DNA of 64,000 nt from Jiangella alkaliphila (GTDB taxonomy: Bacteria; Actinomycetota; Actinomycetes; Jiangellales; Jiangellaceae), in assembly GCF_900105925.1 (NCBI RefSeq), contig NZ_LT629791.1, positions 1,984,001 to 2,048,000 of the forward strand. The letters are read 5' to 3'. Under the pieces are notes generated by a model, which saw nothing but the letters and a program-made list of their open reading frames with translations, did no database searches and was not told the origin of the DNA. Each line of letters begins with the position of its first letter. Positions within the stretch are counted from its first letter, which is position 1. Shown here one piece after another: positions 1-64,000 of this stretch. The position numbers and the translations under genes are program-made.

Positions 1-670
1 GGTAGGCGACGACCTGGCCACCGGCGGTGTCGTCCGCCGGCCGGTCCGCGTCAGGCTCGTGCTCGAGCGCGCGGGCCAGCTTGGACGGGGCGGAGCTGCG
101 CCGCATCCCGTGCCGGCGCAGCTGCGCGTCGGCCGACTTCAGCAGCGCGGTGTCGCCGTCGCCGGCCAGCTCGAACTCGACCTCGCGCCACCGGACGGTG
201 GTCTTGCGGCGCAGGTCGGTCGCCTCGACGCGGTCGTCGGTCAGCTCCGCGACCGGCCGGCCGCGGTCGCCGAGCACACGCCAGGTGGTCCGGTCGGTGA
301 CGATGTGCGCGACCGGCTCCAGCGGCGCGCCGCGGGTCTGGCCGGCGAGCAGGTCCGCGAACTCGGCCGGCGGAGCGCTCGCGCCGCCGCCCGGATCGTC
401 CAGCGGCAGCCGCAGCTCGACCCGGGTGTCGGCGTCCACACCGGGCAGCTTCAGGTGCCAGCCCGCGTCGGCACCACCGGCTCGCCGCCGCAGGGTGACC
501 CCGGCCCGGATCAGCCGCAGGTCGGACGTGTCGAAGTAGACGGCCTGGAGCTCGTCGGTGCTCGGGTCCGCCGGGGTCGCCCCGCCCGCGAAGGTCAGCC
601 CCGGCACGGGCGCCACAGGCCCGTCGTCGCGGACGTCGTACTTGCGCTCGCGTTCGGTGTAGGCCGTCAT
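1..670 (-). CDS. CYTH-domain protein, 3' end outside window
   Basis: Read on the minus strand from ATG at 670 (a second in-frame ATG lies at 676). The N-terminus is MTAYTERERKYDV, followed by VYFDTSDLRLIRAGVTLRRR and WHLKLP, and further on by EVEFELAGDGDTALL. This is the CYTH fold: an ExExK-type opening (here ERERK), then the acidic and basic strands that bind a triphosphate and metal. In actinobacteria this domain is usually fused to a C-terminal CHAD domain, which would lie beyond the left edge. The reading frame stays open to base 1, so the protein is at least 223 residues. It follows the methyltransferase and phosphoesterase on the same strand with a 49-bp gap. Substrate (inorganic triphosphate, polyphosphate or a nucleotide) cannot be told from what is visible. 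Confidence 0.85.
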   Translation of the reverse strand, partial: MTAYTERERKYDVRDDGPVAPVPGLTFAGGATPADPSTDELQAVYFDTSDLRLIRAGVTLRRRAGGADAGWHLKLPGVDADTRVELRLPLDDPGGGASAPPAEFADLLAGQTRGAPLEPVAHIVTDRTTWRVLGDRGRPVAELTDDRVEATDLRRKTTVRWREVEFELAGDGDTALLKSADAQLRRHGMRRSSAPSKLARALEHEPDADRPADDTAGGQVVAY

Positions 671-719
671 GTACATCGGCTACCCGGTGCGCGTCGCCAC
701 AAACCGGGCGGTCGTCGCG

Positions 720-1226
720 TCAGGGCGTGACGGCGACGATCTCGGCCGACGTCACCCGGCCGTCGCTCAGCGTGAGCAGGCCCATCGTGCCGCGCGGCTG
801 GCGGCGCTTGTCGGTGGGCGAGCCGGGGTTGAAGACGCGGAAGCCGCCGGACTCCTCGTTCCACGGGATGTGCGAGTGCCCGAACACCACCAGGTCGGTG
901 TCGGGGAACCGCGCCCGCAGCCGCGGCAGCCGCCCGGACGCCGGGCCGCTGTCGTGCAGCATCGCGATGCGCACGCCGGCGACGGTGAGCCGCAGCTCCT
1001 CGGGCGCGCCCCACGCCGCGACGTCGGCGCCGTCGTTGTTGCCCTGCACCGCGTGGACCGGTGCGAACGCCGCCAGCTCGTCCAGGACGGCCGGCAGGCA
1101 CACGTCGCCCGCATGGAGGATGAGGTCGACGCCGTCCAGCAGCCGGGCCACTGCCGGCGGGCAGGACTTCCAGAACCGTGGCGCGTGCGTGTCGGACAGC
1201 ACCGCGACGCGGACGGCGTCAGCCAT
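720..1226 (-). CDS. YfcE/MJ0936-type metallophosphoesterase
   Basis: A 168-residue protein with the calcineurin-like phosphoesterase motifs in order: SDTH near residue 12 (Asp and His metal ligands), HAGD near 39, GNND near 63 and GHSH near 117, then the NPGSPT segment typical of this small family. Such enzymes are cytoplasmic di-metal phosphodiesterases; the natural substrate is rarely known. The start ATG overlaps the last 8 bases of the upstream methyltransferase gene, so the two are probably translationally coupled. Length is normal for the family. Confidence 0.9.
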   Translation of the reverse strand: MADAVRVAVLSDTHAPRFWKSCPPAVARLLDGVDLILHAGDVCLPAVLDELAAFAPVHAVQGNNDGADVAAWGAPEELRLTVAGVRIAMLHDSGPASGRLPRLRARFPDTDLVVFGHSHIPWNEESGGFRVFNPGSPTDKRRQPRGTMGLLTLSDGRVTSAEIVAVTP

Positions 1227-1971
1227 CGGCCCGGGCGACCGTGATGATCAGGCGGCTGTCGGGCGCGAACGGCCGGCGGTCCCACCAGCCGTACCGTTCC
1301 TCGACCACGAACCCGGCCGCCGTGAGCAGCGCGCCCAACGTCGCCGCGTCGACGAACCGGAGCGTGGCCCGGTCGACCCGCAGCGCCGTGCCGTCGCGCG
1401 TCCCCGTGGTCTCGGTCAACGTCACCATGCCGTCCGCGACCGCCTCGACGTCGTGCCAGACGCGCAGCTCGCGGCCGGCGGCGTCGACGGTGTCCATGCC
1501 GTTCTCCGGCCGCCACGACTCCCACTCCCGCGCGCCGGGGTTGCGAGTCTCGAAGGCGAACCGGCCGCCGTTCGTCAGCGCCCGGCGGATCGCCCCCAGC
1601 GACGCCGTCAGGTCGTCGTCAGCTCGGAGCTCCTGGAACGCGTTGCCGGCCATGACCGCCAGCTCGAACTCGCCCGAAGCGGTGAGGCCGGCCGCCGTGC
1701 CCTCGACCCACTCGACGTCGGTGCGCCGGCGGGCCCGGGCCAGCGCGGCGGGGTCGGGGTCGAGCCCGCACAACCGGCCGGCGTGCCCCTCGGCACGGGC
1801 GCGGCGCAGCAACCCGCCCGGCCCGCAGCCGACGTCGAGGACGGAGCCGGCCGCCATGACCCGCTCGAGGTAGAAGTCGTCGCCGGGACCCCAGGGGTTG
1901 AGCACCTCGTAGAGCGCCGCCACGTCGTCGTCGGTGTACACCCGCGCCAGCCTAGGCCCGCTGACCTGCAC
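1219..1971 (-). CDS. Class I SAM-dependent methyltransferase
   Basis: A 250-residue protein with the Rossmann methyltransferase signature VLDVGCGPGG (motif I, about residues 44-53), the acidic end of strand 2 in GLDPDP, and a downstream AVMAGNAFQEL that fits motif IV. The extended start is GTG at 1971; a GTG at 1941 (VYTDDD) is an alternative and neither has a strong ribosome-binding site. It is divergent from the NmrA-like gene with only about 50 bases between them and leads the small operon with the phosphoesterase and CYTH genes. The methyl acceptor cannot be predicted. Confidence 0.85.
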   Translation of the reverse strand: MQVSGPRLARVYTDDDVAALYEVLNPWGPGDDFYLERVMAAGSVLDVGCGPGGLLRRARAEGHAGRLCGLDPDPAALARARRRTDVEWVEGTAAGLTASGEFELAVMAGNAFQELRADDDLTASLGAIRRALTNGGRFAFETRNPGAREWESWRPENGMDTVDAAGRELRVWHDVEAVADGMVTLTETTGTRDGTALRVDRATLRFVDAATLGALLTAAGFVVEERYGWWDRRPFAPDSRLIITVARADG

Positions 1972-2021
1972 GTCAATCGAATATGCACGGGACGTGAAGG
2001 TCGCGGCGGTTGCTTGGGAGC

Positions 2022-2972
2022 ATGACCGAACAGAAGATCATTGCAGTGGTGGGCGCCACCGGGCAGCAGGGCGGCGGGGTCGCGCGGGCGATCCTCGACG
2101 ACCCCGAGCGGCGGTTCGCGCTCCGGGCGCTCACCCGGCGGCCCGACTCGGACGCGGCGAAGGCGCTGGCCGCCCAGGGTGCGGAGATCGTCACCGCCGA
2201 CCTCGACGACGAGGCGAGCGTGCGGGCCGCGCTCGACGGCGCCTACGGTGGCTTCTTCGTCACAGCGTTCTGGGAGTACAACTCCGTCGAGCGCGAGCAG
2301 CGCCAGGCCCGGGTGCTGGCCGGCGCGGCCGCGGCGGCGGGCCTGCGGCACGTGATCTGGTCGACGCTGCCCGACACCCGCGCGCACATCGACCCCGACG
2401 ACGACCGCGCGCCGACCCTGGAGGGCGGCTACAAGGTGCCGCACTTCGACGGCAAGGGCGAGGCCGACGCCTTCTTCGCCGAGGCCGGCGTCCCGACGAC
2501 CTACCTGTCGACGACCTTCTACTTCGAGGCGTTCATCGACTTCTTCCGGCCGGCCCGCGGCGAGGACGGCGTGCTGTCGGTGAAGGTGCCGATGGGCGAC
2601 AGCAAGCTGCCCGGCATCGCGGCGGAGGACATCGGCCGGACGGCGTTCGGCATCTTCGCGCGCGGCCCGGAGCTGGCCGGGCAGACGGTGAGCATCTCCG
2701 GCGAGAACCTCACCGGCGCGGAGTACGCGGCGGCGTTCAGCAAGGAGCTGGGCGAGACGGTCGAGTACCGGCCGATGAGCCTCGACGAGGTCCGCGCGCT
2801 GCCGGTGCCGGGCGCCGACGACATCGCGAACATGTTCTTCTTCTACGCCGAGCACGAGGACGCCTTCGCCGGGGCGCGGGTGCCTGAGAAGGTCCGCGAG
2901 CTCAACCCGCACCTGCAGGACTTCGCCGGCTGGCTGGCCGCCCATCGCGACGCGTTCACCGCGACCAGGTGA
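2022..2972 (+). CDS. NmrA/HSCARG-like NAD(P)-binding protein
   Basis: The ATG at 2022 is preceded by GGGAG at suitable distance and gives a 316-residue protein. It opens with IAVVGATGQQGGGVA, the glycine-rich dinucleotide-binding loop of the NmrA branch of atypical short-chain dehydrogenases, and has no YxxxK catalytic pair. Such proteins sense NAD(P) redox state or reduce quinone-like compounds. A second member lies at 11166-12011 on the other strand; the two are not close copies. A BTAD regulator follows in the same direction after a hairpin. Confidence 0.8.
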   Translation: MTEQKIIAVVGATGQQGGGVARAILDDPERRFALRALTRRPDSDAAKALAAQGAEIVTADLDDEASVRAALDGAYGGFFVTAFWEYNSVEREQRQARVLAGAAAAAGLRHVIWSTLPDTRAHIDPDDDRAPTLEGGYKVPHFDGKGEADAFFAEAGVPTTYLSTTFYFEAFIDFFRPARGEDGVLSVKVPMGDSKLPGIAAEDIGRTAFGIFARGPELAGQTVSISGENLTGAEYAAAFSKELGETVEYRPMSLDEVRALPVPGADDIANMFFFYAEHEDAFAGARVPEKVRELNPHLQDFAGWLAAHRDAFTATR

Positions 2973-2985
2973 TCGGAATACCGCT

Positions 2986-3029
2986 TCCGGACCCGTCGTT
3001 GGCTCCCACGAGTGGGCGACGGGTCCGGA
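2986..3029 (+). promoter_or_regulatory. Hairpin overlapping the regulator's Shine-Dalgarno
   Basis: Bases 2986-2998 (TCCGGACCCGTCG) pair perfectly with 3017-3029, and inside the loop CCCAC (3006-3010) can pair with GTGGG (3012-3016 region), continuing the stem. The right arm runs into the GGAGGAGG that serves as ribosome-binding site for the GTG start at 3039. It may be a terminator for the upstream gene, a translation-control hairpin, or both. There is no U-tract. Confidence 0.6.
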
Positions 3030-3038
3030 GGAGGTGGC

Positions 3039-4859
3039 GTGGCCGACGAGCTGCGGTTCGAGCTGCTCGGGCCGGTGCGCGCCTGGCGCGGCGACGACGA
3101 GGTCGCGCTGGGCTCGCCGCAGCAGCGCTCGCTGCTCGCGTTCCTCCTGCTGCAGGACGGCACGCCGGTGACGGCCGGCCAGGCGGTCGCGGCGCTCTGG
3201 GACGGCGAGCCGCCGCCGGCCGCCGTCGGCATGGTCCGCTCGTACGTGTCGCGGCTGCGCCGGGCGCTGGGTCCCGGTGCCGTCGGGTCGGTCGCGGGCG
3301 GGTACGCCGTCCGGGCCGGTCGCACCGACCTGACGGAGTTCCGCCGGCTGCTGGCCGCGGCCCGGTCGGTGTGGCGCTCCGGCGACGGTGACGCGGCGGC
3401 TGCGGCGACGGCGTTGCGCTCGGCCCTCGCGCTCTGGCAGGGCACCCCGCTGGCCGGTGTGCCGGCCGACTTCGCCGCGTTCGAACGGGTCCGGCTGGCC
3501 GAGCTGCGGCTGACGGCGCTCGAGGACCTCGCCGCGGCCGACATCGGCGCCGGCCGCTCCGCCGAGGCTGCCGCCGACCTCGCCGAGCTGGCCGCCGAGG
3601 AGCCGCTGCGCGAGCGGCCGCGCGAGCTGCTCATGCTGGCGCTCTACCGGTCCGGGCGGCAGGCCGACGCCCTCGCCGTCTTCGCCGACGTCCAGCGCCG
3701 GCTGGCCGACGAGCTGGGCCTCTACCCGGGCCCGGACCTGCGCGAGATGCAGCGGCGCATCCTCGCGGCCGACCCCGCCCTCGACCTGCCCGACGCGGTG
3801 CCAGCCGAGCCGCGGCCGTCGCCGCCGGCGTTCGCCGGGCCGGTCGCGCGGCCCTGCCAGCTGCCGCCCGACCTGCCGGACTTCGTGGGCCGGCGGGAGG
3901 AGCTGGCCGCGGCGGCGGCCGCGCTGACCCCGTCGGCCGGGACCGTCCCCGTCGTCGGCGTCGAAGGGCTGGCCCGCATCGGCAAGACCGCGTTCGCCGT
4001 GCACCTCGGGCGCACGCTTCCCCACTTCACCGAGGGCCACCTGTTCGTCGACCTCGCCACGTCCGCCGACCCGCTGACCGAGCTGCTGCGCGGCATCGGG
4101 GTGCCGGCCGGCGAGCTGCCGGGCTCGGCCGGCGAGCGGGCCACGCTCTGGCGCACGCTGTCGGCGGACCGGCGGCTGCTGATCGTGCTCGACGACGCCC
4201 GCGACGGCGCGCAGGTGCGGTCGCTGCTGCCCGGCGCGGGCGGCGCGGCGGTGCTGGTGACCGCACGGCAGCGGCTCTACGGCCTGGCCGCGACCCGCTG
4301 GCTGACGCTCGGCGTGCTGCCCGGCGACGACGCGCGGACGCTGCTCGAGCGGCTGGTCGGGGCCGAGCGGCTGCGCCGCGAGCCGGACGCCGCCCGCACG
4401 CTGCTCGGCCGAGCCGGCGGGCTGCCGCAGGTGGTGCAGACGCTCGGCGAGCGCATCGCGTCGCGGCCGGACTGGACGCTGGCCGTCGCACTCGAGCGGC
4501 TGCACCGGCCTGAGCCGGGCTCGCCGGTGCGCCCGCCGGAGTGCTCGGCGATCGAGGACCCGTACGACGCGATGCTCGTGGGCCTGGCGCCCGAGCAGGT
4601 CCGGGCGTTCCTGCTGCTGTCGGTGCCGGAGCTGCCGGAGGTCACGCCGGCGATGGCGGCGCAGGTGCTCGGGCTGCCGCTCGACGCCGCCGCCGCGCTG
4701 GTCGAGTCGCTGGTCGACCTGCATCTGCTGACCGCCACCGGGCCCGGTGCCTACGCGTACGTGGCCCCGCTGCGGACGTTCGCCCGGCACCGCGCCCGCG
4801 AGAGCTACGGCGCGCCCGGCCGCGACGACGTCCGCACCCTGCTGCGCGCCGTGCCCTGA
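3039..4859 (+). CDS. BTAD-domain (AfsR/SARP-type) transcriptional regulator with NTPase domain
   Basis: The start is GTG at 3039, placed by the strong GGAGGAGG just upstream, giving 606 residues. Order of domains: an OmpR-like winged helix (FELLGPVRAW ... SPQQRSLLAFLLL ... RSYVSRLRRALG), a bacterial transcriptional activator domain (about residues 90-240, ending ELGLYPGPDLREMQRRIL), then an NB-ARC-like NTPase (P-loop GLARIGKT, Walker B LLIVLDDA). No C-terminal TPR array is apparent, so it is shorter than full AfsR. Such proteins activate secondary-metabolism or peptidase genes near them. The secreted M14 peptidase gene directly downstream is the obvious candidate target, but that is inference. 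Confidence 0.88.
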   Translation: MADELRFELLGPVRAWRGDDEVALGSPQQRSLLAFLLLQDGTPVTAGQAVAALWDGEPPPAAVGMVRSYVSRLRRALGPGAVGSVAGGYAVRAGRTDLTEFRRLLAAARSVWRSGDGDAAAAATALRSALALWQGTPLAGVPADFAAFERVRLAELRLTALEDLAAADIGAGRSAEAAADLAELAAEEPLRERPRELLMLALYRSGRQADALAVFADVQRRLADELGLYPGPDLREMQRRILAADPALDLPDAVPAEPRPSPPAFAGPVARPCQLPPDLPDFVGRREELAAAAAALTPSAGTVPVVGVEGLARIGKTAFAVHLGRTLPHFTEGHLFVDLATSADPLTELLRGIGVPAGELPGSAGERATLWRTLSADRRLLIVLDDARDGAQVRSLLPGAGGAAVLVTARQRLYGLAATRWLTLGVLPGDDARTLLERLVGAERLRREPDAARTLLGRAGGLPQVVQTLGERIASRPDWTLAVALERLHRPEPGSPVRPPECSAIEDPYDAMLVGLAPEQVRAFLLLSVPELPEVTPAMAAQVLGLPLDAAAALVESLVDLHLLTATGPGAYAYVAPLRTFARHRARESYGAPGRDDVRTLLRAVP

Positions 4860-4963
4860 TCCGTCCTCGGGCGTGCCCTTTTCGCCCGGCCCGGCGATGA
4901 CGTGGGTGCCATGTCACCGACCACGGGCGTTCGGTACTCCGGCGACCCGGCTAGGAGGGCACC

Positions 4964-5995
4964 ATGCGCAGACTCGTCACCGGGCTCGCCGGACTCGGCA
5001 TGCTCGCCACCGTTCTGACCGGCGCGGGGACGGCGGCGTCCGAGCCGCCGCACGTGCCCGGCGGCCCGTGCCTGCAGGAGGATCAGAACGTCAGCCTGTC
5101 CAGCGTCGCCGGCTACGACGACGTCGTCCAGGCGCTGGACCGGATCGAGCGGACCAGCCAGGGCCGCGTCAGCGTGCAGTCGGCCGGCGCCTCCGGTGAG
5201 GGGCGCGAGCTGTACCACGCCACCGTCGGCACCGGCCCGACGACGTTCTGGCTGCAGGCCCGCATCCACGGCAACGAGCTGCACAGCACCGAGGCCGTGC
5301 TGCAGATCCTCGACCACCTGGCGAGCGGCTCGCCGGACGCCCGGCTGATCCGCGAGAACCTCACCGTCGTCGTGATCCCGATGTACAACCCCGACGGCGC
5401 CGAGGCGAACATCCGGCAGAGCACCACGCCGACCCGCATCGACCTCAACCGCGACTGGGAGAACTTCGCCCAGCCCGAGACCGTCGCGTTCTGGAGGCTG
5501 TGGCGCGACGTCGCACCGGAGCTGGCCCTGGACCTGCACCACATGGGCGAGGCGCCGATCGTCGAGGGCACGAACGACCTCAACCAGTTCCAGATCGGCG
5601 CCCGCTCCATCGACCCGAGCCGGATGACGGCCGAGCAGTGGCTGACGAACCGTCAGATGGCCATGGCCAGCGTCGAGGCACTGGACCAGTACGGGCTGGC
5701 GAACGTCGCGCACTACCCGCTGATCGACATCACCAACGCCGGCCTCAGCCGCATGCTCATGGGCGGCACCGCGCCGGCCGGTGAGCAGCCGGTCCTGCAG
5801 AGCCCGACGATGGGCGCGATCTTCTACGAGGTCCGCTCCGTAGGACAGAAGAGCAACGGGCAACTGGAGAACCTGTTCCGCATCCCGACGATGGCGGTCC
5901 TGCGGGCCGCGGCCGACGGGTCGCTCGCCACGCAGGACGTGTCCGGGTACGAGGACCTGCCGTTCGCGAGCCAGGAGCAGTGCGGCCGGTTCTGA
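4964..5995 (+). CDS. Secreted M14-family zinc carboxypeptidase
   Basis: 343 residues with an N-terminal Sec signal (MRRLVTGLAGLGMLATVLTGAGTA). Zinc ligands of the M14 family are visible as His102 and Glu105 in RIHGNE and His192 in LDLHH; Glu289 in FYEVRS sits where the general base is expected. It removes C-terminal residues from peptides outside the cell or in the wall. The substrate class (A, B or gamma-glutamyl) cannot be read from the sequence. AGGAGG stands just before the ATG. The gene follows the BTAD regulator with a 105-bp gap and faces the ArsR gene, with a GC-rich hairpin between them. Confidence 0.9.
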   Translation: MRRLVTGLAGLGMLATVLTGAGTAASEPPHVPGGPCLQEDQNVSLSSVAGYDDVVQALDRIERTSQGRVSVQSAGASGEGRELYHATVGTGPTTFWLQARIHGNELHSTEAVLQILDHLASGSPDARLIRENLTVVVIPMYNPDGAEANIRQSTTPTRIDLNRDWENFAQPETVAFWRLWRDVAPELALDLHHMGEAPIVEGTNDLNQFQIGARSIDPSRMTAEQWLTNRQMAMASVEALDQYGLANVAHYPLIDITNAGLSRMLMGGTAPAGEQPVLQSPTMGAIFYEVRSVGQKSNGQLENLFRIPTMAVLRAAADGSLATQDVSGYEDLPFASQEQCGRF

Positions 5996-6005
5996 CCCAC
6001 CGACC

Positions 6006-6042
6006 CCGGGGCCGGCCCGTAACGTGCGCGGGCCGGCCCCGG
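6006..6042. terminator. GC-rich hairpin between convergent genes
   Basis: A perfect 14-bp inverted repeat (CCGGGGCCGGCCCG, bases 6006-6019, against 6029-6042) with a 9-base loop lies between the ends of the M14 peptidase and ArsR genes. It has no T-run and would work as a two-way terminator of the kind common in high-GC actinobacteria. Confidence 0.7.
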
Positions 6043-6049
6043 TTCCTGG

Positions 6050-6964
6050 TCAGCCGCCCAGCAGCGCGTCGCCGAGCGCCGTCCGGGCGTAGAGGACCAC
6101 CCGGCCGGTGCGGTGCGACGTCACCAGGCCGGCCGCGCGCAACGCGCCCAGGTGCTGCGAGACGCCGCCGGCGGTGAGCGCGGTGCGGCGGGCCAGTTCG
6201 CCGGTCGACGCGGGGGAGTCCAGCTGGGCCAGCAGCAGCGCCCGGGACCGGCCGACCACCCCGGCCAGCGCATCGGGTGCCGCCGGCCGGCCGCGCTCCC
6301 ACAGTGTCGCGACCCCGCGGGCCGGGTAGCGCACGACCGGCTGCCACGGCTCCTCCGTTTTCGAGGCGACGTGCGGCCACAGGAACGCCGACGGCACCAG
6401 CACCAGGCCGCGGCCGCGCAGCCGCCGGGTCTCGCTGACCGACACGTGCCTGACGGTGAGCGCGTCGCCGGACCACGCGATCGCCGGGTCGAGGTCGGCG
6501 AACAGCGCCGGTGCGCCGCCGGCGGCCAGTCGCCGGGCCCGGTACAGCACGTCGCCCTCGAGCAGGTCGCGCAGCCGCGGCCACGACGGCGCCAGCGCCA
6601 GCTCCCAGTACGCCGCGACCGTCTCGACCAGCGCGTCCAGCGCCGGCCGCCCGCCGGTCACCAGCGCCGGGTCGGTCGCGCGCAGCAGCGCCAGCTCGTC
6701 GTCCAGCTCGGGCGTCGGCGTGACGGGGGTGGGCGCGAGGTAGCCGGGCAGCGTCCGGCCGGCCGCCGGCACCTGGGTCGTGAGCGGGCGCAGGTCCAGG
6801 CCGGAGCCGGCCAGCCGCTCGCGCGTCGCCTTGACCCACGGCAGCTGCAGCGCGTGCGCGGCCGGCTGGCGCAGCACCCGGACGCTCGCGACCACCTCCC
6901 ACAGCGGCGAGAAGGCGAACCGCGTGAGCGAGAGGTCCTGGGCGGTGAAGGTCAGCTCGAGCAT
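6050..6964 (-). CDS. ArsR-type winged-helix regulator with large N-terminal domain
   Basis: 304 residues. The last 80 carry an ArsR-like DNA-binding domain (LLAQLDSPASTGELARRTALTAGGVSQHLGAL split over two helices, then GLVTSHRTGRVVLYARTALG with the wing). The first 200 match the actinobacterial DUF5937-type extension (LTFTAQDLSLTRFAFSPLWEVVASVR). The gene is divergent from an MFS exporter with only 54 bases between the starts, so it probably represses that transporter. The inducer is unknown. The ArsR metal-site motif is absent, so metal sensing is unlikely. Confidence 0.85.
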   Translation of the reverse strand: MLELTFTAQDLSLTRFAFSPLWEVVASVRVLRQPAAHALQLPWVKATRERLAGSGLDLRPLTTQVPAAGRTLPGYLAPTPVTPTPELDDELALLRATDPALVTGGRPALDALVETVAAYWELALAPSWPRLRDLLEGDVLYRARRLAAGGAPALFADLDPAIAWSGDALTVRHVSVSETRRLRGRGLVLVPSAFLWPHVASKTEEPWQPVVRYPARGVATLWERGRPAAPDALAGVVGRSRALLLAQLDSPASTGELARRTALTAGGVSQHLGALRAAGLVTSHRTGRVVLYARTALGDALLGG

Positions 6965-7018
6965 TCAGCTCAGCCTAAATCTCTCGGCAGCGCGGCCGCC
7001 AGCCACGAGGGTGACGCC

Positions 7019-8263
7019 ATGACCGTCACCGCCCCGCCGCGACCGCGGCGCGACCTCCACCTGCTCTACGCCGCCGCGACCGCGAGCAAGCTGGGCATGG
7101 AGGTCGGCTCGTTCGCACTGCCACTGGTCGCCGTCATCGCGCTGGACGCCTCGCCGGGCCAGGTGGGGCTGGTGGCGACGCTGACGACCGCCGCGTTCCT
7201 GCTGATCGGGCTGCCCGCCGGGGTGTGGGTGGACCGGGCCCGCCGCCGCGGCATCATGGTCGCCGCCGACCTCGTCCGCGCGGCCCTCTACGCGTCGATC
7301 CCGATCGCCTGGGGGCTGGACCTGCTGACGATGGAGCAGCTCTACCTCGTGGCGTTGCTGGCCGGGTTCGCGACGGTGTTCTTCGACGTCTCGGCGCTGA
7401 GCTACCTGCCGCACGTCGCCGGGCGGGACCGGCTGATGTCGGCCAACTCGGTGCTCGGCAGCATCGACTCCGTCGTGCACATCGGCGGGCAGAGCGCCGC
7501 GGGGTTCCTGGTGCAACTGGCGTCGGCGCCGGTCGCGATGGTCACGACGGCGGCCGGCTACGTGCTGTCGGGCGGGTTCCTGGCCGGGATCCGGCGGCGT
7601 GAGCCCGCCGTCGCGACGTCCGGCGCGCCACGCGAGCCGCTGGTCCGCTCGATCGCCGCCGGCGTCCGGTTCGTGGCCGGCCACCGGATCCTGCGCTCCG
7701 TCGCCGTGGCCGGGGCGATGACGAACCTCGGTATGCAGTTGGTGCTGGTCATGTTGCCGGTGCTGGTCGTACAGCGGCTGGGCCTGTCGCCCGGCGTGCT
7801 CGGCCTGTTCTTCGCCGTCGGCGGGGTGAGTGGGCTGATCGGCGCGGCGACGGCGACCCGCGTGGTCGGCCGGCTGGGAGCCGGCCGTGCGCTGTGGCTG
7901 CTCGGCGTGCTGGTCGGGCCGGCCGGGCTGCTGGTGCCGCTGATCGGGCCCGGCCCATGGCTCTGGGTGGCCGGCGCCGGCTGGGTGGTATTGGTCTTCA
8001 AGATCTCCGTCGACAACGTCGTGCTGGTCAGCTTCCGGCAGCGGGTCACCCCGGACCACCTGCTCGGGCGGCAGAACGCGACGATGCGGTTCCTGCTGAC
8101 CGGTTCGGTGGCGATCGGCGCCGGGCTGTCCGGGCTGATCGGCGCGACGGCCGGCCCGCGGGCGGCGCTCTGGGCCGGGGCCGGCGTGCTGGCGCTGGTG
8201 TGGGTGCCGCTCTACCTGTCGCCGTTGCGGCGGCTGCGCTCGCTCACCGACGCGACGTCCTGA
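7019..8263 (+). CDS. MFS transporter (drug-exporter type)
   Basis: ATG at 7019 follows GAGGGTGA. The protein is 414 residues, of twelve hydrophobic segments, with the loop signature GLPAGVWVDRARRRGIMVAADL between segments 2 and 3 (split across the membrane boundary). It belongs to the MFS_3 (enterobactin exporter-like) branch. Its role is probably export of a small toxic compound or siderophore-like molecule. Divergence from the ArsR gene suggests control by it. Its 3' end overlaps the convergent hydrolase gene by 52 bases. Confidence 0.88.
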   Translation: MTVTAPPRPRRDLHLLYAAATASKLGMEVGSFALPLVAVIALDASPGQVGLVATLTTAAFLLIGLPAGVWVDRARRRGIMVAADLVRAALYASIPIAWGLDLLTMEQLYLVALLAGFATVFFDVSALSYLPHVAGRDRLMSANSVLGSIDSVVHIGGQSAAGFLVQLASAPVAMVTTAAGYVLSGGFLAGIRRREPAVATSGAPREPLVRSIAAGVRFVAGHRILRSVAVAGAMTNLGMQLVLVMLPVLVVQRLGLSPGVLGLFFAVGGVSGLIGAATATRVVGRLGAGRALWLLGVLVGPAGLLVPLIGPGPWLWVAGAGWVVLVFKISVDNVVLVSFRQRVTPDHLLGRQNATMRFLLTGSVAIGAGLSGLIGATAGPRAALWAGAGVLALVWVPLYLSPLRRLRSLTDATS

Positions 8264-9093
8264 GCGATCGCCTCGATCTCGTCGGCGAACCGCTTCGGCG
8301 CGTCGAGCGGGACGAAGGTCCGGGCCTTGGGCACCGACACGAAGGTGGCGTCGCGGAACGCCCCCTGGAGCCGCCGGCCCAGCTTGGTTGTGAAGGCGCG
8401 GTCGTCGGCGCCCCAGACCAGTGAGACGGGGCCCGGGAAGCGGTCCAGCCGGGTCGAGACGTCGAGCAGCTCGTCCGCGTCGGCCGCCTTCAGGAACCGC
8501 ACCAGGTCGCGGACGACACCGTCGTCGCTGAGCGCGGGTTCGATCCAGGAGCGGGTCAGGTCGGCCGGGAGGTCGTGCGCCAGCAGGCCGAACCCGAGCC
8601 AGGACTGCCGCAGCGGGCGGACCCGCATCTGCCCGGCCAGGAACCGGGCGCGGCGCTCGTTCCGGAGCAGCGCGAACAGCGGCTTGAAGGGCGTGGGAGG
8701 GAAGACGTCGAGGCCGTCGCAGTTGCTGAGCACGACCCGTCCGACGCGGCTGGGGTTCTCGTCGATGACGAACTGGGCCAGCGCGCCGCCGGTGTCGTTG
8801 CCGACCAGCGTGACGGCGTCCAGGTCCAGCGCGTCGAGGAACTCGACGACCAGGCGCGCGACGCCGCGCGGCGACAGGTCGGCGTCGGGCTTCATGGCCG
8901 TGCGGTGTGCGCCGAGCGGCCAGTCGGGCGCGTAGGACCGGATCCCGCGCTCCGCCAGGAGGTCGGCCACCCTCGACCACAGCCTCCCATCGGTGAGCAG
9001 CGCGTGGACGAACACGACGGGCGGCGCGGCGGACGTGTCCGGTCCCGCGACGCGGTAGTGCATTTCGCCGGCGGAGAGCTCGATCGTGGCCAT
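8212..9093 (-). CDS. Alpha/beta hydrolase with Asp nucleophile (haloalkane dehalogenase-like)
   Basis: The ATG at 9093 begins MATIELSAGEMHYRV and gives 293 residues. The oxyanion region is VFVHALLTDGRLW, and the nucleophile elbow reads VGNDTGG, with aspartate where esterases have serine. The acid/base region is GADDRAFTTKL with a later FVPLDAPKRFADEI. An Asp nucleophile places it with haloalkane dehalogenases and epoxide hydrolases, but the canonical C-terminal His is not obvious (FVPLDAP where a HFxQED-like segment is expected). Catalytic activity is therefore uncertain. It is divergent from a TetR gene with a 65-bp regulatory gap and is probably its target. Confidence 0.8.
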   Translation of the reverse strand: MATIELSAGEMHYRVAGPDTSAAPPVVFVHALLTDGRLWSRVADLLAERGIRSYAPDWPLGAHRTAMKPDADLSPRGVARLVVEFLDALDLDAVTLVGNDTGGALAQFVIDENPSRVGRVVLSNCDGLDVFPPTPFKPLFALLRNERRARFLAGQMRVRPLRQSWLGFGLLAHDLPADLTRSWIEPALSDDGVVRDLVRFLKAADADELLDVSTRLDRFPGPVSLVWGADDRAFTTKLGRRLQGAFRDATFVSVPKARTFVPLDAPKRFADEIEAIAQDVASVSERSRRNGDR

Positions 9094-9146
9094 GGGAGGA
9101 CCTCCTAGACTCAAGAACACAAACAAACAGGCTGCACGTAAGGTAA

Positions 9147-9161
9147 CATACAGACAGTATG
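9147..9161. promoter_or_regulatory. Candidate TetR operator covering the tetR start codon
   Basis: CATAC-AGACA-GTATG is a perfect 5-bp inverted repeat with 5-base spacer. Its right arm contains the ATG (9159-9161) of the TetR gene, and it lies 54 bases from the start of the divergent hydrolase. No Shine-Dalgarno precedes that ATG, while TAACAT (9144-9149) could be a -10 box for a leaderless transcript. Confidence 0.5.
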
Positions 9162-9779
9162 AATGTTAAGCGTCGCACTCAAGCGGAACGGTCCGCCGCC
9201 ACCCGCATCGCGCTGGTCGCCGCGGGCCGGCGGCTCTTCGCCGCTCAGGGCTTCGCCGGCGTGGGCACCGAGGCGATCGTCCGCGAGGCCTCCGTCAGCC
9301 GGGGAGCGCTCTATCACCAGTTCGCCGACAAGACCGAGCTGTTCGCGGCGGTGCTCGATGACGTCGAGTCCGAGGTCGCCCAGCACCTCGCCGAGGTCGC
9401 GGGCGCCGCGGCAGAGGACGGCTTCGTGGCGGTCATGCTGCGCGCGGTGGAGGCGTGGCTCGAGCTCTGCGATCGGCCGGACATCCAGCGCATCGTGCTC
9501 GTCGACGGCCCGTCGGTACTGGGCTGGGCCCGGTGGCGCGAGATCTGCCAGTTCCACGTCCTGGGGCTCATCCAGGCCCTTCTCGAACAGGGCATGGCCG
9601 CGGGCGAGGTGGAGCGGCAGCCGATCGTCCCGCTGTCCCACGCGCTGATCGCGGTCGCGGACGAGGCGGCGATGTACGTCGCCTCCGCGGCCGATCCCGC
9701 TACCGCCCGAACCGAGATGGTGGACGTCGCCCGCCGGCTCCTCACGGGGTTCCTGACGCCGGCCGCGCGCCCCGCCTGA
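9159..9779 (+). CDS. TetR-family transcriptional regulator
   Basis: 206 residues. The N-terminal helix-turn-helix is canonical (AGRRLFAAQGFAGVGTEAIV then SVSRGALYHQFADKTELFAAVL), followed by an all-helical ligand domain (LELCDRPDIQRIVLVDGPSVLGW is typical of the TetR_C_49 group). Divergent placement and the palindrome at 9147-9161 point to autoregulation and control of the hydrolase. The ligand is unknown. Confidence 0.9.
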   Translation: MNVKRRTQAERSAATRIALVAAGRRLFAAQGFAGVGTEAIVREASVSRGALYHQFADKTELFAAVLDDVESEVAQHLAEVAGAAAEDGFVAVMLRAVEAWLELCDRPDIQRIVLVDGPSVLGWARWREICQFHVLGLIQALLEQGMAAGEVERQPIVPLSHALIAVADEAAMYVASAADPATARTEMVDVARRLLTGFLTPAARPA

Positions 9780-9794
9780 CACCCTCGCCCCCTG

Positions 9795-9861
9795 CCCGTT
9801 GATCATGGAGAAGGTCGGGTTTCCTGGCCGTCGAGAGCCGACCTTCTCCATGATCAACGGG
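9795..9861. repeat. Perfect inverted repeat, 24-bp arms, 19-base loop
   Basis: Bases 9795-9818 are perfectly complementary to 9838-9861; the arm contains GTTGATCATGGAGAAGGT. The element sits between a convergent TetR gene and an MFS gene, and the MFS stop codon lies in the right arm (9854-9856). It may be a two-way terminator or a member of a dispersed repeat family. Confidence 0.85.
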
Positions 9862-11134
9862 GTCGGGGGGAGCGGGTGGCGGCCAGGGCGGCCGCCGCGA
9901 GCATGACGGCGAACGTGCCGTAGGCGGCGGTGAGGCTCGTGCTGGCCAGCGCCCCGCCGCCGGCCTGGCCGAGCAGTCCGCCGACGGTCTCGGCCGTGAT
10001 GACCGCCGTCGCCAGCTGTGCCGCCCGCGCGCTGGTCCCCGTGGTCGCCCGGAGGTAGAGGCCGGGGTAGGCCAGCCCGACCCCGACGCCGCCGAGGGCC
10101 CAGGCGACCAGCGCGACGGCGAACTCGCGCGGCCCGGCGGCGAGGACGGCGGTGGCGGCCGCCGTCAGCGCGAGCCCGGCCGCCGGGACCTGCCGCTCCG
10201 GCGCCAGCCGGGTGACGACCAGGCTGGTCAGGCCCCACGCCAGCGGCGCGGCGCCGAGCACGGCCGCCGCCCGGGCGAGGCTGACGCCGTACTCGTCGGT
10301 CAGCAGGACGGTGACGAGGCTGTCGGCGCCGACGTACCCGGCGCCGAACAGCGTCATCGCGGCCAGTGCCGCCGGGGCTCCGCGCCGCAGCCGGGCCGTC
10401 CCCGCGGGCAGCAGCGCGATCGTCCCGGCGACCGCGGCCAGCGCGCCCACGGCGGCGACCGGCCAGACCCCGCCGGCCAGGACGACGGCCGCCGCGCCGG
10501 CCGGGATGAGCAGCGCGACCGGCCGCAGCCGCTGCCCGTCACCCGGCCCGTCATCCGGCCCGTCATCCCGCCCGGCACCGGACGGCGGCTCGCCGCGGAC
10601 CGCGCTTACCACCAGGAACCGCCCGGCCAGCACGACCGGCACCGGCGCCAGCAGGGCCCACCGCCAGCCGGCCGCGTGTTCGAGCGCGAGCGTCGCGGCC
10701 GGGCCGACCATCGCGGGCAGGATCCACATCGCCGACGACGCGGCGACCACCTTCAAGCGCAGCCGCTCGTCCAGCCGCCGGATCGCGGCGCTGATCCCGA
10801 AGACGGCGAGCAGCCCGCCCGCGGCGCCGGCGGTGAACCGGCCGAGCGCGAACGCCCACGCCTGCTGCGCTGTCGCCGCGACGACCAGCCCGCCGACGTA
10901 GAAGGCCGTGCCGGCCGCCAGCGTCCGCCCGGCGCCCAGCCCGCGCAGCACCGTCCCGGCCAGCGGCATCGCGACGAACAGGCCGAGCGTGCCGCCGGCG
11001 ATCAGCAGGCCGAGCCGGTCGCGGGCGCCGAGGTCGGCGGCGACGATCGGCAGCAGCGTCGACCCGACGAACGTGCTTACGGCCGCGGCGAACTCGAGCG
11101 CGACGATGCCCACGGCGAGCCGGCGGTTGCTCAT
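9854..11134 (-). CDS. MFS transporter
   Basis: 426 residues with twelve predicted membrane segments in two halves joined by a hydrophilic stretch rich in Gly-Asp (GRDDGPDDGPGDGQ, near residue 190). The loop GTVLRGLGAGRTLAAGT after segment 2 takes the place of MFS motif A, though degenerate. It resembles drug/proton antiporters of the DHA type. The stop codon lies inside the right arm of the inverted repeat. Start: ATG at 11134. It precedes nothing obvious in an operon, and the substrate is unknown. Confidence 0.85.
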   Translation of the reverse strand: MSNRRLAVGIVALEFAAAVSTFVGSTLLPIVAADLGARDRLGLLIAGGTLGLFVAMPLAGTVLRGLGAGRTLAAGTAFYVGGLVVAATAQQAWAFALGRFTAGAAGGLLAVFGISAAIRRLDERLRLKVVAASSAMWILPAMVGPAATLALEHAAGWRWALLAPVPVVLAGRFLVVSAVRGEPPSGAGRDDGPDDGPGDGQRLRPVALLIPAGAAAVVLAGGVWPVAAVGALAAVAGTIALLPAGTARLRRGAPAALAAMTLFGAGYVGADSLVTVLLTDEYGVSLARAAAVLGAAPLAWGLTSLVVTRLAPERQVPAAGLALTAAATAVLAAGPREFAVALVAWALGGVGVGLAYPGLYLRATTGTSARAAQLATAVITAETVGGLLGQAGGGALASTSLTAAYGTFAVMLAAAALAATRSPRPR

Positions 11135-11165
11135 GCGAGCATGCTAGCAACCTAGCGGCCGAGCC

Positions 11166-12011
11166 TCATCCGCCGAAGACGGCCCGGTGCTCGGCGACCC
11201 ACTGCGCGAACGTCCGGGCCGGCCGCCCGGTGACCTGCTCGACGGTCGGCAGCACGGTGTAGCCGGCCTCCGGCGGGTTCGTCCGCATCAGCAGGAAGAA
11301 CTCGACCTCCTCGTCGGAGAAGCCCTGCTCCCGCCACTGGCCGACGATCTGGTCCTGGGACAGCTCCTCGAAGCGGATCGGCCGGCCGAGCACCTCGCCG
11401 ATCACCGCGACCTTCTGCGGCGCGGTCAGCGCCTCGGGCCCGGTCAGCCAGTACTCCTGGCCGGCATGCTCGGCGCCGCCCGTCAGCGCGGCCGCCGCGA
11501 CGGAGGCGATGTCGGCGTCGTGCACCATGGCCGACGGGATGTCCGGGAAGCCGTCGCGGACGACTCCCTCGGACCGGATCGAGTCGGCCCACTCCTGCAC
11601 GTTGGACATGAACTCGACCGGCGCGAGGGAGGTGCACGCCAGGCCGCTCGCCTCGATGGCCAGTTCCAGGTCGCTCTTCTCCAGTTCGCCCTTGAGCAGC
11701 GTGACCCGGCGCACGCCCTTGCGCAGGGCGGTCTCGGCGATCTCCGCGCCGTTGTCGAGCGGGGAGTAGTCGGCGGCGTCGAAGCCGATGAGGTGCGCCG
11801 CGGCCACGCCCTCGAACGCGGCGTCGAGGCTGCCGGCGTCCTTGAGGTTGCCGGCGACGACGTCGGTGGCCGGCGGCAGGGCGGCGCGCTCCGGGTCGCG
11901 GGTCAGCGCCCGGACCCGGTGCCCGGCGCCGAGCAACTGATCGACCAACGGCCGGCCGACGTTGCCCGAAGCGCCGGTGACCAGGACGGATGTGGGTGCG
12001 TTGTTCGTCAT
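11166..12011 (-). CDS. NmrA-family NAD(P)-binding protein
   Basis: ATG at 12011 gives MTNNAPTSVLVTGASGNVGRPLV, with the GxxGxxG dinucleotide loop of NmrA-like/NAD(P)H:quinone oxidoreductase QorB-like proteins; 281 residues. It lacks the catalytic YxxxK. It lies 43 bases downstream of the end of the LacI-headed polysaccharide operon on the same strand. It could be its last gene, but has its own short leader and shows no functional link to it. Confidence 0.8.
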   Translation of the reverse strand: MTNNAPTSVLVTGASGNVGRPLVDQLLGAGHRVRALTRDPERAALPPATDVVAGNLKDAGSLDAAFEGVAAAHLIGFDAADYSPLDNGAEIAETALRKGVRRVTLLKGELEKSDLELAIEASGLACTSLAPVEFMSNVQEWADSIRSEGVVRDGFPDIPSAMVHDADIASVAAAALTGGAEHAGQEYWLTGPEALTAPQKVAVIGEVLGRPIRFEELSQDQIVGQWREQGFSDEEVEFFLLMRTNPPEAGYTVLPTVEQVTGRPARTFAQWVAEHRAVFGG

Positions 12012-12054
12012 GCCTCGACGGTAGGACCCCTTCCGGTAACTTTCTGTCCGCAAT

Positions 12055-13005
12055 TCACGAGGGGTTGAAGCACGGGTCGTGCGCGAAGGCGCCGAACGCC
12101 TGCTGCGCCGGGCCGCCGTCGGGGACGGTGACCCGCCAGTCGTCGCCGTCGGGGGCGTCGCCGTCGCGGTGGAAGTAGACGAACGCCTTCAGCCGCGGGT
12201 AGTCCGCCTTCACGACGGCGCGGGTGGTGGTCAGCCAGCTCGCCTGCACCGAGTCCACCGCGGCCCGGTGCACGCCGGTCTCGCCGACCATGAACGGCTT
12301 GTCGTGCTCGACGGCGAACGCGTGCGCCGCGTCGAACATCAGGTCGAACGGGCGGTAGTGGTAGGCCGGGTCGGTGTGCGGGCGGGCGTACGCGTCGGCG
12401 GCGATCCAGTCCACATGGTCGTCGCCGGGGTAGAAGGCGTCGGCCTTGAACGTCTCGCGGTACGCCCGCCAGGTGGGACACCAGACGAACGCGACGTTCG
12501 GCGCCGCGACGAGGAACTTCCAGTGCACGTACCGCCAGGTGTCCGTGAACAGCCCGGTGTCGGTGTAGCGCAGGTCGAACTCCCAGGTGAACCGCAGGAA
12601 CAGCGGCGCGCCGAGCGACGCCAGCAAGGTCGCCTGGCCCTCGATCTCGACGTCGTGCACCCCGTCGAGGATCTCCTGCAGCCGTGCCTGCGGCCCGGCG
12701 CCCCACGAGATCATCGGGATCCGGCCGGCGGCAATGTCGTTCTGCCACCGCTGCGTGTGTGGCGGCTCGCCCGCGTGGTGGAAGCAGTGGTTGATGCCGA
12801 GCTGGTGGCCGATCTTCGTCTCCAGCGACTCCGGCTGTGAGACCCCGGCGTCGTTCCCGGCATACACGTAGGCGCCGAAGTGGGCGCCGGCCGACGGGAT
12901 CAGCTCGCTGCGGTCGCGGGGTGCGGCGCCACGTGCGACGCCGGCGCCCAACGCGGTCGCCACGGCCGTGCCGGCGGTGAGCTTGATGAAGTCGCGTCGC
13001 TCCAT
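12055..13005 (-). CDS. Secreted GH26-like glycoside hydrolase
   Basis: 316 residues starting MERRDFIKLTAGTAVATALG, a twin-arginine-like export signal (RRDFIK). The body is a TIM-barrel of the GH26/mannanase type: LRFTWEFDLRY carries the probable acid/base Glu, VAFVWCPTWRAY and WIAADAYARP are strand ends, and PFMVGETGVHR carries the probable nucleophile Glu. It would cut a plant or microbial beta-glycan (beta-mannan or related) outside the cell. It is the last member of the seven-gene operon read from lacI, 5 bases after the beta-helix protein gene. The polysaccharide is not certain. Confidence 0.8.
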   Translation of the reverse strand: MERRDFIKLTAGTAVATALGAGVARGAAPRDRSELIPSAGAHFGAYVYAGNDAGVSQPESLETKIGHQLGINHCFHHAGEPPHTQRWQNDIAAGRIPMISWGAGPQARLQEILDGVHDVEIEGQATLLASLGAPLFLRFTWEFDLRYTDTGLFTDTWRYVHWKFLVAAPNVAFVWCPTWRAYRETFKADAFYPGDDHVDWIAADAYARPHTDPAYHYRPFDLMFDAAHAFAVEHDKPFMVGETGVHRAAVDSVQASWLTTTRAVVKADYPRLKAFVYFHRDGDAPDGDDWRVTVPDGGPAQQAFGAFAHDPCFNPS

Positions 13006-13010
13006 CGCCC

Positions 13011-15236
13011 TCACCCCGCGATCTCGATCAGCGCGAACTCGATCTCCGGCACCTTCCGCCCGGTCCCGTGGTCGACGACCGCGGCGCCCCACTGGGTGAA
13101 CTGCGGCTCGATGTTGCGGTAGCCGCGGTTGCCGCGCAGCACGATCCCGCTCGAGTCCTGGACGCTGACGGCGTACGGGTACGGCCCGAGCACGGTCGCG
13201 ACCCGGAAGAACACCGGGTTGGCGAACAGCAGGCCGGAGCTGCCGGTGATCTCCACGGCCTGCGACCGCCAGCCGTAGATGTGGTCCTCCGTCTGCAGGC
13301 CGAGGAACCGCCAGCCGTGCACGTTGCGGAGCACGACCTCGCGATGCTCGTGGTGTTCGACGGAGATCTCGTAGACGCGTGCGGGCACGTCGGTGTCCTC
13401 GACCAGCAGGCCGTTGTCGGCCCAGCCGTTGATGCTCCAGACGTTGGCGATCGTGCCACCGCCGCCGCGCACCCAGATGCTGTACTTGTGCCGTCCGCGG
13501 TAGGTGTAGCCCGGGTCGCCGGACGTGATGTCGTCCGGGTGCCACTTGATGAACTGCGTCGCGATGTCGGCCAGGTACGACCCGTCGCCGGACTGCCAGA
13601 GCAGGTTCACCGCACCGGGGGTCTGCTTCGCCGTGTCCACACCGAGCCCGACGACGATGTTCCGGCCGCCGAGCGGGGTCTCGACCAGTGCCCGCGGCGC
13701 GTCCGGGTCGGTGAAGTTCGGGTGCCCGTCGGCGGCGAGGAACCACGTCTGCCGGGGATGCAGCCCGATGAGGTTCGACGTCGGACGCAGCCGCAGGGTG
13801 TCACTGAGCACGTACTGCCCGATCGGCACGTACACGGTGTCGTACCGGTCGACGGCGGCCTGGAACACCTCGAGGTCGTCCTCGCCTGCGCCGATGGTCC
13901 GCCCGAGCGAGGCGGCGACGTCGGCCACGTTCGTCCACTCGCCGACCGGCGGCAGGTCGGGCACGTCGGTGCGCAGGATCCGCTTCGTCCAGCCCGTCCC
14001 AGCGGCCCCGACGACGTCCGCGTGGACGCCGTCGGTGCGGCTCTCGGCCGACGACAGCGCGCGCTCGACCCGCAGCCCGTACGTCAGCTCCTTGATCCGG
14101 CTGCTCGCGGTACGGGCCCGGGTCCGCTCGCCGGTCTGCGCGAGGAGCAGCAGGTCGCGCGTGCCCGCGGCGGTGCAGTTCAGCAGCGTCAGCTGGTTGC
14201 TGCCGCGGATCAGCGGGTCGGCGGCGCCGGGGATGGTGGAGCTCTCGTTCAGCACCACGGCGACGTCGCCGACGTCCTGGAAGTGCGAGTCCTCGACGTA
14301 GAGGTGCTGCCACTGGTCGACGGCGGACTCGAACGCCCGCGGCGCGCCGGCGAACACCGATCGGACGACCACCAGCTTGGCGTCGTTGAACATCCGGACG
14401 TTCATGCCGCGCTGGCCCTCGAACCGGCAGTCCAGCAAGGTCGTCTGCCAGCCGGCTGAGGCGGCGTAGGCGTGGAAGCCGATCTCGCCGCCGAACACCC
14501 GCACCCGCTGGATGAGGTTGGCGTTGTGGTCGATGCCGGTGTGGCCCTCGCCGACGTGGATGTCCATGTCCTGCAGGAGGCACAGCTGGGCGCCGGCGAA
14601 CCGGACGGCGAAGGTGTTCGGATTGCCGGGCTCGACGACGATGTCGAGGTTCACCAGGCCGGAGCCGAACGTGTCGTTGTTGGCGTACGTGAGCACGCCG
14701 CCGAACGGCCGGCGCCGGAACGAGAACAGGTCCCGCGGCGTGCCGGTCGCGTAGCCGGGCGTCGAGGCGCCGAGCACGAACACCGGCCGCCGCGCCCCGT
14801 ACCCGACGATCCGGACCGAGTCCCAGACGTCGATCGGCGCGGACAGCCGGTACCGGCCGGACGGCACCAGCACGACGCCGCCGCCGTCGCCGTGCGCGAA
14901 GCCGCGGGCGCCGCCGAGGATGTCGCCGAGCTTGTTGGCGATGCCCCGGCGCGACGCCTCGTCGACGGCGGCCTGCAGCGCGGCGGTGTCGTCGCCGACG
15001 CCGTCGCCATGTGCGGTGAACCCGGGGGAGCCGAGCACGACGGTGGTCGGGTCGGCCGGCAGCCCGGTGAGCGTCGACCCGAACACCGTCGGGTCCACGC
15101 CGGACTCCGACCAGCCGGCGGCCGCCGCCCGGGCGGGTGCCAGCGGGAGCAGTGGTGCGGCCGCGAGGCCGGCAGTGATGGCCAGCAACGAACGGCGGGA
15201 GAGCGATGGTGCGTCGGACGGGTGGTTCGGCGACAT
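13011..15236 (-). CDS. Secreted tandem beta-helix protein (pectate lyase 3 superfamily, GH28/GH55-like)
   Basis: 741 residues with a twin-arginine signal (LSRRSLLAITAGLAAAPLLP). Two Pectate_lyase_3-type repeats are visible: one opening HGDGVGDDTAALQAAVDEA with GGVVLVPSGRYRLSAPI, a second opening GEDDLEVFQAAVDRYDTVYV with IGQYVLSDTLRL. Two such beta-helices in one chain of this length recall GH55 exo-beta-1,3-glucanases, but GH28-like pectinolytic or epimerase activity is equally possible. No catalytic residue can be assigned with confidence. Within the sugar-transporter operon it probably releases the oligosaccharide that is taken up. Confidence 0.8.
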   Translation of the reverse strand: MSPNHPSDAPSLSRRSLLAITAGLAAAPLLPLAPARAAAAGWSESGVDPTVFGSTLTGLPADPTTVVLGSPGFTAHGDGVGDDTAALQAAVDEASRRGIANKLGDILGGARGFAHGDGGGVVLVPSGRYRLSAPIDVWDSVRIVGYGARRPVFVLGASTPGYATGTPRDLFSFRRRPFGGVLTYANNDTFGSGLVNLDIVVEPGNPNTFAVRFAGAQLCLLQDMDIHVGEGHTGIDHNANLIQRVRVFGGEIGFHAYAASAGWQTTLLDCRFEGQRGMNVRMFNDAKLVVVRSVFAGAPRAFESAVDQWQHLYVEDSHFQDVGDVAVVLNESSTIPGAADPLIRGSNQLTLLNCTAAGTRDLLLLAQTGERTRARTASSRIKELTYGLRVERALSSAESRTDGVHADVVGAAGTGWTKRILRTDVPDLPPVGEWTNVADVAASLGRTIGAGEDDLEVFQAAVDRYDTVYVPIGQYVLSDTLRLRPTSNLIGLHPRQTWFLAADGHPNFTDPDAPRALVETPLGGRNIVVGLGVDTAKQTPGAVNLLWQSGDGSYLADIATQFIKWHPDDITSGDPGYTYRGRHKYSIWVRGGGGTIANVWSINGWADNGLLVEDTDVPARVYEISVEHHEHREVVLRNVHGWRFLGLQTEDHIYGWRSQAVEITGSSGLLFANPVFFRVATVLGPYPYAVSVQDSSGIVLRGNRGYRNIEPQFTQWGAAVVDHGTGRKVPEIEFALIEIAG

Positions 15237-15267
15237 CGGCGAACTCCTCTCGCAGGAAAAGGTGAGG

Positions 15268-16194
15268 TCAGCCCTTCAGGCCGGTGTTCGCCAGGCCCTC
15301 GACGAACTGGCGCTGGGCCAGCAGGAACACCCCGAGCACCGGCAGCACCGTGAGCGTGGTGGCGGCCAGTTGGACGTTCCACATCGGCCCGCCGTAGGCG
15401 TCGACGTACTGCGTCAGCGCCAGCGGCAGGGTGAAGTTCTCGCGGCTGGACAGGAAGACCAACGGCTCCAGGAACAGGTTCCACGAGTGCAGGAAGGTGA
15501 AGATCGCGACCGCCGCGATGGCCGGTCGGGCCAGCGGGAACGCGATGCGGCGGAAGATGCCGGCCCGGCTGAGGCCGTCCATGCGGGCGGCCTCCTCCAG
15601 CTCGGCGGGGAGGGTCAGGAAGAACTGCCGCATGATGAACGTCGCGAGCACGCTGGGCGCCCCGACGATCGGGATGACGATCAGCGGCCAGTGCGTGTCG
15701 ATCAGCCCGGCCCAGTTGACCAGCCGGAACAGCGGCACGATGGTGACCTCGGCCGGCACCAGCAGACCGACCAGCACCACGCCGAACAGCAGGTTCGCCC
15801 CGGGGAAGCGGATGCGGGCGAACGCGTAGCCGGCCATCGACGACACCAGAATCGTGCCCACGGTGACCAGCGCCGCGATGTACATGCTGTTCCAGTACTG
15901 CTGCGCGAACGGCTGCAGGTCGAACACCTGGCCGTACGCCTCGGTGGTCGGCGACGACGGCCACAGCGTCGGCGGGATCCGCAGGATCTCGCTCATCGGC
16001 TTGAAGCTGCCCGTCACCATCCACCAGGTGGGGAAGACGAACGGCACGGCCAGCACGCACAGCAGTGCGAACACAACGATCATGGCCGGACGGCGCCGAC
16101 GGCGGCGCGACGGTGGCGGCGCCGGTGCTGCGGACCCCGGCGCCCCCGGCCCGCCTCCCGCGGCCACCGGAGCCTCGACGACGTCAGACCTCAT
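15268..16194 (-). CDS. Carbohydrate ABC transporter permease, MalG type
   Basis: 308 residues with six membrane segments and the EAA-loop ELEEAARMDGLSRAGIFRRI that docks the ATPase. The long cytoplasmic N-terminus is rich in Arg and Pro. It overlaps the upstream MalF-type gene by 11 bases, so they are coupled. No ATPase gene is present in this operon; actinobacterial sugar porters of this class usually share a MsiK-type ATPase encoded elsewhere. Confidence 0.92.
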   Translation of the reverse strand: MRSDVVEAPVAAGGGPGAPGSAAPAPPPSRRRRRRPAMIVVFALLCVLAVPFVFPTWWMVTGSFKPMSEILRIPPTLWPSSPTTEAYGQVFDLQPFAQQYWNSMYIAALVTVGTILVSSMAGYAFARIRFPGANLLFGVVLVGLLVPAEVTIVPLFRLVNWAGLIDTHWPLIVIPIVGAPSVLATFIMRQFFLTLPAELEEAARMDGLSRAGIFRRIAFPLARPAIAAVAIFTFLHSWNLFLEPLVFLSSRENFTLPLALTQYVDAYGGPMWNVQLAATTLTVLPVLGVFLLAQRQFVEGLANTGLKG

Positions 16195-17104
16195 GGAACA
16201 CCCACCGCCTCCGTGTCTGCCACTGGACGAACGTCAGGATCGCGACGATCACGAACAGCACCACCGACACGGCGCTGGCGTAGCCGAACTCCTGGAACTG
16301 GAAGGCCTGCTGGTAGAGGTAGTAGACGATCACCGTGGTCGACGTGCCCGGCCCGCCCTGCGTGAGCACGGCGATCTGCGCGAACACCTGCAGCGAGCCG
16401 ACCACCGTCAGGATCGACACCAGCAGGATCGTCCCGCTGATCAGCGGCACGGTCACCGACCAGAACGACCGCCACGGCGACGCGCCGTCCATGGTCGCGG
16501 CCTCGCGGACCTCCTTCGGCACGCCCTGCAGCGCGGCCAGGAACAGCACCATGTTGAGGCCGACGTTCTTGAACACCTGCACGACGATCACCGAGAGCAT
16601 CGCCGTCGGCCCCTCGCGCAGCCAGTTGGGCCCGTCGATGCCCAGCTGCGACAGGAACCCGTTGATGCCGCCGTCGGCCTGCAGCAGGAACCCCCACACG
16701 ATGGTCCACGCCACCAGCGACACCACGACCGGGGAGAAGAAGAACGCCCGGAACGTCGCCGTGCCCGGCAGCCGCTGGTTGAGCATGACCGCCAGCGCGA
16801 GCGCCAGGCCGACGTTGAGCAGCACCAGGCCGGCGGAGAAGATCCCGCTGGCCCGCAGCGCGTCGTGGAAGCCCGGGTCCGACGCCAGCCGCTCGTAGTT
16901 GTCCGTGCCCGAGTAGGTGAAGCTGTTCGCCAGCACGTTCCAGTCGTGCAGGCTGTACCAGACGACGGCGACCAGCGGCCCGATCACGAACAGCAGGCTG
17001 CCGACGAGCTGGGGCAGGACGAACGCGAAGCCGGTGAGGGTGTCCTCGCGCCGGTTCAGCCCGCGTCGTCGCCGCCGAGGCGGGCCGAGAGTCGCCGTCG
17101 CCAT
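16184..17104 (-). CDS. Carbohydrate ABC transporter permease, MalF type
   Basis: 306 residues with about six membrane segments and the EAA-type loop EVREAATMDGASPWRSFWSV. It begins 7 bases after the end of the solute-binding protein gene and overlaps the MalG-type gene. With that gene and the lipoprotein it forms a sugar importer, probably for the oligosaccharide released by the secreted enzymes of the same operon. Confidence 0.92.
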   Translation of the reverse strand: MATATLGPPRRRRRGLNRREDTLTGFAFVLPQLVGSLLFVIGPLVAVVWYSLHDWNVLANSFTYSGTDNYERLASDPGFHDALRASGIFSAGLVLLNVGLALALAVMLNQRLPGTATFRAFFFSPVVVSLVAWTIVWGFLLQADGGINGFLSQLGIDGPNWLREGPTAMLSVIVVQVFKNVGLNMVLFLAALQGVPKEVREAATMDGASPWRSFWSVTVPLISGTILLVSILTVVGSLQVFAQIAVLTQGGPGTSTTVIVYYLYQQAFQFQEFGYASAVSVVLFVIVAILTFVQWQTRRRWVFHEV

Positions 17105-17111
17105 GGTGACC

Positions 17112-18401
17112 TCAGCCCGCCAGCAGCGGCTCGGCGGCCGCGCAGACCGACTCGGCGACGGCGTTGACGTCGGCGTCGGCGGTCCACAGCGCGTCCAGCT
17201 CGGCCCGGATCGCCTGCTGCAGCTGGGCGAAGTTCGCGTGCGCCGGCTTCGTCACCGCGCCGGGGATGCCGTCGATGACGACCGCCTGCAGCTGCTCCAC
17301 CGTCAGCTTCGCGTTGGCGCCCTGCAGCGTCTGCGCTGTCAGCAGCGACGTCCGCGGCGGCGGGAAGTACGCGGCCAGCCGCTCGGCGTTCTCCGGGCTG
17401 GTGAAGTACGCCAGGAAGTCCGCGGCGACCTCGGCGTTCGGGCCGTCGGCGAACACCCCGATGCCGGCCTGGCCGATGACGTTGACGTGCCCCTCCGGGC
17501 CGTCCGGCAGCGGCACGAGGTCCCAGCCGAAGCTGTCGTCCAGCGCCGACGCCCGGCTGATCTGCGTGACGGTCAGGGCGGCGTCGCCGGCGAAGAAGTC
17601 CGCCGTCGTGCCGGGTCCGGGCATGGCGCCGGTGGTGAAGATCTGGTCGTGGATCCAGGTCAGCGCGTCGATCATCTCCGGCGAGGTGAACTCGCAGCTG
17701 GAGCCGTCCTCCGACCACGGCCGGGCGCCGAAGCTGGACCAGATGGTGCCGAGGTTCTCCCAGAGCGCGAAGTCGAAGTCGCGGACCACCAGCCCTGCCT
17801 TGCCGCTGGTCTGGGCGGTCGCCGCGGCGATCTCGGCCGCGCGGTCCCACGTCCAGTCGCCGGCGGCGATCAGGTCGGCGGGCAGCGGCTGGCCGGCCGC
17901 CGTCAGCTGGTCGGTGTTGACGAACACGCCGAACGGGCTGTTCGAGAACGGGTACGCGTAGAGGCCGCCGTCGTTCTCCCACAGCCGCAGCGCGTCCGGC
18001 TCGAGGTCGTCGACGTCGTAGCCCTCGGTCTCCTCCAGCACCGGGCGCAGGTCCAGCAGCGCGCCGCTGGCGACGAACTCCGGCGCCGACGACTCGAAGA
18101 TCCACGCGAGGTCGGGCGGGTTGCCGCCGGCGATCTGGGTCGTGATGCCGGTGGTGTAGTCCTCGAACGGCAGCGTCTCGAAGCTGATCTCGGAGACCGT
18201 GTCGGCGTGGTCGGCGACATAGGCGTCGGCGATCTCCTGGAACAGCGCCAGTTGCGCCTCGTCGGCGGTCCACACGGTCATCCGCAGCGCGGCGGGGCCG
18301 TCCGACGTCGAGTCGCCGCCGTCGTCGCCGCCTCCGCAGGCGGTCAGGGTCAGGGCGGCGGCGGTGATGCCGGCGATGCCTGTCAGTACGCGGTGTTTCA
18401 T
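17112..18401 (-). CDS. Sugar ABC transporter substrate-binding lipoprotein
   Basis: ATG at 18401 after GGAGGGACG gives a 429-residue protein with a lipoprotein signal, MKHRVLTGIAGITAAALTLT followed by the lipobox Cys (TACGGG). The mature part matches family-1 extracellular solute-binding proteins (FQEIADAYVADHADTVSEI, GNPPDLAWIFES). It delivers sugar to the two permeases that follow. The gap to the FAD oxidoreductase gene upstream is 29 bases. Confidence 0.92.
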   Translation of the reverse strand: MKHRVLTGIAGITAAALTLTACGGGDDGGDSTSDGPAALRMTVWTADEAQLALFQEIADAYVADHADTVSEISFETLPFEDYTTGITTQIAGGNPPDLAWIFESSAPEFVASGALLDLRPVLEETEGYDVDDLEPDALRLWENDGGLYAYPFSNSPFGVFVNTDQLTAAGQPLPADLIAAGDWTWDRAAEIAAATAQTSGKAGLVVRDFDFALWENLGTIWSSFGARPWSEDGSSCEFTSPEMIDALTWIHDQIFTTGAMPGPGTTADFFAGDAALTVTQISRASALDDSFGWDLVPLPDGPEGHVNVIGQAGIGVFADGPNAEVAADFLAYFTSPENAERLAAYFPPPRTSLLTAQTLQGANAKLTVEQLQAVVIDGIPGAVTKPAHANFAQLQQAIRAELDALWTADADVNAVAESVCAAAEPLLAG

Positions 18402-18430
18402 CGTCCCTCCTTGGACGCAGTGCGAGCGGG

Positions 18431-20044
18431 TCAGTAACCGGACACGCCGGCCGGCCAGCGCAGTTCGACGCCGTCGCGGGTCAGCAGTGTCTGGAAGTCC
18501 TCGAGCAGCGGCTGCTTGGCCTGGATCTCGTGCGGCTGCCGGTCGTCGTCGAGGCAGGTCGCGGCCAGGTGCCCGGCGGCCTCGCCGATGTTCCACTCGA
18601 CCGGGTGCAGCCGGTAGCAGCCGTTGGTGATGTGGGTGGTGCCGATGTTCTTGCCCGCGGGGAGCAGGTTGCGCGTCCGCTGCGGCAACAGCGCGCCGAG
18701 CGGGATCTCGAACGGCTCGGCGCCGACGTCCAGATAGTTGTCGCCGCCGGTGGACGGGTGCAGGTCGATGCGGTACATGCCGATGCCGACGGTGTCCGGG
18801 TAGCGGCGGGCGCCGTGCGCGCCGCGGACCGCCTGGGACAGGTCGTGCTCGACGATCGTGGTGACGGCCCGGATGCGCCGGCCCTCGCGGACGTACGGCG
18901 CCTGCGCCAGCCCGTCGGCGGTTCCGACGACGTCGGCGCGCAGCCGCAGCCCCGGCCAGCCGGCGCCGCCGTCGGGCCGCGGCGCCTCGGTCTGCATCCA
19001 GTAGAGCATCGAGAGGCTGAGCTGCTTGGCGTCGTCGAGCCGGGCCTGCCGCGTCGCCTCGTCGACGTCGATCACCGGCGCCTCGAAGTAGTCGATGTTC
19101 GGCCAGTTCACCAGTGTGATGTCGCTGGCGTAGTGGCCCGGCGCGAACAGGTCGCGGGCGGCGATGCGGCGGAACGTCCAGAGGTTGGCGTCGCCCTGCT
19201 CGCGGCTCTGGTCGGCGTCGACGGCCAAGGCGTCGTCGCCGGGGTTCGGTTCGAACACCCGCGGCTTGGGCAGCAGCGTGCGCGGGTCGGGCGCGGAGAA
19301 GCTGAGCAGCGGTGACCCCCAGAACGCCGGGTGCACCGAGCGCCAGTGGTCGTAGCGGGCCGGCCGGTCGATGGTGTGGTCGCCGTCGACGTGGTCCAGC
19401 GCGAAGCAGTAGCTGATCGCCTGCTGGTTGTGCGGCTGCGCGGCGTCGGGCGCGCTCGGCTCGCCGGTCTCGGCCCGCGACTCGAAGCCGGTGACGTACT
19501 CGGTGCCGGTGAGCGGCAGCAGGTCGCCGGTCTCGGTGGCGTCGAGGACGTAGTCGGCGGCGATCGTCGTGCTGGCGCCGGTGCCGAGGTGCTCGACCGT
19601 CACGGCGCGGACGGTGTCACCGTCGACGTCCGCACCGGTCGGGCGGGCCGGCTGCAGGACGGTGAGCCGCCCGGCCGAGCGCCACGGCGCGAGCAGCTCG
19701 TCGAGGACGGCCACCGCGACCCGCGGCTCGTGGCACAGCTTGCTCACCCAGCCCGCGCCCGGGTTGAGCGCCGGGTGCTCGCGGGCCGCGTCGGTGAGCG
19801 GGTAGGTCCGCCGGTAGTGGTCGCGGATGCCGTCGCGCAGCGCCCGGTAGGTGCGGGTCGCGCCGAACTCCTCGATCCACGGGTGCTCGTCCGGCGGGAC
19901 GGCCTGCGAGGTGAGCTGGCCGCCGAGCCAGGGGTACTCCTCGGTCAGCACGACGCGACGCCCGCGGCGCAGCGCCGCGAGGGCCGCCGCGACGCCGCCG
20001 AGGCCGCCGCCGACCACCAGGATCTCGGTCCGAAGCTCGTTCAC
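18431..20044 (-). CDS. FAD-dependent oxidoreductase (PF12831 type)
   Basis: 537 residues. The N-terminus ILVVGGGLGGVAAALAALRRG is an FAD-binding Rossmann loop followed by VVLTEEYPWLGGQLT, the typical continuation of the FAD_oxidored family; NLLPAGKNIGTTHITNGCYRLHP near the C-terminus is the second FAD contact region. No signal peptide, so it is cytoplasmic. It lies between lacI and the sugar transporter, 9 bases after lacI. Its place suggests oxidation of an imported sugar or aglycone, but no substrate can be named. Confidence 0.85.
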   Translation of the reverse strand: MNELRTEILVVGGGLGGVAAALAALRRGRRVVLTEEYPWLGGQLTSQAVPPDEHPWIEEFGATRTYRALRDGIRDHYRRTYPLTDAAREHPALNPGAGWVSKLCHEPRVAVAVLDELLAPWRSAGRLTVLQPARPTGADVDGDTVRAVTVEHLGTGASTTIAADYVLDATETGDLLPLTGTEYVTGFESRAETGEPSAPDAAQPHNQQAISYCFALDHVDGDHTIDRPARYDHWRSVHPAFWGSPLLSFSAPDPRTLLPKPRVFEPNPGDDALAVDADQSREQGDANLWTFRRIAARDLFAPGHYASDITLVNWPNIDYFEAPVIDVDEATRQARLDDAKQLSLSMLYWMQTEAPRPDGGAGWPGLRLRADVVGTADGLAQAPYVREGRRIRAVTTIVEHDLSQAVRGAHGARRYPDTVGIGMYRIDLHPSTGGDNYLDVGAEPFEIPLGALLPQRTRNLLPAGKNIGTTHITNGCYRLHPVEWNIGEAAGHLAATCLDDDRQPHEIQAKQPLLEDFQTLLTRDGVELRWPAGVSGY

Positions 20045-20053
20045 TCGTCTCCT

Positions 20054-21100
20054 TCAGCGTGGGCGGGGCGCCGACACCGTCGCGCCCGGCTCGATGACGC
20101 ACGGCAGCAGCCGGTGCCGGTCGGTGGTGCCGGACGGGTCCTCGATCAGCTGGACCAGCAGCGACAACGCCTGCTCGCCCATCTCCTCGCGCGGGATGCG
20201 AAAGCCGCTCCACGCGACGCCGGCGTCGTCGGCCCCGGGCTCGACGGGGACGTCCGGCTGCCCGAGGACGGCGATGGAGAGGTCGACGGGGACGTCGAGG
20301 CCGCGGGCCGCCGCGGCGGCGCGGATGCTGGCGGCGCGGTACGCCTCGGCCAGCACCAGCCCGGTCAGGTGGTGCTCCACGACGACGTCGACGATCTCGT
20401 CGGCGCTCAGCTCGGCCGGGTCGAACGACGTCGGCCGCAGTCCGGCCGCGCGCATCGCCGTCCGGTACCCGGTGAGCCGGTCGATGATCGACTCGCGGTC
20501 GCTCAGCTCGCCGACGAACCCGATGCGCCGGTGCCCCTGCTCCAGGAACAGCCCGACGACGTCGCTCGTCGCCTGGACGTAGTCGGCGCCGACGTAGGGC
20601 AGGTCGGCCGAGCCGGGCAGCTCGCGCCGTCCCACGAACACGAACGGGAAGCCGTCGTCGATGAGGTGCACCAGCTCCTGCTTGTCCTCGACCCGGCCGA
20701 GCAGCACGCAGCCGTCGGTGACGCCGAGATGGGCGCGGGCCTTGCCGGACAGCCGGCGCCGGCCGTTCTGCACCGGAGCGCTGGTGAACAGCAGCAGGTC
20801 GCTGCCCCAGCGCTCGGCCTCGCGCTCGATGCCGACCAGGAACGGGTGGTAGAAGTCGCCGTTGCCCTGCGGGAACACCGGCTCGTAGGTGAACACGCCG
20901 ATGATCTGGTTGCGGCCGCGGGCCAGCCGCTGCGCGAGCGGGTTGGCGGAGTAGCCGGTCTTGCTGATCGCGTCGAGCACCCGCTGCCGGGTGTCCGGTC
21001 CGACGCGGTCCGGCTCGGCGTTGAGCACCAGCGAGACGGTCGCCTGACTGACGCCCGCCATCCGCGCGACGTCCGCCTGGGTCGCTCGCTTGGCCGCCAT
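20054..21100 (-). CDS. LacI-family repressor heading the polysaccharide operon
   Basis: ATG at 21100 (after GAGGGCACC) gives MAAKRATQADVARMAGVSQATVSLVLN, the LacI helix-turn-helix, then the hinge ANPLAQRLARG and a periplasmic-binding-protein-like sugar domain; 348 residues. The FAD oxidoreductase, sugar transporter and two secreted hydrolase genes follow on the same strand with gaps of 5-31 bases, so lacI is the first gene of its own operon. A perfect 14-bp palindrome 20 bases upstream is the likely autoregulatory operator. The inducer is probably an oligosaccharide. Confidence 0.92.
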   Translation of the reverse strand: MAAKRATQADVARMAGVSQATVSLVLNAEPDRVGPDTRQRVLDAISKTGYSANPLAQRLARGRNQIIGVFTYEPVFPQGNGDFYHPFLVGIEREAERWGSDLLLFTSAPVQNGRRRLSGKARAHLGVTDGCVLLGRVEDKQELVHLIDDGFPFVFVGRRELPGSADLPYVGADYVQATSDVVGLFLEQGHRRIGFVGELSDRESIIDRLTGYRTAMRAAGLRPTSFDPAELSADEIVDVVVEHHLTGLVLAEAYRAASIRAAAAARGLDVPVDLSIAVLGQPDVPVEPGADDAGVAWSGFRIPREEMGEQALSLLVQLIEDPSGTTDRHRLLPCVIEPGATVSAPRPR

Positions 21101-21119
21101 GGTGCCCTCCCTCGATCTT

Positions 21120-21133
21120 GTTATGCGCATAAC
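21120..21133. promoter_or_regulatory. LacI operator candidate, perfect palindrome
   Basis: GTTATGCGCATAAC is a perfect palindrome with the central CG usual for LacI-family operators, 20 bases before the lacI start codon. Confidence 0.75.
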
Positions 21134-21264
21134 TGCTGGGCCGTGACACACGGCGCTGAGCCGTGGGATGTGGGCGATCCTGGCGGGTCAGGCCGAATGG
21201 TGTCAAGGGTGTGACGAGGAGATTTCGGACAGACGACGGTGGTGGCGCTGGTCAGGCCGCGAAT

Positions 21265-21282
21265 CAGTTATGCGAATTACTG
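21265..21282. promoter_or_regulatory. Second, imperfect LacI-type operator
   Basis: CAGTTATGCGAATTACTG matches its own reverse complement at 14 of 18 positions and shares GTTATGCG and the spacing of the site at 21120-21133 (12 of 14 positions). It lies 148 bases from that site, upstream of the NUDIX gene; either a distal looping site for LacI or a site controlling the NUDIX gene. Confidence 0.5.
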
Positions 21283-21340
21283 ACTTGCGAAGGTGGGAGG
21301 CGGCGGGCGCCGACCGGGGGGCGGCTGGAATCCTGGTGCC

Positions 21341-21877
21341 GTGGCCGAACCCGGGTTCGAGGACGACGTGTACGCCGAAGGTGCGCCGGAGCGCGAGTTC
21401 CACGCCGGGATCGCGGCGCGGCTGCCCCGCAAGTCGGTGTCCGGTGGCGCGCTGGTGCGCGACGAGGCCGGGCTGATCCTGTTCCTGGAGCCGACCTACA
21501 AGCCGGCGCTGGAGATCCCCGGCGGCGTCGCCGAGGCGGACGAGTCGCCGTTGCAGGCGTGCCGGCGCGAGGTGCGCGAGGAGATCGGCCTCGACCTGCC
21601 GATCGGCCGCGCGCTGGTGATCGACTGGATCCCGGTCCGCGGGCCGTGGCCGGACCAGCTGGCCTTCGTGTTCGACGGCGGCGTGCTGGACGCCGCGGCG
21701 ATCGCCCGGATCACGCCCGACCCGGTCGAGGTCGGCGGCTTCGCGTTCCGCTCGCTCGCGGGGGCGGGCGAGCGGCTGCGACCGTCGATGGCGCGCCGGC
21801 TGGCTGCCGCCCGGTTGGCGCTGGAGATCGGCGAGACGCTCTACGCCGAGTTCGGCCGGCCGGTCCGCGGCGGCTGA
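21341..21877 (+). CDS. NUDIX hydrolase
   Basis: 178 residues from GTG at 21341; an upstream GTG at 21293 would add a Gly/Arg-rich tail of 16 residues and is less likely. The Nudix box is complete: G-VAEAD-E-SPLQACR-REVREEIGL. The opening RKSVSGGALVRDEAG and EPTYKPALEIPGG fit the MutT/ADP-ribose branch. It hydrolyses a nucleoside diphosphate linked to another group; the substrate cannot be named. It is divergent from lacI and convergent with the WD40-like gene. Confidence 0.88.
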   Translation: MAEPGFEDDVYAEGAPEREFHAGIAARLPRKSVSGGALVRDEAGLILFLEPTYKPALEIPGGVAEADESPLQACRREVREEIGLDLPIGRALVIDWIPVRGPWPDQLAFVFDGGVLDAAAIARITPDPVEVGGFAFRSLAGAGERLRPSMARRLAAARLALEIGETLYAEFGRPVRGG

Positions 21878-21990
21878 GCCCTGGACGGGCACACCGAGCC
21901 GGGCCACGGATCAGGCCGGCGAGCCCCGAAGATCGATCAGACTCACTCATCCAGCCACACGTCGAGGGCAGGCCCGAGGCGTACCTGGTC

Positions 21991-22038
21991 ATGGCGGGCG
22001 GTTCGGTGGTGCTCTGGCGCCACCGGACCGCCCGCCAT
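21991..22038. repeat. Long hairpin, 22-bp arms with two mismatches
   Basis: Bases 21991-22012 pair with 22017-22038 at 20 of 22 positions around a 4-base loop. With the perfect repeat that follows it fills most of the 311-base gap (21878-22188) between convergent NUDIX and WD40-like genes. No coding signal was seen in that gap. Confidence 0.75.
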
Positions 22039-22045
22039 CTCCGTC

Positions 22046-22120
22046 CGCCCGCTTTGCAATGAGCACCTATACGCACCACTCGGCCGGTGGTGCGTATAGG
22101 TGCTCATTGCAAAGCGGGCG
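22046..22120. repeat. Perfect inverted repeat, 34-bp arms, 7-base loop
   Basis: Bases 22046-22079 are perfectly complementary to 22087-22120; the arm contains TTTGCAATGAGCACCTAT. The loop TCGGCCG is itself self-complementary at its core. It is lower in GC than its surroundings and lies between convergent genes. Confidence 0.9.
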
Positions 22121-22188
22121 ACGGGGTGCCGTGCCGCGGCGCATCCCAGCGTCTGCACGTATGAAGGGGCACTGCGCTCAAGGCGAAG

Positions 22189-23232
22189 CTAGTGACCCGG
22201 CGAGTGCGCCACGTGGACGTCGAAGGCGCTGGGTGCGGTGGTCCGGGCGTAGGTGAACAGCGACCCGTCCGGGCTGACGTCGCCGGGGAACACGTCCTGC
22301 CCGAAGTCGTACGTCGCGACGTCGGCGCCGGTCAGCGTGCTGGTGAAGGTGAGCGTCCGGCGCGGCGCGACGAGCCGGTTGGTGAGCGCCAGCGCGCCGT
22401 CGTCGGTCACGTCGGACACGCCGTCGTAGAGGTCGAGGTCGAGCGAGCGCTGCACGGCGCCGCTGGGCACGCTCACCAGGCGCAGGCCGGTGGGCACGCC
22501 GGGCAGGATGCGCTTGGTCCAGAGGCCGGTGCTGTCCGGTGTCCAGCGGATCAGCAGGTCGCCGTCGGCGAGCGTCAGCGTGGAGGCCCAGGTGTCGGTG
22601 CGGAACACCCGGACCGCGGGGACGGCTCGCCCGCCGGTCACGACACGGTCGTTGGCGGCGAGGTAGCGCCCGTCCGGCGAGAAGCGCACCCCGGCCGTCG
22701 TGGCGGGCACGGACAGCAGCCTGACCCGGACGCCGTCGGACACCCGGTGCACGTGCACCTGGCCGCCCCGCTCGTAGGAGCGGGCGTCCATGGCGGCGAT
22801 GGTCCGCCCGTCGGGCGCGAAGTGCAGGCCGTCCAGCTCGCGGCCTGCCGACGTCGGGATCGACCGCAGCAGCGCGCCGGTCGAAGCCCGGTAGAGCCGG
22901 ATGGTCCGGACCGGCAGGCCCGAGCTCGTGTCGTTGACGGTGACCGCGATGGTCTGGTTGTCGGCCGACAGCGCCACGGCGTTGACCTTCAGCGGGCTGG
23001 TCAGCGTGCGGACGACGGCGCCGGTGCTCGCCTGACGCAGCTCGACACGACCCCCGGCGGAGGTGTTGCCGGCGGACAGGACGAGGGTCCCGTCGTCGGA
23101 GAACAGCGCCCATGACTGCCCGGGAGCGGTCCAGGCCTCGGCCGGGGTCGCCGCGACGGCCGGAGCGGCCTGGCCCGTCAGCGCGACGGCGGCCGCGACC
23201 AGCAGGGGCATCAATCGACGTCGGATCGTCAT
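22189..23232 (-). CDS. Secreted WD40-like beta-propeller protein
   Basis: 347 residues with a Sec signal (MTIRRRLMPLLVAAAVALTGQAAPAVA). The rest is built from repeats of the form SDDGTLVLSAG, SADNQTIAVTV, APDGRTIAAMD, SPDGRYLAAND, TPDSTGLWTK and SPDGSLFTYA, each with the D-G turn of a propeller blade. No catalytic motif was seen. It begins 1 base after the phytase-like gene ends, so the two are one transcription unit. Confidence 0.8.
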   Translation of the reverse strand: MTIRRRLMPLLVAAAVALTGQAAPAVAATPAEAWTAPGQSWALFSDDGTLVLSAGNTSAGGRVELRQASTGAVVRTLTSPLKVNAVALSADNQTIAVTVNDTSSGLPVRTIRLYRASTGALLRSIPTSAGRELDGLHFAPDGRTIAAMDARSYERGGQVHVHRVSDGVRVRLLSVPATTAGVRFSPDGRYLAANDRVVTGGRAVPAVRVFRTDTWASTLTLADGDLLIRWTPDSTGLWTKRILPGVPTGLRLVSVPSGAVQRSLDLDLYDGVSDVTDDGALALTNRLVAPRRTLTFTSTLTGADVATYDFGQDVFPGDVSPDGSLFTYARTTAPSAFDVHVAHSPGH

Positions 23233-23233
23233 C

Positions 23234-24532
23234 TCAGAACCTCGGATCGTTGTCGGGGTGGGTGCTGATCTTCAGACCGAGTGCGTCGGCCACCTGGCCC
23301 CAGTCGACGTAGGAGAAGTTGGTGGCGTCGCGCTCCGGGTCGACGTCCGGGCCGGTCTCCGGCTCGTCGTGGGTGACCAGGAGGCCCTCGCGGTAGTCGC
23401 CGACGACGCGGTTGGTGACGGCCAGGCCGTCGGAGCCGTTGACGTCGTCGACGCCGTCGCCCTCGACCCGGAAGGTGCCGAGCGCGCGGTTGTGGCCCAT
23501 CGTCGAGTAGACGGCGAACCGGTCGTCGCCCTGGCTGGAGACGATGACGTAGCCGGTCCGGCCGCGCCCGTAGTAGACGTCGACCCCCTCGGCGTCGGCG
23601 ACCAGGTTCGGCCCGCCGAGACCGGGCTGGTCCGGGTCGACCGGCACGCACTCCTCGGTCTCCTCGTCGTACACGTCGTGGACGCCGAAGTCGGCGACCT
23701 TGTCGATCAGCCGCGGCTCGCCGGTGCCGAGCGGCAGCGGGATCCGCCACAGCCCGACGTCCTCCTGCGTCGCGTACAGCACGTCGCTGCGCTGATCGAC
23801 GGCGACGCCCTCGAGCTGCGGGCCGACGCCGGGCTCCTCGCACGGGACCCAGGTGCGGCCGCCGGGGAGCGGGAAGCTGCCCGGCAGCTCCAGGTGCTCC
23901 ACGTCGGTGTAGGCGACGGTGCCGTCGCTCTTCGGGGTGATCCGCGCCGTCGCGATGGTCGTCGCGCCCTCCCGGGTCACGACCGCGTAGGTGTCGCGGC
24001 TGTTCGGCTGCCAGACGGCGACGCCGTACGCCGTCTGCTCCTCGTCGACCGTCTCGCGGTCCGGGCTGAACAGGAACTCCTGCTCCGGCGCGGTGACCTC
24101 GCGCAGCGGCGTCGCGGCCCGCGAGCCGGCCGGGTCGATGGTGAAGAACCGCAGCTGGTCGTTGTACCGGTCCGACACCACCGCGACGTCGGTCGTGCGG
24201 CCGCCGACACGCAGCCCGTAGGCGATGTCGACGTTGTTGTACCGCCCGTCGACGCCGTCGGCGCGCGGCGCCGGGGTGGCCGGCAGCGACTGCAGCTCGC
24301 GCGAGTCGAGGTCGTAGACGCGCAGCCCGCCCTCCTTCGCCGTCACGATGACGATCGAGCGGCCGGACCGCTCCGGGTGCACCCAGATCGCCGGGTCGTC
24401 GCCCGACGCGTTGCCGCCCTCGTCGTCGTCGTACAGCACCGGCGTCTCGTTGCCCGTCGTGACGATGTCGGGCTGCGGTACGAACGCGAGAACGAACGGG
24501 ACGGCGGCGGCGAGAGCGAAGGTGCGGCGCAT
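23234..24532 (-). CDS. Secreted beta-propeller phytase-like protein
   Basis: 432 residues with a short signal peptide. Blades carry the hallmarks of beta-propeller phytase: GDDPAIWVHP, GGLRVYDLD, RYNNVDIAYG, QLEGVAVD, GSDGLAVTN, YREGLLVTHDE and NFSYVDW. These supply the acidic calcium and phosphate sites. The expected reaction is calcium-dependent removal of phosphate from phytate outside the cell. The pair with the WD40-like protein is unusual but the family call is good. Confidence 0.88.
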   Translation of the reverse strand: MRRTFALAAAVPFVLAFVPQPDIVTTGNETPVLYDDDEGGNASGDDPAIWVHPERSGRSIVIVTAKEGGLRVYDLDSRELQSLPATPAPRADGVDGRYNNVDIAYGLRVGGRTTDVAVVSDRYNDQLRFFTIDPAGSRAATPLREVTAPEQEFLFSPDRETVDEEQTAYGVAVWQPNSRDTYAVVTREGATTIATARITPKSDGTVAYTDVEHLELPGSFPLPGGRTWVPCEEPGVGPQLEGVAVDQRSDVLYATQEDVGLWRIPLPLGTGEPRLIDKVADFGVHDVYDEETEECVPVDPDQPGLGGPNLVADAEGVDVYYGRGRTGYVIVSSQGDDRFAVYSTMGHNRALGTFRVEGDGVDDVNGSDGLAVTNRVVGDYREGLLVTHDEPETGPDVDPERDATNFSYVDWGQVADALGLKISTHPDNDPRF

Positions 24533-24618
24533 GATCGGGAGCCTGCTCCCGCAATCTTGCCGCTCGCGTGGCCGGTGAGCGAACGGTCGGCGAACAGGAC
24601 CGGTCCTAGGCTGGTCCC

Positions 24619-25377
24619 ATGCTGGTGGTGCTGCCTCCGTCGGAGACGCAGGCGTGGCCCGAGCGCGGCCGCGGCCTCGATCTCGGGCGGCTGTCGTTCC
24701 CCGAGCTCACCGAGGCGCGGTCCGCCGTGCTCGACGGCATGGTGGCGACCAGCGCGCGGCCCGATGCGATGCGGCGGCTGGAGGCGCCGGCCGGCGCGGC
24801 GGCGGAGGTCGCCCGCAACGTCGACGCTCGGACTGCGCCCGCGGCCGCGGCGGCGCGGCTGTACCAGGGCGTGCTCTACGACGCGTTCGACCCGGCGACG
24901 CTGGACGCGGCGGCGCTGCGCCGGGCCGGGCGCCGCGTCGTCATCGTGTCGTCGCTGTTCGGGGCGGTGCGGCTGAGCGATCGGGTGCCGGCGCACCGGC
25001 TGCCGATCTGCGCGAACCTCGACGGCCTCGACGACGTGCCCGGACTGGAGGCGTACTGGCGGGCCCGGCTCGGCCCGGCGCTGACGGCCGCGGCCGGTCG
25101 CGGCGTCGTCGTCGACCTGCGGTCCAGCAGCTATGCGCCGCTGTGGCGGCCCGGTCCGGAATTGGCCGAGCGTTGGGTGACGCTGCGGGTGCCCGGTTCG
25201 CCGCACGGCGCGAAGGCCACCCGCGGCCGGGTCGCCCGGCTGCTCTGCACCGATCCGGCGGAGCCCCGCGACGTGCCCGCGCTGGCCGCCGTCGTCGGCG
25301 CCGCCTTCGGCGTCGAGTTGCACCCGCCGGCCCGCGACCGCGCACCCTGGGTGCTCGAGCTGTCCGGGGTCAGCTGA
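24619..25377 (+). CDS. yaaA: YaaA-family (DUF328) peroxide-stress protein
   Basis: 252 residues. Family marks: LPPSETQ at the N-terminus, YQGVLYDAFD, RLSDRVPAHRLP and VVDLRSSSYAPLWRP. YaaA proteins are cytoplasmic DNA-binding proteins that lower free iron after peroxide stress in E. coli; the role in actinobacteria is not established. The gene overlaps the convergent esterase gene by 8 bases. Confidence 0.88.
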   Translation: MLVVLPPSETQAWPERGRGLDLGRLSFPELTEARSAVLDGMVATSARPDAMRRLEAPAGAAAEVARNVDARTAPAAAAARLYQGVLYDAFDPATLDAAALRRAGRRVVIVSSLFGAVRLSDRVPAHRLPICANLDGLDDVPGLEAYWRARLGPALTAAAGRGVVVDLRSSSYAPLWRPGPELAERWVTLRVPGSPHGAKATRGRVARLLCTDPAEPRDVPALAAVVGAAFGVELHPPARDRAPWVLELSGVS

Positions 25378-26323
25378 GCAGGAACGCTCGCACCGCGGCG
25401 CGCAGGCGCTCGTCGTCGGCGGCCCGGTCCGGGTACTCGGTGTGGCCGGCGGCGAGGGCGACCAGCTCCTTGTCGCCCGGGATGGCGTTGTGGACGGCGA
25501 ACTGGCCGGGCGGCGGCACGGCCGGGTCCCACAGCGCCGGCGCGACGAGCATCGGGACGCGCAGCCGCCGGGCCGCCGTCGCCGCGTCGAAGAACCGCAG
25601 CACCTCCCGGGCCTCGGGGTGCTCGGCGACGTGCAGGCGGACCGCCCCGCCGCTGCCGGTGCACGGCATCGCGAGGCGCAGGTCGTGGTTGCCGAAGCTG
25701 GGCACCGTCAGGGCGCCGCGGTCGAACCGGTCGTCCCAGGGCAGCGCCAGCGCGCCGATGCCGCCGCCGAAGCTGCCGCCCGCGTAGCCCACCCGAGAAG
25801 GCGGCGACGGCAGCAGTGCGAGCAGCGCCGACGCCGCGCACCAGACGTCGGCGACGCAGCCGCCGTGCACGTAGGTGGCGGCCGACTCGATGCCGTGCAG
25901 CACGTGCTCGGCGCCCACGGAAGGGATGCCCGGCACCAGCCCGCGCGTCGGCAGCCCGCGTGACGCGGCGAAGAGGACGGCGGTGCCGGGCAGGGCGAGG
26001 CCGGGGTCGGGCTGGTCGCGGCCGCCGTACCCGTGCCCGACGACGACGGCGCGCTCGACGCCGACAGGCGGCAGCCACAGCCAGCCGCCCAGCCGCACCC
26101 CGTCCAGCGAGGTGAACTCGACGTCGTGCCAGCCGGGGACGTCCGCCGGGCGCGCGATCGGCGCGGTGTCGACCGCGAGCGCACGCTCGTGCAGCGCGGT
26201 CCAGAACTCGGCGAAGCCGGCCGGTTCGTCCGGCGCGCCCACCGCCAGCAGGGCGTCCAGGTCGTAGCCGTGGGTCGCGTCGAAGGCGTCGGGTCCGAAC
26301 CAGGCGTCGTAGGGCGCGCGCAC
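25370..26323 (-). CDS. Acetylxylan-esterase-like alpha/beta hydrolase (AXE1 family)
   Basis: 317 residues. Typical AXE1 features are the N-terminal FAEFWTALHERAL, VEFTSLDGVRLGGWLWLP, the nucleophile elbow GGSFGGG, and a late Asp in VAPALWDPAVPP and His in AAGHTEYP that complete the triad. No signal peptide, so it probably deacetylates imported oligosaccharides or cephalosporin-like esters in the cytoplasm. It is not in an operon with the glycoside hydrolases. Confidence 0.85.
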   Translation of the reverse strand: MRAPYDAWFGPDAFDATHGYDLDALLAVGAPDEPAGFAEFWTALHERALAVDTAPIARPADVPGWHDVEFTSLDGVRLGGWLWLPPVGVERAVVVGHGYGGRDQPDPGLALPGTAVLFAASRGLPTRGLVPGIPSVGAEHVLHGIESAATYVHGGCVADVWCAASALLALLPSPPSRVGYAGGSFGGGIGALALPWDDRFDRGALTVPSFGNHDLRLAMPCTGSGGAVRLHVAEHPEAREVLRFFDAATAARRLRVPMLVAPALWDPAVPPPGQFAVHNAIPGDKELVALAAGHTEYPDRAADDERLRAAVRAFLLS

Positions 26324-26362
26324 GCTTCGTGACCCTAGCCGGTGTGGTCGGGGCGTGCGTGG

Positions 26363-26953
26363 TCAGATCGCCGTGAGCGCCGTGGCGGCCACCGCTTGTA
26401 GTTCTTCGACCCGGGCGCCATCTCGGGCCTGCTGGCTCATCCCCTGAAGTGTTGCGGCGACGAATCGAGCAAGGCGATGCGGATCAGCGTGCGGTGGCAG
26501 CTCACCTGAGTCGACGTCGCGCTGGAATGCCTGCTCGAAGGCCGCGAGGTTCTCGTTGCGCATGCCGGCGAGTCGATCGGCGACATGCCGGTTGCCCGGG
26601 GTCACGGTGACCGCCGCACTGATCACGAGGCATCCGCCCGGGTGGCCGGACGAGGCGTAGTGAGCGGCAGCCTCGTGGAGCACGCGACGGGCGAGCCGGG
26701 TGCCGCTGGTCTCCTCTGCCATTGCCTCGGCAAGGAAGCTCCCGTGGGTTGCGTTGTAGTGGTCGACGACGGTGAAGAACAGCGACTCCTTGGAGCCGAA
26801 GGCCGCATACAGGCTGGGCGGCCGGATCTCCATGGCGGCCGTGAGTATGGCGAGGCTGGCGCCTTCGTAGCCCCACTGCCAGAACACCTCCATCGCGGTG
26901 TTCAAGGCGGTCGTCATGTCGAACCGCCGCCCCTGGCCCGAAACCCCAGCCAT
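26363..26953 (-). CDS. TetR-family regulator
   Basis: 196 residues from ATG at 26953 after GAGGAGGACC. The HTH is AMEVFWQWGYEGASLAILTAAM ending PPSLYAAFGSKESLF (split here), followed by a C-terminal domain of the YafC/AcrR-like kind with GGCLVISAAVTV. Its base composition is visibly lower in GC than neighbouring genes. It is divergent from the SDR gene across a perfect 16-bp inverted repeat, so it very likely represses itself and the SDR. Confidence 0.9.
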   Translation of the reverse strand: MAGVSGQGRRFDMTTALNTAMEVFWQWGYEGASLAILTAAMEIRPPSLYAAFGSKESLFFTVVDHYNATHGSFLAEAMAEETSGTRLARRVLHEAAAHYASSGHPGGCLVISAAVTVTPGNRHVADRLAGMRNENLAAFEQAFQRDVDSGELPPHADPHRLARFVAATLQGMSQQARDGARVEELQAVAATALTAI

Positions 26954-26978
26954 CGGTCCTCCTCTCGCGACGTCTCAG

Positions 26979-27022
26979 CATACGTGTAGCGATCGATACT
27001 TGTAGTGATCGCTACACGTATG
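26979..27022. promoter_or_regulatory. TetR operator, perfect 16-bp inverted repeat
   Basis: CATACGTGTAGCGATC (26979-26994) is matched by its exact reverse complement at 27007-27022 with a 12-base spacer that holds a further TGTAGTGATC half-site. It fills the gap between the divergent TetR and SDR genes. Confidence 0.8.
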
Positions 27023-27036
27023 GCAGGGTCCTGGGC

Positions 27037-27822
27037 ATGACTCAGACTCCAATGACAGCCGCTGCCGATCTCGCGCCGATCGCCGTCGTGACTGGAGCCA
27101 GCCGGGGTATCGGCGCGGCAACTGCTGAGCGCCTGTCTCGCGATGGCTACTGCGTCGCGGTGCACTACGGCAACGACGCGGACGCGGCCGACTCGGTGGT
27201 CGCCCGAATCCGGCAGGGCGGGGGCGACGCGTTCTCCTTCCAGGCGGACCTGACTCGACCGGACGCCGGCCGCCGGTTCTGGGAGGCCTATGACGCTGTC
27301 GCCGGTGACTGGCGACCACGGCCCATCCGTACCCTGATCAACAACGCCGGCGTGACGCTGCGGGGGCCGATCGAGGACTTCGCCGCCACGTCCCTGGTCC
27401 AGCAACAGCAGATCAATCAGACCGCGCCTTTTCTGATCGTCCAGGAGGGCCTCGGCCGTCTCGAAGACGGCGGCCACATCGTGAACGTGTCCTCTGGCGC
27501 CACCCGGATCGCGACGCCGGACATCATCGCCTACACCATGACCAAGAGCGCGATCGACGCGTTCACCAGAACACTGGCTCAACACCTGGGTCATCGCCGC
27601 ATCACGGTCAATGCCGTGGCGCCCGGAATCATCGACACCGACCTGAACGCGGGCTGGCTGCGCGACAACCAGCAAGCCGTCGACCAGGTGCTGCCGCAGA
27701 TCGCCCTGGGCTACATCGGGACACCCGCCGAGATCGCCGACGTCATCGGCTTCCTCGCCTCCGATGACGCACGCTACGTGACCGGGCACACCATCGACGC
27801 CACCGGCGGCTCGCGACTCTAG
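27037..27822 (+). CDS. Short-chain dehydrogenase/reductase
   Basis: 261 residues. Classical SDR motifs: TGASRGIG cofactor loop near residue 20, NNAG, catalytic Ser in NVSSGATR, and YTMTK as the YxxxK pair; ends with VTGHTIDATGG. NADP(H) use is suggested by the basic tail of strand 2, though weakly. Its mixed third-position bases set it apart from neighbours. It overlaps the convergent lacI gene by 4 bases. The substrate is unknown; its repressor suggests a response to a small reactive or aromatic compound. Confidence 0.9.
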   Translation: MTQTPMTAAADLAPIAVVTGASRGIGAATAERLSRDGYCVAVHYGNDADAADSVVARIRQGGGDAFSFQADLTRPDAGRRFWEAYDAVAGDWRPRPIRTLINNAGVTLRGPIEDFAATSLVQQQQINQTAPFLIVQEGLGRLEDGGHIVNVSSGATRIATPDIIAYTMTKSAIDAFTRTLAQHLGHRRITVNAVAPGIIDTDLNAGWLRDNQQAVDQVLPQIALGYIGTPAEIADVIGFLASDDARYVTGHTIDATGGSRL

Positions 27823-28838
27823 GCGGCCCGGCGCGTGCTGTCGCGCTCGATCAGCTGGTGCGGGACGACGATCTGGGTGGCCGGCCGCGACGGGTCCTCG
27901 ATGCGCCGCACCAGCTGCTCGAGCGCGCGGGTCGCGATGACGTCCTTGTCCAGGGCGACGGTGCTCAGCGACGGGATCGCGAAGCGGCCCTCCTCGATGT
28001 CGTCGATGCCGATGACCGCGACGTCGTCGGCGATGCGCCGCCCGGCGTCCTGGACGGCCCGCATCGCGCCCATCGCGAGCAGGTCGGAGTAGCAGAAGAT
28101 CGCATCGGGCGGTGCGTCCAGCGCGAGCAGCCGCCGCGTCGCGTCGTAGCCGTCGCGGCGGTGGTAGCGGGCGGCGGGCACGACCAGATCGTCGTCGAGG
28201 GGGAGGCCGGCGTCGGCGAGCGCGCTCAGGTAGCCGGCCGTGCGCTGACGCGGCGTGCGGTACGTCTCGCGCGGCTGGGCGCCGACGGCGGCGATGCGGC
28301 GCCGGCCGGTCGCGACGAGGTGGGTCGTGGCCTCGTGGGCGGCCCGGGTGTTGTCGATGGCGATGTGGTCGAACCGGCCGGTGAAGGTGTGCTCGCCGAG
28401 CAGGATCGTCGGCAGGACGGTGCTGCTGTCCAGGTCGGCGATCTCGTCCTGGGTGACCAGCGGGCTGAACAGGATGCCGTCGAACAGCATGGTGCGGTCG
28501 CTGCCGATCAGCAGCTGCCGCTCGCGCTCGTGGTCGTGGCCGGTCTGGTCGATCATCACCCGGTAGCCGTGCGCCGACGCGGCGTCGATGACCGCGCGGG
28601 CCAGCTCGCTGAAGTAGGGGACGTCGATCTCGGGGACGATCAGCGCGAGCAGGCCGGTGCGCCCGGTGCGCAGGTTGCGGGCGATGAGGTTGGGCCGGTA
28701 GCCCAGCTCGTCGATGGCGGCGAGGACGCGGCGCCGGACGTCGTCGCTGACGTGCGTGTAGTCGTTCACGACGTTCGACACGGTGCGGGGCGACACCTTG
28801 GCCAGCCTGGCCACGTCCTTCACGGTGACCTGGCTCAT
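27819..28838 (-). CDS. LacI-family repressor of the GH2/sugar-transport operon
   Basis: ATG at 28838 after GGGAGGTGTGG gives 339 residues: MSQVTVKDVARLAKVSPRTVSNVVN (split HTH), hinge RPNLIARNLRTGRTG and a sugar-binding domain. It is divergent from the solute-binding protein gene, with two CG-centred operator-like sequences in the gap. The inducer is probably the sugar or glycoside processed by the GH2 enzyme downstream on the other strand. Confidence 0.92.
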   Translation of the reverse strand: MSQVTVKDVARLAKVSPRTVSNVVNDYTHVSDDVRRRVLAAIDELGYRPNLIARNLRTGRTGLLALIVPEIDVPYFSELARAVIDAASAHGYRVMIDQTGHDHERERQLLIGSDRTMLFDGILFSPLVTQDEIADLDSSTVLPTILLGEHTFTGRFDHIAIDNTRAAHEATTHLVATGRRRIAAVGAQPRETYRTPRQRTAGYLSALADAGLPLDDDLVVPAARYHRRDGYDATRRLLALDAPPDAIFCYSDLLAMGAMRAVQDAGRRIADDVAVIGIDDIEEGRFAIPSLSTVALDKDVIATRALEQLVRRIEDPSRPATQIVVPHQLIERDSTRRAA

Positions 28839-28887
28839 CCACACCTCCCGCTCGGCTGCTCGTCCATGATCCCGGCTCAGGATAGCT

Positions 28888-28932
28888 TTTGCAACGTGGA
28901 AAATTGCGCTACATTCTTTGCCACGTTGCAAA
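28888..28932. promoter_or_regulatory. Pair of LacI-type operators forming a 12-bp inverted repeat
   Basis: TTTGCAACGTGG (28888-28899) is matched by its exact reverse complement at 28921-28932. Each arm lies within a near-palindrome related to TTGCAACGTTGCAA: 28889-28902 (two mismatches) and 28918-28931 (one mismatch), with CG centres 29 bases apart. TACATT at 28910-28915 could be the -10 box of the transporter promoter. Confidence 0.7.
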
Positions 28933-28961
28933 CGCGCTGGCTGTCCACACAAGGGAGTGTC

Positions 28962-30338
28962 ATGAAGCGCAACCAGACCCGAGGGTGGACGCTGGCGGCA
29001 GCCGCCGGCCTGGCCACCGTTCTGCTGGCCGCCTGCGGGCCCGAGGTCAGCTCCGACGCCGAGTCCGGCGACGGCGGCACCGGCCCGGCCGAAGGCACGC
29101 TGGCCGCACCGGACACCGACGCGCCGGCCGGCGAGATCACCATCTGGGACCGCTCCGGCGACCTGTTCGAGGTCTTCGACGGCGTCATCGAGCGGTTCAA
29201 CGAGCGCTACCCGGACGTCGTCGTGCACCACGAGGCCGTCGACATCGACACCAAGCTGCCGAACACGTTGATCGCCGGCGCCGACGTGCCCGACGGCGTG
29301 TTCCTCGACGACGCCAAGGTGGCCGGGCTGTCGGACCACTTCTACGATCTGTCCGCCGTGCTGGAGCCCTACCTCGACGACATCGCGGCGCAGAAGGTCG
29401 AGGTCAACACCGTCGGCGAGCACATCTACGGCGTGCCGTGGGACCTCAACCCCGGGCTGCTCTACTACCGGGCGGACATCCTCGCCGACGTCGGCATCGA
29501 CCCCGCGTCGATCGAGACCTACGACGACCTGTTCGCCGCGGCCGAGCAGATCAAGGCGGCCCGGCCCGACGCGGCGCCGATCCACCTGGAGCAGGAGCCG
29601 TTCCTCAGCCAGCTCTGGCTGGAGATGTTCGCCAGCCAGCTGGGCACCAGCCTGGCCGACGCGGACGGCGAGCTGCGGCTGGACTCGCCCGAGTACCGGC
29701 AGATCCTGACCTGGCTGGACGAGGTGAACCAGGCCGGCCTCGGCACCCGCGCGGAGTACCTCGGCCCGGCCGACCTCGCGACGCTGGAGAGCGGGCAGCA
29801 GGTCTTCGTCCCGTGGGCGATCTGGTGGGACTTCGCACCGCAGCAGCTGCTGCCGCAGACCACCGGGCAGTGGCGGGCGATGCCACTGCCGGCGTGGACC
29901 GAGGGCGGCGCCCGCAGCGGCGCGATGGGCGGGTCCAGCTTCGTCATCCCGCGCGACGCGGAGAACCCGGAGCTGGCCTGGCTGTTCTACGAGTTCCTGG
30001 TGTTCGACCCGGAGGGCTTCCAGGCCGTCTACGGGCCCAACGCGATCTACCCGGACGGCCTCAACACGTCCGTGCCCAGCTACGCACCGGCCGCCGACCC
30101 GGCGACGCCGTTGTTCGGCCCGCTGGACGCGCTGGGCGGCCAGGACCTGTGGCCGGTCGCGATCGAGGCGGGTGCGCAGATCCCCGGCGGGACGCCGATC
30201 CCGCAGTGGTGGGCCGGCGCCGTCGAGTATCTCGGCGACAACCTGCAGCGGATGTTCGACGGCGAGCTGACGCCGGAGCAGGTCATCGCCGAGTCCACCG
30301 AGCAGATCCAGACCAACCTGGTGGACCGCGCGTCGTGA
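28962..30338 (+). CDS. Sugar ABC transporter substrate-binding lipoprotein
   Basis: ATG at 28962 (GGGAGTGTC before it) gives 458 residues: lipoprotein signal ending LLAACGPE, a Gly/Asp-rich linker, then a family-1 solute-binding fold (GEITIWDRSGDLFEVFDGV, NTLIAGADVPDGVFLDDA). First gene of the operon controlled by the divergent LacI. It passes sugar to the two permeases downstream. Confidence 0.92.
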   Translation: MKRNQTRGWTLAAAAGLATVLLAACGPEVSSDAESGDGGTGPAEGTLAAPDTDAPAGEITIWDRSGDLFEVFDGVIERFNERYPDVVVHHEAVDIDTKLPNTLIAGADVPDGVFLDDAKVAGLSDHFYDLSAVLEPYLDDIAAQKVEVNTVGEHIYGVPWDLNPGLLYYRADILADVGIDPASIETYDDLFAAAEQIKAARPDAAPIHLEQEPFLSQLWLEMFASQLGTSLADADGELRLDSPEYRQILTWLDEVNQAGLGTRAEYLGPADLATLESGQQVFVPWAIWWDFAPQQLLPQTTGQWRAMPLPAWTEGGARSGAMGGSSFVIPRDAENPELAWLFYEFLVFDPEGFQAVYGPNAIYPDGLNTSVPSYAPAADPATPLFGPLDALGGQDLWPVAIEAGAQIPGGTPIPQWWAGAVEYLGDNLQRMFDGELTPEQVIAESTEQIQTNLVDRAS

Positions 30339-31261
30339 CCGTGACCAGCACCGAGGTGCGCGGACGGACCCCGGCGGCGCCGGCCCGGCGACGTCGCCGG
30401 CGCCCGTCCGGGCGGCGGCTGGCGCCGTACGTCTTCGTGCTGCCGTTCGTCGCGCTGTTCCTCGCGTTCAGCGTGTACCCGCTGATCTACACGTTCCGGC
30501 TCAGCTTCACCGCGTGGAGCGGGTCCGGCCCGGCCCGCTGGGCCGGATGGGACAACTACACGTACCTGCTCGGCAGCGACGCGTTCTGGTCCTCGCTGGC
30601 CAACTCCGCGGTGCTGTGGCTGCTCATCGTGCCGGTACAGGTCGTGGTCGCGCTGCTCGCGGCGGTGCTGCTGAACAACGCGAAGCTGCGGATGCGCGGC
30701 TTCTACCGCACGGTCGCGCTGGTGCCGTTCGTGACGCCGCTGGTGGCGATGGCACAGATCTGGATCGTCGTGTTCGACGCCGACTACGGCGCGGTGAACC
30801 AGCTGCTCGGCGCCGTGGGGCTGCCGGAGATCGACTGGCTGACGTCGACGTTCTGGGCGAAGCCGACGCTCGCGCTGCTGTTCCTGTGGAAGACGACCGG
30901 GTTCGCGATCGTGATCCTGCTGTCCGGGCTGCAGTCGATCCCGGCGTCGGTGTACGAGGCGGCCGAGCTGGACGGCGCGTCGCGGACCCGGCAGCTGGTC
31001 AGCATCACGGTGCCGCTGGTCCGCCGGGTCGTGCTGTTCCTCGTCGTCATGCAGACGCTGGCGGTGTTCCAGATGTTCGCCGAGCCGTACGTCGTCACCG
31101 GCGGCGGCCCGTACGGGTCCACCACGACGGCCGGGCTCTACCTCTACGACCACCTCGGCCGGTCCGATCTCGGCACCGGCTCGGCGAACTCGTTCCTGCT
31201 GGTGGCGATCGTGATGCTGGTGTCGCTGCTGTTCGTCCGGCTGCTCCGGGAGCGTGACTGA
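30335..31261 (+). CDS. Sugar ABC transporter permease, MalF type
   Basis: GTG at 30335 overlaps the stop of the binding-protein gene (GTGA). 308 residues with an Arg-rich cytoplasmic start, six membrane segments and the EAA loop SVYEAAELDGASRTRQLVSI. The stop overlaps the region from which the next permease is started, showing a tightly coupled operon. Confidence 0.92.
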   Translation: MTVTSTEVRGRTPAAPARRRRRRPSGRRLAPYVFVLPFVALFLAFSVYPLIYTFRLSFTAWSGSGPARWAGWDNYTYLLGSDAFWSSLANSAVLWLLIVPVQVVVALLAAVLLNNAKLRMRGFYRTVALVPFVTPLVAMAQIWIVVFDADYGAVNQLLGAVGLPEIDWLTSTFWAKPTLALLFLWKTTGFAIVILLSGLQSIPASVYEAAELDGASRTRQLVSITVPLVRRVVLFLVVMQTLAVFQMFAEPYVVTGGGPYGSTTTAGLYLYDHLGRSDLGTGSANSFLLVAIVMLVSLLFVRLLRERD

Positions 31262-31262
31262 G

Positions 31263-32132
31263 ATGGCGGCGCCCATGCTGACGGGCCGGCGGGACCGGCC
31301 GGCGATCGGCTCGCACGTGTTCCTGATCGTGCTGACGGCGGCGTTCCTCGCGCCGGTCGTGTGGGCGGTGCTGTCGTCGCTGAAGCAGCCGGCGACGATC
31401 ATCACCGACCCGCTCGGCTTCGATCCGGGCGCGTTCACGCTCGGCAACTACCGGGCGATGTTCGAGGACGTCCCGATCGCCTCGGGGTTCCTCAACACCG
31501 CGGTCGTCCTGGTGCTCAAGGGCGGGCTGACGCTGTTCTTCGCACCGCTGGCCGGGTTCGCGTTCGCCAAGTACCGGTTCGCCGGGCAGAACGCGATCTT
31601 CGGCGCCGTCCTGCTCACGCTGATGCTGCCGACCATCGTCCTGGTCGTGCCGCTGCTGCTGCAGATGCGCGAGCTGGGCTGGATCAACACCTACCAGGCG
31701 CTGGTGCTACCCGGCGCCGTCGACGCGTTCGCGATCTTCTGGATGCGGCAGGTCATCGCCGCGGTCCCGGACGAGCTGCTGGACGCGGCCCGGGTCGACG
31801 GGTGCGGCGAGTTCCGCATCTTCGTCTCGATCGTGCTGCCGGTGATCCGGCCCGGGCTGGCCGGGCTGGCCGTCCTGACCGTGATGAACATCTACAACGA
31901 CTTCGTCTGGCCGGTCGTGGTGACGTCGCAGGAGTCGATGCAGACGCTCCAGGTCGTGCTGGCCACGCTCGCGCAGAACATCACTGGCAACCGCATCGGC
32001 GCCGACTTCGCCACGGTCTGGGGCGAGTTGCTGGCCGCCAGCTCGATCGCCCTCGTCCCGCTGCTCGTGGTGTTCGTGCTGCTGCAGCGCCACTTCATCA
32101 ACGGCATCCTCGCCGGCTCGGTCAAAGGCTGA
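31263..32132 (+). CDS. Sugar ABC transporter permease, MalG type
   Basis: Start chosen as ATG at 31263, nine bases after GGGAGC; a GTG at 31254 would add three residues but sits too close to that site. 289 residues, six membrane segments, EAA loop ELLDAARVDGCGEFRIFVSI. No ATPase gene is present in the operon; a shared MsiK-type ATPase is presumed. Confidence 0.92.
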   Translation: MAAPMLTGRRDRPAIGSHVFLIVLTAAFLAPVVWAVLSSLKQPATIITDPLGFDPGAFTLGNYRAMFEDVPIASGFLNTAVVLVLKGGLTLFFAPLAGFAFAKYRFAGQNAIFGAVLLTLMLPTIVLVVPLLLQMRELGWINTYQALVLPGAVDAFAIFWMRQVIAAVPDELLDAARVDGCGEFRIFVSIVLPVIRPGLAGLAVLTVMNIYNDFVWPVVVTSQESMQTLQVVLATLAQNITGNRIGADFATVWGELLAASSIALVPLLVVFVLLQRHFINGILAGSVKG

Positions 32133-32166
32133 CCGCGCCCCGTCCACCCGACGAAAGGCTCCATCC

Positions 32167-34224
32167 GTGACCCACCAGCACGAGTACCCCCGCCCGGACC
32201 GCGACCGCTCCGCCGCCTGGCTCCCGCTCGACGGACGGTGGGAGTTCCGGCCCGACGAGGAGGCCGGCCTCACGGGCCCGGGCGAGCTGCCGGCCGGGCC
32301 GTGGCCGGAGTCGATCGTGGTGCCGTTCGCGTGGGAGACGCCTGCGTCGGGCGTGCGGCGGACCTGGCTGGAGACGGCGTGGTACCGGACGACGGTTGCC
32401 GTGCCGGCCTCCTGGGCGGGCGAGCACGCGTTCCTGTGCTTCGGCGCGGTCCACCACGCGGCGACGGTCTGGGTGAACGGCGAGCCGCTCGGCCGGCACA
32501 CCGGCGGCTACACGCCGTTCGAGTTCGACCTCGGCGCCGTCGCCGGACCGGGGGAGCAAGCCGAGATCGTCGTGCGCGTCCACGCCCCGGCGGACAAGCG
32601 GGAGATCGCGCACGGCAAGCAGCGCTCGATCCCGCGCGACGACTACGACGGCGTCAGCTTCACGCCCACCTCCGGCATCTGGCAGCCGGTGTGGCTGGAG
32701 CGCCGGCCGGCCACCTACGTCGATGCGGTCGAGCTGCGCGGCGACTCGCTCACCGGCATCGACGCGACGGTGACGGCGGCCGGCCCGCTGGCCGCGGGCG
32801 CGGTCGTCACGCTGCACACCGAGGGCGTCGCCGTGCGGCTGACCTGCGACGAGACCGGCGTGGCGCGCGGGCGGCTGCCGCTGGAGCAGCCGCGGCCGTG
32901 GTCGCCCGCGGACCCGCACCTGTACCGCGTCGACGTCACGCTGCGCAGCGCCGACGGCGCTGACTCACTCGCCGCGCACACCGGGCTGCGACGCATCGAG
33001 GCGGACGCCGAGCGGCTGCGGCTCAACGGCGAGCCGCTCTACGTCCGCGGCGTGCTCGACCAGGGCTACTGGCCCGGCACCGGCCTCACCGCGCCGAGCC
33101 CCGAGGCGCTGCGCGAGGATCTCCGGCTGGCCGCCGCCGCCGGGTTCAACCTTGTCCGCAAGCACCTCAAGTTCGAGGACCCGCGCTGGCTGCACGAGGC
33201 CGACCGCACGGGGATGCTGGTCTGGGCCGAGCCGGCCGGCACCAGCCGGTTCACCGACGCCGGGCGCGCGGCGTTCGAGGACCAGCTGGCGGCGATGGTC
33301 CGCCGCGACGGCAACCACCCGTCGATCGTCGTGTGGGGCCTGTACAACGAGGAGTGGGGGCTGGACTGGGACGTCCCCGGCGATGAGCGCAAGCGCGACG
33401 CCGTCCGGCACGCGTACGACCTGCTCGCCGCGCTCGACCGGTCCCGCCCGATCGTCGACAACTCCGGCTGGACGCACGTGCGCACCGACCTCGTCGACTG
33501 GCACCACTACGAGGAGGACCCGGGGACGTGGGCGCGGACCGTCGCCGCGCTGGCCTCCGGCGAGCGCGCCGCGTTCCCGGTGCGGCTCGGCCCGGACCAC
33601 GTCGAGGACAAGGCGATCTACGCCGACGACACCGTGCCGCGGACCGGGGTGCCGTTCCTCAACAGCGAGTACGGCGGCGGCTTCACCAGCCTGGAGCGCG
33701 GCTGGCAGCTGCGCTGGCAGACCCAGGAGCTGCGCCGGCACGACCGCATCGCCGGCTACGTCTACACCGAGCTGGCCGACGTCGAGCACGAGAGCGCCGG
33801 GCTGCTGAACGCCGACCGGTCCGCGAAGGACCTCGGCGGCTTCGACCCGGCGATCGTCAACGCGCCGACGACGCTCGTCTTCGACGTCGTGCCGCTGGCC
33901 GCCGGCACCGACCTCGCACCCGGCGACGCCGAGTTCGAGGTAGCGGTGCGGGTGTCGCACCACGGGCCTGGCCAGCTGCGCACCGCCGTCCGCGCCGTCT
34001 GGGGGCCGGCCGGCGCGCCCCGTCCGGGCCGCGACACCAAGCCGGACCTGGAGTCCGCGCCGCTCACCGCCGAGCCGTTCGCGCTCAGCCAGCCGGTGGT
34101 GCTGCGCACCGCACTGCCGGACGGACGGCGCACCGGGCGGCTGTGGTGCTGGACCGGCGACGACCCGGCCGACGCCGACGCCGCCGGGTTCCTCGATGTC
34201 GGCTACGTGGAGGCGGCCCGCTGA
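32167..34224 (+). CDS. Glycoside hydrolase family 2 enzyme
   Basis: 685 residues from GTG at 32167 (GAAAGG upstream). Jelly-roll sugar-binding domain first (LPLDGRWEFRPDEE, ETAWYRTTV, VWVNGEPLGRHTGGYTPFEFDL), then an immunoglobulin-like domain and the TIM barrel. The catalytic acid/base is Glu395 in GLYNEEWG and the nucleophile Glu501 in LNSEYGG. No export signal, so it cuts an imported glycoside in the cytoplasm. Beta-galactosidase, beta-glucuronidase and beta-mannosidase are all possible in this family. Confidence 0.9.
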   Translation: MTHQHEYPRPDRDRSAAWLPLDGRWEFRPDEEAGLTGPGELPAGPWPESIVVPFAWETPASGVRRTWLETAWYRTTVAVPASWAGEHAFLCFGAVHHAATVWVNGEPLGRHTGGYTPFEFDLGAVAGPGEQAEIVVRVHAPADKREIAHGKQRSIPRDDYDGVSFTPTSGIWQPVWLERRPATYVDAVELRGDSLTGIDATVTAAGPLAAGAVVTLHTEGVAVRLTCDETGVARGRLPLEQPRPWSPADPHLYRVDVTLRSADGADSLAAHTGLRRIEADAERLRLNGEPLYVRGVLDQGYWPGTGLTAPSPEALREDLRLAAAAGFNLVRKHLKFEDPRWLHEADRTGMLVWAEPAGTSRFTDAGRAAFEDQLAAMVRRDGNHPSIVVWGLYNEEWGLDWDVPGDERKRDAVRHAYDLLAALDRSRPIVDNSGWTHVRTDLVDWHHYEEDPGTWARTVAALASGERAAFPVRLGPDHVEDKAIYADDTVPRTGVPFLNSEYGGGFTSLERGWQLRWQTQELRRHDRIAGYVYTELADVEHESAGLLNADRSAKDLGGFDPAIVNAPTTLVFDVVPLAAGTDLAPGDAEFEVAVRVSHHGPGQLRTAVRAVWGPAGAPRPGRDTKPDLESAPLTAEPFALSQPVVLRTALPDGRRTGRLWCWTGDDPADADAAGFLDVGYVEAAR

Positions 34225-34235
34225 ACCGTTCCTCG

Positions 34236-34697
34236 TCAGGCGCGCTCGCGGAACCACGCGGCCAGCACGGCGGCGAGGCCGGGCAGGGCCAGTAGCACCA
34301 GGATCGTGCTGCCCAGCCACAGCGGGACGTACTGGTCGTAGGGGTCGCCGCCGGCCCCGGCGATGGCGGCCAGCGTGCTCAGGCCCAGGACGAACATGGT
34401 CGTCACCGTGGCGCGCACGCCGCGGTCGCGCCTCGCCGCCCAGAGCGAGACCAGCCAGCTCGCCAGCCCCAGCACGCCGACGATCAGCAGCGCGACGACG
34501 ATCGCGTTGCGGTCCTTCGCGACGTCGCTCGCGTCCCACTGCGGGTAGGCGGCCTCGACGTGCCGCTCGATCGAGCCGAAGACCCACAGGTCGAGCAGCG
34601 GCAGCGCCAGGCACACCACCTGCAGGCCCACCCCGATCCGCAGCGCCTGCGACGTGCTCTGCCAGCGGCTCGTGCGTACGTGCTCCTGCACCGTCAT
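34236..34697 (-). CDS. Small membrane protein, four predicted helices
   Basis: ATG at 34697 is placed by GGAGGAGATCGCC. 153 residues with hydrophobic stretches at about 21-43, 66-87, 99-115 and 129-148. No family was recognised. It is divergent from a TetR gene with a shared regulatory region, so it is probably that regulator's target. It ends 11 bases from the convergent GH2 gene. Confidence 0.75.
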   Translation of the reverse strand: MTVQEHVRTSRWQSTSQALRIGVGLQVVCLALPLLDLWVFGSIERHVEAAYPQWDASDVAKDRNAIVVALLIVGVLGLASWLVSLWAARRDRGVRATVTTMFVLGLSTLAAIAGAGGDPYDQYVPLWLGSTILVLLALPGLAAVLAAWFRERA

Positions 34698-34746
34698 GGC
34701 GATCTCCTCCATCTCTTACGGTGTATGACTTACCGACAATGCTAGT

Positions 34747-34759
34747 CTTACGCCGTAAG
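34747..34759. promoter_or_regulatory. TetR operator candidate
   Basis: CTTACG-C-CGTAAG is a perfect inverted repeat with a single central base. A further CTTACG (34715-34720) and CTTACCG (34729-34735) lie nearby. All fall between the divergent membrane-protein and TetR genes. Confidence 0.6.
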
Positions 34760-34779
34760 TGACGTCAAGGAGGGCAGCC

Positions 34780-35409
34780 GTGGGCCGATCGCGAGTGCAG
34801 GGCAAGCACGCGGGCCTGACCCGCGACCAGGTGCTCCGGGCGGCCGTCCGCCTGGCCGACCGCGACGGCGTCGAGTCGCTGTCCATGCGCAAGCTGGCCC
34901 GCGAGCTCGACGTCGAGGCGATGACGCTCTACCACCACATCCAGAACAAGCACGGCCTCGAGGACGCCATCGTCGAGTACGTGCTCGCCGAGTCGCTCAC
35001 CCCGCCGCCGGCGTCAGCGGGCTGGCAGGAGGTCGTCACCGGGCATGCTCAGGAGCTGCACCGCGGCCTCGCGAAACACCCGGGCGCCGTGCCACTGTTC
35101 GCGACGCGGACCGCCGTCACCCCGCGGACCCTCGCGATCCTGGAGGGCCTGCTGCACGTCCTGCGCGACGCCGGGTTCGCGCCGCGGACGGCGCTGCACC
35201 TGGTCTACGCGGTCGCCGGTGCCGTCGTCGGCCAGCACCTGGCCTCCGCCGGCGAGCCGCCCCCGCCGCCCGCCGACCTCGCCGGCGACGACCTCCCCGT
35301 CCTCACCGCGGCGCTCGCCGGTGGCCCCGTGACGCTGGAGTCGCGCCTGGAGTTCACGCTGACGGCGCTGATGGCCGGCTTCGAGACACTGCTGCCGCGC
35401 ACCCCTTAG
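34780..35409 (+). CDS. TetR-family regulator (TetR class C-terminal domain)
   Basis: GTG at 34780 is placed by AAGGAGGG; a GTG at 34759 is the alternative. 209 residues: HTH LTRDQVLRAAVRLADRDGVE followed by SMRKLARELDVEAMTLYHHI and NKHGLEDAIVEYV, the pattern of true tetracycline-repressor relatives. It probably controls itself and the divergent membrane protein. Confidence 0.9.
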   Translation: MGRSRVQGKHAGLTRDQVLRAAVRLADRDGVESLSMRKLARELDVEAMTLYHHIQNKHGLEDAIVEYVLAESLTPPPASAGWQEVVTGHAQELHRGLAKHPGAVPLFATRTAVTPRTLAILEGLLHVLRDAGFAPRTALHLVYAVAGAVVGQHLASAGEPPPPPADLAGDDLPVLTAALAGGPVTLESRLEFTLTALMAGFETLLPRTP

Positions 35410-35418
35410 CATCGCGAC

Positions 35419-36312
35419 ATGCGCATCGTGTCCCTGCTGCCGTCGACGACGGAGATCCTGTTCGGGATCGGCGCCGGTGCGGACGTCGTCGGTGTGACGT
35501 TCGAGTGCGACTTCCCGGCCGAGGCCCGGGGACGCCGCATCGTGTCGACGTCGGCCATGCCCGAGGGCCTGGCGCCGCGCGAGATCGACGAGTTCGTGTC
35601 GGCGGCGATGGCGCGGGGCGACGACCTGTACCACCTCCATGCCGACGCGCTGACCGATCTCGACGCCGACCTGGTGGTCACGCAGGACCTGTGCGCCGTC
35701 TGTGCGGTCGACGTGTCCGTCGTCGACGACGCGCTGGCCTACCTCGGCTGTACCGCAGACGTCGTGACCATCGACCCGCACACGCTCGACGAGGTGCTCG
35801 ACTCGGTGCTGCGGCTGGGCGAGCGCACTGGGCACGTGGACGCCGCCATGGCTCTGGTCGGCGGGTTGCGGGCCCGCCTCGACGCCGTCGCCAGCGCCGT
35901 CGCCGGCCGGCCGCGGCCGCGGGTCCTCGTGCTGGAGTGGACCGATCCGCCGTTCGCGCCGGGACACTGGGTGCCCGAGATGGTCGAACGCGCGGGCGGG
36001 GCGTCCGTCCTGGGGGTCACCGGACAGAAGTCGTACCGCATCGACTGGGACCAGGCGCGGGCGGCCGAGCCGGACATCGTCGTCTGCGCACCGTGCGGCT
36101 ACGGGCTCGAGACCGCGACCGAGCTGGCCGCGCCCGTGCTGCGGCACTTCCCGGACACGCCGGTCTGGGCGGTCGACGCCAACGCCTCGTTCGCCCGTCC
36201 CGGCCCGAGGCTCGTCGACGGGGTCGAGGCGCTGGCCTCGATCCTGCACCCGGCCGCCGCCGGCGCCGCGGCGGTGGCCGGCGCGCGCCAGGTGCGCCCG
36301 GCTGTCGCCTGA
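35419..36312 (+). CDS. Cytosolic BtuF-like cobalamin/iron-chelate binding protein
   Basis: 297 residues beginning MRIVSLLPSTTEILFGIGAG, the start of the BtuF/FepB-type periplasmic-binding fold, here without any signal peptide or lipobox. DLVVTQDLCAVCAVD and VLVLEWTDPPFAPGHW are typical of the cytosolic 'cobalamin-binding protein' group found in many bacteria. The start is 9 bases after the TetR gene ends. It lies about 4-8 kb upstream of a B12-dependent mutase; whether they are linked is not known. Confidence 0.8.
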   Translation: MRIVSLLPSTTEILFGIGAGADVVGVTFECDFPAEARGRRIVSTSAMPEGLAPREIDEFVSAAMARGDDLYHLHADALTDLDADLVVTQDLCAVCAVDVSVVDDALAYLGCTADVVTIDPHTLDEVLDSVLRLGERTGHVDAAMALVGGLRARLDAVASAVAGRPRPRVLVLEWTDPPFAPGHWVPEMVERAGGASVLGVTGQKSYRIDWDQARAAEPDIVVCAPCGYGLETATELAAPVLRHFPDTPVWAVDANASFARPGPRLVDGVEALASILHPAAAGAAAVAGARQVRPAVA

Positions 36313-36327
36313 CCGTCCGGGGCCACC

Positions 36328-38274
36328 TCAGGTGGCGCGGCGGTGGACCTGCTTCGCCATGGGCGCCACCACGGTGTACTCGTCGAGGACGTCGTCGCCG
36401 GTGACCCGGACCACGGCGTCGGTGGTGCGCTGGACCAGGTCGTCGCCGTCGCGTTCCAGCGTCCCCGGCACCGGCGCGAGCCCGTTGGCCAGGCTGGCGC
36501 CGAGCGTCAGGACCGGCCACGGTTCCTGCGCGGCGGTCAGCCGGGTCGCCGCGAGCATCGCCGCCACCCCCAGGTCGGCGCCGGGCAGCAGCGGTCCGGG
36601 CAGGCCGGTGTCGAGCGTCGAGCCGTCCAGGGCCGACCAGTGCAGGGCGTAGCCGTCGTCGTCGCGCCGCAGCGACGCCGACTCGAGCCCCTCGGCGCGG
36701 CGCCGCTCGACGTCGGCCGAGACCAGGCGTCCTTCGGCGTCGATGACCGTCGTGCGCGTCTCGGTGCCGTGCCGGGTGGTGAGCTGCTCACGCCAGGTCG
36801 TCGTGTCGGTGTCCGTGCGGGAGGAGACCCTCGTGACGGCGTCGGCCTGCCCGAAGTTCGTCCGCTCGTACTCGCCGAACAGCTGCTCGCCGGGCGGCAC
36901 CGGTTGCAGCGCGGTCCGGTCGGGCCCCGCATGGACCAGCGCCTCGGCCTCCTCCAGCAGCGCGTCCAGCTGCGGCCGCTCCAGCACCGTCCCACCCACG
37001 ACGACGGCGGACGGGTCCTTCAGCGCCGTCACCGACGCGAGCGGCGCACCGGTCACCGCCACCAGGTCGGCGACGAACCCGGTGTCGATGCGGCCCCGAT
37101 CGGTCAGGCCGAGGTAGTCCGCCGCGCCGCGGGTGGCCAGCTCGATGATCTCGGCGCTCGTGTAGCCCGCGCCGGTCATCAGCTCCATCTCCTCGACGAG
37201 CGAGGAACCGTGGAAGACGAACGCGTTGTGGGCGTCGGTGCCGACCAGTACCGGTGCGCCGGCGTCGCGGAGCGCGGCGAGAATGCGCAGGCTGCGCTCG
37301 CGGAAGAGGTCGGCGGTCTGCTGCAGCTCGTCGCGTGACAGCGCCATGATGCGGAAGTCGTTCTCCGGCAGCCAGGTGCGGGCGTGCACAGGGTCGACGT
37401 AGCGCAGGCGCGGGTCGGTGAAGTCGCGCCGCCCCAGGAGGCGGTCGAGGACGATGAGCGTGGGGCAGGAGGTGATGTCGTCGTCGGCCAGGCGCTGGGC
37501 GAGCGCGACGACCTTGCCCTCGTCGAGGTCCGACGCGGCCTGGGCGGCCTCGGGGGTGAACCGGTTCCGTCCCCGGCCGTAGCTGAAGCCCTGGGCGAAG
37601 AGGGCGTCCAGGCGTTCCTGGGCGGCGGGGCGCAGCGACCCGTACTCGTAGTTGTTCAGATGCTCGAACCCGGTCTGGCCGCGGTCGATCGCCTCGTGGA
37701 CGGTGAGCGCCTGGGGACAGTGCCCGACGAGCGGCAGGCCGGTCTCGCGGCAGGCTTCGCCCAGACCCTGCAACGCCTCGCCGGACAGCCACTGGTACGC
37801 CTTGACCTGCTGGTACCCGAGCTCGGCCCAGCGCTTCACGGCCGCATGCGCGGTGGCGCGGTCGGTGATCTGGGCGGAGTCGGGCCACACGGTCGTGCCC
37901 GGCGCCCCGCGGCCGTCGGCCATGGCGGTGCTGGTCACCAGGTGCGGCCCGAGCTCGGCGCCCTCGGCGACCCGGCGGCGCCACGTCAGGTGCCACGGCT
38001 TCCCGCGCATGTTGCGCACCGTCGTGACGCCGTGGGCGAGGTAGTGGAGCATGTCCGCCCGGTCGTCGGCGTGCACGTGGCAGTCGGCGAGACCGGGGAG
38101 GATCGTCCGGTCCCGCCAGTCCACGACCGGACCGGTGACCTGGCCTTCGGTGCGCGGCCGCAGCCCGGTGACGCGGCCGCCGTCGATCGTGATCGCCTGG
38201 TCGTGCAGCACCCCGCGATCGGTCATCGTGAGCACGGTTCCTGCCAGGATGGTCGTGGGGATGGCCTCGTTCAC
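36328..38274 (-). CDS. Metal-dependent amidohydrolase with C-terminal extension
   Basis: Start chosen as GTG at 38274 because GGAGGA stands 7 bases before it; a TTG at 38316 lies further out. 648 residues. Amidohydrolase superfamily: HxH metal ligands His66 and His68 in ADCHVHADD, a Lys in QVKAYQW, His in VGHCPQAL and FEHLNN, and Asp in LVGTDAHN. The barrel resembles Xaa-Pro dipeptidase/imidazolonepropionase relatives. About 200 C-terminal residues (from RTALQPVPPGEQLFG) form a domain I do not recognise. It is divergent from an M19 dipeptidase across a GACCTA-N6-TAGGTC site. A role in removing an acyl cap or cutting a peptide bond is inference. Confidence 0.8.
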   Translation of the reverse strand: MNEAIPTTILAGTVLTMTDRGVLHDQAITIDGGRVTGLRPRTEGQVTGPVVDWRDRTILPGLADCHVHADDRADMLHYLAHGVTTVRNMRGKPWHLTWRRRVAEGAELGPHLVTSTAMADGRGAPGTTVWPDSAQITDRATAHAAVKRWAELGYQQVKAYQWLSGEALQGLGEACRETGLPLVGHCPQALTVHEAIDRGQTGFEHLNNYEYGSLRPAAQERLDALFAQGFSYGRGRNRFTPEAAQAASDLDEGKVVALAQRLADDDITSCPTLIVLDRLLGRRDFTDPRLRYVDPVHARTWLPENDFRIMALSRDELQQTADLFRERSLRILAALRDAGAPVLVGTDAHNAFVFHGSSLVEEMELMTGAGYTSAEIIELATRGAADYLGLTDRGRIDTGFVADLVAVTGAPLASVTALKDPSAVVVGGTVLERPQLDALLEEAEALVHAGPDRTALQPVPPGEQLFGEYERTNFGQADAVTRVSSRTDTDTTTWREQLTTRHGTETRTTVIDAEGRLVSADVERRRAEGLESASLRRDDDGYALHWSALDGSTLDTGLPGPLLPGADLGVAAMLAATRLTAAQEPWPVLTLGASLANGLAPVPGTLERDGDDLVQRTTDAVVRVTGDDVLDEYTVVAPMAKQVHRRAT

Positions 38275-38331
38275 GCGTCCTCCGGGGGCTCTCGGCGCGG
38301 CGCTGGTGGCTGGCAACGGTACAGCAAGTTC

Positions 38332-38349
38332 GACCTATGGCTATAGGTC
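38332..38349. promoter_or_regulatory. GntR-regulon operator, site A
   Basis: GACCTATGGCTATAGGTC, perfect 6-bp arms (7 with a 4-base centre), between the divergent amidohydrolase and M19 dipeptidase genes. Same 18-bp pattern as sites B, D and E. Confidence 0.75.
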
Positions 38350-38401
38350 CAATTCTGCCGCCCCGTTGCGCCGGTCAGCCCTCGACCTCTAGCTTCGACC
38401 C

Positions 38402-39451
38402 ATGATGACCCCCCAAAATCTGTCTTCTGACATGGTCGTCGACCTGCACAACGACCTGATCCTCCTGGTCGACCACTTCGACCGCCGGGGCCGGCCGGAC
38501 CACTTCGCCGAGTTCTGGCTGCCCGAGCTGCGTGCGGGCGGGGTGAACGTCCAGGTCCTGCCCGTCTTCGTCGAGGAGCAGTTCCAGTCCGAGGGCGCGT
38601 TGCGGCGGACCCTGCTCCTGATCGAGCGGATCCACCGGCTGGCCGCCGAGCACCCGGACGTCCAGGTGTGCCGCACCGGCGCCGACGTCGCCTCGGCGGT
38701 CGCCGCCGGCCGCATCGCGTTCGTCATCGCGCTGGAGGGCGCGCACGCCCTGGGCCAGGACCCGGAGCTGATCGGCACCATGGACAAGGTCGGGGTCCGC
38801 GTGGTCTCCATCGCCCACCTCGGCCGCACGCATCTGGCCGACGGCAGCGGGTTCGACGACACCTCGCGCGGCGGCCTGACCCCGCAGGGGACCGAGGTCC
38901 TCGCCGAGATGGAACGGCTCGGGATCGTCTTCGACATCAGCCACCTCGGCGTCGCCGGCGTCGACGACGTGCTGTCGCGGGCGACCCGTCCGCTGCTCGC
39001 GACCCACTCGGGCTGCCGGGCCGTCACGGACATGCACCGGAACCTCACCGACGACCAGCTCAAGGGCATCGCGGGCCTCGGCGGCGTGATCGGTGTCGCT
39101 GCGGCCATCCCGCCGTTCATCGACCCGGCGCGACCCACGGCCGCCCGGGTGGTCGACCACATCGAGCACATCGCGTCGGTCACCTCGATCGACGCGGTGG
39201 CGCTGGGCCCGGACTTCGTCGACGACTACTTCATGCAGGTCTACGGCGGCCGGATGGTCATCATGGGCGTCGACCTGGAGTTCGCCGACGCCGAGGTGCG
39301 GCGGCCGTCGGACCTTCCGAAGCTCACCGCCGAGATGCGCGCCCGCGGCTTCGCCGAGGACGAGGTCGCCAAGGTGCTGGGCGGCAACGCCATGCGCGTG
39401 CTCGATGACGTGATGGGTGAACCTTCTGGTTCGAAGATGTCCTCGCTCTGA
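38402..39451 (+). CDS. M19 membrane-dipeptidase-type dipeptidase (complete metal site)
   Basis: 349 residues from ATG at 38402; there is no Shine-Dalgarno, so the message may be leaderless. All metal-site motifs of the renal-dipeptidase family are present: His16 and Asp18 in DLHNDL, Glu in IALEGAH, His in DISHLG and His in ATHSGCRAV, and LGPDFVDD for the late Asp. M19 enzymes cleave dipeptides and tolerate D- or dehydro residues at the C-terminal side. In this island it would cut dipeptides that hold Aib. No signal peptide; cytoplasmic. Confidence 0.9.
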   Translation: MMTPQNLSSDMVVDLHNDLILLVDHFDRRGRPDHFAEFWLPELRAGGVNVQVLPVFVEEQFQSEGALRRTLLLIERIHRLAAEHPDVQVCRTGADVASAVAAGRIAFVIALEGAHALGQDPELIGTMDKVGVRVVSIAHLGRTHLADGSGFDDTSRGGLTPQGTEVLAEMERLGIVFDISHLGVAGVDDVLSRATRPLLATHSGCRAVTDMHRNLTDDQLKGIAGLGGVIGVAAAIPPFIDPARPTAARVVDHIEHIASVTSIDAVALGPDFVDDYFMQVYGGRMVIMGVDLEFADAEVRRPSDLPKLTAEMRARGFAEDEVAKVLGGNAMRVLDDVMGEPSGSKMSSL

Positions 39452-39467
39452 CCTATTAGTCTAGGTC
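39450..39467. promoter_or_regulatory. GntR-regulon operator, site B
   Basis: GACCTATTAGTCTAGGTC, perfect 6-bp arms with 6-base spacer, overlapping the last bases of the M19 gene and 59 bases before the ammonia-lyase operon. Confidence 0.75.
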
Positions 39468-39525
39468 GAAATGCTCTACTCTGACTGCGACGAGGATCCG
39501 TCACCCTGCTCAGGGAGGTCTGCTG

Positions 39526-39924
39526 GTGGAGCCGAGGTCGTTCGACAACGACGAAGCGCTGATCCGACTTCGCCTGGCGCCCAGCGACGCCCGGTACGCC
39601 GGGAACCTGGTCCCGGGATCGAAGGCGATGGAGATCTTCGCCGATCTGGAGACCGAGCTGGCCCTCAAGGAAGGGGGCGACGAGGGTCTGTGCGCGGCGT
39701 ACGAGTCGGTGGAGTTCCTCGCGCCGCTGCGGGCGGGTGACTACGTCGAGGGCATCGCGCGCGTCGTCCACCGCGGCCGGCGCAGCCGAAAGATCGAGGC
39801 GCGGATCTTCAAGGTCATCGGCGTCGACGAGCGTGGCGTGCTGGCGGTCAAGGAGCCGGTGCTCGCGGCCACCGCGGTGGCGACGATCGTCGTGGGCACC
39901 AGCGCCGACGCGGAAGACGCCTGA
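39526..39924 (+). CDS. kal: Hotdog-fold beta-aminoacyl-CoA (3-aminobutyryl-CoA) ammonia-lyase
   Basis: GTG at 39526 after AGGGAGG; 132 residues. The sequence LRLAPSDARYAGNLVPGSK, GDEGLCAAYESVEFLAPLRA, GDYVEG and VKEPVLAATAVATIVV follows closely, as I recall it, the 3-aminobutyryl-CoA ammonia-lyase of lysine-fermenting bacteria and beta-alanyl-CoA ammonia-lyase of Clostridium propionicum. Those are small single-hotdog enzymes that remove NH3 from a beta-aminoacyl-CoA to give an enoyl-CoA. It is first in the operon with an acyl-CoA ligase and a B12-dependent mutase, an arrangement I do not know from any described pathway. A generic thioesterase is the alternative, but the DARYAGN and EFLAP motifs argue against it. 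Confidence 0.82.
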   Translation: MEPRSFDNDEALIRLRLAPSDARYAGNLVPGSKAMEIFADLETELALKEGGDEGLCAAYESVEFLAPLRAGDYVEGIARVVHRGRRSRKIEARIFKVIGVDERGVLAVKEPVLAATAVATIVVGTSADAEDA

Positions 39925-39925
39925 C

Positions 39926-41413
39926 GTGACGCCGAGTCCCGCCTCGGTCGTCGCATGGATCGACGCGGTCACGCGGGCCCAGGGTGAGCGTCCGGCCCTG
40001 GTCCACGACGGCATCACCTGGACCTACCGGGACCTCTGGACCCGTGTCGAGGCCGTCGCGCGGCACCTGCTGTCCACGGGACTGCGACCGGCGGACGCGG
40101 TCGGCCTCATGGGCGCCAACGAGCCGGCGTTCGTCGTGAACTACCTGGCGATCATGCGCGCGGGCGGGACCGCGGTCCCGATCAACGGCATGCTCGACGG
40201 CGCGGCCGCCGGCCGGCAGCTCGCCTCCGTCGACGCCACCCGCGTGTTCCTCGGCCGGGTCGACGCCGGCGTCCGCGACGCATTGGCCGAGTCGTTCCGG
40301 ATCCTGCCCATGGACCCGGACGAGCCGCCGCCGGGCCGCGGCCGGTTGCCCGTCGTCGGCGCGAACTCACCCGCCGCGATCATGCTGACCAGCGGCTCGA
40401 CCGGCCACCCGAAGGGCGTCGTACACACTCAGGGCACGATGCTGCACGCCGTCCTGCAGCTCACCTCGGTGTTCCCGTTCCGCCCGGACGACCGTTCCGT
40501 GGTCTTCCTCCCGCTCTACGCGTGCATCCCGGAGCAGGTGCTCCCGGTCCTGTGCACGGGCGGATCGCTGGAGATCCTGCCCCGGTTCGAGGTCGACCGG
40601 GTGGCCGACGCCTGCACGCGCGCGACGACCTTCGACGCCGTCCCCACGATCCTGAGCCGGCTGATCGAGCACGCTCCGCTGCACAAGCTCGCCACCCTGC
40701 GGTGGGTGCTGTTCGCGTCCGAGCCCATGCCGGTGGCGCTGCTGGACCGCTGGTGGGAGGAGCTGCCCGGGGTGGAGATGCACCAGCTGTACGGGATGAC
40801 GGAGGTGCTGCCGCTGTCGGCGGCGCCGCACCGCCTGCTGCGCCAGGACCCGGCCAGCATCGGGCGGGCCTTCCCGACGACCCGGCTCGGCGTCGACCCC
40901 GAGCACCAGGGCGGACCCGGCGGCGGCCGGGAACTGATCGGCGCCAGCCCGGCCCTGATGAAGGGCTACTACAAGGACGAGATCGCCACCAAGGCGGCGA
41001 TCGACGCCGGCGGCGGGATCCGAACCGGCGACCTCGGCCACATCGACGAGCGCGGCATGGTCTACCTGACCGGCCGCAGCAAGGACATCATCATCTCCGG
41101 CGGCATCAACATCGCCCCCGCGGAGATCGAGGCCGTCGCCGCGCGGCACCCGGCGGTGGAGCGGGCGATCGTGGTCGGGGTGCCGAGCGAACGCTGGGGC
41201 GAGACGCCCGTCGTGGTCGCCGTCGCCCGGCCGAGCAGCGCGTTGACCGCGGGCGACCTGCTCGCCCACTGCCGGTCCCTGCTCACGACCTACAAGCGGC
41301 CGACCGGGGCGGGCCTGATCGACAGCCTCCCCACCACCGGCATCGGGAAGACCGCCAAGGACGCGGTGAAGAAGATGATCGTGAACGGGGAGATCGACCT
41401 TGTTCGAATCTGA
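39926..41413 (+). CDS. AMP-forming acyl-CoA ligase, first copy
   Basis: GTG at 39926, one base after the lyase stop; 495 residues. AMP-binding motifs: TSGSTGHPKG (P-loop), YGMTEVLPLS (A5), RTGDLGHIDERG (A7), GRSKDIIISGG (A8) and the catalytic Lys in PTTGIGKTAKDAV. It converts a carboxylic acid, ATP and CoA to the acyl-CoA. By position between lyase and mutase genes its substrate is probably a short branched acid such as 2-aminoisobutyrate or 2-hydroxyisobutyrate. It shares long identical stretches with the ligase at 47267-48739, for example DACTRATTFDAVPTILSRL. Confidence 0.88.
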   Translation: MTPSPASVVAWIDAVTRAQGERPALVHDGITWTYRDLWTRVEAVARHLLSTGLRPADAVGLMGANEPAFVVNYLAIMRAGGTAVPINGMLDGAAAGRQLASVDATRVFLGRVDAGVRDALAESFRILPMDPDEPPPGRGRLPVVGANSPAAIMLTSGSTGHPKGVVHTQGTMLHAVLQLTSVFPFRPDDRSVVFLPLYACIPEQVLPVLCTGGSLEILPRFEVDRVADACTRATTFDAVPTILSRLIEHAPLHKLATLRWVLFASEPMPVALLDRWWEELPGVEMHQLYGMTEVLPLSAAPHRLLRQDPASIGRAFPTTRLGVDPEHQGGPGGGRELIGASPALMKGYYKDEIATKAAIDAGGGIRTGDLGHIDERGMVYLTGRSKDIIISGGINIAPAEIEAVAARHPAVERAIVVGVPSERWGETPVVVAVARPSSALTAGDLLAHCRSLLTTYKRPTGAGLIDSLPTTGIGKTAKDAVKKMIVNGEIDLVRI

Positions 41414-42305
41414 CGAGATCGACGCGCTGGTCGCGAAGGCCCGCCATGGCTACTGGGCGCCGCTGGCCCGGGCGGTGACGGTCGTCGAGAACAGCCCGCC
41501 GTGGGAGGTGTCGATCCCACGCGCGGCGCAGCCCTGCCACATCGTGGGGATCACCGGACCGCCGGGCGCCGGCAAGAGCACCCTCACCGGCCGGCTGATC
41601 GAGTCCTTCGCCGACGACGGGCAACGCGTGGCGGTGCTCGCCATCGACCCGTCCAGCCCGCTCACCGGTGGCGCCGTCCTCGGTGACCGGGTGCGGATGG
41701 AGACCTACCTGAACGGCCGGCCGGGCGTGTTCGTCCGCAGCCTGGCCAGCCGCGGATCCCATGGCGCGGTGGCCGGCTCCACCCGGAACATCGCCCGGTT
41801 GCTGGAGCTGTCGGGCCTGTTCGACATCGTGCTCATCGAGACCGTGGGCGCGGGGCAGACCGAGGTCGCGATCGTCGAGGTCGCCGACACCGTGCTGCTG
41901 GTCACCGTCCCCGGTCTCGGCGACGCCGTGCAGACGATCAAGGCCGGCCTGATGGAGGTCGCCGACGCGTTCATCGTCAACATGGCCGACCGGCCGGGCG
42001 CCGCCGAGACGGCCCGGCACCTGCGGCTGGCCGCCGGGCGGGTCGACGCCGTCTACAAGACCGTCGCCACCGAGGGCACCGGCATCGACAAGCTCCGCGA
42101 CGGGCTCTACGGCCGGTGGCGATCGCTGCGCGACGACGGCCGGCTCGAGGCACGGCGCCTGGAGAAATGGGGCTCCGACGCGGCGCTCGTGGCGGAGGCG
42201 TTTGTCGCCGACTGTGCGGGCTCGATGGCCCTGGATCCGCACGCCACCATGCAGCATTCCGTCGACCAGATCTTGAAGGAGGCGTCGAGCCGATGGACCC
42301 GATGA
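41400..42305 (+). CDS. meaB: MeaB/ArgK-type G-protein chaperone of the B12 mutase
   Basis: TTG at 41400 after GGGGAG, overlapping the ligase gene by 14 bases; 301 residues. P-loop GPPGAGKS at residues 53-60, switch regions DPSSPLTGGAVLGDR and SRGSHGAVAG, and ETVGAGQTEVAIVE, all diagnostic of MeaB. Such GTPases load and protect adenosylcobalamin-dependent acyl-CoA mutases. The usual NKxD guanine motif reads NMAD here (residues 194-197), so the lysine is missing. The stop overlaps the start of the mutase large subunit. Confidence 0.9.
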   Translation: MFESDEIDALVAKARHGYWAPLARAVTVVENSPPWEVSIPRAAQPCHIVGITGPPGAGKSTLTGRLIESFADDGQRVAVLAIDPSSPLTGGAVLGDRVRMETYLNGRPGVFVRSLASRGSHGAVAGSTRNIARLLELSGLFDIVLIETVGAGQTEVAIVEVADTVLLVTVPGLGDAVQTIKAGLMEVADAFIVNMADRPGAAETARHLRLAAGRVDAVYKTVATEGTGIDKLRDGLYGRWRSLRDDGRLEARRLEKWGSDAALVAEAFVADCAGSMALDPHATMQHSVDQILKEASSRWTR

Positions 42306-43981
42306 CCGAGAACGACAAGCGCTGGGACGAGCGCGTCGACGCCTGGACGCGCGACCGGGTCGCCGCCGACTACGGACGGGTCCCGCCGCGGCGCGCGGAG
42401 TACACGACCTTGTCGGGCGCGCCGGTCAAGGACGTCTACACGCACGCGGACCTCCGGGACCTGGATCCCGCCGAGGACATCGGGCTGCCGGGCGAGTACC
42501 CCTACACCCGCGGCGTGCACGCCACCATGTATCGCGGCCGGCCGTGGACGATCCGGCAGGTGGCCGGCTTCGGCCAGGCCGAGGACACCAACAACCGGTA
42601 CAAGTACTTGCTGGAGACCGGCCAGACCGGTCTGTCGACGGACTTCGACCTGCCGACGCTGCTGGGCTACGACTCCGACCACGAGGTCTACCGGCGTGAG
42701 GTCGGCCGCATCGGTGTCGCCGTCGACACCGTCGTCGACATGCACGCCCTCTTCGACGGCATCCCGCTGGACCAGATCTCCACGTCGATGACGATCAACC
42801 CGTCGGCGGCCGTGCTCCTCGCCATGTACCGCGTGGTGGCCGACGAACGGGGCATCTCGGGGAAGGTGCTCACCGGGACCACCCAGAACGACATCCTCAA
42901 GGAGTACATCGCCCAGAACGAGTTCATCTTCCCGCCGCTGCCCTCCGTGCAGCTGGTGGTCGACACGATGGAGTACGGCGCCGACGTCATGCCGCGGTTC
43001 AACCCGCTCAACGTCTGCGGCTACCACATCCGCGACGCGGGGGCGACGGCCGTCGAAGAGGTCGGGCTCACCATCAGCAACGCGCTGTGCTACCTGGAGC
43101 ATGCGATCGAGCGGGGCATCGACGTCGACCGGCTGGCGCCGCGGGTGTCGTTCTTCTGGGACGTGCACAACAACTTCTTCGAGGAGGCCGCCAAGCTCCG
43201 GGCGGCCCGCCGGCTGTGGGCTCGGCTCACCCGCGAACGTCTGGGCGCGAAGGACCCCCGGTCGTGGCTGATGCGGGCGCACTGCCAGACCGCCGGCGTC
43301 TCGCTCACCGCGCAGCAGCCGTACAACAACGTCGCGCGGACGGCGATCCAGGCCCTCGCGGCGGTCTTGGGCGGCACGCAGTCGCTGCACACGAACTCGC
43401 TGGACGAGGCGCTGTCGATCCCGTCGGAGAGCGCCATCAAGATCGCGGTCCGGACCCAGGCGATCATCCTGCACGAGACCGGCGTCGCCGACATCGTCGA
43501 CCCGCTGGCCGGCTCGTACTACGTGGAGTCGCTCACGTCCCAGATCGAGCAGGACGCCCGCGAGCTGATCGAGCGCATCGACGGCATGGGCGGCATGATC
43601 GAGGCGGTGCAGTCGGGCTACGCGGTGCAGTTGATCTCCGACTCGGCCTGGGAGCAGCAGGTCAAGGTCGAGAGCAACGACACGATCACCGTGGGCGTCA
43701 ACGACTACGTCGACGAGAACGAGACCCAGGACCTCGAGATCGACCGGCCGGTGCCGGGCGTCATGGAACGCCAGATGACGCGGCTGGCCGAGGTGAAGCG
43801 GTCGCGTGAGGACCGCCAGGTCACCGCGACGCTCCGGGCGATCGAGAAGGCCGCGCCCGACCTGCACCACAACCTCATGCCGTTGATCGAGGACGCCGTG
43901 CGGGCACGGGCCACGGTCGGCGAGATCTGTGACGTGTTGCGCGGCGTGTGGGGTCACCACCAGCCGTCGACCGTGTTCTGA
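42293..43981 (+). CDS. hcmA: B12-dependent acyl-CoA mutase, large (substrate) subunit, HcmA type
   Basis: ATG at 42293, ten bases after AAGGAGG; 562 residues, the length of stand-alone large subunits without a B12 domain. It follows the methylmalonyl-CoA mutase fold (ATMYRGRPWTIRQ, SFFWDVHNNFFEEAAKLRAA, THS-type HCQTAG, GGTQSLHTNSLDEA). Specificity positions: Val90 (Tyr89 in methylmalonyl-CoA mutase, Ile90 in 2-hydroxyisobutyryl-CoA mutase), Asp117 (Ala116; Asp117 in HcmA), Gln208 (Arg207; Gln in HcmA and isobutyryl-CoA mutase) and His245 (His244, conserved). This excludes a carboxylated substrate and fits a short branched acyl-CoA with an alpha hydroxy or amino group. With the ammonia-lyase next to it, 2-aminoisobutyryl-CoA to 3-aminobutyryl-CoA is my proposal. 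Confidence 0.9.
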   Translation: MDPMTENDKRWDERVDAWTRDRVAADYGRVPPRRAEYTTLSGAPVKDVYTHADLRDLDPAEDIGLPGEYPYTRGVHATMYRGRPWTIRQVAGFGQAEDTNNRYKYLLETGQTGLSTDFDLPTLLGYDSDHEVYRREVGRIGVAVDTVVDMHALFDGIPLDQISTSMTINPSAAVLLAMYRVVADERGISGKVLTGTTQNDILKEYIAQNEFIFPPLPSVQLVVDTMEYGADVMPRFNPLNVCGYHIRDAGATAVEEVGLTISNALCYLEHAIERGIDVDRLAPRVSFFWDVHNNFFEEAAKLRAARRLWARLTRERLGAKDPRSWLMRAHCQTAGVSLTAQQPYNNVARTAIQALAAVLGGTQSLHTNSLDEALSIPSESAIKIAVRTQAIILHETGVADIVDPLAGSYYVESLTSQIEQDARELIERIDGMGGMIEAVQSGYAVQLISDSAWEQQVKVESNDTITVGVNDYVDENETQDLEIDRPVPGVMERQMTRLAEVKRSREDRQVTATLRAIEKAAPDLHHNLMPLIEDAVRARATVGEICDVLRGVWGHHQPSTVF

Positions 43982-43992
43982 GGAAAGGACGA

Positions 43993-44424
43993 ATGACCAT
44001 GACATCCGCCACCGGCCGTCAGGCACCGCTGAAGGTCGTCATCGCCAAACCGGGTCTCGACGGGCACGACCGAGGCGCCAAGGTCGTGGCGCGGGCGCTG
44101 CGCGACTCGGGCATGGAGGTCGTCTACACCGGCATCTACCAGACGCCGGAGTCGATCCTGCGCGCGGTCGTGCAGGAGGACGCCGACGTCCTCGGCCTGT
44201 CCAGCCTGTCCGGCGCCCACCTCGAGTACGCCGAGGAGCTGTGCGAGCTGCTGCGCAAGAACGACCGCACCGACGTCCTGTTCGTGGTGGGCGGCACGGT
44301 CCCGCCCGAGGACGCCGAGAAGCTCAAGGGCTTCGGCGTCCACGAGGTGTTCGGGCCCGGCACGCCGACGGCGGAGCTGGTCGCGTACATCGCCGGCAAC
44401 GCGCGGCGGGCACGGCTCGCGTGA
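43993..44424 (+). CDS. hcmB: B12-dependent acyl-CoA mutase, small (cobalamin-binding) subunit
   Basis: ATG at 43993 after AGGAAAGGACG; 143 residues. Cobalamin-binding motifs are complete: DGHDRG (DxHxxG, lower axial His ligand), SSLSG and VVGGTVP. It is a free B12 subunit as in HcmB and IcmB. Gene order large-small and the 11-base gap suggest equal expression. Its stop overlaps the S58 peptidase start (GTGA). Confidence 0.92.
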   Translation: MTMTSATGRQAPLKVVIAKPGLDGHDRGAKVVARALRDSGMEVVYTGIYQTPESILRAVVQEDADVLGLSSLSGAHLEYAEELCELLRKNDRTDVLFVVGGTVPPEDAEKLKGFGVHEVFGPGTPTAELVAYIAGNARRARLA

Positions 44425-45533
44425 CGGCGCGATCCCGCGACCTCGGGATCGTCGTCGGTGCTCTGCCGACCGGCCGGCACAACGCGATCACCGACGTCGG
44501 CGGCGTCCGGGTGGGGCACCACTCGCTGGTGGCCGGTGAGGGAGCGCTGGTCGTGGGCGAGGGGCCGGTGCGCACCGGGGTGACCATCGTCGAACCCCGG
44601 CCGGCGGTCTGGCGGTCGCCGGTCTTCGCCGGACTCCACCGGCTCAACGGCAACGGCGAGATGACCGGGCTGCCGTGGATCCAGGAGAACGGACAGCTCA
44701 CGACCGCGATCGGTCTCACCAACACCCACTCGGTGGGCGTCGTCCGCGACGCGATCGTCGCCCGACTGCACCGCGAGCGGGGCGACGACGAGCTCTACTT
44801 CCACCTGCCCGTCGTGGCGGAGACCTACGACGGCATCCTCAGCGACATCAACGGACAGCACGTCACGGCCGAGCACGTGGACGCGGCCTTCGACGCGCTG
44901 TCCGGCGGCGCCGTGCCGGAGGGGTCGGTGGGCAGCGGGACCGGCATGATCTGCCACGAGTTCAAGGGCGGCATCGGCACGTCGTCGCGGCTGGTCACCG
45001 CCGGCGGCGGGCAGGTCTACACCGTCGGCGTCCTCGTACAGGCCAACCACGGCCGGCGTGGGCGGCTGCGCGTGAACGGCGTGCCGGTGGGCGAGCGGAT
45101 CCCTGCCGACGTCGTCCCCTCGCCGTTCGACGCGGCCATCCGTGCGGCCCGCGGCAGTGGGTCGATCATCGTGCTGATCGCGACGGACGCGCCGCTGCTG
45201 CCGCACCAGTGCGACCGGTTGGCCCAGCGCGCCGCCCTCGGGATCGGCCGCACCGGAGGATCCGGCGAGAACGGCAGCGGCGACCTGATCCTGGCGTTCG
45301 CGACCGGCAACGACGGCCTGCCACGGGTCGGGCTGATCGAGCCGGGCCCGGACGAGATCGAGCTGCGGATGGTCAGCAACGCGGTGGTCAACGGCCTGTT
45401 CGACGCGGTCATCGACGCGACCGAGGAGGCGATCCTGAACGCCATCGTGGCCGCGACGACGTGTGTTGGCCGCGACGGCATCACCGCGGCCGCCCTGGAC
45501 CACGCCCTGCTCCGCGAGGCATACGCCCGGTGA
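44421..45533 (+). CDS. dmpA: S58 DmpA-type aminopeptidase
   Basis: 370 residues from GTG at 44421. Family P1/DmpA marks: ITDVGGVRVGHHSL, IGLTNTHSVGVVRD, GSVGSGTGMICHEFKGGIGTSS (in two motifs), TVGVLVQANHG and IIVLIATDAPLLP. Self-cleavage is expected between Gly247 and Ser248 (GSG-SII), Ser248 then being the N-terminal nucleophile. Known relatives release N-terminal D-Ala, Gly or beta-amino acids from amides and peptides. Within this operon it could release N-terminal Aib. No signal peptide. Confidence 0.92.
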   Translation: MTARSRDLGIVVGALPTGRHNAITDVGGVRVGHHSLVAGEGALVVGEGPVRTGVTIVEPRPAVWRSPVFAGLHRLNGNGEMTGLPWIQENGQLTTAIGLTNTHSVGVVRDAIVARLHRERGDDELYFHLPVVAETYDGILSDINGQHVTAEHVDAAFDALSGGAVPEGSVGSGTGMICHEFKGGIGTSSRLVTAGGGQVYTVGVLVQANHGRRGRLRVNGVPVGERIPADVVPSPFDAAIRAARGSGSIIVLIATDAPLLPHQCDRLAQRAALGIGRTGGSGENGSGDLILAFATGNDGLPRVGLIEPGPDEIELRMVSNAVVNGLFDAVIDATEEAILNAIVAATTCVGRDGITAAALDHALLREAYAR

Positions 45534-47263
45534 CGCCCGACGAGGACGCCGCGTCGCACACCGTGGCCGCTGCGATCGCCGACTACCTGAGCGGTCAGGG
45601 CGTCGAGCGGGTGTTCAGCCTGCCCGGGTCGCACATGAAGCCGATCTGGGCGGAGCTGGCCGGCCGGGGCGTGCGCGTCGTGACGGCGCGGCACGAGGTG
45701 GCCGCCGTGCACATGGCCCAGGCGGAGGCGGACCTGCGCCACCGGCTGGCCGTCGCGATCGTGACCACCGGGCCCGGTCTCACCAACGCGGTGACCGGGA
45801 TCGGCTGCGCCTTCCTCGCCGGCTCGCCCGTGCTGGTGATCTCGACCCGGCCGCCGGACGAGCAGGCCGGCATGGGCGCCCTGGAGGAGATCGACCAGGC
45901 CGCGATCGTCGCGCCGGTCTGCCGCTCGGTGGAGGTCGTCCGCTCGCCCCGCCACGTCGTCGATCGCCTGGACCGCGCCGTGAGCGCCGCGCTGGGCGAC
46001 GACGGACCCGGCGGCCCGGTGTACGTGGAGTTCGGCACCGAGCTGTTGCGCCGGCCGGCCGCCCCGCCGTACACGGCGTATCCGCGCCGGACGCGGGCGC
46101 CGCGACCGCCCGAGCCCGGCGCCGTCGAGCGGGCCGCCGATGCGATCGCGGCGAGCACGCGGCCGCTGGTGCTGGCCGGCCGCGAGGCGCTCACCGTGCC
46201 CGGCCTGCTGGCGCAGTTCGTGCGCGCGACCGGGGCCGTGTATCTGGACACCCGGGCGAGCCGGGGAGCGATGTCCGAGAGCCTCGCCTCGTTCGTGCCC
46301 GCGGCCCGCGCCCGGGCGATGGCCGAGGCGGACCTGGTGATCACGATCGGCCGGCAGCTGGACTTCGAGGTGGCCTACGGTTCCCCGGCGGTGTTCCGGG
46401 CCGCCGAGGGCTTCCTGCGGATCGGCCGGAACTCCGAGGAGGTGCTGGCCAACCGCCGCGGCGACGTCGAGCTGCGCGCCGATCCGCGCTCCGCGCTGGA
46501 GGCCCTCCTGACGGCCGGCGCCACACCGGCCGCACCGGACCACCACTGGCGCGACGACCTCGTGCGGACCAACGCCGGCAAGCGGCGGCGTCTGGCCGAG
46601 ACGATGCGGACCCAGCCGGCCGCGGCCGGCGGGCTCCATCCGTACCAGGTCATCCGTGCGCTCAACGAGCACCTCGACGACGCCGCGATCGTGATCGTCG
46701 ACGGCGGCGACATCCTGTCGTGGTCGCGATCGAGCCTCAAGACGCCGACCTATCTGGACCTCGGCCCGTTCGGCTGCCTCGGCGTGGGTGTGCCGTTCGC
46801 GGTCTCGGCGTCGCTCAACCATCCCGATCGCACGGTCGTCGCGCTCGTCGGGGACGGCGCCCTGGGCTTCAACGTCATGGAACTGGAGACGGCGGTCCGC
46901 GAAGGCGCGCGCTTCGTCGTGGTGGTGGCCGACAACAACGCGTGGAACATCGAACGCGCCGACCAGCTCCAGCACTACCAGGGCAACGTCCTGGGCACGG
47001 AGCTCGGGCCCTGCGCCTGGGACCGGCTGGCCGAGAGCCTCGGCGTCGCCGGATACCGCGCCGGCACCGCGGACGAGCTGAGCGCGGCGCTCGAGGAGGC
47101 CTTCGCCCACGCGCCCGCCCTGGTCGCCGTCAGCGTCTCCCGCGAACCGGTCTCGCCGGACACCAGGAGCGGCCTCGCCCTGGTGCCGGAGTACCACGCG
47201 CTCGCCGCCTGGGACGAGGCGGAACGGACGTGGTTGTCGGGCCGGGCCGATCGGGAGGGCTAG
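45530..47263 (+). CDS. ThDP-dependent enzyme, 2-hydroxyacyl-CoA lyase-like
   Basis: 577 residues from GTG at 45530, overlapping the S58 stop. Three-domain ThDP enzyme: catalytic Glu56 in ARHEVAAVHMA, GPGLTNAVTG, and the cofactor motif GDGALGFN ... ADNN at 441-470. The segment VDGGDILSWSR plus LGPFGCLGVGVPFA resembles acetolactate-synthase-like proteins grouped with 2-hydroxyacyl-CoA lyases and not authentic IlvB. It sits between the peptidase and a second acyl-CoA ligase. Cleaving 2-hydroxyisobutyryl-CoA to acetone and formyl-CoA, known in Actinomycetospora, is one possibility; acyloin formation from acetone-derived units is another. Confidence 0.75.
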   Translation: MTPDEDAASHTVAAAIADYLSGQGVERVFSLPGSHMKPIWAELAGRGVRVVTARHEVAAVHMAQAEADLRHRLAVAIVTTGPGLTNAVTGIGCAFLAGSPVLVISTRPPDEQAGMGALEEIDQAAIVAPVCRSVEVVRSPRHVVDRLDRAVSAALGDDGPGGPVYVEFGTELLRRPAAPPYTAYPRRTRAPRPPEPGAVERAADAIAASTRPLVLAGREALTVPGLLAQFVRATGAVYLDTRASRGAMSESLASFVPAARARAMAEADLVITIGRQLDFEVAYGSPAVFRAAEGFLRIGRNSEEVLANRRGDVELRADPRSALEALLTAGATPAAPDHHWRDDLVRTNAGKRRRLAETMRTQPAAAGGLHPYQVIRALNEHLDDAAIVIVDGGDILSWSRSSLKTPTYLDLGPFGCLGVGVPFAVSASLNHPDRTVVALVGDGALGFNVMELETAVREGARFVVVVADNNAWNIERADQLQHYQGNVLGTELGPCAWDRLAESLGVAGYRAGTADELSAALEEAFAHAPALVAVSVSREPVSPDTRSGLALVPEYHALAAWDEAERTWLSGRADREG

Positions 47264-47266
47264 CGC

Positions 47267-48739
47267 ATGGTGGACACCGTGGTGGCGCAGGTCGGCGCCG
47301 TGGCGCGTGCGCACCCGAACGATCCGGCGCTGATCTTCGACGGTGAGCTCTGGACGTACGCGCAGCTCTGGTCCCGGACCGAGCAGATCGCCCGGGGGCT
47401 GCTCGGCCTCGGACTGCGGCCGGGGCAGCCGGTGGGGATCATCGGCCGGAACGAGTCGGCCTACGTCGCCGCCTATCTGGGCATCATGCGGGCCGGCTGC
47501 GTCGCGGTGCCCGTCAACACGATGCTCGATCTCGCGGCGATCCGCGACCAGCTCGAGTTGGTCGGCGTGCGGACGATCTTCGCCGGGCGGCTGCCCGACG
47601 GGCTCCGGGACGGACTCGAGCAGGACTACCGGCTGCTGGAGCTGGCGGCGCCGCCACGCGGGCCGTCGCGCCCGGCGCTGCCCCGGATCGCGCCGGACAG
47701 CGTCTGCAAGATCATGCTCACCAGCGGCTCGACCGGGCGGCCGAAGGGCGTCGAGCACACGCACGGGTCGATCTTCCACACCGCGCTGCAGATGGCCGCG
47801 GCCCTCCCGTTCGACCGGACCGACCGCGGCCTGGTCTTCCTGCCGCTCTACACCTGTATCCCCGAACACGTCCTCCCCGCGCTGAGCACCGGCGGGTGCC
47901 TGGAGATCCTGCCCGGCTTCGACGTCGACCGGGTTGCCGACGCCTGCACCCGGGCGACGACGTTCGACGCGGTGCCGACGATCCTCAGCCGGCTGGTCGA
48001 GCACGCGCCGTTGCACAAGCTCGCCGGGCTCCGGTGGATCCTGTTCGCCTCCGAGCCGATGCCGGTGCGGCTGCTGGAGACGTGGTGGGACGTTCTGCCC
48101 CGGGTGGAGACGCACCAGTTCTACGGACTGACCGAGCTGGTCAGCGTCTCCGTCGCGTCGCACGCCATGCTGCGGGCCGAGCCGGCGACCGTCGGACGCG
48201 CCTTCCCGACGACCGACCTGCGCCTCGACCCGCTCGAGGGCCATGGCGACGGTGGTGAGATCCTCGCCGCCGGCCCCAGCCGCATGCGCGGCTACTTCGG
48301 CGACGTCACGGCCACGAACGGCGCGCTGACGGCGACGGGCGCGTTGCGGACCGGGGACATCGGCCGGGTCGACGACCGCGGACTCGTCTTCCTGACCGGC
48401 CGGCTCAAGGACATCATCATCTCGGGCGGCTTCAACGTCGCACCGGCGGAGATCGAGGCGGTGGCGTTCCGGCACGGCGGCGTCCAGGAGGCCATCGTCG
48501 TCGGGATCCCGAGCGCCCGGTGGGGCGAGACCCCGGTGGTCGTGGCGGTGCCGAAGCCGGGCAGCGACGTCACCGCCGAGGGTCTGCTCACGTTCTGCCG
48601 CGACGCGTTGCCGAGCTTCAAACGGCCGTCGGCGGCCGCGTTGGTGCCCAGCCTGCCGACCACCGGGATCGGCAAGGGCGACAAGGCCGCGGTGAAGCGG
48701 CTGATCGCCGAGGGGCGGATCGACCTCGTCAGCGCCTGA
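47267..48739 (+). CDS. AMP-forming acyl-CoA ligase, second copy
   Basis: ATG at 47267; 490 residues. TSGSTGRPKG, YGLTELVSVS, RTGDIGRVDDRG, GRLKDIIISGG and the C-terminal TTGIGKGDKAAV mark it as an acyl-CoA synthetase. It is clearly a paralogue of the ligase at 39926-41413, with identical blocks through the adenylation domain, but the two differ around the acyl pocket (LYGMTEVLPLSAAPH against FYGLTELVSVSVASH). The pair probably activates two related acids in the same pathway. Last gene of the operon; convergent with gntR, 6 bases apart. Confidence 0.88.
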   Translation: MVDTVVAQVGAVARAHPNDPALIFDGELWTYAQLWSRTEQIARGLLGLGLRPGQPVGIIGRNESAYVAAYLGIMRAGCVAVPVNTMLDLAAIRDQLELVGVRTIFAGRLPDGLRDGLEQDYRLLELAAPPRGPSRPALPRIAPDSVCKIMLTSGSTGRPKGVEHTHGSIFHTALQMAAALPFDRTDRGLVFLPLYTCIPEHVLPALSTGGCLEILPGFDVDRVADACTRATTFDAVPTILSRLVEHAPLHKLAGLRWILFASEPMPVRLLETWWDVLPRVETHQFYGLTELVSVSVASHAMLRAEPATVGRAFPTTDLRLDPLEGHGDGGEILAAGPSRMRGYFGDVTATNGALTATGALRTGDIGRVDDRGLVFLTGRLKDIIISGGFNVAPAEIEAVAFRHGGVQEAIVVGIPSARWGETPVVVAVPKPGSDVTAEGLLTFCRDALPSFKRPSAAALVPSLPTTGIGKGDKAAVKRLIAEGRIDLVSA

Positions 48740-48745
48740 CGACGG

Positions 48746-49738
48746 TCAGGCTGTGTGGACGGGCGTCGGCACACCGGCCGCCGGCGCCTGGCCGGGCGAC
48801 GGTGCCGTGCCGCGCTTGAGCTGCTGCATGTCGCGCACGACGTCGCTGACCATGCGGATCGACGCGGCGTCGAGCACGTTGCCGAACCGCATGACCTCGA
48901 CCTTGCCGTCGAGCTGTGCCTCGAGGTCGGTCATCTCGTCGGGGATCACGACCAGGTCGACGCCCTCGAGGTCCTTGTCCTCGATGCCGTCGAGCACCTC
49001 GATGTTCTTGATGCCCGAGTCGCGCAGGGAGTCCCTGACCGTGATGGCCTGCTCGTCGGTGCGGTACCAGATGCCGACCGTCCCGTTCTTCGCCACGGAC
49101 GCGATCTGCACGAGCGTCTGGACGTGCGGGGCGACGACGATGGCGACGACCTCGGTCTTCGGCTGGCGCATGAGCCCGCGCACCTCGGCAAGGTGGAAGA
49201 ACGTCGTGAGTACGAGGTCGGCGCGCTCTTCCTCGGGCTCGAACGTGCCGATGACCAGCGGCTTGACCTTGACGCCGATCTTGTCCTCGAGCTCGTTGGC
49301 GAAGTACTTGGCGCGATCGACGTTGCACTCGACGAACGAGACCTTCAACAGGTCGTCCTCGGCGCGCAGCGCCAGGCTCATCACCAGCGACTGGATCTCG
49401 GCGGCGGACAGGCCGAGCTCGATGCACTCGCGGGTGGCCGCCTCCAGCACCTGCCGGGCCTGGTCGCGGGCCAGCGAGCCCTCGCGCTCGGGCCCGGGTC
49501 CGACGACGATGGTCCCGCTGCGACCGCGCCCCTCGACCAGGCCGATCTCACCGAGTTCGGCATAGGCCCGGGCCACGGTGTTGCGGTTGATGTGCAGGTT
49601 GTCGGCGAGCAGGCGGGCACTGGGCAGGGCCTGGCCGGGCCCGAGGTCGCCGGTCTCGATCATGAAGGACAGCTGCGTGACGATCTGCCGGTAGATCGGC
49701 ACATCGGAGTACAGGCTCACCTGGATCTTGTCGACCAC
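48746..49738 (-). CDS. GntR-family regulator with periplasmic-binding-like effector domain
   Basis: Start chosen as GTG at 49738 (GGGGGAAC upstream; in-frame codon at 49771 lacks one). 330 residues: a YtrA-like winged helix (VPIYRQIVTQLSFMIETGDL, LPSARLLADNLHINRNTVAR split, EGRGRSGTIV), then a domain with strand/helix alternation (VKPLVIGTFEPEEERADLVL, AIVVAPHVQTLVQIAS, VDLVVIPDEMTD) like a ligand-binding Rossmann pair. It lies in the middle of the island and faces the dgdA promoter. It is the best candidate to bind GACCTA-N6-TAGGTC; the ligand may be Aib, an Aib peptide or an acyl-CoA. Confidence 0.88.
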   Translation of the reverse strand: MVDKIQVSLYSDVPIYRQIVTQLSFMIETGDLGPGQALPSARLLADNLHINRNTVARAYAELGEIGLVEGRGRSGTIVVGPGPEREGSLARDQARQVLEAATRECIELGLSAAEIQSLVMSLALRAEDDLLKVSFVECNVDRAKYFANELEDKIGVKVKPLVIGTFEPEEERADLVLTTFFHLAEVRGLMRQPKTEVVAIVVAPHVQTLVQIASVAKNGTVGIWYRTDEQAITVRDSLRDSGIKNIEVLDGIEDKDLEGVDLVVIPDEMTDLEAQLDGKVEVMRFGNVLDAASIRMVSDVVRDMQQLKRGTAPSPGQAPAAGVPTPVHTA

Positions 49739-49801
49739 TGCTCGTTCCCCCTCTACAGGTACACGCAGCACAAGTACACCACTGTTGATGGTGTCCAGTC
49801 G

Positions 49802-51197
<1,396 letters not shown>

Positions 51198-51230
51198 CGC
51201 CACACGTTCTGCGGGGGAGATTGCCGAGTT

Positions 51231-51810
51231 GACCGTCCCCCTGCTGCCCATTTTCTTAGGCCGTGGACGCGCGCCTCAAGTCCGCGCCTCTGTGGTGCTT
51301 CTTCGCTGTGCTTCCGGGCTTGGACTTGACCCGCACGTCCCCGGTCTTAAGAACTCGGCAGCTATCAGGGGGACGGGGGACGTGTGGCGACGGGCGGGTC
51401 CTGGTCTGGCGTTACGTCGTGGTCTGCCGTGACGCGAAACGGAGGATTCGGGGCTGGTGGCGTGACTGGGGACCAGGACGTGACGGCAGACCAGGACGCC
51501 GGGTGCTCACCAACCTGGGTGTGGAGCGCGTCCTGGGTGTGAGTCGCGTTTCCGGGCCTCTTTCGGCGGTTCAGCGCGACTCAGACCCAGGACGCGCCTC
51601 ACACCCAGGAAGCCAACGGTGCATTTCGGGCAGGCTGTGCCCGGTTCTTCCCCGTCCCCCTGGTAGCTGCCAGTTCTTAGGCCGCGTGGCCGCGGGTCAA
51701 GCGGTCCCGTCGGCGCGAAGCGCCCATCAGTCCGCTTGAGGCGCGGGTGCGCGGCTAAGAGAATGGGCAGCAGGGGGACGGCCCACTCGGCAGCAGGGGG
51801 ACGGCCCGGT
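51231..51810. repeat. Nested imperfect palindromic non-coding region, about 0.55 kb
   Basis: The 633-base gap between dgdA and the S9 peptidase gene (51198-51830) has no credible gene. It is built of nested inverted repeats. Outer arms 51233-51252 and 51762-51781 are perfect 20-mers. Next inside are GCGCCTCAAG (51271-51280) against 51735-51744, a segment near 51346-51380 against 51650-51680, GTCCTGGTCTG (51399-51409) against 51487-51498, and arms 51514-51548 against 51575-51609 that match at 33 of 35 positions. GGCAGCAGGGGGACGGCCC occurs twice in tandem at the right end. Confidence 0.8.
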
Positions 51811-51830
51811 CGGCAGTTGGGGATTCGCAC

Positions 51831-53792
51831 CTAGGCGCAGGTCAGGCCGAGGTGACGGGTGAACCAGCCGACGATGCGGTGGCTGACGTCGATCGCCTGC
51901 TCCCGCTGGGTCATGCCGTGGCCGGCGTCCTTGTAGACGACGAGCTCGGTCTCGCAGCCGGCGGACGCGAGCCCCTGGTAGAACTCCTGAGCCTGACTGA
52001 TCGGGCAGGCGAGATCGGCGTCGCCGTGCAGCAGGAGCGTGGGGGTGCGGCAGCCGCGGACGTACATCACCGGCGAGCGCTCGAGGTGCGGGCCCTGGGG
52101 GTTGTACGGGTCGCCGTCGAGGAAGATCTCGTCGAAGCGGCCGACGTTGGACGTGTTGTGGAAGCTCAGCCAGTTCATCAGTCCGGAGACCGGCACGGAC
52201 GCGGCGAACACCGGGCTACGCACGGCGGCCCAGGCCGACATGTACCCGCCGTAGGACAGGCCGACGATCCCCACCCGCGCCGGATCGACCAGACCCGATC
52301 GGGCCAGCGACTCCACCCCTGTTTCGAGGTCGGCCAGGTCCCCGCCGCCGAGGTCGCCGATGTTGGCGGCCATGAACTCCAGGCCGCGGCCGGTGGACCC
52401 GCGGGGGTTGGGCAGCAGCACCGCGCAGCCGGCCTGGACGAGCAGCCGGGCGTCGCCTCGGTGGGCGCCCTGGAGGAAGACCGACGTCGAGGCGTTCGTG
52501 GGGCCGCCGTGTGCCACGACGACGAGGGGGAGCCCGGCGTTCGGCGACCCGTCGCCGGGCAGCAGGAGCAGACCTTCGATCTCTGTGCCGTCCCGCGAGG
52601 TCCAGCGATGCACCGTCTCCCGGCCGACTGAGCGGCCGGCCAGCGCGGCGTTGACCTCGGTGATCGCCCGCCACTCCGGCCGGTCGCCGGCGGTGGCCAG
52701 CTCCATGAGCTCGTGCGGCTGGTCGTGGGCCTGGTAGGCGGCCACGACGGTGCCGCCGTCGAGGCTGCAGCTCGCCCGGACGAGGTAGCCGCTGCCGAGG
52801 GTCGCCCGGTCCCGCCAGATCTCCTCGACGCGCCAGTGCGCACCGTCGCGCCGGAGGAACCCGCACGCGGTCCCGACCGAGGCGACGCCCACCCAGAACA
52901 GCCGGCCGTCGCGCGTCCACCGCAGCTGTGTGAGGTCGACGTCGAGGCCTGGGCGGCTCACCTGCCCGCTGTCCAGATCCAGGATCGTGACGGGTCCCGC
53001 GAGCAGGGCGCGGTCGCTCTGCGGCGCCTCGACGAAGGCCAGCGTCCGCCCGTCCTCGGACACCGCCGGCGACTGCAGCTGCCACCTCGGCGTGTGGACG
53101 GTGCGCGCCGTGCGGGCCTCGAGGTCCAGGACCGCCAGCTCGGCGTCGTACCAGGCGTTCTCGCTCGGGTCCGCGGAGACCACGGCGGCCACCGGGCCGT
53201 GGCCGGCCCATCCGACGTCCCAGATCGCCAGGCCCTCGGGGCCCACCTCCCGGGCCGCACCCGAGGCGGGGTCGACCCACTGCAGGCGGCGCCAGGCCGT
53301 GGCGGGGCGGCGCACCGTGAAGGCGGCCTGCTGCTCCTCGGCCGTGACGAAGCGCAGGCCGCCGCCGATGTTCCCCGTGTCAGCGCCGTCGTCGGCCGTG
53401 CGGACCAGCAGCCCGGACTCGTCGGAGGCCCAGACGATGTCCTCGACGACCCCGGTCAGGGCGTCGATCCTGCGTGGACCCTCCGGCTGCCCGGAACCGC
53501 CGAGCGCGAGGACGTACAACCGCCAGAGTCCGGTCTGTTCGCGGTCCGAGGCGAAGGCGAGGGAGCGCCCGCTGGGCGACAGCCGCGGCAGGAGGTCGAC
53601 GCCGGGGCCTGACGTCACGGCCCGGATCGGTGCGTCGCCGGCCTCGACCCAGATGTCGGCCCGCGGCGACTCACCGCGAGGCGGCGGCGGGTCGTAGACG
53701 ATGCAGGCGCGGATCCGCCCGTCCGCGGACACCTGGGCATCCGTGATCGTGCGGACCGAGACCAGGTCTTCGGGCGTGAGCGGATCGGTCAC
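51831..53792 (-). CDS. S9-family serine peptidase (acylaminoacyl-peptidase/POP-like)
   Basis: 653 residues. N-terminal two thirds form a beta-propeller (DLLPRLSPSGRSLAFASDRE, LQSPAVSEDGRTLAFVE), then the alpha/beta hydrolase domain: Ser513 in GLSYGGYM, Asp in LLHGDADLACP (591/593) and His625 in KDAGHGM. No signal peptide, so it works in the cytoplasm on short peptides. S9C members remove N-acylated residues; peptaibols are N-acetylated, so this fits the island theme, though substrate is inferred. Divergent from the peptide-transport operon, with site E in between. Confidence 0.9.
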   Translation of the reverse strand: MTDPLTPEDLVSVRTITDAQVSADGRIRACIVYDPPPPRGESPRADIWVEAGDAPIRAVTSGPGVDLLPRLSPSGRSLAFASDREQTGLWRLYVLALGGSGQPEGPRRIDALTGVVEDIVWASDESGLLVRTADDGADTGNIGGGLRFVTAEEQQAAFTVRRPATAWRRLQWVDPASGAAREVGPEGLAIWDVGWAGHGPVAAVVSADPSENAWYDAELAVLDLEARTARTVHTPRWQLQSPAVSEDGRTLAFVEAPQSDRALLAGPVTILDLDSGQVSRPGLDVDLTQLRWTRDGRLFWVGVASVGTACGFLRRDGAHWRVEEIWRDRATLGSGYLVRASCSLDGGTVVAAYQAHDQPHELMELATAGDRPEWRAITEVNAALAGRSVGRETVHRWTSRDGTEIEGLLLLPGDGSPNAGLPLVVVAHGGPTNASTSVFLQGAHRGDARLLVQAGCAVLLPNPRGSTGRGLEFMAANIGDLGGGDLADLETGVESLARSGLVDPARVGIVGLSYGGYMSAWAAVRSPVFAASVPVSGLMNWLSFHNTSNVGRFDEIFLDGDPYNPQGPHLERSPVMYVRGCRTPTLLLHGDADLACPISQAQEFYQGLASAGCETELVVYKDAGHGMTQREQAIDVSHRIVGWFTRHLGLTCA

Positions 53793-53873
53793 TCCGGCTC
53801 CTTCCGCAACGATTCAGCCTAGGAAAGTAGACAGGTATCGACCCGATCGGTCAAGCCTCGCCGCCGCGCGCTT

Positions 53874-53897
53874 GAACCAGTCGATTAGGTCTTGACA
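53874..53897 (+). promoter_or_regulatory. GntR-regulon operator site E abutting a -35 box
   Basis: GAACCAGTCGATTAGGTC (53874-53891) shares 13 identical bases with site D. It is directly followed by TTGACA (53892-53897), a consensus -35 hexamer reading toward the transporter operon. The 246-base gap between the divergent S9 peptidase and first binding-protein gene holds no other clear feature. Confidence 0.7.
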
Positions 53898-54038
53898 GGC
53901 ATAAGCAATCAGACAATGCTGTGCTCCACGTCACGACATGGGCCAGCTAGACGCAGGGCCTGAAGCGGAGGCCGGGCTCTTCGCTGAGTCCCGAGACGGG
54001 ACGCGGATTCTCTGCCACGACAACCGAATGGTGTTGAG

Positions 54039-55694
54039 ATGTCCGAGACGAACTGTGCTCCGAGGCGACGGCGGCGCCGTACGCCGATCGTGTCCTGCGT
54101 TCTCGGCGTGGCACTGCTCGCGGCGTGTGCCGGCGGCGGCGACACCGAGCAGACTCCGGCCAGCGGCAGGGCCGGGCCGGCCTCGATGGCCAGAACGGTG
54201 GAGCCGGGCCAGCCGGTCTCGGACCAGCAGGTCCCGCACCTGAACGTGGGTCTGGCCGGCAAGGTGACGCTCGTCGACCCGGCGGACAACATGGAGTCGG
54301 GCCTCTTCGTCAACCAGCTCGGCCTGGAACCGCTGCTGCGCATCGACCCGGAGGGTCAGCTGCAGCCGTGGCTGGCCACGGAGTGGGAGCAGGTCAGCGA
54401 CACCGTCTACGAGTACACGCTGCGCGAGGGCGTGACGTTCTGGGACGGCACCGAGCTGACCGCGGAGGACGTCAAGTACTCCTGGGACCACCTGCGGGCG
54501 CCGGAGAGTCGGCGGGCCAACTACTTCGCCACGGTGGATACCGTCGAGGCCGTGGACCCGTACACGGTGCGGGTCACGCTGACGCAGCCGGACGCGTCAT
54601 GGCAGTACACACCGGCCATGTGGTACTCGGTGATCTTCCAGAAGACGTTCGCCGAAGAGGCCGGAGACTCCTTCGGCCAGCCGGGCACGCTGCTCGTGGC
54701 GACCGGTCCGTGGAAGTTCGACAGCGTCAACCCGGCCACCGGCATGGAGCTGTCGGCCCACGAGGACTACTGGGGCGGCAAGCCCCCGGTCGACCGGATC
54801 TCCATCAAGGCCTTCGCCGACGACAACAGCATGGCGCTGGCGCTGCGGGCCGGCGAGATCGACATCACCCCGACGGTGGCGGGACCCACAGGCTTCGACG
54901 CCGCCGCCGGCGGCAACTCCGTCACGACGGTGCAGACCTGTGCCAACACGCTGCTCAGCATTCCGACCCAGAGCGAGCCGTGGACCGACGTCCACGTGCG
55001 CCGGGCGGTCGCGTACGCGATCAACCAGGACGACATCATCGCGGCGGCCCAGGGCGCCGCGGCCGGGCCGGCCGAGCACCTGATCTCGGACCAGCTGCTG
55101 CGGACACTCGGCTCCGACGAGGAGGTCGACGCGGCGCTGGACAGGGTACGGACCTATGCGTTCGACGTGGAGGCCGCCGAGGGCGAGCTGGCCCAGTCGT
55201 CGGTCCCGGACGGGTTCGCCTACGACCTCACGGTCACCGCCACCTCCGCCCCGATGGCCGAGGTGATCGCGGCACAGCTGGGCGAGATCGGCATCGACCT
55301 CACCGTCGCGGTGCTCCCGGACACCGCGTACTACGCCGCCCTCGGCGAGGACGAGAAGCCGCTGACGTTCTTCCAGACCGGTCCCTGCTCACCCGACCCG
55401 AGCTGGGCCGCCCTGTTCATGGACACCGACGCGGCCGGGCAGCCGGTCGGGCTGAACTTCGCCGAGTACGCGCCGCCGGAGGTGACGCAGCTGCTCGCCG
55501 ACGGGTTGCTGGAGCAGGACCCGAAGGAGCGGCTGGGGATCTACGCGGAGGTCCTCGGACACCTGGGCGAGGACGTTCCCTACGTGCCGCTCTACGCCGA
55601 GGGCAACACCTACGGCTCGACCGAGTACGACCTGGTCGAGTTCAGCAGCTTCTGGTCGAACCTGCCCTGGGTGCTGAGCCTCGTCCCCAAGTAG
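54039..55694 (+). CDS. Peptide ABC transporter substrate-binding lipoprotein, copy 1
   Basis: 551 residues with a lipoprotein signal ending LLAACAGGG. SBP_bac_5 (DppA/OppA) fold: LGLEPLLRID, LATEWEQVSDTVYEYTLREG, TFWDGTELTAEDVKYSWDHL, ATGPWKFDSVNP, VHVRRAVAYAINQDDI. It captures peptides outside the cell. It is the first of three tandem paralogues before one permease set. There is little Shine-Dalgarno before its ATG, unlike the other two copies. Confidence 0.92.
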   Translation: MSETNCAPRRRRRRTPIVSCVLGVALLAACAGGGDTEQTPASGRAGPASMARTVEPGQPVSDQQVPHLNVGLAGKVTLVDPADNMESGLFVNQLGLEPLLRIDPEGQLQPWLATEWEQVSDTVYEYTLREGVTFWDGTELTAEDVKYSWDHLRAPESRRANYFATVDTVEAVDPYTVRVTLTQPDASWQYTPAMWYSVIFQKTFAEEAGDSFGQPGTLLVATGPWKFDSVNPATGMELSAHEDYWGGKPPVDRISIKAFADDNSMALALRAGEIDITPTVAGPTGFDAAAGGNSVTTVQTCANTLLSIPTQSEPWTDVHVRRAVAYAINQDDIIAAAQGAAAGPAEHLISDQLLRTLGSDEEVDAALDRVRTYAFDVEAAEGELAQSSVPDGFAYDLTVTATSAPMAEVIAAQLGEIGIDLTVAVLPDTAYYAALGEDEKPLTFFQTGPCSPDPSWAALFMDTDAAGQPVGLNFAEYAPPEVTQLLADGLLEQDPKERLGIYAEVLGHLGEDVPYVPLYAEGNTYGSTEYDLVEFSSFWSNLPWVLSLVPK

Positions 55695-55706
55695 AGGAGT
55701 GAACGC

Positions 55707-57371
55707 ATGTCCGATGCGACGAGAACCAGGGGACGGCACGGACGCCGGGCGTGGCTCGTGGCCGGTCTGCTCACCACGGCGCTGGTCACGGCCTGTGCGG
55801 GGAACGACTCCGCGGGTGGCCGCGACGGGGCGGCCGGGGACGGTGAGCGGCCGGCGGACACGGCGCGGACGGTGGCTCCGGGCGCACCGGTCTCCGACGA
55901 GCACATCGAGCTGCTCACGGTGGGCATCCCCGGCAAGGTGACGCTGGTCGACCCGGCGGACAACATGGAAGCGGGCCTCAACGTCAACCAGCTCGGCCTG
56001 GAGCCGCTGCTGCGGATCGCACCGGACGGGAGCCTGCAGCCGTGGCTGGCCACCGAGTGGGAACAGGTCAGCGACACCGTCTACGAGTACACGCTGCGCG
56101 ACGGCGTCACGTTCTGGGACGGCACCGAGCTGACCGCCGAGGACGTCAAGTACTCCTGGGACCACCTGCGGGCGCCAGAGAGCCGGCGCGCGACGTACTT
56201 CGCCGCGGTCGACACCGTCGAGGCCGTCGACGCCGACACGGTGCGGGTGACCCTGAAGCAGCCGGACGCGTCATGGCAGTACACACCGGCCATGTGGTAC
56301 TCGGTGATCTTCCAGAAGAAGTTCGCCGAGGAGACCGGGGAGGCGTTCGGCCAGCCGGGCACCCTCCTGGTGGCGACCGGTCCGTGGAAGTTCGACAGCG
56401 TCAACCCGGCCAGCGGGATGGAGCTGTCCGCGTACGACGACTACTGGGGCGGCACCCCGCCGATCGACCGGATCTCGGTGAGGTCGTTCGCCGACGACAA
56501 CAGCATGGCGCTGGCGCTGCGGGCCGGTGAGATCGACCTCGCACCCGTCGTCGGCGGGCCGACCGGCTTCGACGCCGCCGCCGGCGGCAACACGGTGACG
56601 ACGGTGGAGACCTGCGGCACCGCCAGGATGAGCCTGCCGACGCGGCGGGCGCCGTGGGACGACGTGCACGTGCGCCGGGCGGTCGCGTACGCGATCAACC
56701 GGGACGACATCGTCGCCGCCGCCCAGGGCTCCGCGGCCGGACCCGCGGTGTACGCGATCGCCCCGCAGTTGTTCCGGACGCTCGGCAGCGAGGAGGAGGT
56801 CCAGGCCGCGCTGGAGGAGATCGAGACCTATCCGTTCGACCTCGACGCGGCCCGGGCCGAGCTGGCCCAGTCGTCGGTCCCGGACGGGTTCAGCTTCGAC
56901 CTCACCATTCCTCCGTCCTCCGCCGCCATCGCCGAGGTGATCGCCGCTCAGCTGGGCGAGATCGGGATCGACATCTCCGTCGAGGTGCTCCCGGACACGG
57001 CCTGGTACGCCGCCCTCCGCGAGGACGTCCGGCCGCTGACGTTCTCCGCGACGGGCGCCTGCACGCCGGACCCGGACTGGGACTCGATCTTCTTCGACAC
57101 CGACGAGGCCGGTGAGCCGATCGGGCTGAACATGGCCCAGTACTCCTCGCCGGAGGTCACCGGCCTGTGGGCCGAGGGCCTGCTGGAGCAGGACCCGGCG
57201 CAGCGGTTGCGGATCTACACGGACCTGCAGAAGCAGGTCGCCGAGGACGTCCCCTACATCTCCCTGTTCGCCGAGGGGACGACGTACGCCTCCACCACGT
57301 ACGACCTCGTCGAATACCACAGCTACTTCTGGATGAACCTTCCCTGGGCGCTGAACCTGGTGCCGAAATGA
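55707..57371 (+). CDS. Peptide ABC transporter substrate-binding lipoprotein, copy 2
   Basis: 554 residues; signal ends ALVTACAGND. Very close to copy 1 through the central region (EWEQVSDTVYEYTLR, TFWDGTELTAEDVKYSWDHL, SWQYTPAMWYSVIFQKKF). The ligand-facing part differs (LAPVVGGPTGFDAAAGGN, TVETCGTARMSLPTRRAPW). The leader GAGGAGTGAACGCATGTCCG is repeated almost exactly before copy 3, a trace of duplication including the ribosome-binding site. Gap to copy 1 is 12 bases. Confidence 0.92.
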   Translation: MSDATRTRGRHGRRAWLVAGLLTTALVTACAGNDSAGGRDGAAGDGERPADTARTVAPGAPVSDEHIELLTVGIPGKVTLVDPADNMEAGLNVNQLGLEPLLRIAPDGSLQPWLATEWEQVSDTVYEYTLRDGVTFWDGTELTAEDVKYSWDHLRAPESRRATYFAAVDTVEAVDADTVRVTLKQPDASWQYTPAMWYSVIFQKKFAEETGEAFGQPGTLLVATGPWKFDSVNPASGMELSAYDDYWGGTPPIDRISVRSFADDNSMALALRAGEIDLAPVVGGPTGFDAAAGGNTVTTVETCGTARMSLPTRRAPWDDVHVRRAVAYAINRDDIVAAAQGSAAGPAVYAIAPQLFRTLGSEEEVQAALEEIETYPFDLDAARAELAQSSVPDGFSFDLTIPPSSAAIAEVIAAQLGEIGIDISVEVLPDTAWYAALREDVRPLTFSATGACTPDPDWDSIFFDTDEAGEPIGLNMAQYSSPEVTGLWAEGLLEQDPAQRLRIYTDLQKQVAEDVPYISLFAEGTTYASTTYDLVEYHSYFWMNLPWALNLVPK

Positions 57372-57408
57372 CCGCGCCGCGCGGCGTGCTCAGACGAGGA
57401 GTGAGCGC

Positions 57409-59064
57409 ATGTCCGGATCGACCAGGAACAGGGGGTGGCGGCGGGCGCGGGTCGTGTCCTGCCTGCTCGGCGCCACCTTGCTGGCAGCTTGTGCCGGCAA
57501 CGCACCGGCGGACGACGACGACCCGTCCAGCGGCGAGAGCGAGCATCCCGGGGCCACGGCCAGGAACGTGGACGCCGGCCAGCCGGTGTCGGACGAGCAC
57601 ATCGCGCACCTCACCGTCGGCATCGCGGGCCAGGTGCCGCTGGTCGACCCGTCGCAGAACGTGATGTCGGGCCTGTCCGTCAACATGAACGCGCTGGAGC
57701 CGCTGCTGCAGGTCGGCGTGGACGGGAACCTCGAGCCGTGGCTGGCCTCGGAGTGGGAGCGGGTCAGCGACACCGTCTACGAGTACACGCTGCGCGAGGG
57801 CGTCAGGTTCTGGGACGGCACCGAGCTGACGTCGGAGGACGTGAAGTACTCCTGGGACCGGATGGCGCCGGCGGCCGGCGGGACCAGCACGATGTTCGCC
57901 GCCGTCGCGAGCATCGAGGCGCCGGACGAGTACACGGTCCGGGTGACGCTGCAGCAGCCGGACGCGTCGTGGCAGTACGTGCCCGCGATGTACTACGGCG
58001 TCATCTACCAGAAGGCGCAGGCCGAGCAGACCGGCGAGGAGTTCGGGCGCCCGGCCACGCTGGCGGTGGGCACCGGCCCGTGGAAGTTCGACAGCCTCAA
58101 CCCCACCAGCGGGATGGAGCTGTCGGCGCACGAGGACTACTGGGGCGGGAAGCCGCCGATCGACCGGGTCTCGGTCAAGTTCTTCACCGACGACAACAGC
58201 ATGGCCCTGGCGATGCGGGCCGGTGAGATCGACATCGCGCCGGGAATCTCCCAGCCCGAGGGCTTCGTCGCCGCCGCCGGCACGGCGAGTACGTACACGA
58301 CGGCCACCTGCGCGACGTCACTGGTGAGCATGCCGACGCGGACCGCGCCGTGGGACGACATCCACGTCCGCCGAGCGGTGGCGCACGCGATCAACCGGGA
58401 GGACATCATCGCCTCCACCCAGGGACGCGCGGGGGCGCCGCTGCACACCCTGATCTCCCCGCAGCTCTTCGCGTCGCTCGGGTCCGCCGACGAGGTCGAA
58501 GCGGCGCTGGACCAGGTCGAGACCTATCCGTTCGACCTGGACGCCGCCAGGGCCGAGCTGGCGCAGTCGTCGGTCCCGGACGGGTTCAGCTACGACCTCA
58601 CCATCCCCGGCAGCTCCTCCGCCACCGCCCAGGTGGTCTCGGCCCAGTTGGCCGAGATCGGCATCGACGCCACGGTCACGGTCGTCCCGGACACCGCGTG
58701 GTTCGGGATGATCTCCGAGGGCGACCCGATGCTCACCTTCACCGAGACCGGCGCCTGCACACCGGACCCGGACTGGGACTCGATCTTCCTGCGCACCGAC
58801 GACGCGGGTGAGCCGATCTCGCTGAACCTGGCCCAGTACACGCCGCCGGAGGTCAAGGAGCTGCTCGCGGAAGGGCTGCTCGAGCAGGACCCGGCCGAGC
58901 GGTTGCGGATCTACACGGAGCTGTCGAAGAAGGTCGCCGAGGACGTTCCCTACGTGCCGGTGTACGCCGAGGGCAACACCTACGCCTCGGCCGAGTACGA
59001 CATCGTCGAGTACGACAGCTTCTGGATGAGCTTCCCCTGGCTGCTGAACGTGGTGGCGCGATGA
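57409..59064 (+). CDS. Peptide ABC transporter substrate-binding lipoprotein, copy 3
   Basis: 551 residues; signal ends LLAACAGNAP. The most divergent of the three (VPLVDPSQNVMSGLSVNMNALEPLLQVG, SWDRMAPAAGGTSTMFAAV). Family fold as in copies 1 and 2. Its stop overlaps the first permease start (ATGA), so this is the copy physically coupled to the permeases. Three binding proteins on one transporter would widen the range of peptides taken up. Confidence 0.92.
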   Translation: MSGSTRNRGWRRARVVSCLLGATLLAACAGNAPADDDDPSSGESEHPGATARNVDAGQPVSDEHIAHLTVGIAGQVPLVDPSQNVMSGLSVNMNALEPLLQVGVDGNLEPWLASEWERVSDTVYEYTLREGVRFWDGTELTSEDVKYSWDRMAPAAGGTSTMFAAVASIEAPDEYTVRVTLQQPDASWQYVPAMYYGVIYQKAQAEQTGEEFGRPATLAVGTGPWKFDSLNPTSGMELSAHEDYWGGKPPIDRVSVKFFTDDNSMALAMRAGEIDIAPGISQPEGFVAAAGTASTYTTATCATSLVSMPTRTAPWDDIHVRRAVAHAINREDIIASTQGRAGAPLHTLISPQLFASLGSADEVEAALDQVETYPFDLDAARAELAQSSVPDGFSYDLTIPGSSSATAQVVSAQLAEIGIDATVTVVPDTAWFGMISEGDPMLTFTETGACTPDPDWDSIFLRTDDAGEPISLNLAQYTPPEVKELLAEGLLEQDPAERLRIYTELSKKVAEDVPYVPVYAEGNTYASAEYDIVEYDSFWMSFPWLLNVVAR

Positions 59065-60026
59065 CCGCCCGCGCCGTCCTGCTGATGATCGGCAAGCGCC
59101 TGGTCGCGCTGGTGGTCCTGGTCGCGATCCTGTCGTTCCTCGTCTTCTCCCTGGTGCACATCGCCCCGGGCACCGCGGTCGACGCCTATCTGGGCGGCAA
59201 GCCGGCCACGCCGGAGCTGGTGCAGCTGCTGACGGAGCGGTACCACCTCGACGAACCGTTCTTCACCCAGTACTGGTTGTGGCTGAAGGACGCGCTGGTG
59301 TTCGACTTCGGCGAGTCCACGCTGACCACGCTCCCGGTCACGGACGAGATCGGGATCAGGCTGGGACCGTCGGCGTTCCTCGCCGTCTACGCCTACCTCC
59401 TGACGGTGATCCTCGGCGTCGTCCCCGGGATCATCGCCGCGCTGCGCCAGCGGAAGCTGCTCGACCGCGGCCTGGTGGCGGGGGCGGTCGTGGCGCTGAG
59501 CACGCCGCCGTTCGTGATGGGGATCCTGCTCCTGTACCTGTTCGCCGTCCTGGTACCGATCTTCCCGGCCGCCGGCCGCGGCGAGGGGTTCTTCGACCAG
59601 CTGTGGCACCTGACCCTGCCGGCGCTGGCCCTCGCCCTGTGCGTCGCCGCGTTCCTGCTGCGGCACACCCGGGCCTCGATGATCAACGTGCTGGATCAGG
59701 ACTACATCACGTTCGCCCGGGCCCGGGGCCTGAGCTGGGCACATGTGCTGGTCCGGTACGCGTTCCGGAACGCGCTGATCCCCGTGGTGACGGTCTCCGG
59801 GGCCCTGCTCGCGTTCTTCTTCGCCGGGGCGGTGTTCGTGGAGGCGACGTTCTCACTGGGTGGCATCGGTGAGCTTCTGGTGCAGTCCGCCCAGACCAGC
59901 GACATGCCGATGATCCAGGCCCTGTCGATCCTCATCGCCGTGTTGATCGTGCTGGCCAACCTGCTCGCGGACCTCGCCTACGTGGCGATCGACCCGCGGA
60001 TCCGCTTCGAAGGGAGGTCGGCATGA
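59061..60026 (+). CDS. Peptide ABC transporter permease, DppB type
   Basis: 321 residues with six membrane segments. N-terminal KRLVALVVLVAILSFLVFSL and HIAPGTAVDAYLGGKPATPE are DppB/OppB hallmarks, and the EAA-type loop is QDYITFARARGLSWAHVLVRY. Overlaps both neighbouring genes by four bases. With the DppC-type partner it forms the membrane channel of the peptide importer. Confidence 0.93.
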   Translation: MTARAVLLMIGKRLVALVVLVAILSFLVFSLVHIAPGTAVDAYLGGKPATPELVQLLTERYHLDEPFFTQYWLWLKDALVFDFGESTLTTLPVTDEIGIRLGPSAFLAVYAYLLTVILGVVPGIIAALRQRKLLDRGLVAGAVVALSTPPFVMGILLLYLFAVLVPIFPAAGRGEGFFDQLWHLTLPALALALCVAAFLLRHTRASMINVLDQDYITFARARGLSWAHVLVRYAFRNALIPVVTVSGALLAFFFAGAVFVEATFSLGGIGELLVQSAQTSDMPMIQALSILIAVLIVLANLLADLAYVAIDPRIRFEGRSA

Positions 60027-60889
60027 CCGAAGCCGCCGTCACGGCGCCGCAGCAGCTGACCAGGCGCCGGGTGAAGAGCCGTCCGCCGCTCCTGATCGGC
60101 CTGTGCCTCGGGTTCATGGGGCTGGTCCTGATCGTGGCACTCTTCGGTGCGGCCCTGGCGCCGCACGACCCGGCCCAGCAGGACGTGCTCGGCAGCCTGG
60201 CGCCGCCGAGCGCGGACCACTGGCTGGGCACCGACGGCCTGGGCCGCGACGTGTTCTCCCGGTTGCTGGCCGGTGCGCGGTCCGCGATCTTGGGGCCGCT
60301 GTTCATCGCCGTCGTCGCCATGGTCTGCGGCAACCTGCTCGGACTCCTGGCCGGCTACCGCGCCGGGCTCGTCGACTCGTTGTTGATGCGCTGGGTCGAC
60401 CTGATGGTGGCCATCCCGTCGCTGCTGATCATCATCGTGGTGGCCGGTGCGCTGGGCGGGGGCTACTGGCTGGCCGTCGCGTTGCTGACCGTGCTCACGA
60501 TCCCCACCGACGCCCGCGTCATGCGCGCCGCCACGCTCGAGCAGGTCCCGCGTCCGTACGTCGAGGCGGCGAAGACGCTGGGTGTCTCGAACGGCCGGAT
60601 CATGGTGCGGCACATCTGGCCGAACATCGCCGCGACCGCCGTCGCGAACTCGGTCATCATCTTCGCCGGGTCGCTCGTGGCCATCGCCGGCCTGTCCTTC
60701 CTCGGCCTCGGCGCCGAGCCGGGTACCCCCGACTGGGGCCAGATGCTGTCGGAGAACCAGCCGCTGCTGTTCAGCAACCCGGTCGCGAGCATCGCGCCCG
60801 GTATCGCCATCGCGTTCACCGCCACGGCGGTGAACCTGATCGGCGACTGGGTGTACGAGAAGATGTCGAGGCGAGGAGCAGCCCGTTGA
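60023..60889 (+). CDS. Peptide ABC transporter permease, DppC type
   Basis: 288 residues from ATG at 60023 (GGGAGG upstream). DppC hallmarks: HWLGTDGLGRDVFSRLLAGARSA (in two parts), EAA loop PRPYVEAAKTLGVSNGRIMV, and SFLGLGAEPGTPDWGQML near the C-terminus. The stop overlaps the TTG start of the ATPase gene. Confidence 0.93.
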   Translation: MTEAAVTAPQQLTRRRVKSRPPLLIGLCLGFMGLVLIVALFGAALAPHDPAQQDVLGSLAPPSADHWLGTDGLGRDVFSRLLAGARSAILGPLFIAVVAMVCGNLLGLLAGYRAGLVDSLLMRWVDLMVAIPSLLIIIVVAGALGGGYWLAVALLTVLTIPTDARVMRAATLEQVPRPYVEAAKTLGVSNGRIMVRHIWPNIAATAVANSVIIFAGSLVAIAGLSFLGLGAEPGTPDWGQMLSENQPLLFSNPVASIAPGIAIAFTATAVNLIGDWVYEKMSRRGAAR

Positions 60890-62766
60890 GCCCCCACACC
60901 GAGCCCACGCCCACCTCCGGCCGTCCCGTCCTCGAGGTCGAGGGCATGCGGATCGAGCGCACCGACATCGGCGCCCCGATCGTCAGCTCGCTGGACCTGC
61001 GGCTCGCAGCGGGGGAGAGCATCGGCATCGTCGGCGAGTCCGGCAGCGGGAAGTCGATGAGCGCGAAGGCCCTCATCGGCCTCCTGCCCGAGGGTGTCGT
61101 CGCGAGCGGGACCGCCCGGTTCGACGGCCAGAACCTCCTCGAGCTGTCCGAACGGCAGTGGCGCGGCGTCCGCGGCCGCCGGATCGGCATGATCATGCAG
61201 GACCCGTTCACGATGCTGAACCCGGTCATGCGCTGCGGCCGGATCCTGGAGGAGTCGCTGCTCCCCGAACGGCGGCTGAGCCGCGCCGAGCGGCGAGCCG
61301 AGGCGATCCGGCGGCTCGCCGAGGTGGGCATCACCGACGAGTCGGTCGTCGAGCGCTACCCGTTCCAGCTCTCCGGCGGCATGCGCCAGCGCGTCGCGAT
61401 CGCCGCGGCGCTGGCCCGCGACCCCCAGGTCCTGATCGCCGACGAACCCTCGACGGCGCTGGACGTGGTCACGCAGCGCGAGGTCCTGGCCCTGATCAAG
61501 AGGATCCAGGCGGCGCGAGGCATGGCCCTGATCCTCATCACCCACGACCTGCGGGTCGCGTTCGCCACCTGTGACCGGATCCAGGTCCTCTACGCCGGAT
61601 CGCTGGTCGAGACGGGCCGCGCGGACGACGTGCGCGAGCGGCCGCTGCATCCGTACACGCAGGGACTGCTGCTGTCCGAACCGCCGGCCGACCGCCGGGT
61701 GCGCCAGCTCGTCGCCATCCCGGGCTCGGTCCCGTCGGCGGCCGACGTGCAGGACCGCTGCGCCTTCGCGTCCCGGTGCCGCTGGGCCGAGGACGTGTGC
61801 CGGGACGGGGTGCCGCCCCTGGCCGAGGTGAGCGACGACCGCCACTCACGCTGTGTCCGGCTGCCGGAGATCGGGGCCGACATGGCCGCGTTGCTCAGCA
61901 GGAGCGAGGAGCGCGCGACCGTGCCGGCCGAGGGCCGCTCCGACGGTGCGCTGATCGAGGTCGTGAACATCGAGAAGGTCTTCGAGAGCGGCGGCCGCAC
62001 CGTCACCGCCGTCGACAACGTGTCGATCTCGGTCCGCGAGGGCGAGAGCGTCGGGATCGTCGGGGAGTCCGGGTCGGGGAAGACCACGATCGCCCGGATG
62101 CTGGTCGGGCTCGAGTCGCCGTCCGGCGGCGAGATCGTGATCGACGGCATCCCGGTCCGCAGCTGGAGCGCTCTGACCACGCGCGACCGCCGCAGGCTCC
62201 GGCAGACGGTGCAGACGGTGTTCCAGGATCCGTATTCGAGCCTCAATCCGATGCGGACCATCGGCTGGACGCTCAAGGAGGCGATCACCACCCACGACCG
62301 CGGCGGCGGCAACGTCGAGGGCCGGGTCGCCGAGCTCCTGGAGTCCGTCGGCCTGTCGGCGGGCTACGCCCAGCGGCGTCCGTCGGCACTGTCCGGAGGC
62401 GAGCGGCAACGCGTCGCGATCGCCCGGGCACTGGCGGTGGAGCCCCAGGTGCTGATCTGCGACGAGCCGGTGTCGGCGCTGGACATGTCGGTTCAGGCGC
62501 AGATCCTGAACCTGCTGCAGGAGGTGCGCACCCAGCGCGGGATCAGCTGCCTGTTCATCACCCACGACCTGTCCATCGTGCGGCACGCCTCGGAGTACCT
62601 CTACGTCATGCACCACGGCAAGGTCGTCGAGTCCGGGCCGACCGAGTCGGTGCTCGACAACCCGGCGGACGAGTACACCGCCCAACTGCTCAACTCCGTC
62701 CCGCGCCCGGAGGGCCAGTGGCTTGCCACCGGCGACGCCGACGAGATGGCAGCGACGCGTGGGTAG
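60886..62766 (+). CDS. Peptide ABC transporter ATPase, DppD-DppF fusion
   Basis: TTG at 60886 after GAGGAG; 626 residues. Two complete ABC domains in one chain: Walker A GESGSGKS, signature LSGGM and Walker B VLIADEP in the first; Walker A GESGSGKT, signature LSGGE and VLICDEP in the second. The oligopeptide-family C-terminal zinc/iron-sulfur-like cysteines occur after domain 1 (DRCAFASRCRWAEDVC). Such fusions are common in actinobacteria. It powers the importer. Confidence 0.93.
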   Translation: MSPHTEPTPTSGRPVLEVEGMRIERTDIGAPIVSSLDLRLAAGESIGIVGESGSGKSMSAKALIGLLPEGVVASGTARFDGQNLLELSERQWRGVRGRRIGMIMQDPFTMLNPVMRCGRILEESLLPERRLSRAERRAEAIRRLAEVGITDESVVERYPFQLSGGMRQRVAIAAALARDPQVLIADEPSTALDVVTQREVLALIKRIQAARGMALILITHDLRVAFATCDRIQVLYAGSLVETGRADDVRERPLHPYTQGLLLSEPPADRRVRQLVAIPGSVPSAADVQDRCAFASRCRWAEDVCRDGVPPLAEVSDDRHSRCVRLPEIGADMAALLSRSEERATVPAEGRSDGALIEVVNIEKVFESGGRTVTAVDNVSISVREGESVGIVGESGSGKTTIARMLVGLESPSGGEIVIDGIPVRSWSALTTRDRRRLRQTVQTVFQDPYSSLNPMRTIGWTLKEAITTHDRGGGNVEGRVAELLESVGLSAGYAQRRPSALSGGERQRVAIARALAVEPQVLICDEPVSALDMSVQAQILNLLQEVRTQRGISCLFITHDLSIVRHASEYLYVMHHGKVVESGPTESVLDNPADEYTAQLLNSVPRPEGQWLATGDADEMAATRG

Positions 62767-62810
62767 GGGCGCGTCCTGACCCCGTACGCCGATCGAATGG
62801 AGGAAGCATC

Positions 62811-63809
62811 GTGATCAACAGCTACGTCGGTGGCGTCATCTACGACGTCATGGCCCACCACGGCATCCCGGGCAACAAGGCGGAGGTGCTGCGCTCCACC
62901 TACCTCCCGCGGTGGCGGGCCGGCGGGCTGGACGCCGCCGTGGTCCAGGTCTCGAACTGGACGTCCATCAACGCGTACTTCGCGGAGATCACCCGGTCCG
63001 AAGGCGAGATCACGTACTGCAAGACGCGGGCCGACTTCGACAACCGTCCCGAGGGATCGTTCGGGATCTTCCTGTCGCTGGAGGGCCACGGGCCGTTCGC
63101 CGGCGACCTCGAGGCGCTGCACACGCTGGCCGAGCTCGGCATCACGACGTTCACGTTCTCGCACAACCTGCAGAACCTGCTGTGCACCGGCAGCAACGAG
63201 CGCTTCGGCGAGGGCGGGTTCAGCCACCTCGGCAAGCAGACGCTGAAGGAGCTCGAGTCGCTGCCGTTGATGATCGACCTGGTGCACATGTCGCGGGCGT
63301 CGTTCTGGGACGCGCTCGACCTCTACGACGGCGACCTGTTCGTGTCGCACTCCAACGCCGACGCGCTCTGCCCGCACCAGCGCAACCTGACCGACGACCA
63401 GATCAAGGCGGTCGCCGAGCGCAACGGCACGATCGGGCTCAACACGTTCCGCGGCTACGTGTCGCCGGACCCGATGACGGCGACGCTGTCGGACCTGCTG
63501 GACCACGCGATGTACATGTACGACCTGGTCGGTCCTGAGCACCTGAGCATCGGCGCCGACTACTGCGAGTCGCCCGTCGAGATGCTGCTGCCGGTCCTGG
63601 ACATGATCGACCCCGACGGCGCCCACGGCATCAAGGGCCGCGGCCGCGAGCTGTACACGTACGGGCCGGAGGGGCTGGAGGACGCCAGCAACCTCGGAGC
63701 GATCGCCACCGGCCTCGCGGAGCGGGGCCTGACCCCGGACGAGGTCGACCTCGTCTGCGGCGAGTCGTACCTGCGGATGCTCGAACGGTCCCGTCCGTCC
63801 AAGCCCTAA
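62811..63809 (+). CDS. M19 dipeptidase-family protein lacking the N-terminal HxD
   Basis: GTG at 62811 after GGAGGAAGC; 332 residues. Family marks: Glu in FLSLEGHGP, His in IDLVHMSRASF and His in FVSHSNADALCPHQRNLTDDQI, plus LSIGADYCESP. The usual N-terminal DxHND is missing: the chain begins with INSYVGGVIYDVMAHHG and has no HxD. One metal site may be altered, or another residue may take over. It ends the transporter operon, 44 bases after the ATPase gene. Its stop overlaps the convergent gene's stop. A changed substrate range is likely. Confidence 0.85.
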   Translation: MINSYVGGVIYDVMAHHGIPGNKAEVLRSTYLPRWRAGGLDAAVVQVSNWTSINAYFAEITRSEGEITYCKTRADFDNRPEGSFGIFLSLEGHGPFAGDLEALHTLAELGITTFTFSHNLQNLLCTGSNERFGEGGFSHLGKQTLKELESLPLMIDLVHMSRASFWDALDLYDGDLFVSHSNADALCPHQRNLTDDQIKAVAERNGTIGLNTFRGYVSPDPMTATLSDLLDHAMYMYDLVGPEHLSIGADYCESPVEMLLPVLDMIDPDGAHGIKGRGRELYTYGPEGLEDASNLGAIATGLAERGLTPDEVDLVCGESYLRMLERSRPSKP

Positions 63810-64000
63810 TGCGGCGTCAGGGAGCAGTCGCCGCAGTAGCCGCCGGCGCGGGCGCGGTAGAAGAGGCAGCAGCTGCGCCGGCGGTGGGTCACCGGCTCGA
63901 GCCGGTCGGCGAGCAGCGGATGGGCGAGCGCCTGCTCGATCAGCGGCGTCGCCGGAGCACCCAGGACGATGCCCGCGCCTCGCACGGCCGACGCGGCGTT
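63806..64000 (-). CDS. (2Fe-2S)-binding FhuF-like ferric reductase, C-terminal part
   Basis: Only the last 64 residues are in the window; the frame is open to base 64000. They end RRRSCCLFYRARAGGYCGDCSLTPH, shown here in parts: the CC-x10-C-x2-C pattern (SCCLFYRARAGGYCGDC) is the cluster-binding tail of FhuF-type siderophore-iron reductases. It would release iron from imported ferric siderophores in the cytoplasm. Convergent with the dipeptidase gene, stops overlapping by two bases. It appears to lie outside the peptide island. Confidence 0.85.
   Translation of the reverse strand, partial: NAASAVRGAGIVLGAPATPLIEQALAHPLLADRLEPVTHRRRSCCLFYRARAGGYCGDCSLTPH

Follow-up and report, generated by a model that had tools for sequence, protein, structure and literature searches.

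Ammonia-lyases of the KAL/Bal family, hotdog-fold enzymes that include the lysine-fermentation enzyme 3-aminobutyryl-CoA ammonia-lyase (KAL) and beta-alanyl-CoA ammonia-lyase (Bal), act on beta-aminoacyl-CoA. The B12-dependent 2-hydroxyisobutyryl-CoA mutase (HCM) converts 2-hydroxyisobutyryl-CoA to 3-hydroxybutyryl-CoA, and the Aib-CoA (2-aminoisobutyryl-CoA) rearrangement considered below would be the amino analogue of this reaction. Fungal peptide antibiotics (peptaibols) contain Aib, which is also present in carbonaceous meteorites. In the accessible part of PMC7782822, 2,2-dialkylglycine decarboxylase (DGD), with Aib as known substrate, is named as the only enzyme previously known to act on Aib, and a monooxygenase (AibH1H2) route is described; neither route, as presented there, uses CoA activation, B12 or an ammonia-lyase. 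The locus described here, for which the same substrate is proposed and which contains DGD itself, would differ from them on all three points. A CoA or B12 route for Aib was not found in the open-licence literature, covered mostly by titles and the beginnings of abstracts, and this is not a proof of absence.

The window, i.e. the whole 64,000-nucleotide stretch analysed, belongs to the 7.7-Mb single-contig genome of Jiangella alkaliphila. It carries an operon at 39526-48739 encoding a KAL homologue, a first acyl-CoA ligase, a MeaB-type GTPase, the large and small subunits of a mutase, an S58 peptidase, a thiamine diphosphate (TPP) lyase and a second ligase. The operon genes overlap or are spaced by at most about 11 nt: the KAL stop codon ends at 39924 and the GTG of ligase 1 lies at 39926, while the ligase/MeaB and MeaB/mutase frames overlap. 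A sigma-70 scan of 38300-51300 gave no promoter-like site. The genes of the operon and its surroundings are the following.

36328..38316, minus strand: amidohydrolase-superfamily protein (putative peptidase/deacylase), divergent from the dipeptidase; Pfam PF01979, 4.9e-19
38402..39451, plus strand: M19 membrane-type dipeptidase; Pfam PF01244, 6.7e-81
39526..39924, plus strand: KAL-type beta-aminoacyl-CoA ammonia-lyase homologue; NF052388 and, by profile, 4mtu
39926..41413, plus strand: AMP-forming acyl-CoA ligase 1, proposed Aib-CoA ligase; Pfam PF00501/PF13193 (on the longer frame 39737-41413)
41400..42305, plus strand: MeaB-type mutase chaperone GTPase; TIGR00750, 242.2 bits, above the cut-off of 240.75
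42293..43981, plus strand: B12-dependent acyl-CoA mutase large subunit, HCM-like, V90/Q95/D117/Q208; 4r3u, 576 bits
43993..44424, plus strand: B12-binding small mutase subunit; TIGR00640, 158.5 bits, above the cut-off of 57.45
44421..45533, plus strand: S58 (DmpA/BapA-type) aminopeptidase; PF03576, 9.6e-108; 5tzb, 1b65, 3n2w
45530..47263, plus strand: TPP-dependent lyase, 2-hydroxyacyl-CoA lyase (HACL) homologue; NF058623, 7pt1 alignment, residues
47267..48739, plus strand: AMP-forming acyl-CoA ligase 2, 59% identical to ligase 1
48746..49771, minus strand: GntR-family regulator; PF00392, 1.6e-14
49896..51197, plus strand: DGD; 1d7r, 616.5 bits
51831..53792, minus strand: S9 prolyl-oligopeptidase-family peptidase; PF00326, 2.4e-41
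54039..60889, plus strand: peptide ABC transporter, three substrate-binding proteins and two permeases; PF00496 three times, PF00528 twice

Considering that an HCM-type mutase makes a 3-substituted butyryl-CoA from a 2-substituted isobutyryl-CoA and that a KAL-type enzyme removes a 3-amino group, the simplest substrate for both together would be 2-aminoisobutyryl-CoA. We propose that 2,2-dialkylglycines, chiefly Aib and perhaps isovaline, would be imported in peptide form and released by peptidases, and that ligase 1 would convert Aib to Aib-CoA. The HCM-like mutase would then act on Aib-CoA by moving its CoA-thioester carbonyl to a methyl group, yielding 3-aminobutyryl-CoA, a step that we infer from the mutase family, Asp117 and the gene context. 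KAL, as the last dedicated step, would by its family release ammonia to give crotonyl-CoA, which would enter beta-oxidation. Alongside, DGD would degrade Aib by the route already known, to acetone, CO2 and alanine. Whether an Aib-CoA mutase followed by KAL is the pathway of this operon is, in our judgement, evenly balanced.

The KAL open reading frame begins with GTG, is closely preceded by AGGGAGG and encodes 132 residues, with the motifs DARYAGN, GDEGLCAAYESVEFLAP and GDYVEG on which the first-pass annotation had based its assignment to the beta-aminoacyl-CoA ammonia-lyases. The NCBIfam model for 3-aminobutyryl-CoA ammonia lyase (NF052388) matches it with E=2.7e-32, at 111.6 bits against a curated equivalog cut-off of 160, and this shortfall counts against the route through 3-aminobutyryl-CoA. 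Pfam returned just the generic 4HBT thioesterase superfamily, which would agree with an acyl-CoA thioesterase. Among solved structures, a search with the single sequence placed a beta-alanyl-CoA ammonia-lyase first (3.1e-11), thioesterase-like chains following from 7.3e-7, and a profile of 25 sequences (that of the window and 24 relatives) widened this to 5.8e-31 for the ammonia-lyase 4mtu versus 4.3e-9 for the next chain, which is thioesterase-like. Thioesterases are thus not the closest relatives, the case in which the first-pass assignment was to be given up, and we rejected a thioesterase identity, which is extremely unlikely.

By HMM and by solved structure, the protein is closest to the KAL and Bal enzymes, and sixteen positions are invariant in the 25 aligned rows (A22, Y24, G26, G31, F38, T43, G51, E53, L55, Y59, F64, P67, G71, D72, E75 and R88). 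It lies nevertheless on a separate branch, with 37-47% identity to the 17 more distant aligned rows; the quick tree, from which five rows (L014-L018, same genomes as L050, L009, L051, L010 and L052) had been removed, places it apart from the ordinary KALs, with many weak forks and long branches. Very likely, then, the protein is a beta-aminoacyl-CoA ammonia-lyase homologue of the KAL family, in a subfamily apart from the lysine-pathway KALs, from which it also differs by scoring under the equivalog cut-off and by its neighbourhood: neither KamDE, KDD nor any other lysine-pathway gene occurs among the proteins scanned in 32167-60889. A role in lysine fermentation was rejected on this ground. 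Glu63, which aligns with Glu58 of Bal, was dropped as a diagnostic residue since it varies among KALs: six KALs adjoining lysine genes have four Gln, one Asp and one Ala at this position, and the S. samsunensis protein has Gln. L008, L013 and the window's own copy had been removed before assembling the KAL set.

The statement in the first-pass annotation that such lyases are known mainly from anaerobes does not hold for this class, in which 79 of 393 sampled genomes contain a KAL homologue at E<=1e-12. The close subfamily accounts for 6 of the 79, the window included, all of its genus; the other 73 are more distant, with 32-51% identity among the matches listed. Thirty distant loci were fetched and one neighbouring open reading frame was examined in each of ten: six encode lysine 5,6-aminomutase subunits or 3,5-diaminohexanoate dehydrogenase and four other proteins. 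Because six of these ten neighbours are lysine-pathway proteins, a lysine pathway is the probable setting of the ordinary actinobacterial KAL.

Seven other genomes conserve the window KAL with 70-84% identity: five congeners, Streptomyces samsunensis and one Actinomycetota metagenome-assembled genome (MAG). In all eight KAL-bearing genomes read (the window, L009, L010, L050, L051 and L052, all Jiangella; S. samsunensis, L011; MAG SZAS-9, L012) the order KAL, ligase 1, MeaB, large subunit, small subunit is identical. The association of the lyase with a B12 acyl-CoA mutase, already noticed in the first-pass annotation, is real; the fixed order supports Aib as the substrate. The S58 gene is found in seven of the eight and is absent from L012. 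The HACL gene comes next in the six Jiangella genomes, is divergent in L012 and lies on the same contig in S. samsunensis. The GntR gene adjoins the operon in Jiangella and in S. samsunensis; in the window protein the C-terminal part (about 250 residues) has no Pfam match. In S. samsunensis, an integrase-core protein encoded at L011:430-1413 suggests mobility. In the MAG, a single open reading frame (L012:2776-3687) fuses an N-terminal RidA domain (PF01042) to a C-terminal KAL, which may point to imine or enamine handling.

Among solved structures, the mutase large subunit is closest to 2-hydroxyisobutyryl-CoA mutase (4r3u, 576 bits), methylmalonyl-CoA mutase scoring 492. Residues were numbered on the true HCM of Xanthobacter Py2 (1043 bits to 4r3u), and the window's own copy L049 was removed before the alignments. 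Of 21 mutases compared, D117 is confined to the two HCMs and the nine members of the window's clade, all nine of which also have V90, Q95 and Q208; the ten others all have A117, five of them with R208. Asp117 and Gln208 (HcmA numbering) are therefore those expected of an HCM in 9/9 clade members, while Ile90 is replaced by Val90 in all nine. The clade is sister to HCM with an SH-aLRT of 95 in a quick tree of only 21 rows. This grouping, with D117 and Q208 kept, supports the Aib-CoA step, and a methylmalonyl- or isobutyryl-CoA mutase identity was rejected on the residues. The same genome has two other mutases, Y90/A117/R208 and F90/A117/Q208, which are MCM-like and ICM-like residue sets; the first fits HCM and MCM structures about equally.

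Like the HcmAB/MeaH operons of Aquincola, Methylibium and Xanthobacter, the window operon joins ligase, GTPase and mutase, has D117 and Q208 and lies near a GntR gene. It differs in that the mutase is 46-49% identical and has Val90 and Gln95, the small subunit comes last and not first, the ligase is of another family and KAL stands at the head. The first-pass annotation is supported on the lyase and on its operon link with a mutase, and not on the anaerobes; it overlooked the HCM type of the mutase, and also the surrounding island (DGD, peptidases, peptide transporter and the shared operator-like sites described below), which points to Aib and not to lysine or beta-alanine.

Few close relatives of this mutase emerged from a broader sampling. 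At E<=1e-200, one of 396 genomes of the phylum matched, the window's own; at E<=1e-190, none of 392 genomes matched in the genus of G018 (presumed Streptomyces) in a search without positive control, and 4 of 299 did in the class of the MAG, two of them (54-55% identity) with F90/A117 and outside the clade. None of the 374 plasmid records matched by the mutase reached 60% identity. One clade member, in genome G1293, has V90/Q95/D117/Q208 in an operon (L088:2249-8435) with an acyl-CoA dehydrogenase in front, then a ligase (split over two frames), MeaB, the mutase and its small subunit. In G1293, KAL was not found at E<=1e-6 and no DGD match exceeded 41% identity, which counts against Aib as the substrate; either its mutase has a different substrate or genes are missing from its genome record. 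The mutase residues alone consequently do not imply an amino substrate, and V90/D117 were dropped as proof of one. Among the nine mutase-clade genomes, eight have both KAL and DGD and one has neither, a joint variation that agrees with an Aib-specific version of the operon and does not prove it.

We also considered 2-hydroxyisobutyrate (2-HIBA) catabolism, with KAL incidental, since in the accessible part of PMC7176365 both the mutase and the lyase families are known from that pathway. At E<=1e-20, nothing in the window matched the 2-HIBA-CoA ligases (HCL) of Methylibium and Xanthobacter, so that the operon lacks the ligase expected beside an HCM; ligases 1 and 2 do not resemble them (best BLAST E 0.009). 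Nor did a single query with the 3-hydroxybutyryl-CoA dehydrogenase of Methylibium PM1 match the window at this threshold. The Methylibium PM1 HCM region has the ligase in the operon and the dehydrogenase gene about 4.5 kb further; that of Xanthobacter Py2 has the ligase and no annotated 3-hydroxybutyryl-CoA dehydrogenase, which makes the missing dehydrogenase a weak argument. Together with the retention of KAL in the eight genomes read, these ligase results make a 2-HIBA operon quite improbable. The position of KAL, in place of HCL and 3-hydroxybutyryl-CoA dehydrogenase, is in turn what would be expected of a route through Aib-CoA. On the other side, no amino-acid signature was identified in the window ligase, which counts against that route.

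The DGD of the island matches 1d7r with 616.5 bits, against 225 for the next family, and the alignment keeps Q52, W138, M141, S215, K272 and R406 of 1d7r, which we take to be active-site residues. Fourteen genomes were searched for DGD and HACL (six congeners with KAL, six without, S. samsunensis and the MAG). Eight of the 14 gave a DGD match at E<=1e-100; they are the eight KAL-bearing genomes, each with at least 61% identity, and the six congeners without KAL gave none. This co-occurrence with an enzyme whose known substrate is Aib supports the proposed route; the counts are not independent, because there are only eight genomes and six are of one genus. An alanine dehydrogenase adjoins DGD in three of the eight (L009/L058, L010/L061 and L060), where it would suit a DGD cycle through pyruvate and alanine, and with the RidA-KAL fusion of the MAG it adds support for Aib. 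No alanine dehydrogenase was matched near DGD in L057, L059, L062, L063 or the window; this absence in five of eight genomes, where the enzyme is expected with DGD, counts against it.

A palindrome of operator-like form links several of these genes. In the window, its copies are as follows, none having a strand.

38332..38349: operator-like palindrome GACCTA-N6-TAGGTC, exact, between the amidohydrolase and M19 genes
39450..39467: second exact copy, centred about 68 nt before the KAL start
49851..49868: degenerate copy (2 mismatches, mismatch scan) before DGD
53874..53891: degenerate copy (2 mismatches, mismatch scan) between the S9 and DppA genes

The exact motif occurs at just these two places in the 7.7-Mb genome, before the dipeptidase and before the KAL operon, versus one for a reversed control pattern. 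Allowing up to two mismatches, the window contains six sites (mean 0.88 and at most 4 in 100 shuffles), of which four are additional to the exact copies: the two degenerate copies listed and two inside genes. Before M19, the palindrome is exact in L010 and L051 and has one mismatch in L052, which also has a 2-mismatch copy before DppA; near M19 in L009 there is none at up to two mismatches. The relaxed motif GRCCTA-N6-TAGGYC gave 14 hits in 14 cluster-related loci (287,420 bases), where none was expected from 60 Markov copies of the window. Six precede KAL, in all six KAL-bearing Jiangella; four precede DGD; three precede M19 (window, L010, L051); and one precedes the ligase-HACL pair of S. 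samsunensis, whose ligase start is uncertain. DGD is preceded by the motif in the five other KAL-bearing Jiangella (L057-L061) and by its degenerate form in the window. In other fetched loci, the motif was found only at KAL, M19 or DGD of the same Jiangella genomes.

The shared palindromes suggest a single regulon in Jiangella, of which the adjacent GntR protein is possibly the regulator, and their position before both KAL and DGD supports Aib as the common substrate. Seven of the 14 loci, L011, L012, L079 and L088 among them, have no such motif; its absence before KAL or DGD in S. samsunensis (L011) and in the MAG (L012) counts against this substrate.

In and around the operon lie peptidases of the M19, S58 and S9 families, the amidohydrolase and a peptide ABC transporter, which again supports Aib, here in peptide form. 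The amidohydrolase scores 78.6 bits with the NCBIfam Xaa-Pro dipeptidase model, far below the cut-off of 500, and is matched beside the cluster in L009, L010, L051 and L052. L009 adds a gamma-glutamyltranspeptidase and a DUF885 protein, both also matched in L010, L051 and L052. On the S. samsunensis contig there are, besides an M19 orthologue, two more M19 proteins, one S10-like peptidase, two S9 peptidases and a pair of TAP-like hydrolases; L078:1-18000 and L011 are dense in M19, S9, S10-like and TAP-like peptidases. At 54039-59064 of the window, three tandem paralogous peptide-binding proteins are followed by one permease pair. This set fits peptide-bound Aib, as in peptaibols, and the island as a whole likely serves dialkylglycine peptides.

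The same peptidases could instead free beta-amino acids, which a ligase would convert to CoA esters for direct deamination by KAL, the mutase serving another branch. S58 enzymes include beta-aminopeptidases, the S58 protein matches beta-peptidyl aminopeptidases and the KAL/Bal family acts on just such thioesters; the closest match of the S58 protein is nonetheless a D-aminopeptidase, the mutase would be left without a task, and DGD, an enzyme of alpha,alpha-dialkyl amino acids, is co-distributed and apparently co-regulated with KAL. Beta-amino-acid catabolism is thus rather improbable here. Lyases of the KAL type being reversible, KAL might also add ammonia to an enoyl-CoA and provide a beta-amino acid for a natural product; this is very unlikely, considering that the proteins scanned in 32167-60889 include no biosynthetic assembly genes and that peptidases and an importer indicate degradation.

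The TPP lyase is assigned to the actinobacterial 2-hydroxyacyl-CoA lyases (NF058623, 610.7 bits, above the curated cut-off of 600). At E<=1e-60, it occurs in all eight cluster genomes, the S. samsunensis copy at 51% identity, and in none of the six congeners without KAL. The route through Aib-CoA does not need this enzyme, and its constancy counts against that route. It would have a role in an acetone salvage, in which DGD gives acetone, the TPP enzyme joins it with formyl-CoA to form 2-hydroxyisobutyryl-CoA, the mutase forms 3-hydroxybutyryl-CoA and KAL is accessory. A route of this kind is proposed for sulfate reducers and described for Desulfosarcina cetonica in the accessible part of PMC7888143. 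Such a salvage would also explain a mutase closest to HCM and make a 2-HIBA ligase unnecessary. However, KAL and ligase 1, at the head of the operon and retained together with the mutase in all eight genomes, would have no task, and the window gave no 3-hydroxybutyryl-CoA dehydrogenase match in the query above.

The lyase residues also speak against acetone salvage. In the accessible part of PMC8760513, Gln128 of the actinobacterial 2-hydroxyacyl-CoA lyase AcHACL contacts the substrate carbonyl and the water molecule held by the tertiary alcohol. The six cluster copies compared (window, L009, L010, L050, L012 and S. samsunensis), down to about 50% identity, all have Glu in place of Gln128 and Ser in place of Gly43, whereas Gln and Gly stand at these positions in AcHACL and in the TPP enzyme of Methylibium. 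The catalytic Glu493 is kept, as are I492, L127, H44, T88 and E65, and the lyase gene directly precedes a ligase gene as in the AcHACL lyase-HCL cluster, the ligase here not being HCL. On balance, we regard acetone salvage as unlikely. Near the mutase in the Methylibium PM1 HCM region, L068:11568-13328 encodes a TPP enzyme that shares 44% identity with the window HACL.

Glu128 and Ser43 hint, speculatively, at a changed 2-substituent of the substrate, perhaps an amino group. The TPP enzyme might then be a 2-aminoacyl-CoA lyase that splits Aib-CoA into formyl-CoA and acetone imine, a reaction with which the RidA domain of the MAG's KAL fusion would also agree; this, too, we consider unlikely.

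The most novel form of the preferred reading is a third Aib route, one without oxygenase, in which a B12-dependent 2-aminoisobutyryl-CoA mutase would form 3-aminobutyryl-CoA and KAL would convert it to crotonyl-CoA; we place it slightly short of an even chance. If it is correct, a soil bacterium breaks down Aib in a new way, by a B12 rearrangement followed by ammonia removal. A carbon-skeleton mutase acting on a 2-aminoacyl-CoA would extend the chemistry of the B12 acyl-CoA mutases to quaternary amino acids, and in reverse the Aib-CoA mutase reaction would give enzymatic access to Aib.
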